A DNA stretch of 46,804 nucleotides from Spirochaetota bacterium. GTDB taxonomy: Bacteria; Spirochaetota; UBA12135; COTS27; JAFLEE01. A model generated the notes under the pieces. The model was not told where the DNA came from, searched no databases, and saw only the letters and a program-made list of their open reading frames with translations. Below are positions 1-46,804 of this stretch, piece after piece (position 1 is the stretch's first letter; each line of letters opens with the position of its first letter). Location: contig JAFLEE010000034.1 of assembly GCA_017302015.1 (NCBI GenBank), positions 1 to 46,804 on the forward strand. Reading direction: 5' to 3'. The translations under genes were made by a program, and so were the position numbers.

Positions 1-62
1 TCTTGCTTGAACTCCCGACCGATCTTTTTCCGGGTCTTTTTCCCGGGGATTTGCTCGTCCAT
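1..62 (-). CDS. N-terminus of putative IS3-family transposase OrfA (cut by window edge)
   Basis: Only the first 20 or so codons are in the window, reading leftward off the edge. The peptide starts MDEQIPGKKTRKKIGREFKQ. The stretch of basic residues followed by an EFKQ-like motif is the usual opening of IS3-family OrfA proteins, which begin with a DNA-binding helix-turn-helix. A strong Shine-Dalgarno sequence (AAGGAGG) lies about 8 bases upstream of the ATG. The end-like sequence at about 100-119 supports the call. With so little protein visible, this is inference from the N-terminus and the terminal repeat. Confidence 0.5.
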   Translation of the reverse strand, partial: MDEQIPGKKTRKKIGREFKQ

Positions 63-119
63 AAACCTTCCTCCTTAGATTATCGGAAGGCTTAACTCAC
101 TGTCCACTTTATTGAGACA
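1..119 (-). mobile_element. Right-hand end of an IS3/IS150-like insertion sequence
   Basis: Read on the minus strand, positions 119 down to 100 give TGTCTCAATAAAGTGGACAG. This resembles IS150-group termini (TGT...AAGTTGGACA) and is followed about 40 bases later by the ribosome binding site and start of an OrfA-like gene. The plus strand here also forms a small inverted repeat (CTGTC...GACAG at 100-120). The other end lies outside the window, so target duplication and integrity cannot be judged. The element abuts the first creatininase-fragment repeat almost exactly. Confidence 0.45.
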
Positions 120-123
120 GATC

Positions 124-389
124 AGAGAGGGGGCCAGGGGGAGAGTCGATCCCCTCCCCCAAAAATCCCCTTCCCTTGACAATCTCTACTCAAATCTCAA
201 GCAAAAAGTGGAACGATTCCAGAATCGACCCTTTTTCACCGCCAGGTTTGAAAAAACCCCCCGCATAAGGCATAGTCTCCCCCACTGGGGAGGATCCATG
301 CGCAGTCGATTCCTGCTTGATCTCACGACCCCCGAGGTCGAGGCCAACCTCTCGGGCGGGGGCAAGACGGCCCTGCTGCCTATCGGCTG
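124..389 (+). repeat. Direct repeat copy 1 (shared with 2452-2718)
   Basis: This 266-base block recurs at 2452-2718 with about 15 mismatches and one indel by eye (about 94% identity). It contains a G-rich/C-rich stem, a conserved TTGACA (176-181), an untranslated leader, a strong ribosome binding site (GGGGAGG) and the first ~30 codons of a creatininase-family gene. The left end of copy 1 is truncated by the IS-like element, so only the 3' arm of the hairpin seen whole in copy 2 is left. Confidence 0.85.
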
Positions 390-516
390 CGTGGAGATGC
401 ACGGGCCCCACCAGCCCATCGGCACCGACACCTTCGTCGCCCTCGGCGTGGCGAAGGGCCTCGCCGATGCGTGCGACGCGCTCATCCTCACGGGTCTCCA
501 CAAGAAGCGCACCTGA
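298..516 (+). pseudogene. Creatininase-family gene, 5' fragment (copy 1)
   Basis: The 72-codon frame opens at an ATG with a good Shine-Dalgarno (GGGGAGG). It reads like the N-terminus of creatinine amidohydrolase-family metalloenzymes: ALLPIGCVEMHGPHQPIGTD carries the family's conserved Glu, His and Asp metal ligands. The match stops near residue 65 (..DALIL), after which the sequence becomes unrelated and ends at TGA. Family members are usually about 240-260 residues, so roughly three quarters is missing. It is a remnant, not a functional enzyme. Confidence 0.8.
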
Positions 517-730
517 TCGCCTTCGCGGCTCGAAACAGAATCCCCCCGCGGCAGATTCTGCCTATGCAACGCGGCGGATTGGCGGCAATCCCCATCGCGA
601 TCTGATTGGGCGCGCCAGGCTCAACGTTCAGATCTAGCCCTCACTGGCAACCAGTGGGCCGCGAGAAACACGCTCTTTTTGATTTAAGAGTTGTTTCGAC
701 CCTCAGCCTACGGTCGGCGACCTTAGCGTA
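517..730. other. Intergenic, no gene recognised
   Basis: No convincing coding frame. Small inverted repeats are present: CAGAATC..GATTCTG just after the creatininase remnant, and CACTGG-caa-CCAGTG at 642-656. The latter could be a weak terminator, with a T-run about 20 bases later. The sequence becomes AT-richer toward 730, matching the base composition of the next gene. Confidence 0.4.
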
Positions 731-1771
731 TTAATTATTCGTCACGACGGTCGTGACGAAATTAGTTGTGGCGTTGGTTTGAATGCCCCAGGAGAAGACT
801 TTGATGCGGTAGTCGCCCTGATTGGCGACATAAATATTAGTCTGGCTATCCACCAAAATACTCCTTACATATTTTATCTCATTGATATTGGTGCCGGGAT
901 TACCAAACATCGCTTTAAGGGAGCCTGACATGTCGAGCACAGCGATCTTATGGAGTCCATCTCCACCAACGAAAATCCTGTCCCCCGCTTGATTTATTGC
1001 CAAGGCACCTGGTGATGAGTAATTTGTAGATGGCCCTAGCGTTTGACCCAAATTAGCTGCGAAGTCGAATTTTTTAATCGTCCCAGCCGAATAAGATCCT
1101 ACCCAAAAATTTGTTCCGTCCCTGCGCATAGTTTCACCGCTAATCGCGTATTGTGCCAAATAGGTGCCGTTCGTATCAAACTTCTGGGCGCGAGAATTAC
1201 CACGGTCAATAACCCAAATATCACCATTGGGGTCAATTAGAATTTTGTTTAATACCTCACCTGATCCAAATTGACCATTGCCAGTGCCCGAACTCCCCCA
1301 TTTATTTAGATACACACCATTTGTTGTAAAAACCTGTACGCGATTATTATCAAAAACATAAACCTTTCCATCCGTACTTATTGCCATACCACCCAACAGA
1401 GAAAATTGCCCATTTCCTGTGCCTACTGACCCCCACTTTCTAAGAAAATTCCCGTTCGTGTCGAATACCTGGATGCGATTGTTGTCCAGATCAGTGACAT
1501 AGATTTGAAAATCTAATCCAAATGCGATGTCATTGCCAAGGTCCATTTGGCCATCCGCCGTCCCGTAACCACCCCAACTCCGCTTATAGAAGTAATTCGT
1601 AGAAATGGTAGTTGTCACCACCTGCGTCACGTTGGTCACGACATTCCCATTCGTCGTGCTGGAGACCGTATTGGTGCTGGCAGTAGGGTCCGTCGGCGAA
1701 GCCGATTTGGCCGGGCAAGCCGCCAGAAAGAGCATCACGAGAAGCAAAAGAAAACCAGAAATAAACTTCAT
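731..1771 (-). CDS. NHL-repeat beta-propeller lipoprotein
   Basis: This 346-residue protein opens with a lipoprotein signal peptide (hydrophobic core, then LAAC at the cleavage site), so it is probably anchored in a membrane facing the periplasm or cell surface. A Thr/Asn-rich linker (about residues 25-60) leads into repeated NHL motifs of the type YVTDLDNNRIQVFDTNGNFL, which build a beta-propeller used for binding. No catalytic motif is evident. The C-terminus returns to T/N-rich sequence. Base composition is clearly more AT-rich than the surrounding genes, and the gene lies between two direct repeats, so recent acquisition is plausible. Ligand and partner are unknown. Confidence 0.8.
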   Translation of the reverse strand: MKFISGFLLLLVMLFLAACPAKSASPTDPTASTNTVSSTTNGNVVTNVTQVVTTTISTNYFYKRSWGGYGTADGQMDLGNDIAFGLDFQIYVTDLDNNRIQVFDTNGNFLRKWGSVGTGNGQFSLLGGMAISTDGKVYVFDNNRVQVFTTNGVYLNKWGSSGTGNGQFGSGEVLNKILIDPNGDIWVIDRGNSRAQKFDTNGTYLAQYAISGETMRRDGTNFWVGSYSAGTIKKFDFAANLGQTLGPSTNYSSPGALAINQAGDRIFVGGDGLHKIAVLDMSGSLKAMFGNPGTNINEIKYVRSILVDSQTNIYVANQGDYRIKVFSWGIQTNATTNFVTTVVTNN

Positions 1772-1798
1772 GCCTTACCTCTATAACAGAAGAATTTA

Positions 1799-1827
1799 TC
1801 TATTCAAAGTCGTGTAAACTTGGTCAA
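1799..1827 (-). promoter_or_regulatory. Possible sigma-70-type promoter of the NHL lipoprotein gene
   Basis: On the minus strand TTGACC (1827-1822) is followed after 17 bases by AATAGA (1804-1799), about 28 bases upstream of the ATG. The -35 is good and the -10 is poor, so this is tentative. Confidence 0.3.
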
Positions 1828-2154
1828 TCGAAGAAGTCGTGGCGGTCACAAACTTAACGCGCCGTTCGACACTCAAGCGAGTGGCGCTGACCATTGGATA
1901 TCGCTGATTGCCCATTGGCATTTGGCGTTCGGGCGGAAAAATCCCTAGAACACGGTGGAGATTGCGGAAATTGACAGAGAAATAAGGGTGAGCGTTTTCT
2001 GCCGACTTTTCAGTGGTGCCGGCGATCGACCCTATCCCTTGGCTATTTTCGCGCTCCTCGGCCACCGGCTTTCCAGAAGACTTCGGCTGAAGTCGCCCTT
2101 CGCAGATCGCGAGTGCGTAAGTTTTGCGGATTAGGGGTTTACACGGCGCCGCAA
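1828..2154. other. Region without a recognisable gene
   Basis: A minus-strand frame of 89 codons runs through 1796-2065 (starting MAEERENSQG). It resembles nothing I know, has no clear ribosome binding site and overlaps the likely promoter of the NHL gene, so I do not call it a gene. It could be a decayed fragment of an older coding region. Confidence 0.35.
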
Positions 2155-2293
2155 GAGACGTGGTAAGGAGACGTGGTAAGGAGACGTGGTAAGGAGACGT
2201 GGTAAGGAGACGTGGTAAGGAGACGTGGTAAGGAGACGTGGTAAGGAGACGTGGTAAGGAGACGTGGTAAGGAGACGCGGTAAGGAGACGCGG
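2155..2293. repeat. 13-bp tandem minisatellite, ten full units
   Basis: The unit is TGGTAAGGAGACG. Nine identical copies run from 2161 to 2277, a tenth with T to C at its first base ends at 2290, and partial units flank both sides. There are no spacers, so it is not CRISPR. Because 13 is not a multiple of three, the array shifts frame at each unit; on the minus strand it would encode a 13-residue period in any frame. Near-perfect identity implies recent expansion or homogenisation, probably by slippage. Confidence 0.95.
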
Positions 2294-2428
2294 AAGTCAT
2301 TGTATTTCTACTAAGTTTATGAACTCCCATCATACTTCCCACCCGTCGTTTTTGCAATCCCAATCCCACTCCCGAATCCAACACAAACAAAAAAGATCTA
2401 CCCAAGTCCCCGGTCTAGACCCCGAAGT

Positions 2429-2461
2429 CCCCCTCGCTTCGCTTTCGGCGAAGAGAGGGGG
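2429..2461. other. Strong stem-loop at the start of repeat copy 2
   Basis: CCCCCTC-g-CTTCGC, loop TTTCG, GCGAAG-a-GAGGGGG forms a 13-bp stem with one mismatch. No T-run follows on either strand, so an intrinsic terminator is unlikely; it may be an RNA structure, a factor-dependent terminator or a REP-like element. Only its 3' arm survives in copy 1. Confidence 0.6.
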
Positions 2462-2718
2462 CCAGGGGGAGAGTCGATCCCCTCCCCCAAAAAATCCCCT
2501 TCCCTTGACAAGCTCCTCTCAAATCTCAAGCAAAAAGTGGAACGATTCCAGATTCAACACTTTTTCACCGCCTAGTTTGAAAAAACCCCCCGCATAAGGC
2601 ATAGTCTCCCCCATTGGGGAGGATCCATGCGAAGTCGGTTCCTGCTTGACCTCACGACCCCCGAGGTCGAGGCCTACCTCTCGGGCGGGGGCAAGACGGC
2701 CCTGCTGCCCATCGGCTG
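2452..2718 (+). repeat. Direct repeat copy 2 (shared with 124-389)
   Basis: Second copy of the leader-plus-creatininase-start block. It ends at ATCGGCTG, just after the first ~30 codons, and about 75 bases later the glycosidase gene begins. The glycosidase may therefore sit downstream of a borrowed creatininase leader. Confidence 0.85.
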
Positions 2719-2728
2719 GCGTCCCTAA
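2627..2728 (+). pseudogene. Creatininase-family gene, 5' fragment (copy 2)
   Basis: This 33-codon frame starts at the same ATG and ribosome binding site as copy 1 and matches it until LLPIG, then runs into WRP and a TAA stop. It keeps none of the metal ligands that follow in copy 1. It could act as a short leader ORF upstream of the glycosidase gene, whose ATG lies 63 bases after the stop. Confidence 0.75.
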
Positions 2729-2791
2729 AGCCGACGGTCCATCCATCCCCACCCTACTCTCTTCCATCCTGACCCCACCACGGAGCCCTCG

Positions 2792-5700
2792 ATGAAACAA
2801 ATCGCCCTTCTCCTCTGCCTCAGCCTCGCGCTCCTCTTTGGCGCAGACCCCATCGATTTTACCGATAACTTTTCCGCCCCCGGGCCCAAACTGGGCGAGG
2901 CGTGGGACCTCCTCTCCGGCGCCTTCCCCTTGGGCGGCGGGAAACTTCTCGCCCGGGGAGACCGGGGCGCGGGGTGGGCCGTCATCCGCGGGGTGCCTGA
3001 ACTCGAGGCCTTCGAGTACACGGCGGCCCTCCAGATCGTCGAGCGCGCGGCGGCCTCCGGCTACGCCACTGCGGGGATCGGGCTCTACCTCGACGGGGCC
3101 AATCATTGGCGCCTGCAATTCGTGGAGGGGCCCGACAAGAAGCGCTATTTCGAGTTGGGGGAAACCCTCTCGGGGGTCTGGCAGGCCCATTCCAGCGGCC
3201 CGAACAAACTCCGCAGCGCCGATATCACGGCCTCCACTTGGGAATACGGGAAGGCCTATCTCGCCAAGATCTCCCTCAGCGCCCAGGGGATCGCCGCGGA
3301 AATCACCGAAGCGGATGGCGGAAAACTCGTGGCGCGCTACAAGTATTTCTGGGACAACGCCAAGGCGGTCACCTTCGGCCGCCCGGGCCTCACCACCGGC
3401 GGCCTCACCGCCGAGCTGCGCTCCGTGAAAGTCAGCGCGGAGCGCCCGGCCCCCTCGGCCTCGGGTATCGCGCTGGAAGACGGCAAAGCGGGGCGCTGCG
3501 CCATCTTCGCCGCAGAAGGTCGCGGCGCGTTATCCCCAAGGGTCGCCCTGCTTTCCAAAATCGCCCGGGGGGCCGGCTTCGGGGTCACCCTGCTGGACGC
3601 CGATGAGATCTCGCGGCCGAAGGTGCTCTCCCCCGCCAATTTCGATCTGCTCATGGTCCCCGACCCGCGCTTTCCCGCCCCGGCCCGGGAGCCGCTTTTG
3701 CGCTTCCTGCGCAACGGCGGCCACGGCGTGCTCCTTGGCGGCCGGGCCTTCGGCGCGCTGCTGCATCCGCTCTCTGGCAAATGGGTCGGCGGCGCCGAGA
3801 TCGAGCGGGCCCTCTCCGGCCTAGCCCCGTCGTCGCCGCTCTTCGATCTGAGCGTACCCGCCGCTTGGGAACGGAGTTCCGACAAGAAAGACGAGGCCTC
3901 CGCCTGCGGCATCGAAGGGGGCGCCCTGCGCATCGACCTCAAGGGGTACACCCAGTGGGATACCTTCATGGCGCCCCTGCCCCGCAAGATCTCCAAAGAC
4001 GCGCCGCTTATCGTCCTCTCCATGAAGGGCGAAGGGGCCTCGCCCCAGGTGGCCGTGGAATTGGATGAGGCCGATGGATCCCGGTGGATCGCCACGGTCG
4101 ACCTCAGCCCCGAGATGAAGCGCTATGTGCTACTCCCCGGCCGCTTCAAGGCGTGGGATACCAAGGCCAAGGAAAAAGCCGGCTTGGCCATGGAGCGGGT
4201 GGCGAAGATCTCCTTCGGCCTCGCGGGCACCCACACCCCCCGGGTCTCCCGCGGCGACCACACCCTCTGGATCGGCGCCATCGGCACGGCGGAAGACCCG
4301 TTTAAGGGCGTCGACTTGAACACCGAGATCGCCCTGCCCCTCTTCGGGGAAGACGACGACTCGACCCTCACAGGCGCCACCGCCGTGCGGGGCGCGGAAG
4401 GCGCGCCGATCCCGGCCCCCGACTTGTGGAAGGGTTCCGTGGGCGGCCTTTCCGCCGTGGGGTTCGCCATCCCCAATGAAAGCATCTCCGTTCCCCTCCT
4501 CGAGGCGGTGGACGGCCTGGGCCGCAAGCGCGGCTACGCGGCGGCCATGCTCCTGCACATCGGCGGGGGCTACCGGGGCGGCGCGTGGCTCTATTCGGGC
4601 ATCACGAATGACGTGTTCTACGAAGGCCCCGCCTTCGCCGCCTTCCTGGCCCGGGCGCTGCCCGCCATGAAGAAGGGGGAACTCCTCGCCCGGGCGAAGG
4701 TCGAGAACGACGCCAAGCCCAAGGGGCTCCGCCTCGCGACCCCGGGGCCCAAGGGCTTCGTGCATGTGGGCAAAGATGGCCATTTCGCCCGGGGCGACGG
4801 AAAGCGGCTCTTCATCACCGGCTGCAATTACATCGGCTCCTTCGCCACCGCATGCCGCTTCTGCCAAGACGAGCATTTCGACCCCCGGGAACTCGAGGCG
4901 AACCTGCGCATGGCCAAGTCCGCCGGGGTGAACGCCATCCGCCTCTTCCAACTCCAGGGCATCGCGGCGGACCTCATGGCCGGCGACCGGCGCAAACTCG
5001 ATACGATCCTCGAACTCTGCCGCCGCAACGGCATCTACGTGCTCCTGGAGGCCAGCGCCGGCCTCTCCGATACCGGCAGCACGATGGAGGAGACCTGCGC
5101 CATCCTCGAGCGCGCCGCGGCGCTCCTCAAAGACGAGCCCATGCTCCTCGGCTACGACCTGCGCAACGAACCGACGATCGCCTTCGTGGCCGGGAAGCCC
5201 TACCCGAAGGACCGCAAACCCGCCGTGCACACGGTGCGCCTCGTCGACGCCTATCCCGAAGAGGCCGCCGAGATCAAGAAATTAGTCGAGACCCGCCCCG
5301 CCTGGCTCAAACTCAGCGCCGCCATCACGGGCAGCGACGCCGAGAACGCCATCGCCGCCATCCACCTGTGGAACAAGTACACCCGCGAGTTCAATCTGGG
5401 GAGCACCACCTTCGGCGCGCTCCCCCCGGAGGGCCTCCCCCGCCCGGCGAAATGGGAGCCCCTGGTGAAGGCCGTCGACGAGAGCTACGGCCTGTGGATC
5501 CAACTCCAGAAGGAGGCCGTGCGCCGGGGAGACCCCAACCACCTCATCAGCGTGGGCTATAACCTCGTCTTCGCCGCCCTCCCCTGCAACCAGAAACTCG
5601 ACTTCGTCTCCCACCACGTCTACGGCAAGCCCTTCTCCCTCGCCGAGGTCCTCGAAAATGTCGAGACCCTCGACCGGCTCAAGAAGCGCTTCCCGTCCCA

Positions 5701-6355
5701 GCCCGTGAGCCTGGGCGAGTTCGGCTATTCCACGGGCATCGCCATGCCTGCCAGCGGCCGCCTCGATCCCGAGACCGCCGCCGTGGGGGAAATGATCCAC
5801 TACCTCTACGCCTTCGCCAAAGATTACGAAGGATGCAAAAAATGGATGCTCACGGATTGGCCCATCCCCGTCATGCAGCGCTACGGCAGTTGGAACCAGT
5901 ACGGCGTCGAGGGCAAGCGCTACGAGGCGCGCTTCGGCCTCTTCGCCTACGACGGCAGCCCCCAGGGCCGGGCCAAGCCCATCGTCCACGCCCTGAAATT
6001 CCTGCGCGACTACGCCGACACGACCCCGCCCTCCGGCGAACTCTCCATCGTCAAGGGGCCGCTCTCCATCGGGGCCGCCTACGTCTACGCCAATAAGAAC
6101 GCCCTCTTCGTGGGGAACACCGAGTACGCCTCGCCCCGGCTCTCGTTCAAGGCCGCGAAACCGGCCAATGTCATGCTCGCCTGGGGCGAAGGCGGGATCC
6201 GGGCGATCGCCACTTCCGACGCGAAAGTCACCCTCACCCCGTCGGCCTTCGGCGCCTATGGCACGGCGGTCTCGGGCAAGCACGGGGGCGCGGCCATCGA
6301 CGGCAAACGCCTCACCCTCGAACTGCTGGAGGGCGAAGGGGTGACCATCAAATGA
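2792..6355 (+). CDS. Secreted multidomain clan GH-A (cellulase-superfamily) glycoside hydrolase
   Basis: A 1187-residue exported protein with an Ala-cleaved signal peptide (MKQIALLLCLSLALLFGAD). Residues about 25-210 look like a concanavalin-type jelly roll. About 225-340 resembles a class I glutamine-amidotransferase/ThuA-like Rossmann domain, as in beta-galactosidase trimerisation domains. A second beta-rich segment follows at about 350-500. A TIM barrel occupies about 655-1060. The barrel shows the two catalytic Glu residues expected in clan GH-A: the acid/base in LRNEP (about 793) and the nucleophile in SLGEFGYS (about 976). A small beta domain closes the protein. It should cleave beta-linked polysaccharide outside the cytoplasm; the substrate cannot be read from sequence. 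L-fucose isomerase and a carbohydrate esterase nearby fit a polysaccharide-use role. Confidence 0.75.
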   Translation: MKQIALLLCLSLALLFGADPIDFTDNFSAPGPKLGEAWDLLSGAFPLGGGKLLARGDRGAGWAVIRGVPELEAFEYTAALQIVERAAASGYATAGIGLYLDGANHWRLQFVEGPDKKRYFELGETLSGVWQAHSSGPNKLRSADITASTWEYGKAYLAKISLSAQGIAAEITEADGGKLVARYKYFWDNAKAVTFGRPGLTTGGLTAELRSVKVSAERPAPSASGIALEDGKAGRCAIFAAEGRGALSPRVALLSKIARGAGFGVTLLDADEISRPKVLSPANFDLLMVPDPRFPAPAREPLLRFLRNGGHGVLLGGRAFGALLHPLSGKWVGGAEIERALSGLAPSSPLFDLSVPAAWERSSDKKDEASACGIEGGALRIDLKGYTQWDTFMAPLPRKISKDAPLIVLSMKGEGASPQVAVELDEADGSRWIATVDLSPEMKRYVLLPGRFKAWDTKAKEKAGLAMERVAKISFGLAGTHTPRVSRGDHTLWIGAIGTAEDPFKGVDLNTEIALPLFGEDDDSTLTGATAVRGAEGAPIPAPDLWKGSVGGLSAVGFAIPNESISVPLLEAVDGLGRKRGYAAAMLLHIGGGYRGGAWLYSGITNDVFYEGPAFAAFLARALPAMKKGELLARAKVENDAKPKGLRLATPGPKGFVHVGKDGHFARGDGKRLFITGCNYIGSFATACRFCQDEHFDPRELEANLRMAKSAGVNAIRLFQLQGIAADLMAGDRRKLDTILELCRRNGIYVLLEASAGLSDTGSTMEETCAILERAAALLKDEPMLLGYDLRNEPTIAFVAGKPYPKDRKPAVHTVRLVDAYPEEAAEIKKLVETRPAWLKLSAAITGSDAENAIAAIHLWNKYTREFNLGSTTFGALPPEGLPRPAKWEPLVKAVDESYGLWIQLQKEAVRRGDPNHLISVGYNLVFAALPCNQKLDFVSHHVYGKPFSLAEVLENVETLDRLKKRFPSQPVSLGEFGYSTGIAMPASGRLDPETAAVGEMIHYLYAFAKDYEGCKKWMLTDWPIPVMQRYGSWNQYGVEGKRYEARFGLFAYDGSPQGRAKPIVHALKFLRDYADTTPPSGELSIVKGPLSIGAAYVYANKNALFVGNTEYASPRLSFKAAKPANVMLAWGEGGIRAIATSDAKVTLTPSAFGAYGTAVSGKHGGAAIDGKRLTLELLEGEGVTIK

Positions 6356-6361
6356 CCTGAT

Positions 6362-6440
6362 CGCTTGGCGCCGCGTAACGCCGCCAAGCGGGATCGGGGT
6401 CGATGATGAGGGGAACGGTCGCCCCGCATTGGGGGCGACC
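6362..6440. terminator. Two GC-rich hairpins between convergent genes
   Basis: CGCTTGGCG (6362-6370) pairs with CGCCAAGCG (6382-6390), and GGTCGCCCC (6417-6425) pairs with GGGGCGACC (6432-6440). They lie between the end of the glycosidase gene and the end of the oppositely oriented small gene. Neither has a proper T-run, so termination is an inference from position. Confidence 0.35.
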
Positions 6441-6495
6441 AAGCTATATGGCCGGCGAACTCGAACGAGCCGCCGGCCGCGGCCGACCCGTGGGG

Positions 6496-6711
6496 TCAGA
6501 CCGCCGGCGATCCGCCCGCGGGGGGATTGGGGGGATTGGGGGGAGTGGTTTCTTCGCCCGCCTCGCCGCCTTCGGAGCTTTCGCCCGCGATGGCCGGGCC
6601 GCTTTCGCCGCCGGCTTTCTTTTCCTGCTTCTTCTTCAGCTTCTCTTCTTTCTTCTTCTTCTTCGCGAGTTCACGTTGACGCTTTTCGTAGTCGTAATTG
6701 GTTCGTGCCAA
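6496..6711 (-). CDS. Small Lys/Glu-rich protein, TTG start
   Basis: This 71-residue protein begins at TTG with an ideal Shine-Dalgarno (GGAGG, 8 bases upstream). It reads MARTNYDYEKRQRELAKKKK and continues with Lys/Glu repeats, then an acidic Gly/Glu/Ser stretch and a Pro/Asn tail. Small proteins with a similar N-terminus (xNYxYEKRQRELAKKKKxEEK) occur in many bacteria and have no known function. The basic N-terminal half is probably a charged helix; the acidic tail looks disordered. The upstream fucI terminator separates it from fucI, so it is likely transcribed on its own. Confidence 0.75.
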   Translation of the reverse strand: MARTNYDYEKRQRELAKKKKKEEKLKKKQEKKAGGESGPAIAGESSEGGEAGEETTPPNPPNPPAGGSPAV

Positions 6712-6793
6712 AGATACATCCTCCACGGGACCGGGGCCCCGATTGGCTGCCCCATTTTGCCATCGAAACGCGATTTCCCTCGCCTCCGAAGCG

Positions 6794-6831
6794 AAAAAAG
6801 CCCCCGGACCCGGCGAACCCGGTCCGGGGGC
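6794..6831 (-). terminator. Intrinsic terminator of fucI
   Basis: An 11-bp perfect stem (GCCCCCGGACC at 6800-6810, GGTCCGGGGGC at 6821-6831) with a 10-base loop is followed on the minus strand by six T (6799-6794). It starts 9 bases after the fucI stop codon. Confidence 0.92.
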
Positions 6832-6839
6832 GCGCTCGC

Positions 6840-8657
6840 CTACATTTTCCCGTAGATCGGGCCGTAGACCCCGCAGGCGCGGAAGTCCGAGCCCTCGCCA
6901 TCCATGCCGAAGGCGCTCCAGGCCGTCGGCCGATAGAGTTCGGTCTCGGGAACGTTGTGCATGCACACCGGGATGCGCAGCATGGACGCCAGGGCGATGA
7001 GGTCGCCCCCGATATGGCCGTAGCTGAAGGAGCCGTGGTTGGCGCCCCAATTGGCCATCACCGAGTACACATCGCGGAAGGCGCCGGAGCCGGTGAGGCG
7101 GGGCACGAACCAGGTCGTCGGCCAGGTCGGGCTCGTGCGGCGCTCGAGGAGATCGTTCTGGTCCTTGGGCAGGTCGACCGTCATGCCCTCGGCGATCTGG
7201 AGGACGGGGCCGAGGCCCTTGACCAGGTTCACCCGGGCCATGGTCACCGGCATGCCGCCGCGGGAGAGGAATTGGCTGGAATACCCGCCGCCGGGGAAAT
7301 AGGGCAGGTCGGACGGGCACCACTTGGTGGCCTCGAGGCAGGCCGCCGCCTCGGCGGGGGTGATCTCCCACCAGGGCTTCATGGCCGGCTTGCCGCCGAT
7401 GGACTGGCGGCCCGAGCCGTCGAGGGCCGCGGCGCCGGAATTGATGAGGTGGATGAGGCCCGGGGCCGCGTCGCCCGCGAGGGCCTTGCCCGTGACGCGC
7501 TTCACCGCGTCGGGGCTCCAATAGGTGCGCACATCGGCGAAGACCTGGGCGCTGCCGGTGAGGAGTTTGCCGAAGAGCATGGCGACGCCGTTGAGGCTAT
7601 CGTTCTCGGTGGCCACCACGAAGGGCTCGCGGATGCCGTTCCAGTCGAAACTGGAGTTGAGCATGGCCTCGAGGAAATCGCCGTTGGGGAAATGGTCGGT
7701 CCAATGGCGCTGGCCCTGGAAGCCGCCCAGGAGCGCGTTATGCCCGCGGGCCTCCTCGGTGAAGCCGGCCTCGGCCAGGCGCGGGTTGCCGATCATGAGG
7801 TCGCGGGCGATGAGGGCCATCTTCACCACGGTCTCCCAATTGGCGTCTTTTTTGGCGCGGCTCTCCTGGCGGGCTGCGGGGTTGATGTCCTCGCCCTCGG
7901 GGCAATGGGCCTTCACCCATTGGTGGGCGCGCTTCCACTCGGCCTCGTCGAAGATCTTCTTGTCGATGCGGCGGGTCATCTCGGTGAGGTCGATGTACTC
8001 GGTGCGCATGCCCAGGTAGGCGCGGAAGAAATCGGGGTTCACGATGGAGCCGGCGATGCCCATGGAGACGCCGCCCATGGAGAGGTAGCTGCGCCCGCGC
8101 ATGGTGGCCGTGGCGACGCCGGCGCGCACGAAGCGCAGGATCTTCGCCTCGACATCCGCGGGGATGCTCGTGTCGTTGGCGTCCTGAACGTCCTTCCCGT
8201 AGATGGAGAAGGCCGGGAGGCCGACCTGGTTATGGGCGGCGAGCACCGCCGCCAGGTAGACGGCGCCGGGGCGCTCGGTGCCGTTGAAGCCCCACACCGC
8301 TTTGGGGGTGAGGGGGTCGGTGTCCATGGTCTCGCTGCCGTAGCACCAGCAGGGGGTGACGGTTAGGGTGAGGCCGACGCCCTCCTTCTCGAACTTCGCC
8401 TGGCAGGCGGCGGCTTCCGCCACCCCGCCGATGCAGGTGTCGGCGATCACGCATTCCACGGCGGCGCCGTCGGCGTGGCGGACCTTCTTGGCGATGAGGG
8501 CGGCGGCCGATTTGGCCATCGCCATGGTCTGGTTCTCGAGCACTTCGCGCACGCCGCCGTAGCGGCCGTCGATGGTGGGGCGGATGCCGACCTTGGGGCG
8601 GGAACCGGCGTAGCGCCAGACGGGCGGGTTCATCTTGAGGGATTCGAGTTGGGCCAT
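6840..8657 (-). CDS. fucI: L-fucose isomerase
   Basis: A 605-residue cytoplasmic enzyme that interconverts L-fucose and L-fuculose (and usually D-arabinose/D-ribulose), a Mn-dependent aldose-ketose isomerase (EC 5.3.1.25). Similarity to E. coli FucI runs end to end: [11 protein letters not shown] near the start, [84 protein letters not shown], ending ..YGPIYGKM where E. coli ends YGPLYKR. Length is normal. The ATG has a good ribosome binding site (AAGGAG). The stop is TAG followed at once by a strong terminator, so TAG is a true stop here. No fuculokinase or aldolase gene is in the window. Confidence 0.96.
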
Positions 8658-8696
8658 GGGAACTCCTTGGAAATCGGATTGGGGTGAAATTCAGCG

Positions 8697-8712
8697 TGTG
8701 ACGCGTATCACT
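8697..8712. promoter_or_regulatory. Putative operator at the fucI transcription start
   Basis: TGTGACGCGTATCACT is an imperfect inverted repeat (GTGA..TCAC around a central CG). Half-sites resemble a CRP site (TGTGA-N6-TCACA), while the CG centre recalls LacI-family operators. Its place just downstream of the predicted -10 favours a repressor over an activator. Confidence 0.4.
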
Positions 8713-8719
8713 TGACGAT

Positions 8720-8748
8720 ATTCTACACCTTTTTCCGCGGGCTGGCGA
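8720..8748 (-). promoter_or_regulatory. Sigma-70-type promoter of fucI
   Basis: Minus strand: TCGCCA (8748-8743), 17-base spacer, TAGAAT (8725-8720). Predicted transcription start is near 8713, inside the inverted repeat at 8697-8712. The -35 has two mismatches and the -10 has one. Confidence 0.45.
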
Positions 8749-8772
8749 AAAAAAATCGCCCCTTTCGGGGCG
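8748..8772 (-). terminator. Intrinsic terminator of the esterase gene
   Basis: Minus strand: CGCCCC-gaaa-GGGGCG stem with a tight tetraloop, then an A and eight T. It lies about 130 bases after the stop of the hydrolase gene and just upstream of the fucI promoter, isolating fucI from read-through. Confidence 0.85.
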
Positions 8773-8905
8773 GATTTCAATTCTGTCCATGACGATGTCA
8801 AAACGGTGCAGGGAAACGGGCCCAACCCCGGGCGGCAGGGGGCACCGTCCGAGACGCGGGCCATAATAAAGCCTTTCGTCCCCGAAAACCGGCCGGCCAC
8901 CAGGC

Positions 8906-9976
8906 TTATTTCAGGGCGCGTTCCAGGAAGGGGAAGGCCTTCACCCCGGAGATCTCATGCCCGCCACGGTAATAGTCGGTCTGCGGATACCCGGGGGCGC
9001 CCAGGCGCTTCCAGGCCCGTTTCGCCTGATTCACGGCCTTCACCACTGCGGAGCGGGGGAAGATCGGGTCTTGCTCGCCGGATTCCACCAGCATGGGCCG
9101 GGGCGCGATGAGGGCGGCCAGATCGTGCATCTCCCCGAAAGCGCCCATGCCGGGGATGAAATTGCAGGCGCAATGGTTCATGGCGAAGATCGAATCCCGG
9201 AAGGTGCAGAAATAGCCCGAGACCACGCAGGCGCGGATGCGCGTATCGAGCATGGCCGAGTAGAAGGCGTGCATCCCCCCGCCGGAGATCCCCATGGCGC
9301 CCAGGCGCGCGGCGTCGATTTCGCTGCGGGTGCCGAGCCAATCCACCAGGCGCATGGCTTCCCCCACGCGCATGCCGATGGAGGTCTTCCCCAGATGGGA
9401 AGCGAGCATCGAAGTATGGAAGCAAGTCGACGGGGCCTGCCGCCCGGGAATGCCCGTGAGCGACGAGAAATCCGTGCGCCGCTCTCCGAAGCAGGAGATC
9501 TCGGGCACCGCCACCGCGATTCCCAGGCGCGCCAGGGAGAGGGCGAAATCTTTGTGGTAGCCTTCCATCGCCGGTTTCTCGCTGCCGTCTTCGCGCAAAC
9601 CCACGACATCCTTGGCGCCGTAGCCGTGGCCATGGAAGCCGAGCACCACGGGAAACGGGCCGCGCCCCCCCTTGGGCAGCACCAGATAGACCGGCATGCG
9701 GGAACCCGGCGCCGCCGTCAAGACCCATTTCTCGCGGATATGGTCGGGGCGCTCCACGCGCTCGAGGCGGCGGGGCGCCAGGGCGGCCTTCGCGCCCCGC
9801 TCGACGCCGAGGAGGCCCGAGAGGGCGGCGCGGGTTTTCTTCTGCCAGGCGAGGGCCGCAGCGAGCGAGCCTGCGCGGAAGGCGTGGGGGGCCGCCCCGG
9901 GACGGTAGGCCTTCCACAGGGCGTGGGCCGGTTGGAGTTCGCGAACCTTTGTGAAATCCAGGGGAATCGTTGGCAT
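8906..9976 (-). CDS. Acetyl-xylan-esterase-like alpha/beta hydrolase
   Basis: A 356-residue alpha/beta hydrolase. The nucleophile elbow is GISGGG with Ser at about residue 231; the acid is in ESGEQDPIFP and the His in YYRGGHE near the C-terminus, a complete triad. The oxyanion region is GFHGHGYG. The overall pattern matches the dienelactone-hydrolase/acetyl xylan esterase group (abhydrolase_7-like). No signal peptide is visible, so it is probably cytoplasmic and acts on acylated sugars or small esters. The ATG has AGGAG about 6 bases upstream. It is third in a minus-strand run after the YceI and DUF4091 genes. Confidence 0.75.
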   Translation of the reverse strand: MPTIPLDFTKVRELQPAHALWKAYRPGAAPHAFRAGSLAAALAWQKKTRAALSGLLGVERGAKAALAPRRLERVERPDHIREKWVLTAAPGSRMPVYLVLPKGGRGPFPVVLGFHGHGYGAKDVVGLREDGSEKPAMEGYHKDFALSLARLGIAVAVPEISCFGERRTDFSSLTGIPGRQAPSTCFHTSMLASHLGKTSIGMRVGEAMRLVDWLGTRSEIDAARLGAMGISGGGMHAFYSAMLDTRIRACVVSGYFCTFRDSIFAMNHCACNFIPGMGAFGEMHDLAALIAPRPMLVESGEQDPIFPRSAVVKAVNQAKRAWKRLGAPGYPQTDYYRGGHEISGVKAFPFLERALK

Positions 9977-10094
9977 GGGCGCTCCTCGTCGACTTGGCCT
10001 TAAGGGCCTGTGTGGCTTATCCCCAGCACGGCTGGGATCCGGTCACGCGGGCTCTTTGCGATTCGCCGCGCAGGCCCTTTCGCGGCGGCCTCCA

Positions 10095-11735
10095 TTATTT
10101 GAGGATCTTCTCCAATTCCTTATTGATGCGTTCCCGGGTCGAAAGGAGCCACGCGGTGTCCCGCGGGTACTCCTCCATCGAAAGGGGCTTCTTGAGGCCG
10201 CGCTCCAGGAAGGCGAGGGTCTTGTCGCGGCCGAGTTTTTTCTCCAGGAGTTGGAGCGCGCGCATGTCCTGCAGCCCCTCCCGGTGTACCTCGTGGCGCA
10301 GGGAATCGACGGGGCCCTCTTCGCCGGGGTAGACGAGGAAGGAATCGCCGGAGGGGAACCCGAACCCCGCATCGGTGTTCTCGAACGGATTGACCGAGCG
10401 CACGGAGTACTGGGCGTGCCAGAAATTAAACCCCCAATGCAGGAACCCTTCGATCTTGTACTTCCACAGGAGGAAACCGAGGATGCGGTTGCGGGAGGAG
10501 GGCATATTGAAATAGCGGTTGGGCACCTTTTTCCATTGGCTGACGCAATAGTAGGTCCACAGGCCCGGCACCCCGGCCTCCACGAAGTCTTCGATGTGGT
10601 TATTGGAGGGCACGGGGCGCTTCACCGCGCCGGTGCGGTAGAACTCGATGCTCGAGAGGGCGTCGATGACGGGGAAGTCGGCGAGGTGCTTGGCCAGGCT
10701 CGCGGCGGCGGCCTTATAGGCCTCGAGGTGGGCCAGGCCGGGCTCGTCGGAGACGTGGAAGTACACCTGGTCGCGGATGCCCGCCCGGTAGATGAAATGC
10801 ACGAGGGCGGGCAGGAACTGGGCGAGGAAATCTTGGTAGGGCTTGTCCATCGCCGGGGTATGCCAGCCGAAGAGTTTCTTGGGGACGCCCTTCTCGGTGA
10901 CCACGATCTTCGGGGCGAAGCCGGCGCCCCATTGGGTGAACAGGTGCGACATTTCGAAGGTGGTGAGGCCCGAGGCCAGGGCCAACTCGATCCACTGCTT
11001 GAGCGCGGAGAAATCGAAATGGTAGCGCGAGCCGTTCTTCTCCACCCCCACGAGCTGCACCGTGGGTCGCTCGCCGCCGACGCGGGTATCCAGCGGCGGG
11101 GTGAAGAGCGGGGTGAGGATCATATTGATGCCGTGGGCTGCGGCGTTCTTCATGTAGCGGCCCACGTGGCCCCACCAGGCCTCGCTGAGCACCGGGGCGC
11201 GATAATGCACCGCCAGGCAATCGGCGTGGAACCATTGGGTCTGAAGCAGCGTCTGGGCCGGAAGCACCGCGTCGAGCACCTTCAGGGTGAAGCGGGCCGT
11301 CTCGGTCTTCGCCTCCCCGGCGGTGACGGAGAGGTCGATGGGGTACACCCCGGCCTTCACGGCCTTGGGGAGGTCGACCGTGATCCAAAGGGCGCGCCAT
11401 TGCCCCGGGAAGAGCGGGAATTTCCCGTCGATGAAATCCAGGAGGGGGTCGGGATAGAGCCCCGCCTCGCGGCGGATCATGCCCTCATCCCAATGGATGA
11501 AGGGGAGTTCGCAGGGCGCCAGGCCGACCCGCCGCACGCGCAGCACGCGCTCGAGCCCGGAGCGCACCGTCAGGGTGGCTTCCTTCACGTGCATTTCGCT
11601 GCGCACGGCCAATTGGAAGGAGAAGACCTCGCCTCGCAGGGCGGAGGCCGACGCCACGGCCTTGTCGGCGAGGGGATCCCCCGGGAAGACCTTCGAGAGG
11701 GAACTCAGCAGTCGGATCTGGATCTTCGGCTTCAT
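10095..11735 (-). CDS. DUF4091-family glycoside-hydrolase-like protein
   Basis: A 546-residue protein with an N-terminal beta-sandwich (about 1-170) and a TIM-barrel-like region. It contains YFHVSDEPGLAHLEAY with an acidic pair in the usual catalytic position. The C-terminal block (PSGDSFLVYPGEEGPVDSLR then EGLQDMRALQLLE) is the DUF4091 signature. Members are usually found among polysaccharide-degradation genes and are presumed glycosidases; substrate unknown. There is no signal peptide, which is unusual beside the secreted glycosidase at 2792 and suggests intracellular oligosaccharide processing. A 34-base gap to the upstream YceI gene suggests co-transcription. Confidence 0.75.
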   Translation of the reverse strand: MKPKIQIRLLSSLSKVFPGDPLADKAVASASALRGEVFSFQLAVRSEMHVKEATLTVRSGLERVLRVRRVGLAPCELPFIHWDEGMIRREAGLYPDPLLDFIDGKFPLFPGQWRALWITVDLPKAVKAGVYPIDLSVTAGEAKTETARFTLKVLDAVLPAQTLLQTQWFHADCLAVHYRAPVLSEAWWGHVGRYMKNAAAHGINMILTPLFTPPLDTRVGGERPTVQLVGVEKNGSRYHFDFSALKQWIELALASGLTTFEMSHLFTQWGAGFAPKIVVTEKGVPKKLFGWHTPAMDKPYQDFLAQFLPALVHFIYRAGIRDQVYFHVSDEPGLAHLEAYKAAAASLAKHLADFPVIDALSSIEFYRTGAVKRPVPSNNHIEDFVEAGVPGLWTYYCVSQWKKVPNRYFNMPSSRNRILGFLLWKYKIEGFLHWGFNFWHAQYSVRSVNPFENTDAGFGFPSGDSFLVYPGEEGPVDSLRHEVHREGLQDMRALQLLEKKLGRDKTLAFLERGLKKPLSMEEYPRDTAWLLSTRERINKELEKILK

Positions 11736-11769
11736 GCCGAATTAGACCATGGGCGGGGGCCCGGGGGGT

Positions 11770-12414
11770 TCAATTCCCCGGGGCGAAACTGACGCTAAAG
11801 TCGACCACGACCTTATCGGCGACGTTGATCTTGCTGATGACCGGGGGGAGGATCCCGAAATCGGTCATGGTGATCTCGACCTGCCCGCGCAGGAGGAGTT
11901 TTTGGTCCTGAATCTCGGCCTCCACGGGAATGGAAAGCGCCTTCTCCTTGCCGGCGATGCGCACCGTCCCGGTAAGCAGGGCGCGGCGCAGGCCTTCCCG
12001 GCCTGGAACGGGGGCGAAATCGGCGCTCTCCACCGCGAAGGTCACGAGGGGACTTTGCTTGGATTTGAGGGCGGCCCAGGTGTTCTTGTCCATTCCGGGG
12101 CCCTCCGTGCTCTTGAGCCCCTCCACCGGGACCTGTACGAGGAGGTTCGCGATGCGGCAAGCGGCCACTTGCTCCAGGCTGCGGGCCTTGGTGGCCTCGG
12201 GGCCCAGCAGGTCGAATCCGACCTCCAAGCGGGTCGCCCGGAGGATCCAGGGGATCAGGGAGGATTTTCCGTGGACGCGCAGGGCGCTCGAATCTTGACC
12301 CACCCAGTGCTGAACCTCTCCGCCGAAGGCGACGGAAAGGAGAAGGAGGCCCATGGCGGGGAACAGGGCCTTCGTGGACTTCAAAAAGCCAGTATTCAGC
12401 GAATGGTTTTTCAT
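11770..12414 (-). CDS. YceI-family periplasmic protein
   Basis: A 214-residue exported protein: basic N-terminus, hydrophobic stretch ending LLLLSVAFGGE. The rest fits YceI, a lipocalin-like barrel that binds isoprenoid-type lipids: LRVHGKSSLIPW near the start, a central MDKNTWAALKSKQSPLVTF, LTGTVRIAGKEK, and MTDFGILPPVISKINVADKV near the C-terminus. Some YceI genes lie next to cytochrome b561 genes; here a cytochrome c-b fusion gene is the next gene upstream. The precise ligand is unknown. Confidence 0.82.
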   Translation of the reverse strand: MKNHSLNTGFLKSTKALFPAMGLLLLSVAFGGEVQHWVGQDSSALRVHGKSSLIPWILRATRLEVGFDLLGPEATKARSLEQVAACRIANLLVQVPVEGLKSTEGPGMDKNTWAALKSKQSPLVTFAVESADFAPVPGREGLRRALLTGTVRIAGKEKALSIPVEAEIQDQKLLLRGQVEITMTDFGILPPVISKINVADKVVVDFSVSFAPGN

Positions 12415-12833
12415 TGAGGATTCCCGCCGTGTGCTTGAGTTTCTGGGTGTTCGTGTGGCTTCATTCTATTTGAGAGATCGTTGCCGATTCGCCCGAGGAG
12501 CAGTGAAGCGCTGCGTCGTCATCCTGTAAAAGCGGTTTCTGCCTAGCGGTTCCAATAAATGGGGAGAGGTCGCACAGGCTCCAAGACCTAATCGTAATTT
12601 GTCGGCAGAAGGACCGGCACTTAAAAAAGGTCCGCACCTTTATCCAATTACGGATATTTCGAGTCTTTTTTAGTGCCTATTAAGGCCTCCCATTCCTCCC
12701 AAGCCGCCAGGAACGCCCCCCGCGAATTCGGGGACTCGAAGTTCGCCACGGGTTCCCGCATCCCCCATCCCTCCACGATCGGAAGCGGCGATGGGACGCG
12801 GGCCGCCGTCCCCACCCTTCCCCTCGCCGCGCC
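12415..12833. other. Intergenic region between YceI and the 19-heme cytochrome genes
   Basis: No gene recognised. The half next to YceI is the likely promoter region of the YceI-DUF4091-hydrolase run (a TAGAAT -10-like hexamer near 12470 without a clear -35). 12480-12670 is AT-richer than its surroundings. Confidence 0.4.
12623..12641 (-). terminator. Weak intrinsic terminator candidate after the 19-heme cytochrome gene
   Basis: Minus strand: AAAGGT-gcgg-ACCTTT followed by three more T. The stem is short and AT-rich, and the element lies about 190 bases past the stop codon, so it is only a candidate. Confidence 0.35.
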
Positions 12834-15587
12834 TCACCCGAATAAGAGGGCGAAGATGATGAGGAGGACGAGCACGATCCCGATCCCCAAGGCGGTGAAG
12901 CCGAAGAGGCGCACCGTGCGCATGCGCGTGTCGGAGAGTTCCACCGTCACCACCGACGCCTCGAGTTTCCCGGACTTCGTGAGTTCGGCGACTTCTCGAG
13001 GCCGGTCGGCCTTGTACTCCTCGATGGGGGTGAGGCCGGTGAAGATCACCGTGTCCATGGGGAAGGCCTCGGGCCGCATGTGGGTGTTGAAGAAGTGGAT
13101 GGTGAAGATGAAGCCCACAGCCAGGAGGGCCTCATCGCTATGGACGATGAGGGCGGCGTTGATCACCCACCCCGGCAGCACGAGGGTGAAGAATTGCGGG
13201 AACCAGAGCACGAGGCCCGAGAACCCGATGATGGCGACCCCCCAGAAGACGGCCATGTAGTCGAACTTCTCCCAGTAGGTCCATCGGCCGTAGCTCGGCC
13301 GCGGTCCGCGGTGGAGGAACCATTTCACGGTGCCCACCAGGTCGCTTAAGTCGCGGCGGTTGAACATGAGGGAATCGGGGCCGAGGATGAAGTCGATCCA
13401 CTTGATCTTGCGCTCGCGCTTGGTCTTCACGAGGGTGTAGAGGTGGTAGGCGAAGTAACCGAAGGTCACCAGGGCGCCGAAGCGGTGCAGGAGGCCCGCC
13501 GATTGCACCCCGCCGATGAGTTTGGCGAGGAACGCCGCCCAGCCCATATTGGCGAACTTCAGCAGCATCCCCGTGAGGGCCAGGGAGAGGAAGCTCACGA
13601 TGACGAAAAGGTGCGTCACGCGCTGGCTCGTGGTGAAGCGGCGGAAATAGGTCGCCTTCCCCGCGGGCCGGGCGTGGGCGCGCTTGCGCCGCTCCTTGAT
13701 GGAGCGGGGCAGCCACAGGAGCGTGTGCACGCCGAAGAACGTGAACACCCCGATGAGGAGGGCCGTCATGCCGATGAAGATGACGTTCAGGACGGGTTTG
13801 GCGTCGTGGCGGCCGTGGACGAGGTAGCCCGAGAATTTCTCGCCGGCGTTGACGTGGCATTTCTGGCAGGTGGCCACCCGGTTCCCCGGGGCCACGGACG
13901 AGTCGGGGTTGGCCACCCGCAGGATGCGGTGCGCCCCGTGGCAATCCGAGCATTTGGCCGACTTGTAGAAGCCCAGGCGGTGGGTCTTGCCGTGGTAGGT
14001 CTGGAGGTAGGTCTCGGCGGTCTCCTTGTGGCAATTGCCGCACTGGAGGGTGACCTCCTTCATGAATTGGTCCTTGTCGATCTCGGAGATGACGTGGGCC
14101 GTGTGGCAATCGGCGCAATTGGGGTAGCGGTTGGTGCTGCCCGCGGCGGCGTGGTGGTCGCTCTTCAGGTAGTCCTGGTAGATGCTCTTATGGCAGGTGG
14201 CGCAGGTGCGGGGGATGTTCGCCGGGCTCACCGACGAGTTGGAGTTCGTGCTGGCGAGGATGAGGTGGGAGGTGTGGCAGTCGGTGCAGATGGCGCTGGA
14301 GAGCAGGCCCTTCTCCTTGAGGCCCTTGCCGTGGACGCTATGGGAATAGTCGAAGATGGCGTCGACTTCCTTGAGGTGGGTCTTCACGTTGGCCTTACCC
14401 GATTTGCGGTGGCAGGTGCCGCAGAGTTCGGGCACGGCGCCGCGGTAGGTGCGGGAGGTCTCGTCTTTGGAGGTCTTGATGATGTGGGTGCCGTGGCAAT
14501 CGGTGCAGGCGGGCGCGTTGGTGTTGCTGGCGGAGCGCGCCTGGCCGTGGCCGCTGGCCAGGTAGAAGTCGGCGACCTGCTTGTGGCAGACCGCGCAGTC
14601 CACGCGCTTCGACGTCTCGCACGGGCGGGATCGGTCCATCGCCACGTCGGTGTGGCACTTGGTGCAGGGGATGTTCTGGTGGGCGGTGTCGAGGAACTCG
14701 GAGCGCTTCACGGTGAGGGAGGCGTTGGTGTCCCCCGAGGCGCGGTGCAGGTTCGCGCGCTCGTGGCAGCGGATGCACGACTGGTCGGAGCTATTGGCCA
14801 GGATATTGCGGATCTTCACCACGTGCGGCGGGTGGCAGCTCGAGCAGACGGGAACCATCCCCGGGGCCTTCTCCCAGAGCTCCTTCTTCACCACCTTCTG
14901 GTGGACGCTCTCGATGTTGGCGTGGCACTGCATGCAGGTGCGCGCCACGTTGATCGGCGAGACCGTGGACGCCGGGGAACTATGGGGGAGGACCTGGTGG
15001 TAGCCGTGGCAATCGCTGCAGGTGGCCGAGACGATGAGGCCGCTCTTGTATAGGCCCACCCCGTGCATGCTCTCGCTGTAGTTCTCGAGGACATTGGCCG
15101 CCGTCGGCTCGTAGAGGCGCGCGATCGGGGCGCCCTCTTTGTGGCACTTGCCGCAGAGGATGGGGATATTGAGCTTGTAGGTCCGGCTCGACGGGTCGCT
15201 CTTCGAGACGATGGCGTGGCTGCCGTGGCACTCGAGGCACGTCGGGGCGTTGGGCGAACCGAGCTGCATCGCCTTGCCGTGGATGCTGCTGTCGAAGCGG
15301 GCCTGCGGGCCGGGATGGCAGGTGCCGCAATTGACCTTGGCCAGGGTTTCGGGGTGCGGGAAATCCTTGACCGCCGCGTCCTTATGGCAGGCGGTGCACT
15401 GCATGCGCCCGTGCACCGAGTTGGCCAGGGTGCGCTTGTCCACGAAGAGCGAGACGGTCTTGCCCTTGCGGACCTTGGAGAGGCCGCTCTCCCCGTGGCA
15501 CATGAGGCAATCGTCGTTGGATTGGGCCAGCAAGAGGCCGGCCACCGCCAAAATCAAGGAAAGGGCCTTCATGAAGAACGGATGCAT
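12834..15587 (-). CDS. 19-heme cytochrome c fused to membrane cytochrome b (CbcL-like)
   Basis: A 917-residue protein: signal peptide, then 19 CxxCH heme sites between about residues 27 and 577 (CLMCH first, CQKCH last). These are arranged in repeats that often carry an extra His as distal ligand (DCHGSH, DCHTSH, DCHTAH, DCHGAH). From about 596 to the end there are six membrane segments. Conserved His in THLFVIVSFLS, LLHRFGALVTFGYFAYH and IVHSDEALLAVGFIFTIHFF resemble the diheme cytochrome b of formate dehydrogenase gamma/Ni-hydrogenase subunits. Geobacter CbcL is a known c-b fusion that oxidises menaquinol, but has far fewer c hemes. I infer a quinol-to-periplasm electron entry point. The first ATG is favoured by an upstream GGAAG. 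Confidence 0.88.
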   Translation of the reverse strand: MHPFFMKALSLILAVAGLLLAQSNDDCLMCHGESGLSKVRKGKTVSLFVDKRTLANSVHGRMQCTACHKDAAVKDFPHPETLAKVNCGTCHPGPQARFDSSIHGKAMQLGSPNAPTCLECHGSHAIVSKSDPSSRTYKLNIPILCGKCHKEGAPIARLYEPTAANVLENYSESMHGVGLYKSGLIVSATCSDCHGYHQVLPHSSPASTVSPINVARTCMQCHANIESVHQKVVKKELWEKAPGMVPVCSSCHPPHVVKIRNILANSSDQSCIRCHERANLHRASGDTNASLTVKRSEFLDTAHQNIPCTKCHTDVAMDRSRPCETSKRVDCAVCHKQVADFYLASGHGQARSASNTNAPACTDCHGTHIIKTSKDETSRTYRGAVPELCGTCHRKSGKANVKTHLKEVDAIFDYSHSVHGKGLKEKGLLSSAICTDCHTSHLILASTNSNSSVSPANIPRTCATCHKSIYQDYLKSDHHAAAGSTNRYPNCADCHTAHVISEIDKDQFMKEVTLQCGNCHKETAETYLQTYHGKTHRLGFYKSAKCSDCHGAHRILRVANPDSSVAPGNRVATCQKCHVNAGEKFSGYLVHGRHDAKPVLNVIFIGMTALLIGVFTFFGVHTLLWLPRSIKERRKRAHARPAGKATYFRRFTTSQRVTHLFVIVSFLSLALTGMLLKFANMGWAAFLAKLIGGVQSAGLLHRFGALVTFGYFAYHLYTLVKTKRERKIKWIDFILGPDSLMFNRRDLSDLVGTVKWFLHRGPRPSYGRWTYWEKFDYMAVFWGVAIIGFSGLVLWFPQFFTLVLPGWVINAALIVHSDEALLAVGFIFTIHFFNTHMRPEAFPMDTVIFTGLTPIEEYKADRPREVAELTKSGKLEASVVTVELSDTRMRTVRLFGFTALGIGIVLVLLIIFALLFG

Positions 15588-15907
15588 GTGACTTCCAATG
15601 GTATGAAATCGGCGGCGAATTATCTTCGTTCGTCGAATTGTCCAGATGGCGAACTATACCCCGCGAAGAATGATATTTCAAATGCGTTTTTGCGTCGTTT
15701 CGCAACATATTCTGTCGATTATTTGCCAAAAAATCGTGTCCAAAACTTTAATAACCAACAATTCATCTCTATAACATCCTTTTTATCCGTTGAACCTGAC
15801 ACGCCATCCCTTTGCGCGGAAGGCACCTGGAAACCGGCATTGTAAAATTGAGTTGAACGAAGGATTCGCGGTTAAAACGTCGCGTCTCCGCATTGAGGAA
15901 ACGAAAA
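15588..15907. other. Divergent control region between the 19-heme gene and the ccs operon
   Basis: An AT-rich 320-base spacer between divergent genes. It contains the minus-strand promoter at 15653-15681. For the plus strand only a weak candidate was found (TTTAAT, 17 bases, TATAAC ending at 15775). GCCAAAAA at about 15735 repeats eight bases of the palindrome arm upstream of the conduit operon, which may be chance. Confidence 0.45.
15653..15681 (-). promoter_or_regulatory. Sigma-70-type promoter of the 19-heme cytochrome gene
   Basis: Minus strand: TTGAAA (15681-15676), exactly 17 bases, TATAGT (15658-15653); one mismatch from consensus in each hexamer. It lies about 65 bases upstream of the ATG. 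This gene therefore appears to use housekeeping sigma, unlike the conduit operon. Confidence 0.6.
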
Positions 15908-16489
15908 ATGACTCTTCCATCAAAATCCCGGGCCCTGATCGCCATTCTCGCCCCGCTGCTGCTCATCATCGCTTGTTCAAAGGCCAAGCCCCGCCAATAC
16001 TCGGAACTGGGCCAGAAGGGCACCACCGGCGCCCATACCGAAGAGAATTGCCCGGTGCACGCCAACGAGCCCATGGGCGAGCTCAAATGGACCACCCCCA
16101 CGGGTTGGAAGATCAAGGCCGCCACCGGCATGCGCCTCGCCTCGTTCCAGACGGGCAATGACCTCGATTGTTCCCTCATTCCCCTGAGCGGGGAGGTGGG
16201 GGGCATTCCGGCCAATATCCGCCGCTGGCTCGACCAGATGAGCGTGAATATCGACGCGAAAGACCTCGAGCGCCTCTGCCAGGGCGTGCCCAAGAGCACC
16301 TCGAAGGCCGGCATCCCCTACCAGGTGGTCGACCTGACCCCCTACACCGGCGCCAGCGGCGAATCCATCATCGTCTCGGTGAGCACCTTCTCCGATGTGA
16401 TGCTCTTCATCAAATTGAAGGGCGAAAAAGCGAAGGTCTTGGCCGACCGCAAGGCGTTCCTCTCCCTCTGCGATTCCCTCAGCCGCTAG
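15908..16489 (+). CDS. Lipoprotein preceding cytochrome c maturation genes
   Basis: A 193-residue lipoprotein (hydrophobic core then LIIAC). The ATG at 15908 is chosen over an in-frame TTG five codons upstream because GAGG sits 9 bases before it. The mature part has a W-x-x-P-x-G-W opening (LKWTTPTGWK), then MRLASFQTG and GGIPANIRRW. Proteins of this look are, as I recall it, found beside ccsB/ccsA in PVC-group bacteria; their role is unknown. A CPVH motif (residues 49-52) could bind metal or heme but is not CxxCH. It ends at TAG, 12 bases before the in-frame TTG start of ccsB. Confidence 0.65.
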   Translation: MTLPSKSRALIAILAPLLLIIACSKAKPRQYSELGQKGTTGAHTEENCPVHANEPMGELKWTTPTGWKIKAATGMRLASFQTGNDLDCSLIPLSGEVGGIPANIRRWLDQMSVNIDAKDLERLCQGVPKSTSKAGIPYQVVDLTPYTGASGESIIVSVSTFSDVMLFIKLKGEKAKVLADRKAFLSLCDSLSR

Positions 16490-16501
16490 GCCGGAGCCCC
16501 C

Positions 16502-17581
16502 TTGAACAACGAACGTCGCGCCAAGATCCACAGCCTCGCCTCGGGCCTGCTGAAATTCCTCTCGGGGGGAACGCTCACGGTCATCGGGCTCTGCGTCCTC
16601 CTCGTGCTCACCATCGGCGGCACGGTCTACCAGGTCGAGCACGGCCTCTACCAGGCCCAAAAAGACTATTTCCAATCGTGGATCGTGCTGCTCTTCGGGT
16701 TCCTGCCGTTCCCCGGCGGGCAACTCACCCTCTGGGTGCTGACCCTCAATCTGATCCTCGCCTCGGCGTTCCGGCTCAAGCGCACCACGCGGGCCCTGGG
16801 GCTCCACATCATCCACTGGGGGCTCATCCTGCTCCTCGTGGGTTCCTTCATCAGTTACCGCTTCGGCCAGGAGTCCCAGGTGACCCTCTTCGAGGGGGAG
16901 CAGGCCAACGTCTCGGTGGATTACCGGCTGTGGGAACTCGCCGTGTGGTCCGAATCCGACCCGGCCCGCATGGTCTCCGCCATCGATTTCGACGGCCTCG
17001 GCGCGGGCGACAAGTTCACCCTGGGCACCCTGCCCCTGACGATCAAGGCCGCCTACCCCAATGCCCGGGCCACCGCCAACGGGCTCGAGGCCGTGAAAGG
17101 GGGGAACCCCGAGCAGCGCCTGCCCGGGGCCATCCTCGCGTTCCCCGGCGGGGCCCAGCAACTCGTGTGGGCCGGAAGCGAGCCCCAGGCCCTGATCCTC
17201 GGCGGGGTCACCTACCGCCTCGCCCTGCGGCGCATCCGCTATCCCCTCCCCTTCACCATCCGCCTGCTCCAATTCAAGAAAGAGACCCACACGGGCACCT
17301 CGATGGCGAAGAGCTACGAGAGCCTCGTGGAGATCCACCAGGGGGGCGCCTCCCGCCAGGTGCGCATCTACATGAACCATCCCCTGCGCGAAGCGGGCCT
17401 CACCTTCTACCAATCCTCCTACGCCGAAGACCGGGGCCGGCAATCCTCCACCCTCGCGGTGGTGCGCAACGTCGGCTGGTGGCTCCCCTACGCCTCCAGC
17501 GGCCTCATCTTCCTCGGCATGCTCCTCCATTTCATCGTGATGTTCTACCGCAAGGTCGTCCGCCACGAGACCGCGGATTGA
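16502..17581 (+). CDS. ccsB: Cytochrome c maturation protein CcsB/ResB
   Basis: A 359-residue System II cytochrome c biogenesis membrane protein that, with CcsA, moves heme outward and attaches it to CxxCH sites. Three membrane segments near the N-terminus (LTVIGLCVLLVLTIGGTVYQ; LTLWVLTLNLILASAF; LHIIHWGLILLLVGSFISY) are followed by a large periplasmic domain holding the family motif MNHPLREAGLTFYQSSY, then a last membrane segment. It starts at TTG with GGAG 5-6 bases upstream. About 50 heme sites in this window depend on such machinery. Confidence 0.88.
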   Translation: MNNERRAKIHSLASGLLKFLSGGTLTVIGLCVLLVLTIGGTVYQVEHGLYQAQKDYFQSWIVLLFGFLPFPGGQLTLWVLTLNLILASAFRLKRTTRALGLHIIHWGLILLLVGSFISYRFGQESQVTLFEGEQANVSVDYRLWELAVWSESDPARMVSAIDFDGLGAGDKFTLGTLPLTIKAAYPNARATANGLEAVKGGNPEQRLPGAILAFPGGAQQLVWAGSEPQALILGGVTYRLALRRIRYPLPFTIRLLQFKKETHTGTSMAKSYESLVEIHQGGASRQVRIYMNHPLREAGLTFYQSSYAEDRGRQSSTLAVVRNVGWWLPYASSGLIFLGMLLHFIVMFYRKVVRHETAD

Positions 17582-17594
17582 TAAGGATCCCCCG

Positions 17595-19466
17595 ATGCGC
17601 CTGAAAATCGCCCTCCTCCTCGCCGCCCTCCTGGGCCTCCTCCCCGCCGCCGACGGAAAGTTCCAAGTGGGGAAATCCTTCGAGCGGCTCCTCATCCTCG
17701 AGCAGGGCCGCCTCAAGCCCATGGACTCCTACGCCCGTAAATTCCTCCTCGGCATCTCCAGCCGCTCGCGGGCCCAGGGCCTGAGCGCGTCGGCCTGGTT
17801 CGCGCGGCTCCTCTTCGAACCCGTGAAGGCCAGCGAGGACGCGGTCTTCCGCGTGTATAATGAAGAGACCATCACCGCGATGGGGCTCCAATTGCCCGAA
17901 TCGCGGCGCTACTCGTTCCGCCAATTGGAACCGGGCATGGAGAAACTCCTGGAGCTCGCCCGGGCCGCCGACGCCAAGCCCGAGGCGACCCGCAGCCTCG
18001 TGGAGAAGGAGGTCATCGGCCTCTACATGAGCCTCTCGACCTTCCAGAACCTGGCCAATAGCCTCGCCTTCGCCGACACCGGCCGCCACATCGAGATCGC
18101 CGAAGAAAAGAACCGCCGGCTCTTCGACCTCAAACCCGGCGAATCCCTCACGCTTCCCGGCTTCCTCGCCCGCCGGCGCGAGATCGCGGCGAAATTGCCG
18201 GCCGCCGACATGCACGGCGGGCACGGGGGAACGCCCGACGTCGCCGAACTCTTCCGGATCATGTACTGGGTGGAATCGCTGAAAGCCGTCCCCGGCCTGC
18301 CCAACCTCGACATCCTCCCCGATTACCGCGACGGCAGCGAGCGCTGGTACGCCCCCTGGGTCTACCTCACCGAGATCGACGACAAGAGCCATGACGACAC
18401 GATCGCGGCCCTGCAGAAGGCCACCGCGGCCTACAAGGCCGGCGATTCGGCCGCCTTCGAGCAGGCCTTCGCCGACTTCGATCAGCGGGCCCTCGCCCGC
18501 ATCCCCGCCCGCTTCGCCGCGCCCCGCCCCGCCCTCGAGGTCTTCTACAACAAACTCGACGGCTTCTACAAGGCCGAGATCCTCTACGGCCTCTCCTTCG
18601 TCCTGATCCTCCTGTTCCTGCTCTTCAACGCGGGGCGCCTGCGCCAGGCCGCCGGGATCTCCCTGGCCCTCGGGGCGGCCTTCAACCTGGCCGCCATCGC
18701 GATCCGCACCTTCCTCACCGGCCGGGCCCCGGTGACGAACCTCTTCGAGACCTTCGTCTTCGTCGGCCTCACCGCCTCGGTGCTCGGCCTGATCCTCGAG
18801 CGCTTCAACCGCCGGGGCATCGGCACCCTCACCGGCTCCCTCGGGGCCATCGGCATGCTCCTCATCTCGGGCGCCTATTCCAGCGACGGCGACACCATGG
18901 GGCCCATGGTGGCCGTGCTGCGCAGCAATTTCTGGCTGGCGACCCACGTGCTGACCATCACCATCGGCTACGCCGGGGTCGTCGTCGCCGGCATCATCGC
19001 CCACGTGCACCTCATCCAGGCGATGCGCCGCAAGACGGAGCCCGCCGCCCTCGAGAACACCATGCGCATGCTCTACGGCGCCCTCGCCGTGGGCTTCCTG
19101 TTCACCTTCGTCGGCACGGTGCTCGGCGGCGTCTGGGCCGACCAATCCTGGGGGCGCTTCTGGGGATGGGACCCCAAGGAGAACGGCGCCCTGGCCATCG
19201 TCCTGTGGACGTCCATCCTGCTCCACGCCCGCCTGACGAAATTGGTGGACGGCCACCTCTTCGCCGCCGGCACGGCCCTCGGCACCGTCTTCGTGATGCT
19301 GGCCTGGTTCGGCGTCAACCTCCTCGGCGTCGGGCTCCATTCCTACGGCTTCACCACCGGCATCGCCACCGGGCTCTTCGCCTTCACGTTCCTCGAGGTC
19401 GCTTTCGCGGCGTTCGCCCTCTGGTGGCTGAAGGTCCGCGCGCCCCGGGCCGTCGCGGGGAACTGA
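17595..19466 (+). CDS. ccsA: Cytochrome c maturation protein CcsA/ResC with N-terminal periplasmic extension
   Basis: A 623-residue protein. A signal/anchor segment and about 300 residues of periplasmic, helix-rich sequence precede the conserved eight-helix heme-handling part. The WWD motif (VWADQSWGRFWGWDPKENG) near residue 515-535 binds heme, flanked by conserved His (ATHVLTITIGYAG; HSYGF near the C-terminus). The N-terminal extension is typical of fused or extended CcsA forms in Bacteroidetes- and PVC-type systems. It begins 13 bases after ccsB with a GGAT-type ribosome binding site. Confidence 0.92.
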   Translation: MRLKIALLLAALLGLLPAADGKFQVGKSFERLLILEQGRLKPMDSYARKFLLGISSRSRAQGLSASAWFARLLFEPVKASEDAVFRVYNEETITAMGLQLPESRRYSFRQLEPGMEKLLELARAADAKPEATRSLVEKEVIGLYMSLSTFQNLANSLAFADTGRHIEIAEEKNRRLFDLKPGESLTLPGFLARRREIAAKLPAADMHGGHGGTPDVAELFRIMYWVESLKAVPGLPNLDILPDYRDGSERWYAPWVYLTEIDDKSHDDTIAALQKATAAYKAGDSAAFEQAFADFDQRALARIPARFAAPRPALEVFYNKLDGFYKAEILYGLSFVLILLFLLFNAGRLRQAAGISLALGAAFNLAAIAIRTFLTGRAPVTNLFETFVFVGLTASVLGLILERFNRRGIGTLTGSLGAIGMLLISGAYSSDGDTMGPMVAVLRSNFWLATHVLTITIGYAGVVVAGIIAHVHLIQAMRRKTEPAALENTMRMLYGALAVGFLFTFVGTVLGGVWADQSWGRFWGWDPKENGALAIVLWTSILLHARLTKLVDGHLFAAGTALGTVFVMLAWFGVNLLGVGLHSYGFTTGIATGLFAFTFLEVAFAAFALWWLKVRAPRAVAGN

Positions 19467-19484
19467 CGCCTAGGGCCGCCATCC

Positions 19485-20969
19485 TTGGACGCCCCCCTCG
19501 CCCGTTTCCTGCCCCGGACTCTCGTCTCCAAGTTCGTCGCCACGGCCTTCCTCGCCGTGTCGCTGGTGACCCTGACCGTGGGGATCCTCGGCTACCGCTA
19601 CCAGAAGAAGCACCTGCGGGAACTCGCCGAGAACGAGTTCCAGACCCAGGGGCGCACCATCGCCGCGCTCATGCTCGACCTCTTCCGCCAGGCCGAACTC
19701 TCGGGGATCCGCCGGGCCGAGTACCTCAACACGGCCATCAGCCAACTCCGCCTCACCGACCCGAAGCGCATCCTCAAGATCCGCATCTTCGACGAGCGGC
19801 GCGAATTGGTGGCGGCCAGCGATCCCAAGGATTTCCTCGCCCTCACCCGGCTGACGATCCGCCTCCCCAACCCCCTCATGGAGACCGTCCTCTATAACGG
19901 GGAGGAGGCGGTGGTGGTGCTGCGCCCCTTGGGCCCCGCCACGCTGACCTGGGGCTACCTGGAGATCTTCTACAGCCTGGAGCAGGAGGCCGTCTTCCTG
20001 AAGAACTTCGTCGCCTCCGAGGTCCAGGTCGGCCTCGGGATCCTCGCCCTCACCCTCCTCATCTCCTGGGGGTTCGCCCGCGAACTCGCGCGCCCGATCC
20101 GCCGCCTCACCCGGGAGGTGCTGGCCGTGAACCCGGAGCACTTCACCACCGAACTCGTGAAGGACCGCAACGACGAGATCGGGATCCTCCAGGAGAACTT
20201 CGTCGGCCTCATCGGCCGCCTGCGCGAGGCCCGCGAGGGCGAGCGGCGCATCCAGGCCCAACTCATCCACACGAGCAAGCTCGCCGCCCTCGGCACCCTC
20301 ACCGCCGGCGTGGCCCACGAGATCAATAACCCCATCACCGGGATGCAGTCCTGCCTCGCCCGCCTGCAGGATACGGTGAAGGAGCCGGGGGCCGCGCGCT
20401 ACCTCGACGTGACGCGGCGCTCCCTGGCCCATATCGAGAAGGTCGTGCGCGGCCTCCTCGACTTCACCCGGGTGAAATCCTACCGCTTCGTCTGCGCCCA
20501 ATTCGCGCCGGTCGTGGAGCATAGCCTCGCCCTCGTCTCCTACCGGCTCAAGGACGGGCGCATCCGCATCGTTTGGGATCCCGCCGAGGGGGGGAGCATC
20601 AGCGGCCAATGGGACGGCCCCCAATTGGAGCAGGTGGTCGTGAACCTGCTCCTCAACGCCATCGACGCCCTGGAGGAGAAGGAGGGCGGGACCATCACCA
20701 TCACCGCCTCGCGAAACGGCGCCCAGGCCCTCCTGGCGATCCGCGACGACGGCCCGGGCATCCCGGCCCAAAACTTAAGCCGGGTCTTCGACCCCTTCTT
20801 CACCACCAAGGGCCCCGACAAGGGGACGGGCCTCGGCCTCTCGGTGAGCGATAAGATCATCCAGGACCACGGCGGCACCCTGGAGGTCGACTCCCCGCCC
20901 GGAGGCGGCGCGGTCTTCACCCTGCGCCTCCCGGCCGAGTCCGCTGGGGTCCCCGGGAGCGCGGCATGA
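19485..20969 (+). CDS. Membrane sensor histidine kinase (NtrB-like)
   Basis: A 494-residue kinase. Membrane segment 1 at about 15-37, a periplasmic sensor region of about 140 residues without recognisable motifs, membrane segment 2 at about 180-198, HAMP (ARPIRRLTREVL), then an H-box (GVAHEINNPITGMQ, His near 277), N-box (LLNAIDAL), G1 (DDGPGIP) and G2 (GTGLGLSV): a complete kinase. The start is TTG, 18 bases after ccsA; its ribosome binding site is weak. The stop overlaps the regulator ATG (ATGA). Being in one operon with heme-attachment genes suggests it senses redox state, electron acceptor or cytochrome status. Confidence 0.88.
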   Translation: MDAPLARFLPRTLVSKFVATAFLAVSLVTLTVGILGYRYQKKHLRELAENEFQTQGRTIAALMLDLFRQAELSGIRRAEYLNTAISQLRLTDPKRILKIRIFDERRELVAASDPKDFLALTRLTIRLPNPLMETVLYNGEEAVVVLRPLGPATLTWGYLEIFYSLEQEAVFLKNFVASEVQVGLGILALTLLISWGFARELARPIRRLTREVLAVNPEHFTTELVKDRNDEIGILQENFVGLIGRLREAREGERRIQAQLIHTSKLAALGTLTAGVAHEINNPITGMQSCLARLQDTVKEPGAARYLDVTRRSLAHIEKVVRGLLDFTRVKSYRFVCAQFAPVVEHSLALVSYRLKDGRIRIVWDPAEGGSISGQWDGPQLEQVVVNLLLNAIDALEEKEGGTITITASRNGAQALLAIRDDGPGIPAQNLSRVFDPFFTTKGPDKGTGLGLSVSDKIIQDHGGTLEVDSPPGGGAVFTLRLPAESAGVPGSAA

Positions 20970-22363
20970 AGATCTTCCTCATCGACGACGAGGAGAGCAT
21001 CCGGGTCGGGATCGGCGAGGATATCCGCGACCTCGGCCACGAGGTCCTGGATTTCGAGGATCCCCTCGCCGCCCTCGACGCCCTCCCCCGCGAGGAGCCC
21101 GACCTCGTCTTCTGCGACCTGCGCATGCCGAACCAGGGCGGCGCCGAGACGCTGCGCCGCATCCGCAAGCACGATCCCGGCATCATCGTCATCATCATCA
21201 CGGCCTTCGGCGACGTGCAGTCCTCCATCGAATGCATCAAGGCGGGCGCGTTCGACTACCTCTGCAAGCCCTTCCAGGTCGAGGACCTGCGGGGGGTGCT
21301 CGAGAAGGCCGCGGTGTTCGCCTCCTACCGCCTCGCGGCCCGGGAATTGGCCCGGGAACGCACGGCCCGCTTCGGCCGCCTTACCTTCATCGGGAAGACC
21401 CCCGCGATGGCCCGCGTCTTCGAGCAGGTCGAGACCGCGGCGGGCTCCGACGCCACCGTCCTCGTCGAGGGCGAGACGGGCACCGGCAAGGAGGTCGTGG
21501 CCGACGCCATCCACCAGCAAAGCGCCCGCAAGAACGGGCCGATGGTCAAGTTCAGCTGCTCCACCTTCTCGTCCACCGTCATCGAGAGCGAGCTCTTCGG
21601 CCACGAACTCGGGGCGTTCACGGGGGCCGTCCGCCAGAAGCGCGGCCGGTTCGAACTCGCCGAGGGCGGCACCCTTTTCCTCGACGAGGTCGACGACATC
21701 CCCATGGACCTCCAGGTCAAACTGCTGCGGTTCATCCAGAACCGCACCTTCGAGCGGGTGGGCGGCGAAAAATCACTCAAGGCCAACGTCCGCCTCATCG
21801 CGGCGACGAAGAAGGACCTCCTGGCCCTCGTCGAACGGGGGCTCTTCCGCTCCGACCTCTATTACCGCCTCAATGTCCTGCCCATCGATCTTCCCCCCCT
21901 GCGCGAGCGCCGCGAGGATATCCCCCTGCTCGTCCACCATTTCCTCGGGAAGTACGGGGCCTCCCGCGATCTGCGGCTCTCTCCCGAGGCCTTCGCCTGC
22001 CTGATGGCCGCCCCGTGGCCCGGCAACGTGCGCCAATTGGAGAACCTCATCGAACGCCTTTCGGTGACCGCGGCGGGCCCGGAAATCGCCGCCTCGGACC
22101 TGCCGGATGAACTCAAGTGCCCGGCGCCAAGCGCCAAGGCCGAGTCGGCCGAGGGCCCCATCGGCCCGGGATTTTCCCTCGAACAGTGGCTTTCGGAGGC
22201 GGAAAAAAAGCACCTCACCCAGGCGTTAAAGCAAGCGTCGGGGAACCAGAAGGAGGCCGCGGCGCTCCTCGGAATCCCCTCTTCCACCTTCCGCAACAAG
22301 GCCCTGCGGCTCAAACTGCTCTCCTCCGAGGGGCTCGAAGGGGACCCGGCCGATAGGAAATAG
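20966..22363 (+). CDS. Sigma-54-dependent response regulator (NtrC family)
   Basis: A 465-residue activator. The receiver domain (1-120) has Asp7/Asp8, phospho-acceptor Asp51 in DLVFCDLRMP and Lys in LCKPF. The AAA+ domain (about 145-380) has Walker A GETGTGKE, the sigma-54-contacting GAFTGA loop, Walker B LFLDEVDD and arginine finger RSDLYYRL. The Fis-type helix-turn-helix (EAAALLGIPSSTFRNKALRL) is at about 425-450. All elements needed to activate a sigma-54 promoter are present. The best target in this window is the promoter at 31170-31185. It is translationally coupled to the kinase. Confidence 0.93.
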   Translation: MKIFLIDDEESIRVGIGEDIRDLGHEVLDFEDPLAALDALPREEPDLVFCDLRMPNQGGAETLRRIRKHDPGIIVIIITAFGDVQSSIECIKAGAFDYLCKPFQVEDLRGVLEKAAVFASYRLAARELARERTARFGRLTFIGKTPAMARVFEQVETAAGSDATVLVEGETGTGKEVVADAIHQQSARKNGPMVKFSCSTFSSTVIESELFGHELGAFTGAVRQKRGRFELAEGGTLFLDEVDDIPMDLQVKLLRFIQNRTFERVGGEKSLKANVRLIAATKKDLLALVERGLFRSDLYYRLNVLPIDLPPLRERREDIPLLVHHFLGKYGASRDLRLSPEAFACLMAAPWPGNVRQLENLIERLSVTAAGPEIAASDLPDELKCPAPSAKAESAEGPIGPGFSLEQWLSEAEKKHLTQALKQASGNQKEAAALLGIPSSTFRNKALRLKLLSSEGLEGDPADRK

Positions 22364-22423
22364 GGCCCTGGGTCCACGGCGGTGCGCCTCACGCGCCGCC
22401 GCGGGTCTCGCGTGGGGAAGGCG

Positions 22424-23911
22424 TCAGTCGTTGCCGCCGGTATGGCAATCGGAGCAGGACATCTCCTTCCAAGCGTCGCCGATGTCCACGGGATGCTCGA
22501 AGGGCACGCCGTCGAGGTTCTTCTTGGTCTTTCCGGGAACGCCCTGTTCGACCACCGTGTGGCAGGAATTGCAATCCCGCGTGATCGCCTTGCCCGTCGG
22601 GGCCTTGTGCTGGTCGTCATGGCAGCGGAAACACCCGTGGGAGAGGAAGTGCCCGATATGGTCGTCGTGCGTATCCCAGCGCGTCTTCATCTCGGGGAAC
22701 ATGTTCTCGCCGTAGAGGGCGGCGAGTTTGGCGCCGGCGGCCTCGACCTTCTTCTGGTTCGCGGCGAAATAGGCCGCGTGGTCCTTGCGGTAATACTCGA
22801 CCACCCCGGCCTGGATGGCCGCCTGGGCGGCCGGGGCCTTCTCGTACTTCGCGGAGAGGAGTTCCACGGCCTTGGCCTTGAACCCGGGGAGTTCCCGGTC
22901 GATGGCGCCGTACTGGAGGGCGTTGTTGACGATCTTGTAGGGGGGGAGGTAGTTATGGGAAGGCCGGTTGTGGCAATCGATGCAGTCCATGTGCCGGATG
23001 AGTTCGGCCGGCGGCGCCTTTTCCTTGTATTTGGAATCGGGTGAGGTGTAGATCGTCGCCTGGCCCTTGCGGTCGACCGACTTCACCCAACTGATCACGT
23101 TGCGCCGCTTGTCGTCGGCGACGTAGTACACGTCTTGGTCGATGTTCATGTGGGCGTGGACGCCGTTATTGAACTTGTCGCTGCCGCCGACCTTCATCAT
23201 CATGCGGATGATCCAACTCTTATTCTCGCCGCTCTTGAGGAAGTACTCCCGCTTGAAATCGAAGGATCCGAAGAACTTTCCGGGCCAGTGGCACTGCTTG
23301 CAGGTCTCGGTGGCGGGGCGCAGGTTGTGGATGGGCGTGGCGACGGGGCGGTCGTAGGAGTTCCCGATCGTCTTGAAGACCTGCCGCAGCCCCGACAGTT
23401 TCGATTTCACGTACCAGTCGACCCCGGAGCCGATATGGCATTCGACGCAGGTGACCTTGGCGTGGGGCGAATTGAGGTAGGCGGTGTGCTCGGGCTTCAT
23501 CACGCTATGGCAGAGGGTTCCGCAGAACTCCACCGACTCGGTGTAGTGGAAGCTCTTATAGGTGCCGATGATGGTGAGGATCAGGAAGACGGTGAAGACG
23601 GCGATCGTGGCCGCCGCGATCCTCACCTGGCCCATCTGGGAGAAGTCGAAACTGAACTTGGAGGAGCCCACGACGTCGAACTTATTGTCCCGGAAGCGCT
23701 TGCGGGCGCGCCACGCGCCGAAGAACATGAGGAAGAGGCCGACGAAAATGAAGGGCGGGAGCAGGATATAGGTGAAGATCTCGAGGTAGGCGCTGGATTT
23801 CGCGACGACGAGGTCGAGGGTGAACAGGCAGATCTCGGCCACGATGAAGAAGAACGCGATGGCGGCCCCGACGAAGGAGATGCGGTTGTAGATGAAGTTG
23901 GGGAGTTTCAT
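22424..23911 (-). CDS. NapC/NirT-type membrane multiheme cytochrome c, 7 heme sites
   Basis: A 495-residue protein with three N-terminal membrane segments (about 10-33, 42-67, 94-118) and a large periplasmic part. Heme sites: a CX3CH (ESVEFCGTLCHSVMKPEH) in the position typical of this NapC/NirT subgroup, then CVECH, CKQCH, CIDCH, CFRCH, CNSCH and CSDCH. Family members pass electrons from quinol to periplasmic partners. It lies after an intrinsic terminator at the end of the conduit run, so it may be transcribed less or separately. The ATG has GAGG upstream. It converges with the regulator gene. Confidence 0.85.
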   Translation of the reverse strand: MKLPNFIYNRISFVGAAIAFFFIVAEICLFTLDLVVAKSSAYLEIFTYILLPPFIFVGLFLMFFGAWRARKRFRDNKFDVVGSSKFSFDFSQMGQVRIAAATIAVFTVFLILTIIGTYKSFHYTESVEFCGTLCHSVMKPEHTAYLNSPHAKVTCVECHIGSGVDWYVKSKLSGLRQVFKTIGNSYDRPVATPIHNLRPATETCKQCHWPGKFFGSFDFKREYFLKSGENKSWIIRMMMKVGGSDKFNNGVHAHMNIDQDVYYVADDKRRNVISWVKSVDRKGQATIYTSPDSKYKEKAPPAELIRHMDCIDCHNRPSHNYLPPYKIVNNALQYGAIDRELPGFKAKAVELLSAKYEKAPAAQAAIQAGVVEYYRKDHAAYFAANQKKVEAAGAKLAALYGENMFPEMKTRWDTHDDHIGHFLSHGCFRCHDDQHKAPTGKAITRDCNSCHTVVEQGVPGKTKKNLDGVPFEHPVDIGDAWKEMSCSDCHTGGND

Positions 23912-23922
23912 GGGGCCTCTTT

Positions 23923-23953
23923 AAAAAACAATCCCGGCGCTTGCGCGCCGGGA
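23923..23953 (-). terminator. Intrinsic terminator after the diheme cytochrome gene
   Basis: Minus strand: a 9-bp perfect stem (TCCCGGCGC/GCGCCGGGA) with a 4-base loop, then TTGTTTTTT. It lies 29 bases after the stop of the diheme cytochrome and 12 bases before the NapC-like start. Confidence 0.9.
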
Positions 23954-23981
23954 GAGCGGTGTTCCGCGGGTCGCGGGGGAA

Positions 23982-24539
23982 TTATTTGAGCGTGGCGAGG
24001 TAGGCGGCCAGGGCCTTGAGTTCCTCGGGCGTCCCGCTGTAATTTCCCTTGTGGGCCTTGTCGCCCTTGTTGATCTTCTTCGCGACGAAGCCCTCGATCC
24101 AATCGGCCTTCTGCGAGGCCCCGACCTTGGAGAGGTCGCCGCCCATCGCCTTGTCTTTCGTGAGGCCGATGGCGTTGACCGAATGGCACATGGTGCACTT
24201 GTTCTTCGTGAGGAGGTTCTCGCCGGTGATCTGCACGAGCCAGGCGGCGAGGGTCTCGAGGTCGGCCCCGGCGTAGGCGACCGGGTGGGGCTTGCCGTTG
24301 ACATCCTGCTTTTTCAGGGTGACGTTCTTCACGAAGTCGAGGGACTTGCCGGCGAGGCTGGTGGGGAGGTCGCCGCCCTTGGGGGGGTTCTCCTTGGTGA
24401 GCCCGGCGACGTTGGCCGTGTGGCACATGGTGCACTTGCCATCGGTGAAGGCCTTGGTGCCTTCGGTCTTGCCGACGGCGAACGCGGCGCTGACGCCGAG
24501 GCTGAGCGCCAAGACGAGGGAAATCGGTTTTACGGTCAT
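23982..24539 (-). CDS. Periplasmic diheme cytochrome c, tandem-duplicated
   Basis: A 185-residue exported protein (signal peptide ending AAFA). It is made of two similar class I-like cytochrome units, each with KCTMCH, a GLTK(E/D) segment and a GGDL motif, ending with LAAWL or LAAYL helices. The second unit ends at the usual LAAYLATLK tail. This internal duplication suggests an origin from a monoheme c. It probably shuttles electrons across the periplasm between membrane cytochromes and the outer-membrane conduit. AGGAG lies just upstream of the ATG. Confidence 0.9.
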   Translation of the reverse strand: MTVKPISLVLALSLGVSAAFAVGKTEGTKAFTDGKCTMCHTANVAGLTKENPPKGGDLPTSLAGKSLDFVKNVTLKKQDVNGKPHPVAYAGADLETLAAWLVQITGENLLTKNKCTMCHSVNAIGLTKDKAMGGDLSKVGASQKADWIEGFVAKKINKGDKAHKGNYSGTPEELKALAAYLATLK

Positions 24540-24582
24540 GGGAATCTCCTGTTTTTTTATGTTGAAGACGGGGTCGAGGGGT

Positions 24583-25083
24583 TCACTGGTTCGAATACCA
24601 GGGACGATTGACGGGGGTCATGGTATGGCATCCGGCGTTGCTGGCGCCGCTGCACGTTCCAGACTGGACGCCCGCATCGCCGCCCCAGTGGATATTCGTG
24701 AGCGCCGGTTCGAAGTATACGATGGTCACGTTCCGATCGGGAGCGTCCATCGCGCCGTTCATGTGGGCCCCGTTCGTCGCGTAGCCGTAGTGGCAGCGGA
24801 CGCAGGCGATGGCGTATTCGCCGGCGTGGAGTTTGTGCTTCCCTTTGACGTTGGTCCCCCCGGTGATGAGGGGGTTGATGGCGTCCTGGCCGGCTCCCGC
24901 GTGGCAGGCGGAGCAGGCGAGGTTCGTGATCGTATTCGTCTGGGGATTGAGCACGGGCACGTAGACGAGGTCGTTCTGCCCCGGTTGGCGGATGCATCCG
25001 GCCACCAGCCAGAAGAGGAGGCCGCTGAGCGCGAGTACCGTGCCGGGGGCGAGGAGGCGCGCGAGGGTTTTGGCGTTCATCAT
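24583..25083 (-). CDS. Small heme lipoprotein (2 CxxCH plus a CX7CH)
   Basis: A 166-residue lipoprotein (LVAGC). I start it at the ATG-ATG pair at 25083 preceded by AAGGA; longer in-frame starts lack a ribosome binding site and would bury the signal peptide. Heme sites are CSACH and CVRCH. Near the C-terminus CSGASNAGCH has the form CX7CH and may be a third, unusual heme site or a disulfide/metal site. It sits between the heptaheme lipoprotein and the diheme c and is probably part of the same electron path. Confidence 0.75.
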   Translation of the reverse strand: MMNAKTLARLLAPGTVLALSGLLFWLVAGCIRQPGQNDLVYVPVLNPQTNTITNLACSACHAGAGQDAINPLITGGTNVKGKHKLHAGEYAIACVRCHYGYATNGAHMNGAMDAPDRNVTIVYFEPALTNIHWGGDAGVQSGTCSGASNAGCHTMTPVNRPWYSNQ

Positions 25084-25109
25084 GGAGGATCCTTGGAAGT
25101 TTCCCCGGC

Positions 25110-25676
25110 TCATTTCACGTGGCACGACTTGCAGTCGAGGCTATGGTTGATCGGGTGGGGAGCGGTCGTATGGGGGCGCCGCTTGTGGCAGACGGTGCAG
25201 CTCTCGTCGGTCGGTGCGCCGTTGTCGAGGTGGCAGGAGACGCAATGCTTCTTGGCCCAATTGGCGCCGTGGCTGCGGGGGGCCGTCTCGCGGTGGCAGG
25301 AGGCGCAATAGTCCTCTCGGTGGCAGGAGGCGCAGCGGTCGCGGTCGCTGGCGGCGGAGAGGCCGTGGGTCTTGGCGCGCCACAGGCCCCCGCGGTGGTC
25401 CCCGGGCATCTTGGAGGCGTGGCAGGATTGGCAATCGTTCGCCGCGTGACAGACCAGGCACGATTCGGCGTCGGCCATCCCGTTCATGGTCTTCCCGTGC
25501 ATGCGCACCCAATCGCCGCGGTGGCTTTCGGGGGCCGGAAAGGCCAGCTTCGCGGAGCCCGCGGGGCATTGCTTGGCCCCGTCGGCGCCGGAGCGGCAGC
25601 CCGTCACGAGCGCGGCCAGGGCGACGAGACCGAGGAGGGCGGCGCCCGCGAGCGCCGAGGTGTTTTTAGAACTCAT
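25110..25676 (-). CDS. Heptaheme outer-membrane lipoprotein cytochrome
   Basis: A 188-residue lipoprotein (LVTGC) with seven CxxCH sites (CLVCH, CQSCH, CASCH, CASCH, CVSCH, CTVCH, CKSCH) packed into about 110 residues. Further His residues are available as distal ligands. Its ATG lies inside the end of the porin gene (11-base overlap), so the two are translationally coupled. This pairing of porin plus dense-heme protein is the core arrangement of porin-cytochrome electron conduits. The protein could sit on the inner face of the pore or inside it. Confidence 0.85.
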   Translation of the reverse strand: MSSKNTSALAGAALLGLVALAALVTGCRSGADGAKQCPAGSAKLAFPAPESHRGDWVRMHGKTMNGMADAESCLVCHAANDCQSCHASKMPGDHRGGLWRAKTHGLSAASDRDRCASCHREDYCASCHRETAPRSHGANWAKKHCVSCHLDNGAPTDESCTVCHKRRPHTTAPHPINHSLDCKSCHVK

Positions 25677-27165
25677 AGTTGATCCCGGCGCGGAAATGGT
25701 GGCTGATGTCGATGCCCTGCTCGAACTCGTAGCGCGCGTCGAGGGAGAGGCCCGCCGCCAGGGGGATTTGGGCCTTGGCGTACCACGTGCGCACGTCGAC
25801 CTTCTCGATCCAGTTCGTCCCCGTCGCGGAGCCGAGATCGACGGTGTCGTAGGCGTAGTAGGAAAAATAGGTGCCCGCGCTGAGTTTAATCCGGCCCCCG
25901 GGGCCCGGGCGCAGGCGCTCGTCGTAACTGACGTCGAAACCGCCGGAGAAGGAAACCCGGGGGGCGGAGGCCCAGACATCCCCGGTCGCGCTCACCGTGA
26001 GGGCATCGAGGATCGGGTGGACGGCCACCGCGAGGAACCCGCGCATATAGGAGCGGTTGAAGGCGGAGGCGTCGTTGGTCGTGAAGAGGCCGCGGAAGAA
26101 ATACCCCCCATCGACCGAGAGGTAGCGGCCCAAGGCCTTGGAGGCCGAAAGATCCACCGAGCAGAAGGGCTTGCTCGCGCCCATGACCCCGGTGAAATAG
26201 GGGTTGGCCGGGTTCACGAAATTGGAGTTCGTCGTCGCGAAGCGGGCGACCCCGGAGAGGTGCAGATCGAGACCGATTTTCTCGAGGATGGAATCGACCC
26301 GCACCCGCGCATCGAAGGGGCTGAAGTCGAGGGCGCGGAAAGAGGCCTGGTAGCCCAGGATCGACCCGATGCGGTGGGAGAAGCCCGCTCCCAGGCGGTG
26401 GTCCATCGTCACGACGGCCGCGTCCACAGGGTATTGGGCGCTGCGCAGAAACTGGTAGTCGACCGTGGCGCTCATGCCCGAGGCGATCTTGAGGCGCAGG
26501 TCGGCGCCGACCGTCCAGTCCGAGCCCCAGGCGTCTTGGAGTTCATAGAAGGGGGAGAGGACGCCCCCGTAGAGTTTCACCGAGAGGCGCTTGGCGACGG
26601 ACAGGGAGACGCCCGCCCCATCGAGGGGGAGGGAACCCAGTTCCGCCCGGTAGAATCGCCCGAACTTGATCTCATCGAGGGCGAACGCGGCGGACCCGAA
26701 GCTTCGCGTGAAGGTGACGAAGGCGGTGTCAAGGAAGGCCTCGTTCCCGAAGCCGAGCTGCCCGGTGTAGATATTGGCCAGGGGATTGAAGAAGCGCCCG
26801 TTGGTGCCGCTGCCGAGATCGCTTCGGAAGGAGCCCGAAGCCTCGAAGCTGAAGTCTCGCGCCAGTTCCCCGCGCAACAGGCCGCGCACCCAGAGGAGCC
26901 GGTCGCCACGCTCGCCGGCCTGGTTGGCCGCACTGGCGTTGGTGTCGCCGACGGGAAACGCTCCCCGCATGAGGTTCCCCTCGAAACGGGTGGAGAAGGC
27001 CCCGTGGACCTCCGGGGTGAAGGCGTCGACACGGGCGGGGGTGCGGTTGGAGGCGGTCTCGGCGGCCATCGCGCCCCCGAAGAAAGCCGCGGCGAAGCAC
27101 GCGGCGAGGACCAGCTGGGAGGGGAGGCAGAGGCTTCGTTTCATGGTTTTTTCCGCGTGCTTCAT
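25666..27165 (-). CDS. Outer-membrane beta-barrel porin of an electron conduit
   Basis: A 499-residue exported protein (signal peptide ending GGAMAAE). It is dominated by alternating hydrophobic/polar strands rich in aromatic residues at strand ends and finishes with a C-terminal Phe (AGINYEF), the hallmark of barrels assembled by BamA. No CxxCH is present. Sequence similarity to MtrB/PioB/OmbB porins is not evident by eye, but its place between penta- and heptaheme genes with overlaps on both sides (ATGA with the pentaheme, 11 bases with the heptaheme) argues for a conduit role. Confidence 0.75.
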   Translation of the reverse strand: MKHAEKTMKRSLCLPSQLVLAACFAAAFFGGAMAAETASNRTPARVDAFTPEVHGAFSTRFEGNLMRGAFPVGDTNASAANQAGERGDRLLWVRGLLRGELARDFSFEASGSFRSDLGSGTNGRFFNPLANIYTGQLGFGNEAFLDTAFVTFTRSFGSAAFALDEIKFGRFYRAELGSLPLDGAGVSLSVAKRLSVKLYGGVLSPFYELQDAWGSDWTVGADLRLKIASGMSATVDYQFLRSAQYPVDAAVVTMDHRLGAGFSHRIGSILGYQASFRALDFSPFDARVRVDSILEKIGLDLHLSGVARFATTNSNFVNPANPYFTGVMGASKPFCSVDLSASKALGRYLSVDGGYFFRGLFTTNDASAFNRSYMRGFLAVAVHPILDALTVSATGDVWASAPRVSFSGGFDVSYDERLRPGPGGRIKLSAGTYFSYYAYDTVDLGSATGTNWIEKVDVRTWYAKAQIPLAAGLSLDARYEFEQGIDISHHFRAGINYEF

Positions 27166-27647
27166 GGGGTGGCCGCCGCGTTCACCTTCTGGTGGCAGGC
27201 CGCGCAGCGCTTCGGCCCGGAAAGCGCCGCGGAGACCATGAGTTTGGGATGGGCGGACTTGTGCGGCTCATGGCAGGTGACGCAACTGAACTCGGCGCCC
27301 TTCTTGAGGGGACTTACTTTTCCCTGGACGGGGTGGGCCTTGGCGAGGAGGCCCGCCGTGATGTGCTTCCCCGTCGCCGCCTGCTCATGGCAACCCGCGC
27401 AGAGCGCCGTCATGTTGGTCTTGAGCGACAGCACGGGCTTCGCCGCATCGGCGTGGGGCGCTACATGGCACTGGTCGCAGCCCAATTCCACCGCGGCGTG
27501 CACGAAGGCGCCCTTGCCGGTATTGGAGTGGCAATCGGTGCAGGCCTCCGCCTGCCCGAGGCGGAGCAGGGGAAGGGCGAAGAGGGCGAGGATGGGGAGG
27601 GATCGTCGGATCATGCGTTTCATTTGGCTTTCCCGGGGGCGCGTCAT
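27162..27647 (-). CDS. Periplasmic pentaheme cytochrome c
   Basis: A 161-residue exported protein with five heme sites (CTDCH, CDQCH, CAGCH, CVTCH, CAACH). The CVTCH...CAACH spacing with CHEPHKSAHP resembles the paired-CxxCH family. ATGA overlaps at both ends link it to the upstream Reeler-like gene and the downstream porin. A second ATG eight codons in (27623) has GGGAAAG upstream and would give a more typical signal peptide, so the true start may be there. It probably feeds the porin complex. Confidence 0.83.
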   Translation of the reverse strand: MTRPRESQMKRMIRRSLPILALFALPLLRLGQAEACTDCHSNTGKGAFVHAAVELGCDQCHVAPHADAAKPVLSLKTNMTALCAGCHEQAATGKHITAGLLAKAHPVQGKVSPLKKGAEFSCVTCHEPHKSAHPKLMVSAALSGPKRCAACHQKVNAAATP

Positions 27648-28768
27648 CTCGGTCGCACGACGTAGACGCGGACCAGGCGGTCGGCGTCGGGGGTCTGGAG
27701 GCGAAGAAAATACACGCCGTCGGGAACGGCCACGCCGTTGTCATTGGCGCCGTTCCAAGCGACCGTCTGCCATAGGCCGGCGGCGGTGACGGAAAAGGCG
27801 CGCACCGGCTGGCCGAGGAGGGTCAGCGCCGAGGCTTTGATCACCGCGCCGCTACGGGCGACGTGCACCAGGACCTGGCAGGACTCGCCCGCGTCGGGGT
27901 TGATGGTGCTCTTGACCACCTGCATGCCGATGGGAGCGGCCACGTTGGTCAGGGCCCCATCGAGGGTCACGGACGTACTGGCCGGATTGGTCACGGTGAG
28001 GGAATAGGCGCCCGGCGCATAACCGAAGGGGATCACCGCGGTCAGGTTGGTGGCGTTGACCCAGGTGGTCGCCACCGCGGTGCCCCCGAAGAGCACTGAA
28101 GCGTTGGAGGCGAAACGGGACCCGATGATCGAGATCACCGAGGTCACCTGGTTGCTGAGCGTGTTCGGCGTGACCGAACGGAGCGTCGGCGCCGTGAGGT
28201 CTTCGGCGGAAGCCCAGTTCGTCTCGTAGACGGAGGCCCCGGAGATATTGATGCCGTTCCCGAGCACCGTGGACGCGTAGAAAGTGGCGGTGCCCTGGCC
28301 GGCGGGGGGCGCCGTCCATTTGACCGTCCAGTTGGTGAAATTGGTGTAGGTGGTGTGGCTGACGTAGGCGGCCTCGAGCCCGTCGCCCTTGCCGCTATGC
28401 CCGCGAACGCCGGTGTTCACGGGATCCACCAGGCTCCAGGCGCCGATCATGGAATTGGTGGCGCTATTGGCCGTGAGGCTGAACCCGGTGCGGCCGGCCA
28501 CCGTCGCCCGCACGCGGAGCGTCAGCGAGTAGGTCGCGCCCGGCACGTAGGTCGCCGGAAGTCCATCAAGGAAGAGGTTCGTGGAACTCTTTTGGATCGT
28601 CCCCGAGAAATGGCAGGCGACGGCGCAGCTATTATTGGAGGCCACGTTGCGCGGCACCGGATTTCGGAAATATTCCCCGCCTTCCGAGAAGGCGTGGAGC
28701 CCCTGCCAAACGGGCAGGCAAAAAAGCGCGGCAAGGAGGAAGGCGCCGCGGCCAAGATTCTTTTTCAT
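27644..28768 (-). CDS. Exported Reeler-like/IPT/FlgD-like protein with a CX3CH site
   Basis: A 374-residue exported protein (start at MKKN; the ATG four codons upstream has poorer spacing). After the signal peptide an NSCAVACHFSG site (CX3CH) starts a Reeler-like/choice-of-anchor-V domain (YVPGATYSLTLRV) to about residue 180. An IPT/TIG domain follows (about 190-275: LRSVTPNTLSNQ, IIGSRFASNASVLFGG). It ends in a FlgD-Ig-like domain (WNGANDNGVAVPDGVYFLRL) like the C-terminal sorting domains of type IX secreted proteins. The Reeler domain class often carries one heme-like motif. Location next to a PorV-like gene suggests surface export. Confidence 0.75.
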   Translation of the reverse strand: MKKNLGRGAFLLAALFCLPVWQGLHAFSEGGEYFRNPVPRNVASNNSCAVACHFSGTIQKSSTNLFLDGLPATYVPGATYSLTLRVRATVAGRTGFSLTANSATNSMIGAWSLVDPVNTGVRGHSGKGDGLEAAYVSHTTYTNFTNWTVKWTAPPAGQGTATFYASTVLGNGINISGASVYETNWASAEDLTAPTLRSVTPNTLSNQVTSVISIIGSRFASNASVLFGGTAVATTWVNATNLTAVIPFGYAPGAYSLTVTNPASTSVTLDGALTNVAAPIGMQVVKSTINPDAGESCQVLVHVARSGAVIKASALTLLGQPVRAFSVTAAGLWQTVAWNGANDNGVAVPDGVYFLRLQTPDADRLVRVYVVRPR

Positions 28769-28790
28769 CGTCTCATCCACCCTTTTCTAC

Positions 28791-29726
28791 TTAGAACCGG
28801 AAGGTCGTGCCGATGCTCTGGACCACGCCGAGGCCGGCGCGGGGCGAGAGCGCCCAATCCACGACGAACCGGCCGAAGTCGAGGCCGAGGCCGGCGGTGA
28901 AGGCCTGGACATCCGCGGAAACCTGGGCGCCCGCCCGCAGCGCCAGGGAAAACCGCTTGTTGAAGAGCGGCGATTTCGCCTCGAGACCGAAGCGGCCGCC
29001 CAATCCGCTATCCACCGCATACTCGGCTTCGGCGGAGGCCGCCAAGGATTGGAGCACCGGCGATTCAAGGGCGCGGAGGTAGACCCCACCGGCGCGGAGG
29101 GTGAAGTTCTGGGCCACGCTGACCCCGGCCACGCCGGCGCCGGGAATGGCCGTTCCGAGATTGAATACCGAGACGCCGAGGTTCACCCGGTTCACCGGCG
29201 TTCCTAATGCAGCGAGAAAACCGGCCCCGAGGGTCAGGGCCGGGGTCGTGGTCGTGGCGATGGTCTGGGAAAGGTAGCGCACCGACACGCCCAAGGAGAA
29301 CATCTTGAGGGTTCCCACCGCCGTCACGCCGACGCCCATATTATTGAAGGCGGTGGCGTCTTGGCCCGCGAGGAAGACCGTGGGATCGTCGACGCCCGAA
29401 GGGGCGAGAAAGCGGAAATCGGCGCCGACGACCAGATTGGAGTTCACCCGGAACGCCGTGGCGGCGTAGAGGTGCTGGAAGGAGGCGACCCAACTCATGT
29501 AATTGGCCAGCACCTCGAAGCGGGACCCGAGGCCGGAGAGGGCCGCCGGGTTCCACGCCGCGGCCGCGGGGCCGGAAGCCCGGGCCACCATGGCGCCGCC
29601 CTGGGCCATCCCGGCGGCGTCGGCATCGAGGTTCATGAAGAGGCCCGCCGCACTCCCGGTGCTCCCGTAGGAGAACGGGAGCGCCAGGGCGAGGGCCACC
29701 GCAAAACTTTTTATGAGGACTTTCAT
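28791..29726 (-). CDS. PorV/UPF0164-like outer-membrane protein
   Basis: A 311-residue exported barrel (signal peptide, C-terminal FRF). The N-terminal block AAGLFMNLDADAAGMAQGGA followed by AAAWNPAAL is the signature of the PorV/PorQ/UPF0164 group related to FadL. In type IX secretion PorV carries substrates with a C-terminal domain to the attachment machinery; in other lineages its role is unknown. It lies directly before the gene encoding a FlgD-like C-terminal domain. No strong ribosome binding site is visible before the ATG. Confidence 0.75.
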   Translation of the reverse strand: MKVLIKSFAVALALALPFSYGSTGSAAGLFMNLDADAAGMAQGGAMVARASGPAAAAWNPAALSGLGSRFEVLANYMSWVASFQHLYAATAFRVNSNLVVGADFRFLAPSGVDDPTVFLAGQDATAFNNMGVGVTAVGTLKMFSLGVSVRYLSQTIATTTTPALTLGAGFLAALGTPVNRVNLGVSVFNLGTAIPGAGVAGVSVAQNFTLRAGGVYLRALESPVLQSLAASAEAEYAVDSGLGGRFGLEAKSPLFNKRFSLALRAGAQVSADVQAFTAGLGLDFGRFVVDWALSPRAGLGVVQSIGTTFRF

Positions 29727-29765
29727 TGTTTATCGCTCATGCGCCCTTTGCCAAGCCTTGGGCGA

Positions 29766-31115
29766 TCAGTACCCGTTGAGGTTCGTGACGGCGAGCAGGG
29801 AACTCTGCAGGAGCCGCAGGGTGTAGGGATAATTGTGGACGCCCTTGCTGCCGTCGTTGAGAATGGTGCGGTAATTTTCCCAAGCGGCGACGCGGCCCAC
29901 GGGGAGCGATCCCTTACCGTTGGTGGTGGCGTAGGCGTTCGTATTCAAATACCCCCACGCATCGATGCGGTTCGTATTGGACTGGAACTTCGCACCGTTG
30001 GTGAAGATGGCCCAGTTTGAGGCCACCAGCGGCGTGTTCGTCCCGGCGAAGCCCTGGAAACCCCAGTTGGTGATATAGAGGAAGGTGTTCGTCATCTGGA
30101 GGGCATTGGCGGTAGTCATCACCCAATTGGTGACGAGCCAATTGCTGAGGGTGGCCATCAAGTTGGTGATCGTCGTTTGGGTCATGTGGTAGTCAAAGGT
30201 CGACCCGATGTCGGCATGGCAGGACTTGCAGACCGTCGTCTGGGCGACGCCCGTTTCTTTATTGGTCATGGCCAGGGAGTGGCCCGGGTTGGCGGCGCGC
30301 CCGGACCCGGAGACGTTATTGGTCGTGCGCATATGGCAGCCCACGCAGCTATCGGCGACCTGATTATAGTGGCCGTTGGGAATACCCGTTGTCCAATCCA
30401 TATTGGTGAATTGAAAGCCCGTGGCCAGCGCCGTGCCCGCGAGGATCATGGGCTGGGTGCCGTAGTGGGGGTCGCTGATGGTGGAGGTGAAATTGGTGTA
30501 CTGGGTCACCGTGCCGGCGCCACTTCCCGAGGAATAATAGGTGCCCGAGTTCGTGGCCCCGGCGACAAAGATTCGGCGAGGATTATGGCACGAAACGCAC
30601 ACGTTGCCCCGACCCTTATCGAAGGTGATGGTCGCGGTGGCCGTGAAGGTCACGGCGGCTTCGGAGCGCAGGGTGTAATCGCTGGCGGTGTAGGTGGAGT
30701 GGATCTTGTGGCAGGTGCGGCAATTGATCTGGATGGATTGAGCCACCGCGTAGGAAGGCTGGGTGACGCCATTGGGGCGACCGGCGGCCTGCCACATTTG
30801 ATGGCCCTGATCGCTATGGCAGCGGGAACAGGAGGCAATCACGCCCTCGGCGATATAGGCCGAGCCCGTATTGTGCTTGGAATCGTTGTATTGAACGATC
30901 TTCGTCTTGATGTCGGAATCGCTGTCGTGGCACTGGGAGCAATTGGCCCCGACCCCGGGAGCCCCGTCGATCCCGCTGATGCCGTTGGTGCCGTTCGCGC
31001 CGCCCGGCCCCATGGGCCCGGTGGTGGGAGTGCACGATGCGATGAAGAGGACCAGTCCCGCGGCCATCGGAAGGGCGAGCGCCTTTTTAAGGAACATGTT
31101 TGATTGCATCAGCAT
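29766..31115 (-). CDS. Hexaheme surface lipoprotein with collagen-like stalk
   Basis: A 449-residue lipoprotein (FIASC). The ATG at 31115 is chosen because GGGAG lies 7-8 bases upstream and the sigma-54 promoter covers the longer upstream start. Right after the lipid site come Gly-x-y triplets (GPMGPGGANGTNGISGIDG), a short collagen-like stalk. Six CxxCH sites follow (CSQCH, CSRCH, CRTCH, CVSCH, CVGCH, CKSCH), with several extra His. The last ~150 residues are Asn/Thr/Trp-rich without hemes and end GVHNYPYTLRLLQSS, a motif seen at the end of other multiheme families. As first gene of the run it is a good candidate for the cell-surface terminal reductase. Confidence 0.85.
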   Translation of the reverse strand: MLMQSNMFLKKALALPMAAGLVLFIASCTPTTGPMGPGGANGTNGISGIDGAPGVGANCSQCHDSDSDIKTKIVQYNDSKHNTGSAYIAEGVIASCSRCHSDQGHQMWQAAGRPNGVTQPSYAVAQSIQINCRTCHKIHSTYTASDYTLRSEAAVTFTATATITFDKGRGNVCVSCHNPRRIFVAGATNSGTYYSSGSGAGTVTQYTNFTSTISDPHYGTQPMILAGTALATGFQFTNMDWTTGIPNGHYNQVADSCVGCHMRTTNNVSGSGRAANPGHSLAMTNKETGVAQTTVCKSCHADIGSTFDYHMTQTTITNLMATLSNWLVTNWVMTTANALQMTNTFLYITNWGFQGFAGTNTPLVASNWAIFTNGAKFQSNTNRIDAWGYLNTNAYATTNGKGSLPVGRVAAWENYRTILNDGSKGVHNYPYTLRLLQSSLLAVTNLNGY

Positions 31116-31169
31116 TTTGAGACTCCCAATGGTCCGTTCTAGGCGACGGTCTATCCGTGACGAAGTATT

Positions 31170-31185
31170 AGCAATATACGTGCCA
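31170..31185 (-). promoter_or_regulatory. Sigma-54 (RpoN) promoter of the conduit operon
   Basis: Minus strand TGGCACGTATATTGCT matches the -24/-12 consensus TGGCAC-N5-TTGC(A/T) at every fixed position. Transcription should start near 31159, giving a leader of about 44 bases before the ATG at 31115. An NtrC-type activator is encoded 9 kb away. Confidence 0.88.
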
Positions 31186-31254
31186 ATCAAGGGTTCTGGA
31201 ATCCATCGAATTTAGGCCTTTTAGGGACTGAAAAATCCCCAAAAGTTGCAAAAG

Positions 31255-31288
31255 ACGCCAAAAATGGTTTTGAAACCATTTTTGGCGT
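31255..31288. promoter_or_regulatory. 34-bp palindrome, candidate enhancer site for the NtrC-type activator
   Basis: ACGCCAAAAATGGTTT (31255-31270), two central bases, then its exact reverse complement (31273-31288). The centre is about 112 bases upstream of the predicted sigma-54 transcription start, the normal place for an activator enhancer. It lacks a T-run after the stem and no gene ends nearby, which argues against a terminator. Confidence 0.55.
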
Positions 31289-32091
31289 TTAGCCGCCAGT
31301 CATTGGCAACGGTTAAGAGGGAGGGCGGGTCTGATCATTGGGAAGTGTGACGACCCTAACGGGTTCAGATGGGTTTTGAGATTTCGCAATATTTCACTCA
31401 CCGGGCCACGATTTATCTCACCTTTCCGCCTGACCTCTCATCAAGATCTCTCTCTGAGATTGAAACCTTCCAAATCCTGCCTTCAAACGGGTGCTTCCTA
31501 AACTCGTTGAGCGATTCCGCGCGGTGCTTCATTTTAGGAATCCCCACGTATTCCATGGATCTACAAACCCGTAGACTCTATGCACACGGAATAGGCCCGC
31601 TGAAATCGGAAGTAAAAATCAGGTGAAGATGAGTGGTGGATGGCTCCTACCGTATCATAGGGAAAAATCGCATTAATTTATGCATCAAAATTAATCCAGT
31701 TTATTGCCAAAATTAGTTCCGAAAGTTTCCAAAACTGAAAGCCACAATAACTTAATCACGAAAGATTTCTCAGACACGATATGTGTTTGGATGTAACCAC
31801 TTCAAAGAAAGGGGCACCCTGGAATAGTATGGGATCTCCGACAAACAGGCTCTCATAATTCTACATTCAGAAGACGTTATAATATGCAGTATTTTTGGGT
31901 CATAATCGCGGAGACCATTTGATGTATTCCCCTGCTTCCGATACTCCTCGCGGGCCGCGACACCATCGAAGCGCGATTCGGCTCTTCGTCTTTCCCGCTG
32001 AGCAGACGCGGCTCGCTTCTCCCCAGAACTCTTTCCTCCCCGGACCGGCGGGTGCTACGGCCTCCGACCGAGGGAACTCCGCAGGATCCCC
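31289..32091. other. AT-rich intergenic region upstream of the chemoreceptor gene
   Basis: About 800 bases, much AT-richer than the genes. An 85-codon plus-strand frame (31369-31626) has no ribosome binding site and no recognisable content. A perfect TATAAT stands at 31878-31883 but without a good -35 at 17-18 bases. Nothing else is recognised. Confidence 0.4.
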
Positions 32092-33999
32092 ATGAACCCG
32101 AACGTCCGCCCTTCCGCCTCGCGCCGGAGCCTCGCCATGAAGGTCGCCGTGCCCATCGTGCTCGTGATTTTCGTCATCCTCGGCGCCACGACGGCCTATG
32201 ACCTCTTCGAGAGCCGGCGACGGGCCATCGAGGAACTCGATGCCTCCGCGCGCTCGGTCTCCGAGACCATCCGCGCGGCGCTGGGCACCTCGATGATGAA
32301 GAACGACTTGGACTCGGTGGGGAGCATCCTCGCCGATTGCGCCAAGGTCGAGGGCATCGTGCGCGTCTTCATCACCGACAATTAGGGCGTGGTCTGGAAC
32401 TCCAGCCTCCCCGGGGAGAAGGGCAAGCAGGTCAGCGCGGCGGTCCTCGAGGCCCACCGGCCGACGACGGCCGCCTCGAAGCGCATCTCCTTCCCCGCCG
32501 GCGTGCCGGTCCTCACCCGCCTCAATCCCATCGTCAACGAGAAGCGGTGCATGGAATGCCATGAGGGCGAGAAGATCATCGGGAACATCACCCTCGAACT
32601 CTCGGCCGAGACGATCTACCGGGAGATCGCCGAGCAGCGCACGCGCCTGGTGCTGAGCACCCTGGCGACCCTGGTGGCGCTCGTCCTCCTCATCCTGCTC
32701 CTCATCCGCCGCCTCCTGTCCGTCCCCCTCTCGCGCAGCGTGACCGCCCTGGAGGAGATCGCCGCGGGCGACGCCGACCTCACCCGCCGCCTCGCGGTGA
32801 AATCCGACGATGAGATCGGGGCCCTGGCGCTGGCGTTCAACCGGTTCGCCGACGCGCTCCAGAAGACCTTCCGCAGCGTGCAGCGCCACGTCTCCGAAAC
32901 GCGGGCCCAGGGCGAGGCCCTTTCGACGAACATGACCCAGAGCGCGGCGGCCACCCACCAATTGGCCGCCACCATCCAGAGCATGGAAAAAACCATGGAG
33001 GACCAGGATGCGCTGGTCGAGAAGACCTCCCGCGGCACCGGCGAGGTGCTGGCGTCCGCCGAGGGGATCACCGCCCGCATCGGCAGCCTGGTGCAGGCGA
33101 CCGACGGCCTGAAGAAACTCATCGAGGGGAATACCCAGGCCGTCTCGATCATCGCCGGGGCCATCGAGGAACTCTCCGCCACGGCCCGCTCGCTATCGAC
33201 CGTGGCCGGGGACGCCAACGCCAGCGCCGAGCACCTCTCCCAAATCTCCGTCGCCAGCCGCTCGCTCATCGACCGGGCCTCGCTCAACATGAAGAACGTG
33301 CTCTCGAGCGTCGGCACCATCCACCAATTCGTCGGGATGATCGGCACCATTACCGGCCAGACGAACCTGCTGGCCATGAACGCCGCCATCGAGGCCGCCC
33401 ACGCCGGCGAGAAGGGCAAGGGCTTCGCCGTCGTCGCCCAGGAGATCCGAAAACTCGCCGACCTCTCCACCCAGCAGGCGGCGGAGGCCAAACGATCGCT
33501 CGCCTCCATCGAGCAGAGCATCCAGGCCACCGCCGAGGAGTTCCGCCAGACCGAGACCCATTTCACCGAGGTCTCCGACCAATCGGGGCGCATCCACAAG
33601 GTGGTCACCCAGGTGAAGCAGGCCATCGACGAGGAGACCCAGGGCACCCACGACATGCTGAAGAGCATCTCCGAGATCTCCGAATCGAGCACGGTGGTGA
33701 AGGATACCTACGCCGGCGTGGGCGAGAAACTCGGCGCGCTGCGCGAGGAGTTCGCCCGCTTCCAGACGACGCTGCGCGGCAGCGCCGACTCCCTGGCCCG
33801 GGTACGCGAACTCTCCTCCCAGGTCACGCGGAGCATCCAAGAAATGGGGACCGCCGGGGAAGAGATCAATACGGCCACCCAAGAAGTGCTCACCCTCGCC
33901 GGTAAGACGACCCGATCCATCGCGAGCCTGGAAAGCGAGGTCCAACGCTTCCACCTCGGGGAAGACGGGGACGAAGAACGGCGGCTCCTCGAACCGTGA
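32092..33999 (+). pseudogene. Heme-binding methyl-accepting chemotaxis protein, interrupted by in-frame TAG
   Basis: One continuous frame apart from a TAG at 32383-32385. Read through, it is about 635 residues: membrane segment (about 18-42), periplasmic domain of about 135 residues containing the c-type heme site CMECH in [15 protein letters not shown], second membrane segment (about 185-210), HAMP, and a full signalling domain with the hairpin tip ([33 protein letters not shown]). The context FITDN-stop-GVVWNSS shows no other damage. Re-initiation at the GTG right after the stop would lose the first membrane segment. Heme chemoreceptors are thought to sense redox or gases. Either a recent nonsense mutation, a sequencing error or recoding. 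Confidence 0.8.
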
Positions 34000-34211
34000 A
34001 CCCCGCGGCGCGGGTCCGGACCCCTTCGGCCCCGGACGGTTGCGTTTCGATGCGGAAATATTTCGTAGTGGACTTTTTTCAGCCTCGATAATAGATTCCA
34101 AGGGAAACGCACCCAAAGCGGACGCCGACTGTTTCGCGCCTCCACCGGGCCTCCAAGGTCCGGGAAAGGCCTTTTGGTCGGGTCCAGCCCAAGGTTCGAA
34201 TAGGAGTCCCC

Positions 34212-34538
34212 ATGTCCCGTCCCCAAATCGCCCTGCTCGCCTCCCTGCTCGTCGGCGGGGCCGCCGTATTGTCGAGTTGTTCCCAGCAGCCGAAGGCCGC
34301 CCAAGCAGCCCCGGCCGCCATGATGGATATGTCGGGAAGCAAGGTGACGAGCATCACCCTCGCCGAGTTCGGCAAGGGAAAAGACGCCAAGAAATGCCCG
34401 GTTTCGGGGGACGAAATCAAGGCGGGCGAAGGGAAGGAAGTCACCCTCTCCAGCGGGAAGAAGATCATGCTCTGCTGCCCCGGCTGCAAGAACGCGGTGG
34501 AGAAGGCGCCCGAGAAGTATTCGGCTCTCCTCTATTAA
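34212..34538 (+). CDS. YHS-like metal-binding lipoprotein
   Basis: A 108-residue lipoprotein (lipobox LSSC). After a short Ala-rich linker with a Met-rich patch (MMDMSGSK), the C-terminal half has KCPVSGDEI and GKKIMLCCPGCKNAVEKAPEKY, the pattern of small YHS/TRASH-type metal-binding domains. Cys and Met ligands suggest copper or a similar soft metal. AGGAG lies 5-6 bases upstream of the ATG. The next gene encodes another probable metal-binding periplasmic protein. Confidence 0.75.
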   Translation: MSRPQIALLASLLVGGAAVLSSCSQQPKAAQAAPAAMMDMSGSKVTSITLAEFGKGKDAKKCPVSGDEIKAGEGKEVTLSSGKKIMLCCPGCKNAVEKAPEKYSALLY

Positions 34539-34566
34539 TTAATCTGAAATTAAATCCTCGAAGCCT

Positions 34567-34602
34567 GCTTCAATTCCAGATGACTATTCCTGGAGTTGAA
34601 GC
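34567..34602 (+). other. Stem-loop between the two metal-binding genes
   Basis: GCTTCAATTCCAG (34567-34579) pairs with CTGGAGTTGAAGC (34590-34602): a 13-bp stem with one T-G wobble and a 10-base loop. No T-run follows, so it is more likely an RNA processing, stability or attenuation element than an intrinsic terminator. Confidence 0.6.
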
Positions 34603-34686
34603 GGCCGGGGCACCCTATCGGTCCTTGGCCGGTTCACCCACCAAGTACCGAACGAGATTTTCCGAGCCCCTCGAAAAGGAAACACC

Positions 34687-35211
34687 ATGAACCCTTCCAT
34701 ACTCCGCATCGCCGCCCTCGCCCTGAGCCTCGGCGCGTCGTCGTTCCTCGCCGCCCAAGATGACGGCATGGGAGGCGGCTGCTGCAAGTCGGGGGCCAAA
34801 ACCAGCGGCGCGGCTTCAACGCTCCCGGCCCAGGCCTCCTTCCTCGCCGGGTATTTCGACGGGGTGAAAGCCCTCGCCCAGGACGACGATACCGCGGCAT
34901 CGGCCGCCTTCAAGAAATTCGAATCGCAATTGAAAGAGGCCAAGGGCCTCAAGAACCAGAGCGCCCTCGTCAAGGCCGCCTCGGCGCTCGCCTCGGCCAA
35001 GGGGATCAAGGAGATCCGCGGCAAACTCGACGCCCTCTCGCGCCTCGTGGAAAAGTACGGCGCCGAGAGCGGGCTCGACAAGCAGGGAGTGTCTTTCTTC
35101 TATTGCCCGATGGCCAAGGGAAATTGGGCGAGCCTCGAGAGCGAAGTCTCCAACCCCTATTACGGCCAAGCCATGCTGGGCTGCGGCAAGAAAGTTTCCG
35201 CGCCGCAATAA
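34687..35211 (+). CDS. DUF3347-like periplasmic metal-binding protein
   Basis: A 174-residue exported protein (signal ends FLAAQD) with a GGGCCKSG cysteine patch. A helical domain (about 45-130) leads to FYCPMAKGNWASLESEVSNP and YYGQAMLGCGKK. The CPMAKGNW...NPYYG..ML.CG pattern is that of DUF3347 domains, often found with copper/silver efflux proteins. A heavy-metal binding role is inferred; no efflux pump gene is adjacent. It follows the YHS-like lipoprotein by about 150 bases. Confidence 0.72.
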   Translation: MNPSILRIAALALSLGASSFLAAQDDGMGGGCCKSGAKTSGAASTLPAQASFLAGYFDGVKALAQDDDTAASAAFKKFESQLKEAKGLKNQSALVKAASALASAKGIKEIRGKLDALSRLVEKYGAESGLDKQGVSFFYCPMAKGNWASLESEVSNPYYGQAMLGCGKKVSAPQ

Positions 35212-35329
35212 GCCCGCTTCCGCGCCTTCCATCGCGTCGCCCGTTGAGGCCTATCCCCATCCCATGAGGATGACCGATGGGTAGACCGACGAGGGTGCGG
35301 AATCATCACTCGTTGACTCGAGCGGAATC

Positions 35330-36004
35330 CTAACTCGCCCGCGTCCGTCTGCCGCCGCGGCCCATGGCCTCCATGGGACGGAAGGCTTCGCCTTGGGGCC
35401 CGAGGCTTTCGCCCGAGGAGGCGAGGGCCTGGCGCGCCTTGGCCACGGCCTGTATTTCACGGAGCATCGCTTCATAGCGGCGCCGCTGGGATTCGTCGAT
35501 GAAGGCGAAGACCCGCTCGTTCATGGCTTGCCAGGCGGCCTGGCAGCGCGGACCGCCCTGGGGAGACCCCGCCGGGAAGCGCGCGCGCACCTCCGCCACC
35601 AGGGGAATGATGCGCGCCTCGAGGATGGAATCGTAGCCCAGGCGCTCGAGGAGAAAGAGGTCTTCATCCCCGAGCCGTCCCCATTGGTCGAGGAGTGGGC
35701 GGTAGCGGGAAACCTGGCGAGGATCCAAAACGGCCAGCACCCGCAGCACGAGGTCTTCGTGGCGCCTGCGGGTGGCGCTGACGCAGGCATCGAAATCGTT
35801 GGTCAGGGCACGGCATTGGGTCCGCGCCGCCTCATCCGCCCGGTAGGCGGGGAGCAGGGCCGCGCCCTGGTCCGGCCGCAATTCGAGTTGGGCAGCGAGG
35901 GCCGCGACCCGCTTCGGGGCGATTTCGTCCGCAACCGGGGCCGATTGGGGCACGAGGGAGACGGAAAGGGATACAACAATCAAAAACGCTCTCAAGGGCC
36001 CCAT
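35330..36004 (-). CDS. Exported helical protein of unknown function
   Basis: A 224-residue protein with a signal peptide (LIVVSLSVSLVPQSA). The rest is mostly charged helix with a LELRPDQGAALLPAY opening that loosely resembles the LT-x-x-Q helix of Spy/CpxP-type periplasmic chaperones or metal sensors. Three Cys (two in RTQCRALTNDFDACVS, one in GPRCQAAW) could form a disulfide. The C-terminus is Arg/Gly-rich. I do not recognise the family with confidence. It is divergent from the DUF4405 gene and ends in TAG. Confidence 0.6.
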   Translation of the reverse strand: MGPLRAFLIVVSLSVSLVPQSAPVADEIAPKRVAALAAQLELRPDQGAALLPAYRADEAARTQCRALTNDFDACVSATRRRHEDLVLRVLAVLDPRQVSRYRPLLDQWGRLGDEDLFLLERLGYDSILEARIIPLVAEVRARFPAGSPQGGPRCQAAWQAMNERVFAFIDESQRRRYEAMLREIQAVAKARQALASSGESLGPQGEAFRPMEAMGRGGRRTRAS

Positions 36005-36115
36005 GGCGCGCGCCTCCGTTCCACCGAGACCAAAATGGCGGGGGATGATTCTTCTATATTACGATGCTGGCCGCTGGGGGGACGCTTTCGTTTCGCCGTC
36101 CCCCCTGGAGGGCCC

Positions 36116-36544
36116 ATGGCCGCGTCTTCTGGAGAAATTCGTCGATTCGAGTTTCGGCGCCTCGTGGCCCTCGCCCTCCTCGGTTCGGGCGCCATCGCTT
36201 CCCTCACCGGGGTCGTCCTCTTTTTCGCGCCCGAATGGAGGGCTGCGGGCCTCCTGCACTGGAAATTCCTCGGGCTCACCAAGGGCCAACACGATGACCT
36301 GCACGTCATCAGTTCGGGGGTCTTCCTGCTCGCGGGCCTCGCGCACGTGTTCATCCACCTCAGGGCCCTGGTGGAATACCTCCGCCGCAGGATCCGGGCG
36401 CTCATGGCCCCGTCCTACGAGCTCCTCGCGGCCGCATGCCTGGTGCTGCTCCTCACCTGGGGAACCCTCGCCAATTGGAAGCCGATCTCGGCCCTGCTGG
36501 ATTTCGCTGAAAACTTCCGCAATAGTTACGTGATGCCCAAATAG
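36116..36544 (+). CDS. DUF4405-family membrane protein (cytochrome b-like)
   Basis: A 142-residue membrane protein with an ATG behind GGAGG. It has three membrane segments (LVALALLGSGAIASLTGVVL; VISSGVFLLAGLAHVFIHL; LLAAACLVLLLTWGTLA) and His at HWK, QHDDLH, AHVFIH positions. The pattern SLTGVVLFF...GLTKGQHDDLH...AHVFIHLRAL fits DUF4405, related to diheme cytochrome b membrane subunits. A redox role is inferred. It precedes the ABC exporter genes. Confidence 0.78.
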   Translation: MAASSGEIRRFEFRRLVALALLGSGAIASLTGVVLFFAPEWRAAGLLHWKFLGLTKGQHDDLHVISSGVFLLAGLAHVFIHLRALVEYLRRRIRALMAPSYELLAAACLVLLLTWGTLANWKPISALLDFAENFRNSYVMPK

Positions 36545-36619
36545 ACCCCGGGGGGCCGTTCCGTGCGCCATACCCCTTGGCGCCCCCCTCGCCCTGCCCT
36601 CGGTGCCGGAGGGGCCCGG

Positions 36620-38476
36620 TTGAATTTGGGGCCTCCTGGGGTTAAATTGGGAAGCTCCCCGTGGTTCCCCTTGCTTAAAACCTTCCGACCGCTCTTTCCC
36701 CTCCTGAAGAAGCACGCGGCCGTCCTCACCGCGGGTTTCCTCTTCATGTTCGTGCAGAACTGGGCCTTGAGCCTCGTGCCGGGCTACGTGAGGCGGACCC
36801 TCGACGAACTCGGCGGCGCCAATCGGGGCCCCCTGGTCTGGAAGTACCTGGCCATCGGCACGGCCTTCATGCTGCTCGCGGCCGTGGGCATGTTCCTCAT
36901 GCGCAAGTTCATCATCGGGGTCTCGCGCCACGTGGAGTACGGGCTGCGCAAGGCCATCTACGAGAAGCTCATCGGGCTCGACTCCGCCTTCTACCAGGCC
37001 AACCAGACCGGCGACCTCACCTCCCGGGCCACCAACGACTTGGAGCAGGTCCGCACCCTCCTCGGGCCGGGGCTCATGTACATCCCCAACACGGTGAGCC
37101 GATTGGCCTTCTTCGCCCCCGCCATGTTCGCGCTCAGCCCGGGGCTCAGCCTCGCCCTCTTTGCCCAACTCGCCGCCCTGGTGCTCGCCATCTTCCTCGT
37201 GCTCCCGCGCATGCGCCCGCTCTACCAGAGGGTCCAGGAGCAGACGGGGGCCGTCTCGAGCCGCGCTTGGCAATTGGTCTCGGGCATGGCCACCCTCAAA
37301 CTCTTCTCCCGGGAAAAGGTGGAGGAAGCCCGCTTCGCGGAACTCAACCGGGAATACCTGAAGCGCTCCATGGGCGTGGCGATCTTTACGGGCTGGTCGT
37401 GGCCCTTCTTCTTCGCCATGTTCACCGCCGGCGACCTCCTCATCCTCTATTTCGGGGGGCGGTCCGTCATCCAGGGGCGCCTGAGCCTGGGGGAACTCCT
37501 CCAATTCAGCGTGATGATGGGCGTGCTCACGTTCCCCGTGCTTTCCCTCGGCTGGGTCATGAGCATGCTGCAGCAGGGGGTGAGCGCCATGGCCCGCATC
37601 CGCCGCATCCTCGATGCCGAGCCCGTGCGCCCCACCCGCGCAGACGGGGTCTGGGCGCCCGTAGAGACCCGCTCGCCCGAGATCGAACTCCGGGCGCTTT
37701 CCTATTCCTATCCCAAGGCCTCCAAACCCTCCCTCGAGGGAGTGAGCGCGCGCATCCGGCCCGGGGAAACCCTCGGCATCACGGGGCCCGTGGGCTGCGG
37801 TAAGAGCACCCTGGCCGGGCTCATCAGTGGAACGCTCCGAGCGCCCCCGGGGGCCCTCTTCATCAACGGAACCGACGCCTCCGAGGCCGATCCCGAGGAG
37901 TTCTTCCGCCTCATGGCCGTGGTGCCCCAGGAGACCTTCCTCTTCAGCAAATCGATGCGGGCCAATATCGCCTTGGGGGAGGACGACGAAGTCGACGAGG
38001 CCCGCCTCATGGCATCCTCCCGCGCGGCCTCCCTCGACCGGGAGATCGCCGGTCTCGCCAAGGGCTATGACGAGATCATCGGGGAACGGGGCATCACCCT
38101 CTCGGGGGGCCAGAAACAGCGCATGGCCATCGCCCGCGCCCTCTATAAGCGCGCCCCGCTGCTGCTCTTCGACGACGCGCTTTCGGCGGTAGACAGCCGG
38201 ACCGAGCAAGCCATCCTCGAGGCCCTGCGCGCGGCGCGGATGGAGGCGGGGAACCAGGCCTCGGGGATCCCGGGGCCCAAGACCCTGGTCCTGGTGAGCC
38301 ACCGGATCTCGGCCCTGCGCCTTTGCGACCGCATCCTGGTCCTCGACCAGGGCCGCCTCGTCGAAGAGGGGGGCCATGAGGCCCTGCTCGCGCGCGGCGG
38401 CCTATACGCCCGCTTGGCCCGCATCCAGCGCATGGAAGAGGAAGTCGTCTCGCCCGAGGCCGCATCCCATGGATGA
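36620..38476 (+). CDS. ABC exporter half-transporter, degenerate-site subunit (MdlA-like)
   Basis: A 618-residue fused membrane-ATPase. I start it at TTG 36620 because GGAGGGG lies about 5-9 bases upstream; 36647 and 36671 (TTG) are alternatives, and anything longer is Pro/Arg-rich translation of leader. Six membrane segments (about 35-310) precede the nucleotide-binding domain: Walker A GPVGCGKST, Q-loop VVPQET, signature LSGGQKQ, Walker B LLLFDDALSAVDS, switch VSHR. The usual catalytic Glu after Walker B is Asp, which marks the non-hydrolysing partner in heterodimeric exporters such as TM287/288. Substrate unknown. It overlaps the next gene by 8 bases. Confidence 0.85.
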   Translation: MNLGPPGVKLGSSPWFPLLKTFRPLFPLLKKHAAVLTAGFLFMFVQNWALSLVPGYVRRTLDELGGANRGPLVWKYLAIGTAFMLLAAVGMFLMRKFIIGVSRHVEYGLRKAIYEKLIGLDSAFYQANQTGDLTSRATNDLEQVRTLLGPGLMYIPNTVSRLAFFAPAMFALSPGLSLALFAQLAALVLAIFLVLPRMRPLYQRVQEQTGAVSSRAWQLVSGMATLKLFSREKVEEARFAELNREYLKRSMGVAIFTGWSWPFFFAMFTAGDLLILYFGGRSVIQGRLSLGELLQFSVMMGVLTFPVLSLGWVMSMLQQGVSAMARIRRILDAEPVRPTRADGVWAPVETRSPEIELRALSYSYPKASKPSLEGVSARIRPGETLGITGPVGCGKSTLAGLISGTLRAPPGALFINGTDASEADPEEFFRLMAVVPQETFLFSKSMRANIALGEDDEVDEARLMASSRAASLDREIAGLAKGYDEIIGERGITLSGGQKQRMAIARALYKRAPLLLFDDALSAVDSRTEQAILEALRAARMEAGNQASGIPGPKTLVLVSHRISALRLCDRILVLDQGRLVEEGGHEALLARGGLYARLARIQRMEEEVVSPEAASHG

Positions 38477-40223
38477 GAAGAAGCGGAAACCCGACCTGGG
38501 ACTGCTTCGCCTGGTGGCTCCTTACCTGCGCGCGCACAAACCGCTTATCGCCGTTTCGGTCTTCGCGCTCCTGGCGGGGCATTTCTTCTCCCTGAGCCTT
38601 CCGTTCCTAACCCGCCATGCCGTCGACGTCGACATCAAGGGCGGCGACCCCGCGGGCCTCGGGCGCACCGCCTTCCTCTTCGGCGGGGCGCTCCTCCTCG
38701 GCTTCGCGTTCACCGCGGGCTCCAATCTCGGCGTGTCCTACCTCGGGCAACGCCTGCTCTACGCCCTGCGCCTGGACGTGCTGCGCAAGGTTTTCCGCCT
38801 GCCCTCGGGGTATTTCGACCGCACGAGCACGGGCACCGTCCTCACCCACCTCACCAACGACGTGGAGGCCGTGCGGCAATTCGTCAGCGAAGGATTGGTG
38901 ACCGTGGCGGGCGACCTGATCCTCGCCGCCTTCGTCTTCGCCGCCATGTTCGCGGTGAATTGGCGACTGGCGCTGGCGACGGCGGTCTCGGTGCCGCTTT
39001 TCCTCCTGGCTACGGCCCTCTTCCGAAAGGCGATCCGCACCGGGTTCCGCCGGGTGCGCGCGGCCAATAGCGAGATCAATACCGCCCTGGTGGAGTCCTT
39101 GGGGGGGCACTCGGTCATCTCCCTCTTCCGCCACCGGACTCCCGCCATCCGCCATTTCGACGGACGCAACCGCGAATACCTCGACGCCTATCGCCAAGTC
39201 GTCGACGCCTATGCGGCCTATTTCCCAGTCATCGAGGTCGTCACGCACTTAAGCCTGGCCCTCGTGCTGGCCGTGGCCCATTTCCGCATGGGCGCGGCCG
39301 TGAAGCCCGGCGAGGTCTTCGCCCTCTTCGCCCTCATCAATATGTTCTTCCGGCCCCTGCGCGATCTGGCGGAGAACTTCAACACGTTCCAATCCGCCCT
39401 GGCGGCCCTGGAGCGCATCGATCGCCTCATGGGCGAGCCGGAACCCATCGCCGATCCGCCCCGTCCCCGCCTCCCGGGACGCGCACCGGGGGGCGAGATC
39501 CGTTTCGAGCGCGTCTCTTTCTCCTATCTCCCGGGGAAGCCCGTCTTGCGCGACCTCTCGTTCAGCGTACGCCCCGGCGAGAAGGTGGCGGTGGTGGGAG
39601 CCACCGGCGCGGGGAAATCCACCCTCGCCCACCTCGTCCCCCGGCTCTACGACGTGGATGCGGGGAGCGTGTCGGTGGACGGCATCGACGTGAGGGAGTG
39701 GCCCCTCGCGGGGCTGCGCGAACGTTTGGCCGTCGTGCCGCAGAACGTGTTCCTGTTCACCGGGAGCGCCGCCGACAATATCCGCCTGTTCGCCCCGGAG
39801 GTCGGAAGGCAGGCCGTGGTGGAGGCCGCGCGGGCCGTGAACGCCCATGGCTTCATCGAACGTCTCCCGAAGGGCTACGACGAGAACGTCCTGGAGGAGG
39901 GGATGAGCCTCTCCACGGGGCAGAAGCAGCTCTTGGCGTTCGCCCGCGCCTTCGTCGCCAAACCTTCCCTCCTCATCCTCGACGAGGCGACGGCCAGCAT
40001 CGACAGCGAGACCGAGGCCCTCATCGAGAAGAGCCTCGACCGGCTCCTCGAGGGGCGCACGGCCATCCTCATCGCCCACCGGCTTTCGACCATCCGCCGC
40101 GTCGACCGCATCCTCGTCCTCCATCAGGGGCGCCTCGTGCAGGAAGGGAGCCACGAGGTCCTCCTCAAGCAGGATGGCCTCTACCGGCAACTCTACGAAA
40201 TGCAGGCCCTGGCCCTGGCGTAG
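38469..40223 (+). CDS. ABC exporter half-transporter, catalytic subunit (MdlB-like)
   Basis: A 584-residue partner of the preceding gene. ATG at 38469 has GAGG about 9 bases upstream. Six membrane segments (about 17-310), then Walker A GATGAGKST, Q-loop VVPQNVF, signature LSTGQKQ, Walker B LLILDEAT with catalytic Glu present, and H-loop IAHRLST. The signature is altered (LSTGQ for LSGGQ); together with the partner's Asp it would form the degenerate site, leaving one full hydrolysis site. This is the classic asymmetric exporter layout. Confidence 0.88.
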   Translation: MDEKKRKPDLGLLRLVAPYLRAHKPLIAVSVFALLAGHFFSLSLPFLTRHAVDVDIKGGDPAGLGRTAFLFGGALLLGFAFTAGSNLGVSYLGQRLLYALRLDVLRKVFRLPSGYFDRTSTGTVLTHLTNDVEAVRQFVSEGLVTVAGDLILAAFVFAAMFAVNWRLALATAVSVPLFLLATALFRKAIRTGFRRVRAANSEINTALVESLGGHSVISLFRHRTPAIRHFDGRNREYLDAYRQVVDAYAAYFPVIEVVTHLSLALVLAVAHFRMGAAVKPGEVFALFALINMFFRPLRDLAENFNTFQSALAALERIDRLMGEPEPIADPPRPRLPGRAPGGEIRFERVSFSYLPGKPVLRDLSFSVRPGEKVAVVGATGAGKSTLAHLVPRLYDVDAGSVSVDGIDVREWPLAGLRERLAVVPQNVFLFTGSAADNIRLFAPEVGRQAVVEAARAVNAHGFIERLPKGYDENVLEEGMSLSTGQKQLLAFARAFVAKPSLLILDEATASIDSETEALIEKSLDRLLEGRTAILIAHRLSTIRRVDRILVLHQGRLVQEGSHEVLLKQDGLYRQLYEMQALALA

Positions 40224-40344
40224 CCTCTTCCACGCGAGCGGAACTTCGTTCGGCCGGCGAAGCTTCGCCCCTGGCCAGTCGCGGTCTTTCCGGGACCGCT
40301 TCGGTGAAGGACATTTGCGGCCTTTCGAGGGCGGAGACCGCCCA

Positions 40345-40710
40345 ATGAAAACCAAATTGAGGATCGCGAAACCCTTTAAGCGGGCAAGCGAATGTGTCTC
40401 GATAAATTCGGGTCCCTGCCTCGAAGAGGCTGTGCCAAAAGAGAATATCCGCGAGTTCTGCTTATCAGGCACCGTGAATACGGAAAATGACTCAATTTTC
40501 ATGAAAAAATTTCAGATTTATGAAAATTCATCTTTTGTCCTTGACGGGTTTGAAATTTTGACGCAGAATTGCCTATCATTGAGGGCTAAACGTTTACAAA
40601 AATCGAATTTTGGCCTTAAATCAGCGTCCAGAGTGAAACAAGAACGGTCCCTTGATGAATTATGCGCGGATTCCAATTTCGCCCGTTTACACGATCCCAA
40701 TCTTGGGTAA
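40345..40710 (+). CDS. Hypothetical 121-residue protein (doubtful)
   Basis: An AT-rich frame starting at ATG with GGAG about 8 bases upstream, the ribosome binding site lying inside a small hairpin (GGGCGG-aga-CCGCCC, 40329-40343). The product (MKTKLRIAKPFKRASECVSI...) is basic, has no membrane segment or motif I recognise, and its 3' end overlaps a likely promoter. It may be a chance frame in intergenic DNA between the ABC exporter and kinase genes. Nothing else is recognised in 40224-40851. Confidence 0.25.
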   Translation: MKTKLRIAKPFKRASECVSINSGPCLEEAVPKENIREFCLSGTVNTENDSIFMKKFQIYENSSFVLDGFEILTQNCLSLRAKRLQKSNFGLKSASRVKQERSLDELCADSNFARLHDPNLG

Positions 40711-40713
40711 AAT
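40686..40713 (+). promoter_or_regulatory. Sigma-70-type promoter upstream of the membrane kinase gene
   Basis: TTTACA (40686-40691), 16 bases, TAAAAT (40708-40713); one mismatch in each hexamer. The leader to the ATG at 40852 would be about 130 bases. Confidence 0.45.
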
Positions 40714-40851
40714 AGGCTCCGATGTTGATTCAACGCCCGACCCGAAGGTTTTCGTGGAAAATCTAGCCCATCCTGCCTCGGCCGAGCCAGGCACCGAGCC
40801 TATTCCCACCGACAGGCTTGCACCCCGCTTCCTGCAGGGACAAGGTGCGCG

Positions 40852-42012
40852 ATGAAGAACCGAACCCAACGAGGCGATCCCGACACGACCGCAGTCCATT
40901 CCGCCGTGAACATCTACCGATCGACCCTCGATCAGATGCTCCTCGGGCTTTTTCCCGCGGTCCTCGTGTGGACCATTTTTTTCGTGGCCGGCCGCATCCA
41001 CGAGAGGGGCGTGGTGCTGTTCTGCCTGGGGATCACCCTGGTGAAGATGGCCTACGCCCTCGCGACCTTCTTGGACCACCTGCGAGGAAAGATGAACTCG
41101 TCGATCGTCATCCGGCGCGAAGGCTTCATGATGGCCTTCGACATGCTCATGGTTCTGCCGTTTTTCTACTTCTTTAAATTGCCCTAGATGGTTCCGGTCA
41201 TCTGCATCCAGACCCTCGTCTACGCGGTCCTCAATATCTTCTTCGTCCGTCAGGCCGCACTCAACATCGTCGTTTTCGTCTTCCCTTTCGTTGGCTACCC
41301 CATCGTGCTCCTCCTCCACGGATCGGTGCTCCCCCTGCTCATCGCCCATGCCCTGCTCATCCTCATCCTGGCCTGGCTCCTGCGCCTGCGTTTCAGCTTC
41401 CAAACTCTGGAACTCCGGGAACAGCACCATCAACTCATCCGCACCATGGTGCGCCATAATGTGCAGAACCGCCTCCAATCCCTGGGTCGGGTCGAATTGG
41501 CCATCGAGGCGGGGGAGAAAGAAAAGGCGATCCGTTACCTCTTCGAGGCTTCCGACGGCGTCGTCGAAGAGATGCGCCTCATGCAGTCCGGGCGCAATAC
41601 CGTCGATCTCTCCAGCACGGTGAAGGCGCTGGCCAAGCCCTTCCTCGCGAGCGGAAAGGTCGCCATCCCCGACGGGGTGCGCGTGCACATCGACAATTAT
41701 TTCCTCTCGTTCATGGTCTCCAATCTCCTCGAGAACGCCCGGGAAGCCTATTCCCGTCGGCAGCGCACGCCGGAGCGCATCGAGATCTGGTACGATGGGG
41801 AACTCCACGTGAAAGACTGGGCCGGGGGCCTCCCGACGCCACCGGCCCGGGGCCGCAGCGAAAAGCCCAACGGAGACGGCTCCCACGGCCATGCCCTCTA
41901 CCTGATGATCCAGACCGCCCATCTCTACGACATGGGCATCGACTACGCCATCGACCGGAACGAGGGCAGCACCGAGTTCCGCATCCGCCTTCCCCGCGCC
42001 AAGGGCCTCTAG
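40852..42012 (+). pseudogene. Membrane histidine kinase interrupted by in-frame TAG
   Basis: Two parts lie in one frame, separated only by TAG at 41185-41187 followed directly by ATG. That second ATG has no ribosome binding site, and the stop falls between hydrophobic segments (FYFFKLP-stop-MVPVICIQTL). This points to one gene of about 386 residues. The first part has membrane segments around LLGLFPAVLVWTIFFVAG and VLFCLGITLVKMAYALA; the second has three more. A cytoplasmic H-box-like MVRHNVQNRLQS is followed by an N-box (VSNLLENAREAY) and a G1-like DWAGGLP. Without the upstream part the kinase would lose several sensory helices. Nonsense mutation, sequencing error or recoding. Confidence 0.7.
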
Positions 42013-42074
42013 CGCGGGCCCCGGATCCCGGGGCCGAACGGGGCCAGTTTCGACGGATCGACGCGGGAGGAGCG

Positions 42075-42722
42075 ATGACCCCCTTTCTGATCGTCGTCAC
42101 GGTGCTCAATTACCTGCTTTGGACCGCGTGCTATGTCGCGGCCATCGTGAAGGGCTTCCGCTCGAGATCCTACGCTCTTCCCATGAGCGCGGTGGCGCTC
42201 TCCTTCGCGTGGGAGACCCTCTTCTCCTTCCATTTCCCCTACACCCAGTGGTACATCCACTACCTGAACCTCCTGTGGTTTTTCCCGGACGCCCTCATCA
42301 TGTACTTGATCCTGCGCCACGGCCCGGCGGAGCAGCCGATCCCCGCGCTCAAGGAACTCTTTAGGCCGTTGACGGTCTTCTCCTACCTGGCCGGCCTGGT
42401 GATCCTCTACCGGTTCACCCTAGACATGGGCGACCCCACCGGTACGCTCTCCGCCCTCCTCATCAATATCGTGTATTCCGTGGCCTATTTCCTGATGGTG
42501 GTCGCCCGCCCCGCGGCGAAGGGGCTCTCCTTCACGGTCACTTGGACGAAGGCCTTGGGGACCCTCGGAACCCTTTGGGTCCTCCATGCGGCCTACCCGA
42601 CGATCGGTGATCATGGATTCCGCTTCGTGGAGGCCACCGCGGTGGTGAGCGTCCCCTTCGATGCGCTCGCGATCATCCTTCACGCCAGGGCGATTCGGCG
42701 CCACCGGCTCGGTTGGGCCTAA
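42075..42722 (+). CDS. Multi-pass membrane protein, possible transmembrane terpene-cyclase fold
   Basis: A 215-residue protein of about seven membrane segments, ATG behind GGGAGGAG. Motifs VALSFAWETLFSF (acidic residue after Trp in helix 2-3) and LWFFPDALIMYLIL (Asp in the next helix) recall the Pyr4-like transmembrane terpene cyclase group, whose bacterial members have conserved Glu and Asp in these positions. It has no cofactor motif. It follows the interrupted kinase gene by 62 bases, so they may be co-transcribed. I am unsure of function; a plain membrane-sensor role is an alternative. Confidence 0.5.
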   Translation: MTPFLIVVTVLNYLLWTACYVAAIVKGFRSRSYALPMSAVALSFAWETLFSFHFPYTQWYIHYLNLLWFFPDALIMYLILRHGPAEQPIPALKELFRPLTVFSYLAGLVILYRFTLDMGDPTGTLSALLINIVYSVAYFLMVVARPAAKGLSFTVTWTKALGTLGTLWVLHAAYPTIGDHGFRFVEATAVVSVPFDALAIILHARAIRRHRLGWA

Positions 42723-42891
42723 GCGGCCCGCGCCGGAGAAGGGAACCTGGAAATCTAATTCTTTTCGCGCGATAATGGCCGGACATTCTGGGAGACGCGG
42801 AACGTCGCGTAGGCGGCGCCCCCAAGCCACCGGCATGACAAGTTACTCGGCGCCGCGGCGGTGATGCCGGGCGCCAAAGAGGCAGGCTCCA

Positions 42892-43764
42892 TTGACCACG
42901 ATCCAAGAAATTCCCCTTTGGCCCGGCCTTCCCGCCGACGAAGACATCGGCGAGGATCGCGGCACGGTCCACGCGGACCGGTTCCTGAGGACGATCGGCC
43001 ATCCCACGGTCGGCGTCCATCTCCCTTCGGCGCCCAACGGCACGGCCATCGTCATCTGCCCCGGCGGCGGCTATGGCGGGGTGTGCATTGATAAGGAGGG
43101 CCATGACATCGCCCGCCGCCTGGCTTCCTGGGGCGTGGCCTCGCTCGTGCTCAAGTACCGGCTCCCCGGCGGGGTCTACGTGGAGCCTCCCCTCCCCCTC
43201 GCCGACGCATGGCGGGCGCTGCGGCTCGCGGCATCCCGTGCCCCCGCATGGGGGATCGATCCCGCGCGCCTCGGCATCATGGGCTTTTCCGCCGGCGGGC
43301 ACCTCGCCCTGACCGCGGGGCTCAACCCCGATGGGGCGCGGCAAGGCGGCGACGCCGTCGACCGCCTGGAGGCGAGGGCGCGCTTCATGGTCCTCGGTTA
43401 CCCGGTGGTGAACCTGCTCCCTCCCCTCTCCCACAGCGGGTCCGCCCGTGCGCTCCTGGGCGCGGAACCCAGCCGAGAACTGCTGGAACGCTATAGCGGC
43501 GACCTGAGGGCGAACGAAAGCTCCCCCCCGACCTTCCTCGTCCACTCCGAAGACGATCAAGGCGTTCCCATCGCCAATAGCGTCGCCTTGCGCGATGCGC
43601 TCCACAAGCGCGGGGTCGATGCGGAACTCCTGCGCCACCCCACCGGCGGACACGGTTACGGCATGGGCGCGGGCGCGGGCTTCATGGCGGCGCCCGACTG
43701 GATGCCGGCCCTCAAGGGATGGATGGACGCCCGGGGCCTCTTGAAGGCCCCGGGGAACCGCTAA
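42892..43764 (+). CDS. Alpha/beta hydrolase, acetyl-esterase-like
   Basis: A 290-residue hydrolase starting at TTG with a GAGG about 11 bases upstream. It has the oxyanion motif CPGGGYGG, nucleophile GFSAGGH (Ser at about 133), acid in SEDDQGVP and His in GGHGYG: a complete triad. The pattern fits the BD-FAE/Aes-type acetyl esterases often found with polysaccharide genes (xylan or pectin deacetylation). No signal peptide is visible. Its stop overlaps the stop of the convergent TonB-receptor gene by 4 bases. Confidence 0.78.
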   Translation: MTTIQEIPLWPGLPADEDIGEDRGTVHADRFLRTIGHPTVGVHLPSAPNGTAIVICPGGGYGGVCIDKEGHDIARRLASWGVASLVLKYRLPGGVYVEPPLPLADAWRALRLAASRAPAWGIDPARLGIMGFSAGGHLALTAGLNPDGARQGGDAVDRLEARARFMVLGYPVVNLLPPLSHSGSARALLGAEPSRELLERYSGDLRANESSPPTFLVHSEDDQGVPIANSVALRDALHKRGVDAELLRHPTGGHGYGMGAGAGFMAAPDWMPALKGWMDARGLLKAPGNR

Positions 43765-46166
43765 AAAGTCACCTTGAAGCCCAGGATGGGCATGGGCGGG
43801 ATGTCGTACATGAACATCACCGGCGCCTCGCTGCCGGCCTTGAGCGAAGGATCGTAGAGTTTCGCGTTCGCCGGGTTCACCATGCCGGCGTCGAAGAACG
43901 CGTAGGTCGCGTTTTTGAGCCCGAAGATCCCCTCCACGCTCCAAAAATCGAGGTAGAGGCTGGCCTCCCCGCTCTTGAACGCGGGGAAATCCCAGGAAAT
44001 TTTGAGGTCCCATGTGAAGCGGTTCGGCAGGCGCTTTTGGAACTTCACCGCGTCCTCCACGAAGACCAGCCCCCCCGTGTTCGCATCGACCTGGACGGTC
44101 TGGCCGGTATAGGCGCGGCCCACCGAATAGGCGAGGCGGCTGCCCACGATGAGTTTGCTCTTTTTTTTGAGCGGGATGCCCTGGGCGACGATGAGGCTCA
44201 GGCTATGGGGCACCTCGCGCCGGAACCGCGACCAAACCAGCGTGTTCCCGTCGAAGAAGCTCCGGTCGGCCTTATTGAAGGCGTAATTGAACCAGGCGAC
44301 GGTGCCGGTCTTCCCCAAGTTCTTCTTGACGTAGGCCTCCGCGCCGTAGGAGGTGCCGTCCCCCGCGTTTGTGAAGAAGCGGCCGTCGGGCGTCACGAGG
44401 ATCTGGTCGTAAAAACGGATGGCGTACGCTTCGGTCTTGAACTCGAACTCGCCCAGCGACCATTGCCCGCCCGCGACCGCCTGCCAGGTGAAGGGGCTGC
44501 GGAGATCATGGCTGCGAAAGGCCGGGGCCGTTTCGATGAGGATGGGATAGGCGCTATAGCGCCCCCCGCGCAGGTAGATCGCCGACGTGGCGCTCGGCTT
44601 GAAGGTCACTCCGGCGCGCGGGTCGGGGGTGAATTGCCCCGAAGCGCTATTCCAGTTCACCCGGGCCCCCGCGTTCCATAGCAGCGGCCCGGTGGCGAAC
44701 TCCGCGCCGAAGAACGCACCGGCGAGGGTCCTCACCGCCCCCACGACGCGGAAATTCGTGTCGGCGGCGAGGTTGGCCAGGTTCTCGAGGAGGCCGAGTT
44801 GGGGAGAGGCCCGGAACTGGTGGAGGCTGAAGGGGAAGCCCTCGTAGCCGGCCTCGGCGCCCAGTTCGAGGGCCACCCGATCGGAAACGCGCCAGAATGC
44901 GCTGTCGGCGACGGCCCAATTCTCGGTGCTGCCGGGTTGGGTCGGCAGGCCCAGGGCCTGCTCGAAATCGGCGAAGCTATTGGAATTGTAGTAGCGCGAG
45001 ACGGTGAGTTTATTGCGCAGGGTCTTGGTGTCGTGGGACCAGACGAGGCCCGCCGCGTTCCATTGGTTCTCGAAGCCGAGTTTCTCGTTGGGGAAGTTCA
45101 GGCTCGCGCCCAGGGTATTGGTGCGGGGGAAGAAGGAGGTGTCGAAGAGGGCCTGGTCGAGGGATTGGATGAAGACCAGCGACAGGGTATCGGCCGCCCC
45201 GATGTTCCAATCGATCTTGGCGTTGAGGTCGTAGAAGAAGGGGATCGTGCTGAACGACGAGAGGAGCCCCCCGCCCAAGGACGCGAGGGCCGGGATGCTC
45301 CGCAGGATGGAATAGTAGAACTCGTAATAGGTGCGCCGGGCCCCGAAGGAGATCTGGATATTGGGGCCGGCGGGGATCGAGATATAGAAACCCGCAGCCG
45401 CGAGGTTCACGTCGATCTCGGCGCGCAGGCGCGACTTGTCGTAGCGGGTCTTGGAGAGCACCTCGATGGCCGCCAGAGAGGTGGAGAACCGCAGCGGCGG
45501 AACGCCCGAATAGAAATTGAGGCTCTCGATGGAGAGGGCCGGGAAGGCCGAGTTCACCCCGACGACGTGGAAAGGGCTGCCGATTCGGATGGCGTCGTAG
45601 GAGAAGGCGAGGTCTTCGAGTTCGCCCCCGCGGATGAACATGCCCGAGGCGTAGGTGGAGGTCTTCACCACCCCCGGCTGGTTGACCACGCTGCGGATCA
45701 CGTCGCCGGCGGCCCCGGGCATCATGCGGGCGTCCTCGGCGGTGATCACGCTCCGGGCGTACTCCTTGCGCGCCTCCAGGCCGGAGACGGTGACCGCCTC
45801 CATGCGCCGCTGCTGCTCCGCCCGGGCGCCCGCGTCGAGGCGCACGGGGATCGTCAAGGTCGCCGGGGTGGCCCCATCGATGGTGAACTCGGCGAGGTGC
45901 TTCTTCCCGGCGCGGATGATCTCGAGGCGGTAGGCGCCCGGGGCGAGGGGCCAAGTCGATCGATTATCGTCGAGGGGGTCTTGGAGTTTGCCCGCGGGGT
46001 CGGGGACCATCACCCAATCCTTCCCCGGGAAGGTGACGGTCGTCTCCTTCCAATCCCTCGCCCCGGTGAGGAGGAGGGTGTAACGGGACGCATTGGACGC
46101 GGACTCCGCGGCGACGGCGGCCGCGAGGGGCGCCATTAGAAGGAAGATCCGAATCGGCCCAAGCAT
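43761..46166 (-). CDS. TonB-dependent outer-membrane receptor
   Basis: An 801-residue exported protein. After the signal peptide a small beta domain (about 25-115, with LAPGAYRLEIIRAGKKHLAEF) resembles PEGA/carboxypeptidase-like extensions. The plug begins near 130 (SVITAEDARMMPGAAGDVIRS and FIRGGELEDLAFSYD), followed by a barrel rich in aromatic strands to a C-terminal FKVTF. It should import a substrate with TonB energy, or act as a surface receptor. Substrate unknown; sugar genes nearby hint at oligosaccharide. ATG has GGGGGAG upstream. No TonB/ExbBD genes are in the window. Confidence 0.85.
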   Translation of the reverse strand: MLGPIRIFLLMAPLAAAVAAESASNASRYTLLLTGARDWKETTVTFPGKDWVMVPDPAGKLQDPLDDNRSTWPLAPGAYRLEIIRAGKKHLAEFTIDGATPATLTIPVRLDAGARAEQQRRMEAVTVSGLEARKEYARSVITAEDARMMPGAAGDVIRSVVNQPGVVKTSTYASGMFIRGGELEDLAFSYDAIRIGSPFHVVGVNSAFPALSIESLNFYSGVPPLRFSTSLAAIEVLSKTRYDKSRLRAEIDVNLAAAGFYISIPAGPNIQISFGARRTYYEFYYSILRSIPALASLGGGLLSSFSTIPFFYDLNAKIDWNIGAADTLSLVFIQSLDQALFDTSFFPRTNTLGASLNFPNEKLGFENQWNAAGLVWSHDTKTLRNKLTVSRYYNSNSFADFEQALGLPTQPGSTENWAVADSAFWRVSDRVALELGAEAGYEGFPFSLHQFRASPQLGLLENLANLAADTNFRVVGAVRTLAGAFFGAEFATGPLLWNAGARVNWNSASGQFTPDPRAGVTFKPSATSAIYLRGGRYSAYPILIETAPAFRSHDLRSPFTWQAVAGGQWSLGEFEFKTEAYAIRFYDQILVTPDGRFFTNAGDGTSYGAEAYVKKNLGKTGTVAWFNYAFNKADRSFFDGNTLVWSRFRREVPHSLSLIVAQGIPLKKKSKLIVGSRLAYSVGRAYTGQTVQVDANTGGLVFVEDAVKFQKRLPNRFTWDLKISWDFPAFKSGEASLYLDFWSVEGIFGLKNATYAFFDAGMVNPANAKLYDPSLKAGSEAPVMFMYDIPPMPILGFKVTF

Positions 46167-46332
46167 GGAAACTCCCCCAGCGTGGCAGTGCTAGCTTTCC
46201 CTCCAATTCAACGAACGTCAAGGGGACGGGCGCGGCGGGAGCTGCCATCATGGAGTCGGCCAAATTCTCCCGCCGAAGCGGACCCATGATGTCCAACATC
46301 GGCCCGGTTCTCCCCGAAGGACGCGCCAGAGC

Positions 46333-46804
46333 TCAGGGCGCCATCCACGCTGGAACGGGGATTTCCAAAGGTCGCCCCGAGTCCGCGGCTTTCTGGATCG
46401 AAAGCCCCAGGTAATGGTCATAGGCGGCCTCGGCCACCGGATAGAAGGGCGCCCCGCCGCCTACGTATTCGCCCATCTTCCCCAGGCAGGTCGCGATGGC
46501 GATCTCGTCATCGGAGAGGCGGGCGGGATACGGGTTCTCGTAGACGCGCCGGCCCCCGAGGCGGATCGCCTTGAGATGGAAACCCTCGAGGTTGCTGTTC
46601 TCCCCGGCTTGGTCGCGCGTCAAGGTTTCGCGCACAGGGGTGCGGAAATCGGCCAGGGACCGCACCGTATCGCCGCTAATTTCCCCCCGATCCGCGCACC
46701 AGGAGGCGGTGGGAACGGATCCAAGAGAAGTATTGGTCCCCCGTGAAATCGAAAACGCAGAGTTTCCCGCCCCCAACCAGGGAAGACATTAGCTGCGACG
46801 ATTT
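46333..46804 (-). pseudogene. Gfo/Idh/MocA-family oxidoreductase, C-terminal part with frameshift, cut by window edge
   Basis: The last ~110 codons read EISGDTVRSLADFRTPVR... then LSDDEIAIATCLGKMGEYVG and HYLGLSIQKAA, the usual C-terminus of NAD(P)-dependent sugar dehydrogenases of this family. Just upstream, a different frame continues the same protein (GDQYFSWIRSHRLLVRGSGG) before hitting a stop. Removing one base from a run of six C on the plus strand (46683-46688) would join them as LLVRGSGEISGDTV. So this is either a one-base frameshift mutation or a homopolymer sequencing error. The N-terminal domain lies beyond the right edge. Confidence 0.8.

What the first reader, a model, noticed from the sequence alone, without database searches (positions are those of the whole stretch)
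22424..31115. Unusual porin-cytochrome conduit of nine genes
The run carries at least 29 heme sites and includes a barrel without evident MtrB/OmbB similarity, tightly overlapped with penta- and heptaheme genes. Two further lipoprotein cytochromes, a PorV-like protein and a Reeler/FlgD-like protein are also present. The set differs from the Mtr, Pcc and Omb layouts I know and may be a distinct type of extracellular electron transfer system.
Basis: partly seen in the sequence, partly recalled or inferred. Interest (0 to 1): 0.75.

Follow-up and report, generated by a model that had tools for sequence, protein, structure and literature searches.

The report
Divergent porin-cytochrome conduit in a spirochaete
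This gene cluster from an uncultured spirochaete very probably builds an electron wire through the outer membrane, so the cell can respire minerals or other material outside itself; it is a far-diverged relative of a known wire type, in a phylum where I found no earlier report of one.

Summary
Nine same-strand genes (22424-31115) encode six multiheme cytochromes with 28 CXXCH and 2 CXXXCH sites, a beta-barrel, a PorV/PorQ-like protein and a Reeler-domain protein. The genome is Spirochaetota. The barrel matches no Pfam, NCBIfam or PDB sequence; relatives occur in 1 other of 296 spirochaete genomes and 9 of 288 Verrucomicrobiota genomes. In all ten relatives with a readable downstream gene it is a 10-22-heme cytochrome; the nine compared are homologous to the window's heptaheme. 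AlphaFold2 gives a 22-strand barrel with no plug. The last gene meets the published ImcH description (inner-membrane quinol oxidase); a 19-heme CbcL-like gene lies 7 kb away. Profile comparison links barrel and heptaheme to a barrel/12-14-heme pair in Ignavibacteria and allies that resembles the published Ignavibacterium Pcc cluster. So this is most likely a divergent Pcc-like conduit: a new variant of a known kind. Unusual: a 7-heme lipoprotein plus a separate MtrA-half-like pentaheme replace one 12-14-heme cytochrome; the ImcH gene nests among Omnitrophota; the host is a spirochaete. Function and electron direction are inferred. Comparison with Geobacter OmbB and Ext porins was not possible.

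The parts
29766..31115 (-). Hexaheme lipoprotein cytochrome (449 aa, lipobox FIASC, collagen-like GPMGPGG linker); homolog of the nonaheme cytochrome encoded just upstream of the barrel in Verrucomicrobiota; probable cell-surface cytochrome
   Evidence: 6 CXXCH; PF22113 MtrC/MtrF-like domain II/IV E 1.1e-18; 24-30% identity to Verrucomicrobiota nonahemes; alignment A11
28791..29726 (-). PorV/PorQ-like outer-membrane protein, 311 aa
   Evidence: NF033709 PorV_fam E 3e-17 but 63 bits, below the 90-bit cut-off
27644..28768 (-). Reeler / choice-of-anchor V + TIG protein with one CXXXCH and a weak FlgD-like tail (374 aa from ATG 28768; frame also open from GTG 28780)
   Evidence: PF02014 E 1.9e-7, PF01833 E 1.6e-7, NF041895 E 1.4e-16; CAVACH
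27162..27647 (-). Pentaheme cytochrome, 161 aa, no lipobox; half-MtrA/DmsE-like; candidate for the heme chain inside the barrel
   Evidence: 5 CXXCH; TIGR03508 DmsE family E 8.7e-12, below its cut-off; best PDB match 6R2Q chain A (MtrA, by my knowledge of that entry), its C-terminal half, E 0.006
25666..27165 (-). Beta-barrel sheath, 499 aa, 22 predicted strands, no plug domain
   Evidence: AlphaFold2 model pLDDT 68, pTM 0.61, 22 strands; relatives; Pcc-like profile match
25110..25676 (-). Heptaheme lipoprotein cytochrome (188 aa, lipobox LVTGC); homolog of the C-terminal seven hemes of the 12-22-heme lipoproteins next to related barrels
   Evidence: 7 CXXCH; 33-44% identity over 117-148 aa to the downstream cytochrome in nine barrel loci; A9 vs A10 E 4.9e-38
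24583..25083 (-). Diheme lipoprotein cytochrome (166 aa, lipobox LVAGC; frame open from GTG 25125)
   Evidence: 2 CXXCH
23982..24539 (-). Class I diheme cytochrome c, 185 aa; probable soluble periplasmic carrier
   Evidence: PF00034 E 2.8e-13, two stretches
22424..23911 (-). ImcH-like NapC/NirT inner-membrane quinol oxidase, 495 aa: 3 TM, one CXXXCH, six CXXCH
   Evidence: tree places it inside Omnitrophota; definition from PMC6295460
12834..15587 (-). CbcL/MtrH/MtoC-like protein: 19 CXXCH plus b-type cytochrome domain, 917 aa
   Evidence: 45% to L142:9508, 47% to L047:5240 in Omnitrophota
17595..19466 (+). Cytochrome c assembly (CcsA-type) protein, divergently oriented neighbour
   Evidence: PF01578 E 1.6e-27
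19485..20969 (+). Histidine kinase, possible regulator
   Evidence: PF02518, PF00512, HAMP
20966..22363 (+). Sigma-54-dependent response regulator, possible regulator
   Evidence: PF00158 E 1.4e-67, PF00072
23932..23953 (-). Terminator-like hairpin followed by a T-run, between the diheme cytochrome and the ImcH-like gene
   Evidence: 14 terminator-like sites found against 9.1 expected, so weak

Best explanation
The cluster encodes a complete path for moving respiratory electrons out of a diderm spirochaete. Menaquinol in the inner membrane is oxidised by the ImcH-like protein (22424-23911) and/or the 19-heme CbcL-like protein (12834-15587). The diheme class I cytochrome carries electrons across the periplasm. 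The 22-strand barrel, which has no plug of its own, is filled by the pentaheme and/or the heptaheme lipoprotein, giving up to 12 hemes to span the membrane. The hexaheme lipoprotein on the surface passes electrons to an external acceptor such as iron or manganese oxide, humic matter or a partner cell. It works like Pcc and Mtr conduits and is probably a far-diverged member of the Pcc group. Shown: gene content, heme sites, lipoboxes, family assignments, barrel fold prediction, conserved barrel+cytochrome synteny. Inferred: assembly of the complex, which cytochrome sits in the barrel, surface location, acceptor, direction.
For: Barrel relatives in two phyla; in all ten relatives whose downstream gene can be read it is a 10-22-heme cytochrome on the same strand, and in the nine compared it is 33-44% identical to the window heptaheme over 117-148 aa. 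In all eight Verrucomicrobiota loci with readable upstream sequence the preceding gene is an 8-9-heme homolog of the window's hexaheme lipoprotein. ImcH-like genes about 40-42% identical to the window's lie about 5-7 kb from the barrel in four of those loci (L076, L141, L142, L144), with a CbcL-like gene next to it in L142 (45% identity) and multiheme frames cut by the locus end in L076 and L141. The ImcH definition is fully met (PMC6295460). AF2 barrel with 22 strands; its best fold matches by Z are the 22-strand barrels of TonB-dependent receptors, Z up to 19 over 350 residues, which carry a plug this protein lacks. Pcc porins are published as 18-22 strands with 5-14-heme cytochromes (PMC4245776); profile links exceed controls 111 and 122.
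Against: No biochemical or expression data. The AF2 model is of moderate confidence (pLDDT 68) and no complex could be predicted. The heptaheme could face the periplasm rather than the surface. The link to the published I. album Pcc proteins rests on size, heme number, order and taxon of MAG relatives, not on those sequences themselves. OmbB and Ext porins of Geobacter were not available. Spirochaetota is a phylum with almost no other carriers (2 of 296).
Confidence: 0.8

Rival explanations
1. The same conduit runs inward: electrons from an external donor (Fe(II), a partner cell) enter through the surface cytochromes to the quinone pool.
For: CbcL/MtrH/MtoC homologs occur in both Fe(III) reducers and Fe(II) oxidisers (PMC6295460); porin-cytochrome wires are bidirectional in principle.
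Against: ImcH homologs are so far reported only from Fe(III) reducers (PMC6295460) and one is directly in the cluster. No terminal oxidase or carbon-fixation genes were recognised in the window; the rest of the genome was not checked.
Confidence: 0.15
2. The barrel is an ordinary solute channel (for example for an oxyanion) and the cytochromes form a periplasmic reductase chain, with no transmembrane heme wire.
For: Geobacter ExtI, a porin in a cytochrome cluster, is implicated in selenite and tellurite reduction and a channel role was not excluded (PMC5877670). Foldseek also returns solute porins.
Against: A plug-less 22-strand barrel would be a very large open pore. Its constant partner is a multiheme cytochrome, mostly a lipoprotein, in an overlapping frame. 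No catalytic reductase subunit was found in the cluster.
Confidence: 0.1
3. A genuinely separate conduit class: the barrel and its cytochrome arose independently of Pcc, and the profile match reflects generic beta-barrel and heme-motif similarity.
For: No pairwise sequence similarity to the Ignavibacteria-group barrels; no Pfam, NCBIfam or PDB match. Heme motifs alone produce hhalign scores (control, E 3.5e-10).
Against: A7 vs A4 is collinear over 348 columns, E 1.3e-10, while an unrelated large-barrel family gives E 0.016. A9 vs A10 is E 4.9e-38 over 279 columns, far beyond the heme-motif control. The same two genes are adjacent in the same order in both groups.
Confidence: 0.15

Closest known systems
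Pcc (porin-cytochrome) clusters, in particular the Ignavibacterium album type (IALB_1839/1838/1837, PMC4245776)
   Same: Barrel in the 18-22 strand range followed directly by a multiheme cytochrome homologous over the C-terminal half; variable lipoprotein cytochromes; clusters of 2-9 genes; profile-level homology to the matching pair in Ignavibacteria/Chlorobi/KSB1 MAGs.
   Different: The window has a 7-heme lipoprotein plus a separate pentaheme on the other side of the barrel instead of one 12-14-heme periplasmic cytochrome; adds PorV-like and Reeler proteins; barrel not detectable by pairwise search.
Unnamed Verrucomicrobiota (Kiritimatiellales and others) clusters found here (L076/L149, L141-L148, L127)
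   Same: Same barrel family, same heptaheme domain, hexaheme/nonaheme homolog upstream; ImcH-like gene within reach in four of them.
   Different: Cytochrome has 12-22 hemes in one lipoprotein; no pentaheme, PorV or Reeler gene between.
MtrCAB / MtoAB / PioAB
   Same: Functional layout: inner-membrane quinol oxidase, barrel, multiheme cytochrome, surface lipoprotein; the pentaheme resembles half of MtrA.
   Different: Barrel has no PF11854 match and 22 predicted strands against 26 in MtrB (PMC7198977); five, not ten, hemes in the MtrA-like protein.
Geobacter ExtABCD / ExtEFG / ExtHIJKL (PMC6148476)
   Same: Published composition of barrel (18-21 strands), dodecaheme and small lipoprotein cytochromes is similar in kind.
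   Different: No sequence comparison was possible; no rhodanese, hydrogenase or selenoprotein genes in the cluster.
Verrucomicrobia porin-MHC clusters of freshwater MAGs (PMC5615132)
   Same: Barrel next to multiheme cytochromes, proposed for extracellular electron transfer in the same phylum as the nearest relatives.
   Different: Described with an eight-heme periplasmic cytochrome; not compared by sequence.

Membership tests
MtrB/PioB conduit porins | Match to Pfam MtrB_PioB PF11854 or an NCBIfam counterpart | tested here: not met
   No Pfam or NCBIfam conduit-porin match at E<=1 for any of 11 barrel relatives; none elsewhere in the genome. No strong positive control genome was in the control set.
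MtrB/PioB conduit porins | 26-strand barrel | tested here: inconclusive
   AF2 gives 22 strands at moderate confidence; MtrB strand count from PMC7198977; MtrB is not among the listed fold matches, which excludes nothing.
MtrB/PioB conduit porins | Adjacent decaheme MtrA-type cytochrome | tested here: not met
   Adjacent cytochromes have 5 and 7 hemes.
Pcc porin-cytochrome conduits | Porin with 18-22 transmembrane strands | tested here: met
   22 predicted strands (pLDDT 68); range from PMC4245776.
Pcc porin-cytochrome conduits | Adjacent c-type cytochrome with 5-14 hemes, plus outer-membrane cytochrome, in a 2-9 gene cluster | tested here: met
   Pentaheme, heptaheme and hexaheme genes in a nine-gene run.
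Pcc porin-cytochrome conduits | Sequence homology of barrel and cytochrome to the Ignavibacterial barrel/12-14-heme pair | tested here: met
   hhalign A7 vs A4 E 1.3e-10, A9 vs A10 E 4.9e-38, with weaker controls. That this pair is the published IALB_1839/1838 type is inferred from size, heme number, order and taxon (PMC4245776).
Pcc porin-cytochrome conduits | Direct homology to Geobacter OmbB/OmaB or IALB_1839/1838 | not testable with these tools
   Those sequences were not in the collections reached.
Geobacter Ext conduits | Homology to ExtB, ExtE or ExtI porins | not testable with these tools
ImcH quinol oxidases (gene 22424-23911) | Three N-terminal TM helices, one CXXXCH next to them, six CXXCH, 495-519 aa in the Geobacter group | tested here: met
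   495 aa, TM 6-25, 41-68, 93-121, CXXXCH at 130, six CXXCH; definition PMC6295460; NapC/NirT domain E 5.8e-10.
CbcL/MtrH/MtoC quinol oxidases (gene 12834-15587) | 3-23 CXXCH in the N-terminal part | tested here: met
   19 CXXCH, residues 27-574; range from PMC6295460.
CbcL/MtrH/MtoC quinol oxidases (gene 12834-15587) | C-terminal b-type cytochrome with six TM helices | tested here: inconclusive
   PF01292 E 2.3e-5 and TIGR01583 E 7e-8, both below cut-off; hydropathy shows five segments after residue 595.
Type IX secretion (PorV plus sorted substrate) | PorV above NCBIfam cut-off and a type A sorting domain above cut-off | tested here: not met
   PorV_fam 63 of 90 bits, T9SS_OM_PorV 22.9 of 250; Por_Secre_tail 14.7 of 23. 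Core secretion genes were not searched for.

The most novel reading that the evidence does not exclude
A distinct conduit subclass, shared by Spirochaetota and Verrucomicrobiota and unlisted in protein family databases, in which a 22-strand barrel is sheathed around a heme chain that in the window comes in two pieces: an MtrA-half-like pentaheme entering from the periplasm and a heptaheme lipoprotein from outside. It would have been assembled by lateral transfer (ImcH-like gene from Omnitrophota-like donors) and would give a spirochaete extracellular respiration.
Probability: 0.35. Interest if true: 0.7.

Novelty: new variant of a known kind. Interest (0 to 1): 0.5.

Why it matters
It extends porin-cytochrome conduits to Spirochaetota, a phylum absent from the two published surveys consulted (PMC4245776 for Pcc, PMC6295460 for ImcH/CbcL). 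It also links scattered unannotated barrels in Verrucomicrobiota and the Ignavibacteria/Bacteroidota group into one superfamily. If the pentaheme and heptaheme together do the job of one 12-14-heme cytochrome, it shows that the transmembrane heme chain can be split and rebuilt from different cytochrome families. The barrel profile can be used to find more carriers.

Tried and rejected
Barrel-only scans of viral contigs and genome contigs found nothing: the family is too divergent for exact-peptide patterns. AlphaFold2 with only two sequences was useless (pLDDT 30); eleven sequences gave a usable model. The barrel profile found no match in 384 Omnitrophota genomes, in 45 genomes of the phylum of L049, or in 48 of 50 genomes carrying ImcH relatives. 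The ~700-aa open frames downstream of 7-heme genes in Omnitrophota (L048, L050, L053, L066) are not related to this barrel; the two scanned against Pfam had no match. I considered contamination of the bin and rejected it on composition: window parts correlate 0.89-0.97 with ten other pieces of the genome (tetranucleotides), other pieces 0.88-0.98 among themselves. I considered that the pentaheme is the split-off N-terminal half of the 12-heme cytochrome (5+7=12): the heme counts fit, but sequence similarity is no better than heme motifs give, so it is not claimed. A link to type IX secretion is unsupported. The G277 hit is an unrelated frame with no hemes nearby. No plasmid hit for the 12-heme cytochrome. 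MtrB is absent from the fold-match lists, which proves nothing.
Full report
Setting. The window is contig C94 of a 5.43-Mb, 93% complete genome. FlaA (PF04620), the spirochaetal filament outer-layer protein, is present in 40 of 41 genomes sampled from its phylum, including this one in three copies, and in none of 14 control genomes, so the phylum is Spirochaetota. The class is small: only four genomes are held. Tetranucleotide composition of the contig fits the rest of the genome.

Anatomy. On the minus strand, in order of transcription: hexaheme lipoprotein (31115-29766), PorV/PorQ-like protein (29726-28791), Reeler/choice-of-anchor V/TIG protein with one CXXXCH (28768-27644), pentaheme (27647-27162), barrel (27165-25666), heptaheme lipoprotein (25676-25110), diheme lipoprotein (25083-24583), class I diheme cytochrome (24539-23982), and a three-TM NapC/NirT protein (23911-22424). 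Heme sites: 28 CXXCH and 2 CXXXCH, against a mean of 0.14 CXXCH in shuffled proteins. A 19-heme protein with a b-type cytochrome domain lies at 15587-12834 on the same strand. Between it and the cluster, on the plus strand, are a CcsA-type cytochrome assembly gene, a histidine kinase and a sigma-54 response regulator.

Inner-membrane parts. The last gene meets every published feature of ImcH: three TM helices, one atypical CXXXCH, six CXXCH, 495 residues (PMC6295460). The 19-heme protein fits CbcL/MtrH/MtoC in heme number; its b-type domain matches below cut-off. ImcH and CbcL are the two proposed quinol oxidases of Geobacter extracellular respiration (PMC6295460). The nearest relatives of the ImcH-like protein are Omnitrophota (48-53% identity). 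A tree of 40 sequences puts it inside an otherwise almost wholly Omnitrophota clade with 100/100 support, away from the five other spirochaete homologs tested; this points to lateral transfer.

The barrel. It matches nothing in Pfam, NCBIfam or PDB sequences, and the genome has no MtrB_PioB match. One relative (25% identity, E 2e-16) was found among 296 Spirochaetota genomes; it is followed by a 10-heme cytochrome homologous to the window heptaheme (34% over 127 aa). After adding a Kiritimatiellales locus brought in by the ImcH-like search, a three-sequence profile found the barrel in 9 of 288 Verrucomicrobiota genomes, and in one more reached by another route. In the ten relatives whose downstream gene is readable, it is always a 10-22-heme cytochrome on the same strand; the frames overlap by 4 bp in all eight Verrucomicrobiota loci measured. 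In the eight Verrucomicrobiota loci with readable upstream sequence the gene before the barrel is an 8-9-heme homolog of the window's hexaheme lipoprotein. Four of these loci also carry an ImcH-like gene about 5-7 kb from the barrel; in L142 the CbcL-like gene follows it. So the window and these loci share up to five homologous components.

Fold. AlphaFold2 with 11 sequences gives 22 strands, pLDDT 68, pTM 0.61. The best structural matches by Z are the 22-strand barrels of TonB-dependent receptors (Z up to 19.2, 350 residues, 3.8 A); Foldseek by E-value ranks ushers and solute porins. Unlike those receptors the protein has no plug domain, so an open pore would be large unless filled. This is an argument for a cytochrome inside, not a proof.

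Placing it among known systems. Nine barrels from Ignavibacteria, Chlorobi, KSB1 and relatives, all in loci fetched for their ImcH-like gene, are followed in eight cases directly by a 12-14-heme cytochrome and often by 5-8-heme lipoproteins. This resembles the Ignavibacterium album Pcc cluster in PMC4245776 (porin IALB_1839, 400-residue 14-heme IALB_1838, outer-membrane IALB_1837), although that sequence itself was not available. Profile comparison gives E 1.3e-10 over 348 columns for the barrels, against 0.016 for an unrelated large-barrel family. It gives E 4.9e-38 over 279 columns for the cytochromes, against 3.5e-10 for a multiheme family of another kind. The published Pcc ranges (18-22 strands; 5-14 hemes; 2-9 genes) are met. 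I therefore file the system as a divergent, Pcc-like conduit.

What is different. In the window the seven C-terminal hemes of the usual 12-14-heme cytochrome stand alone as a lipoprotein. The N-terminal part is missing, and a separate pentaheme resembling half of MtrA/DmsE is encoded on the other side of the barrel, each in overlapping frame. The sum, twelve hemes, equals the Kiritimatiellales protein, but the pentaheme is not demonstrably its N-terminal half. PorV-like and Reeler proteins are extra and of unknown role here.

Mechanism. Most likely: menaquinol, ImcH-like and/or CbcL-like oxidase, diheme carrier, pentaheme/heptaheme chain within the barrel, hexaheme surface lipoprotein, external acceptor. 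Shown by sequence: components, motifs, families, synteny. Inferred: complex formation, surface exposure, direction, acceptor. Published surveys of Pcc and of ImcH/CbcL mention no spirochaete (PMC4245776, PMC6295460), and my paper searches found no report of such a conduit in the phylum; the library is open-access only.

Noticed in passing
window 32092-33999 (+): Methyl-accepting chemotaxis protein with a CMECH motif and a class 40H sensor match (PF21563), a sensor type that, from memory, binds c-type heme in Geobacter; an in-frame TAG at 32383 splits the frame in two. It faces away from the conduit cluster and may be a redox-taxis receptor, a pseudogene or an assembly error.
   Followed up: partly
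window 31256-31287: Perfect 15-bp inverted repeat (CGCCAAAAATGGTTT-TG-AAACCATTTTTGGCG) about 140 bp upstream of the hexaheme start codon, in an AT-richer intergenic stretch: possible regulator site or terminator.
   Followed up: no
L048, L050, L053, L066 (Omnitrophota): Near their ImcH-like genes, a 7-heme gene is followed by a ~700-aa protein with little database match; this looks like another porin-cytochrome type.
   Followed up: partly
L143-L147 (Verrucomicrobiota): The lipoprotein next to the barrel has grown from 12 to 18-22 hemes by extra C-terminal heme pairs, suggesting extension of the heme wire by repeat addition.
   Followed up: no
window 6843-11735 (-): L-fucose isomerase, an esterase-like protein and a GH123 glycoside hydrolase in a row: a sugar-degradation cluster, unrelated to the conduit but suggesting polysaccharide use.
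   Followed up: no
L038-L041 (other Spirochaetota): ImcH-like genes in other spirochaete families sit next to 10-13-heme cytochromes without any recognised barrel; these form separate branches of the ImcH tree.
   Followed up: partly
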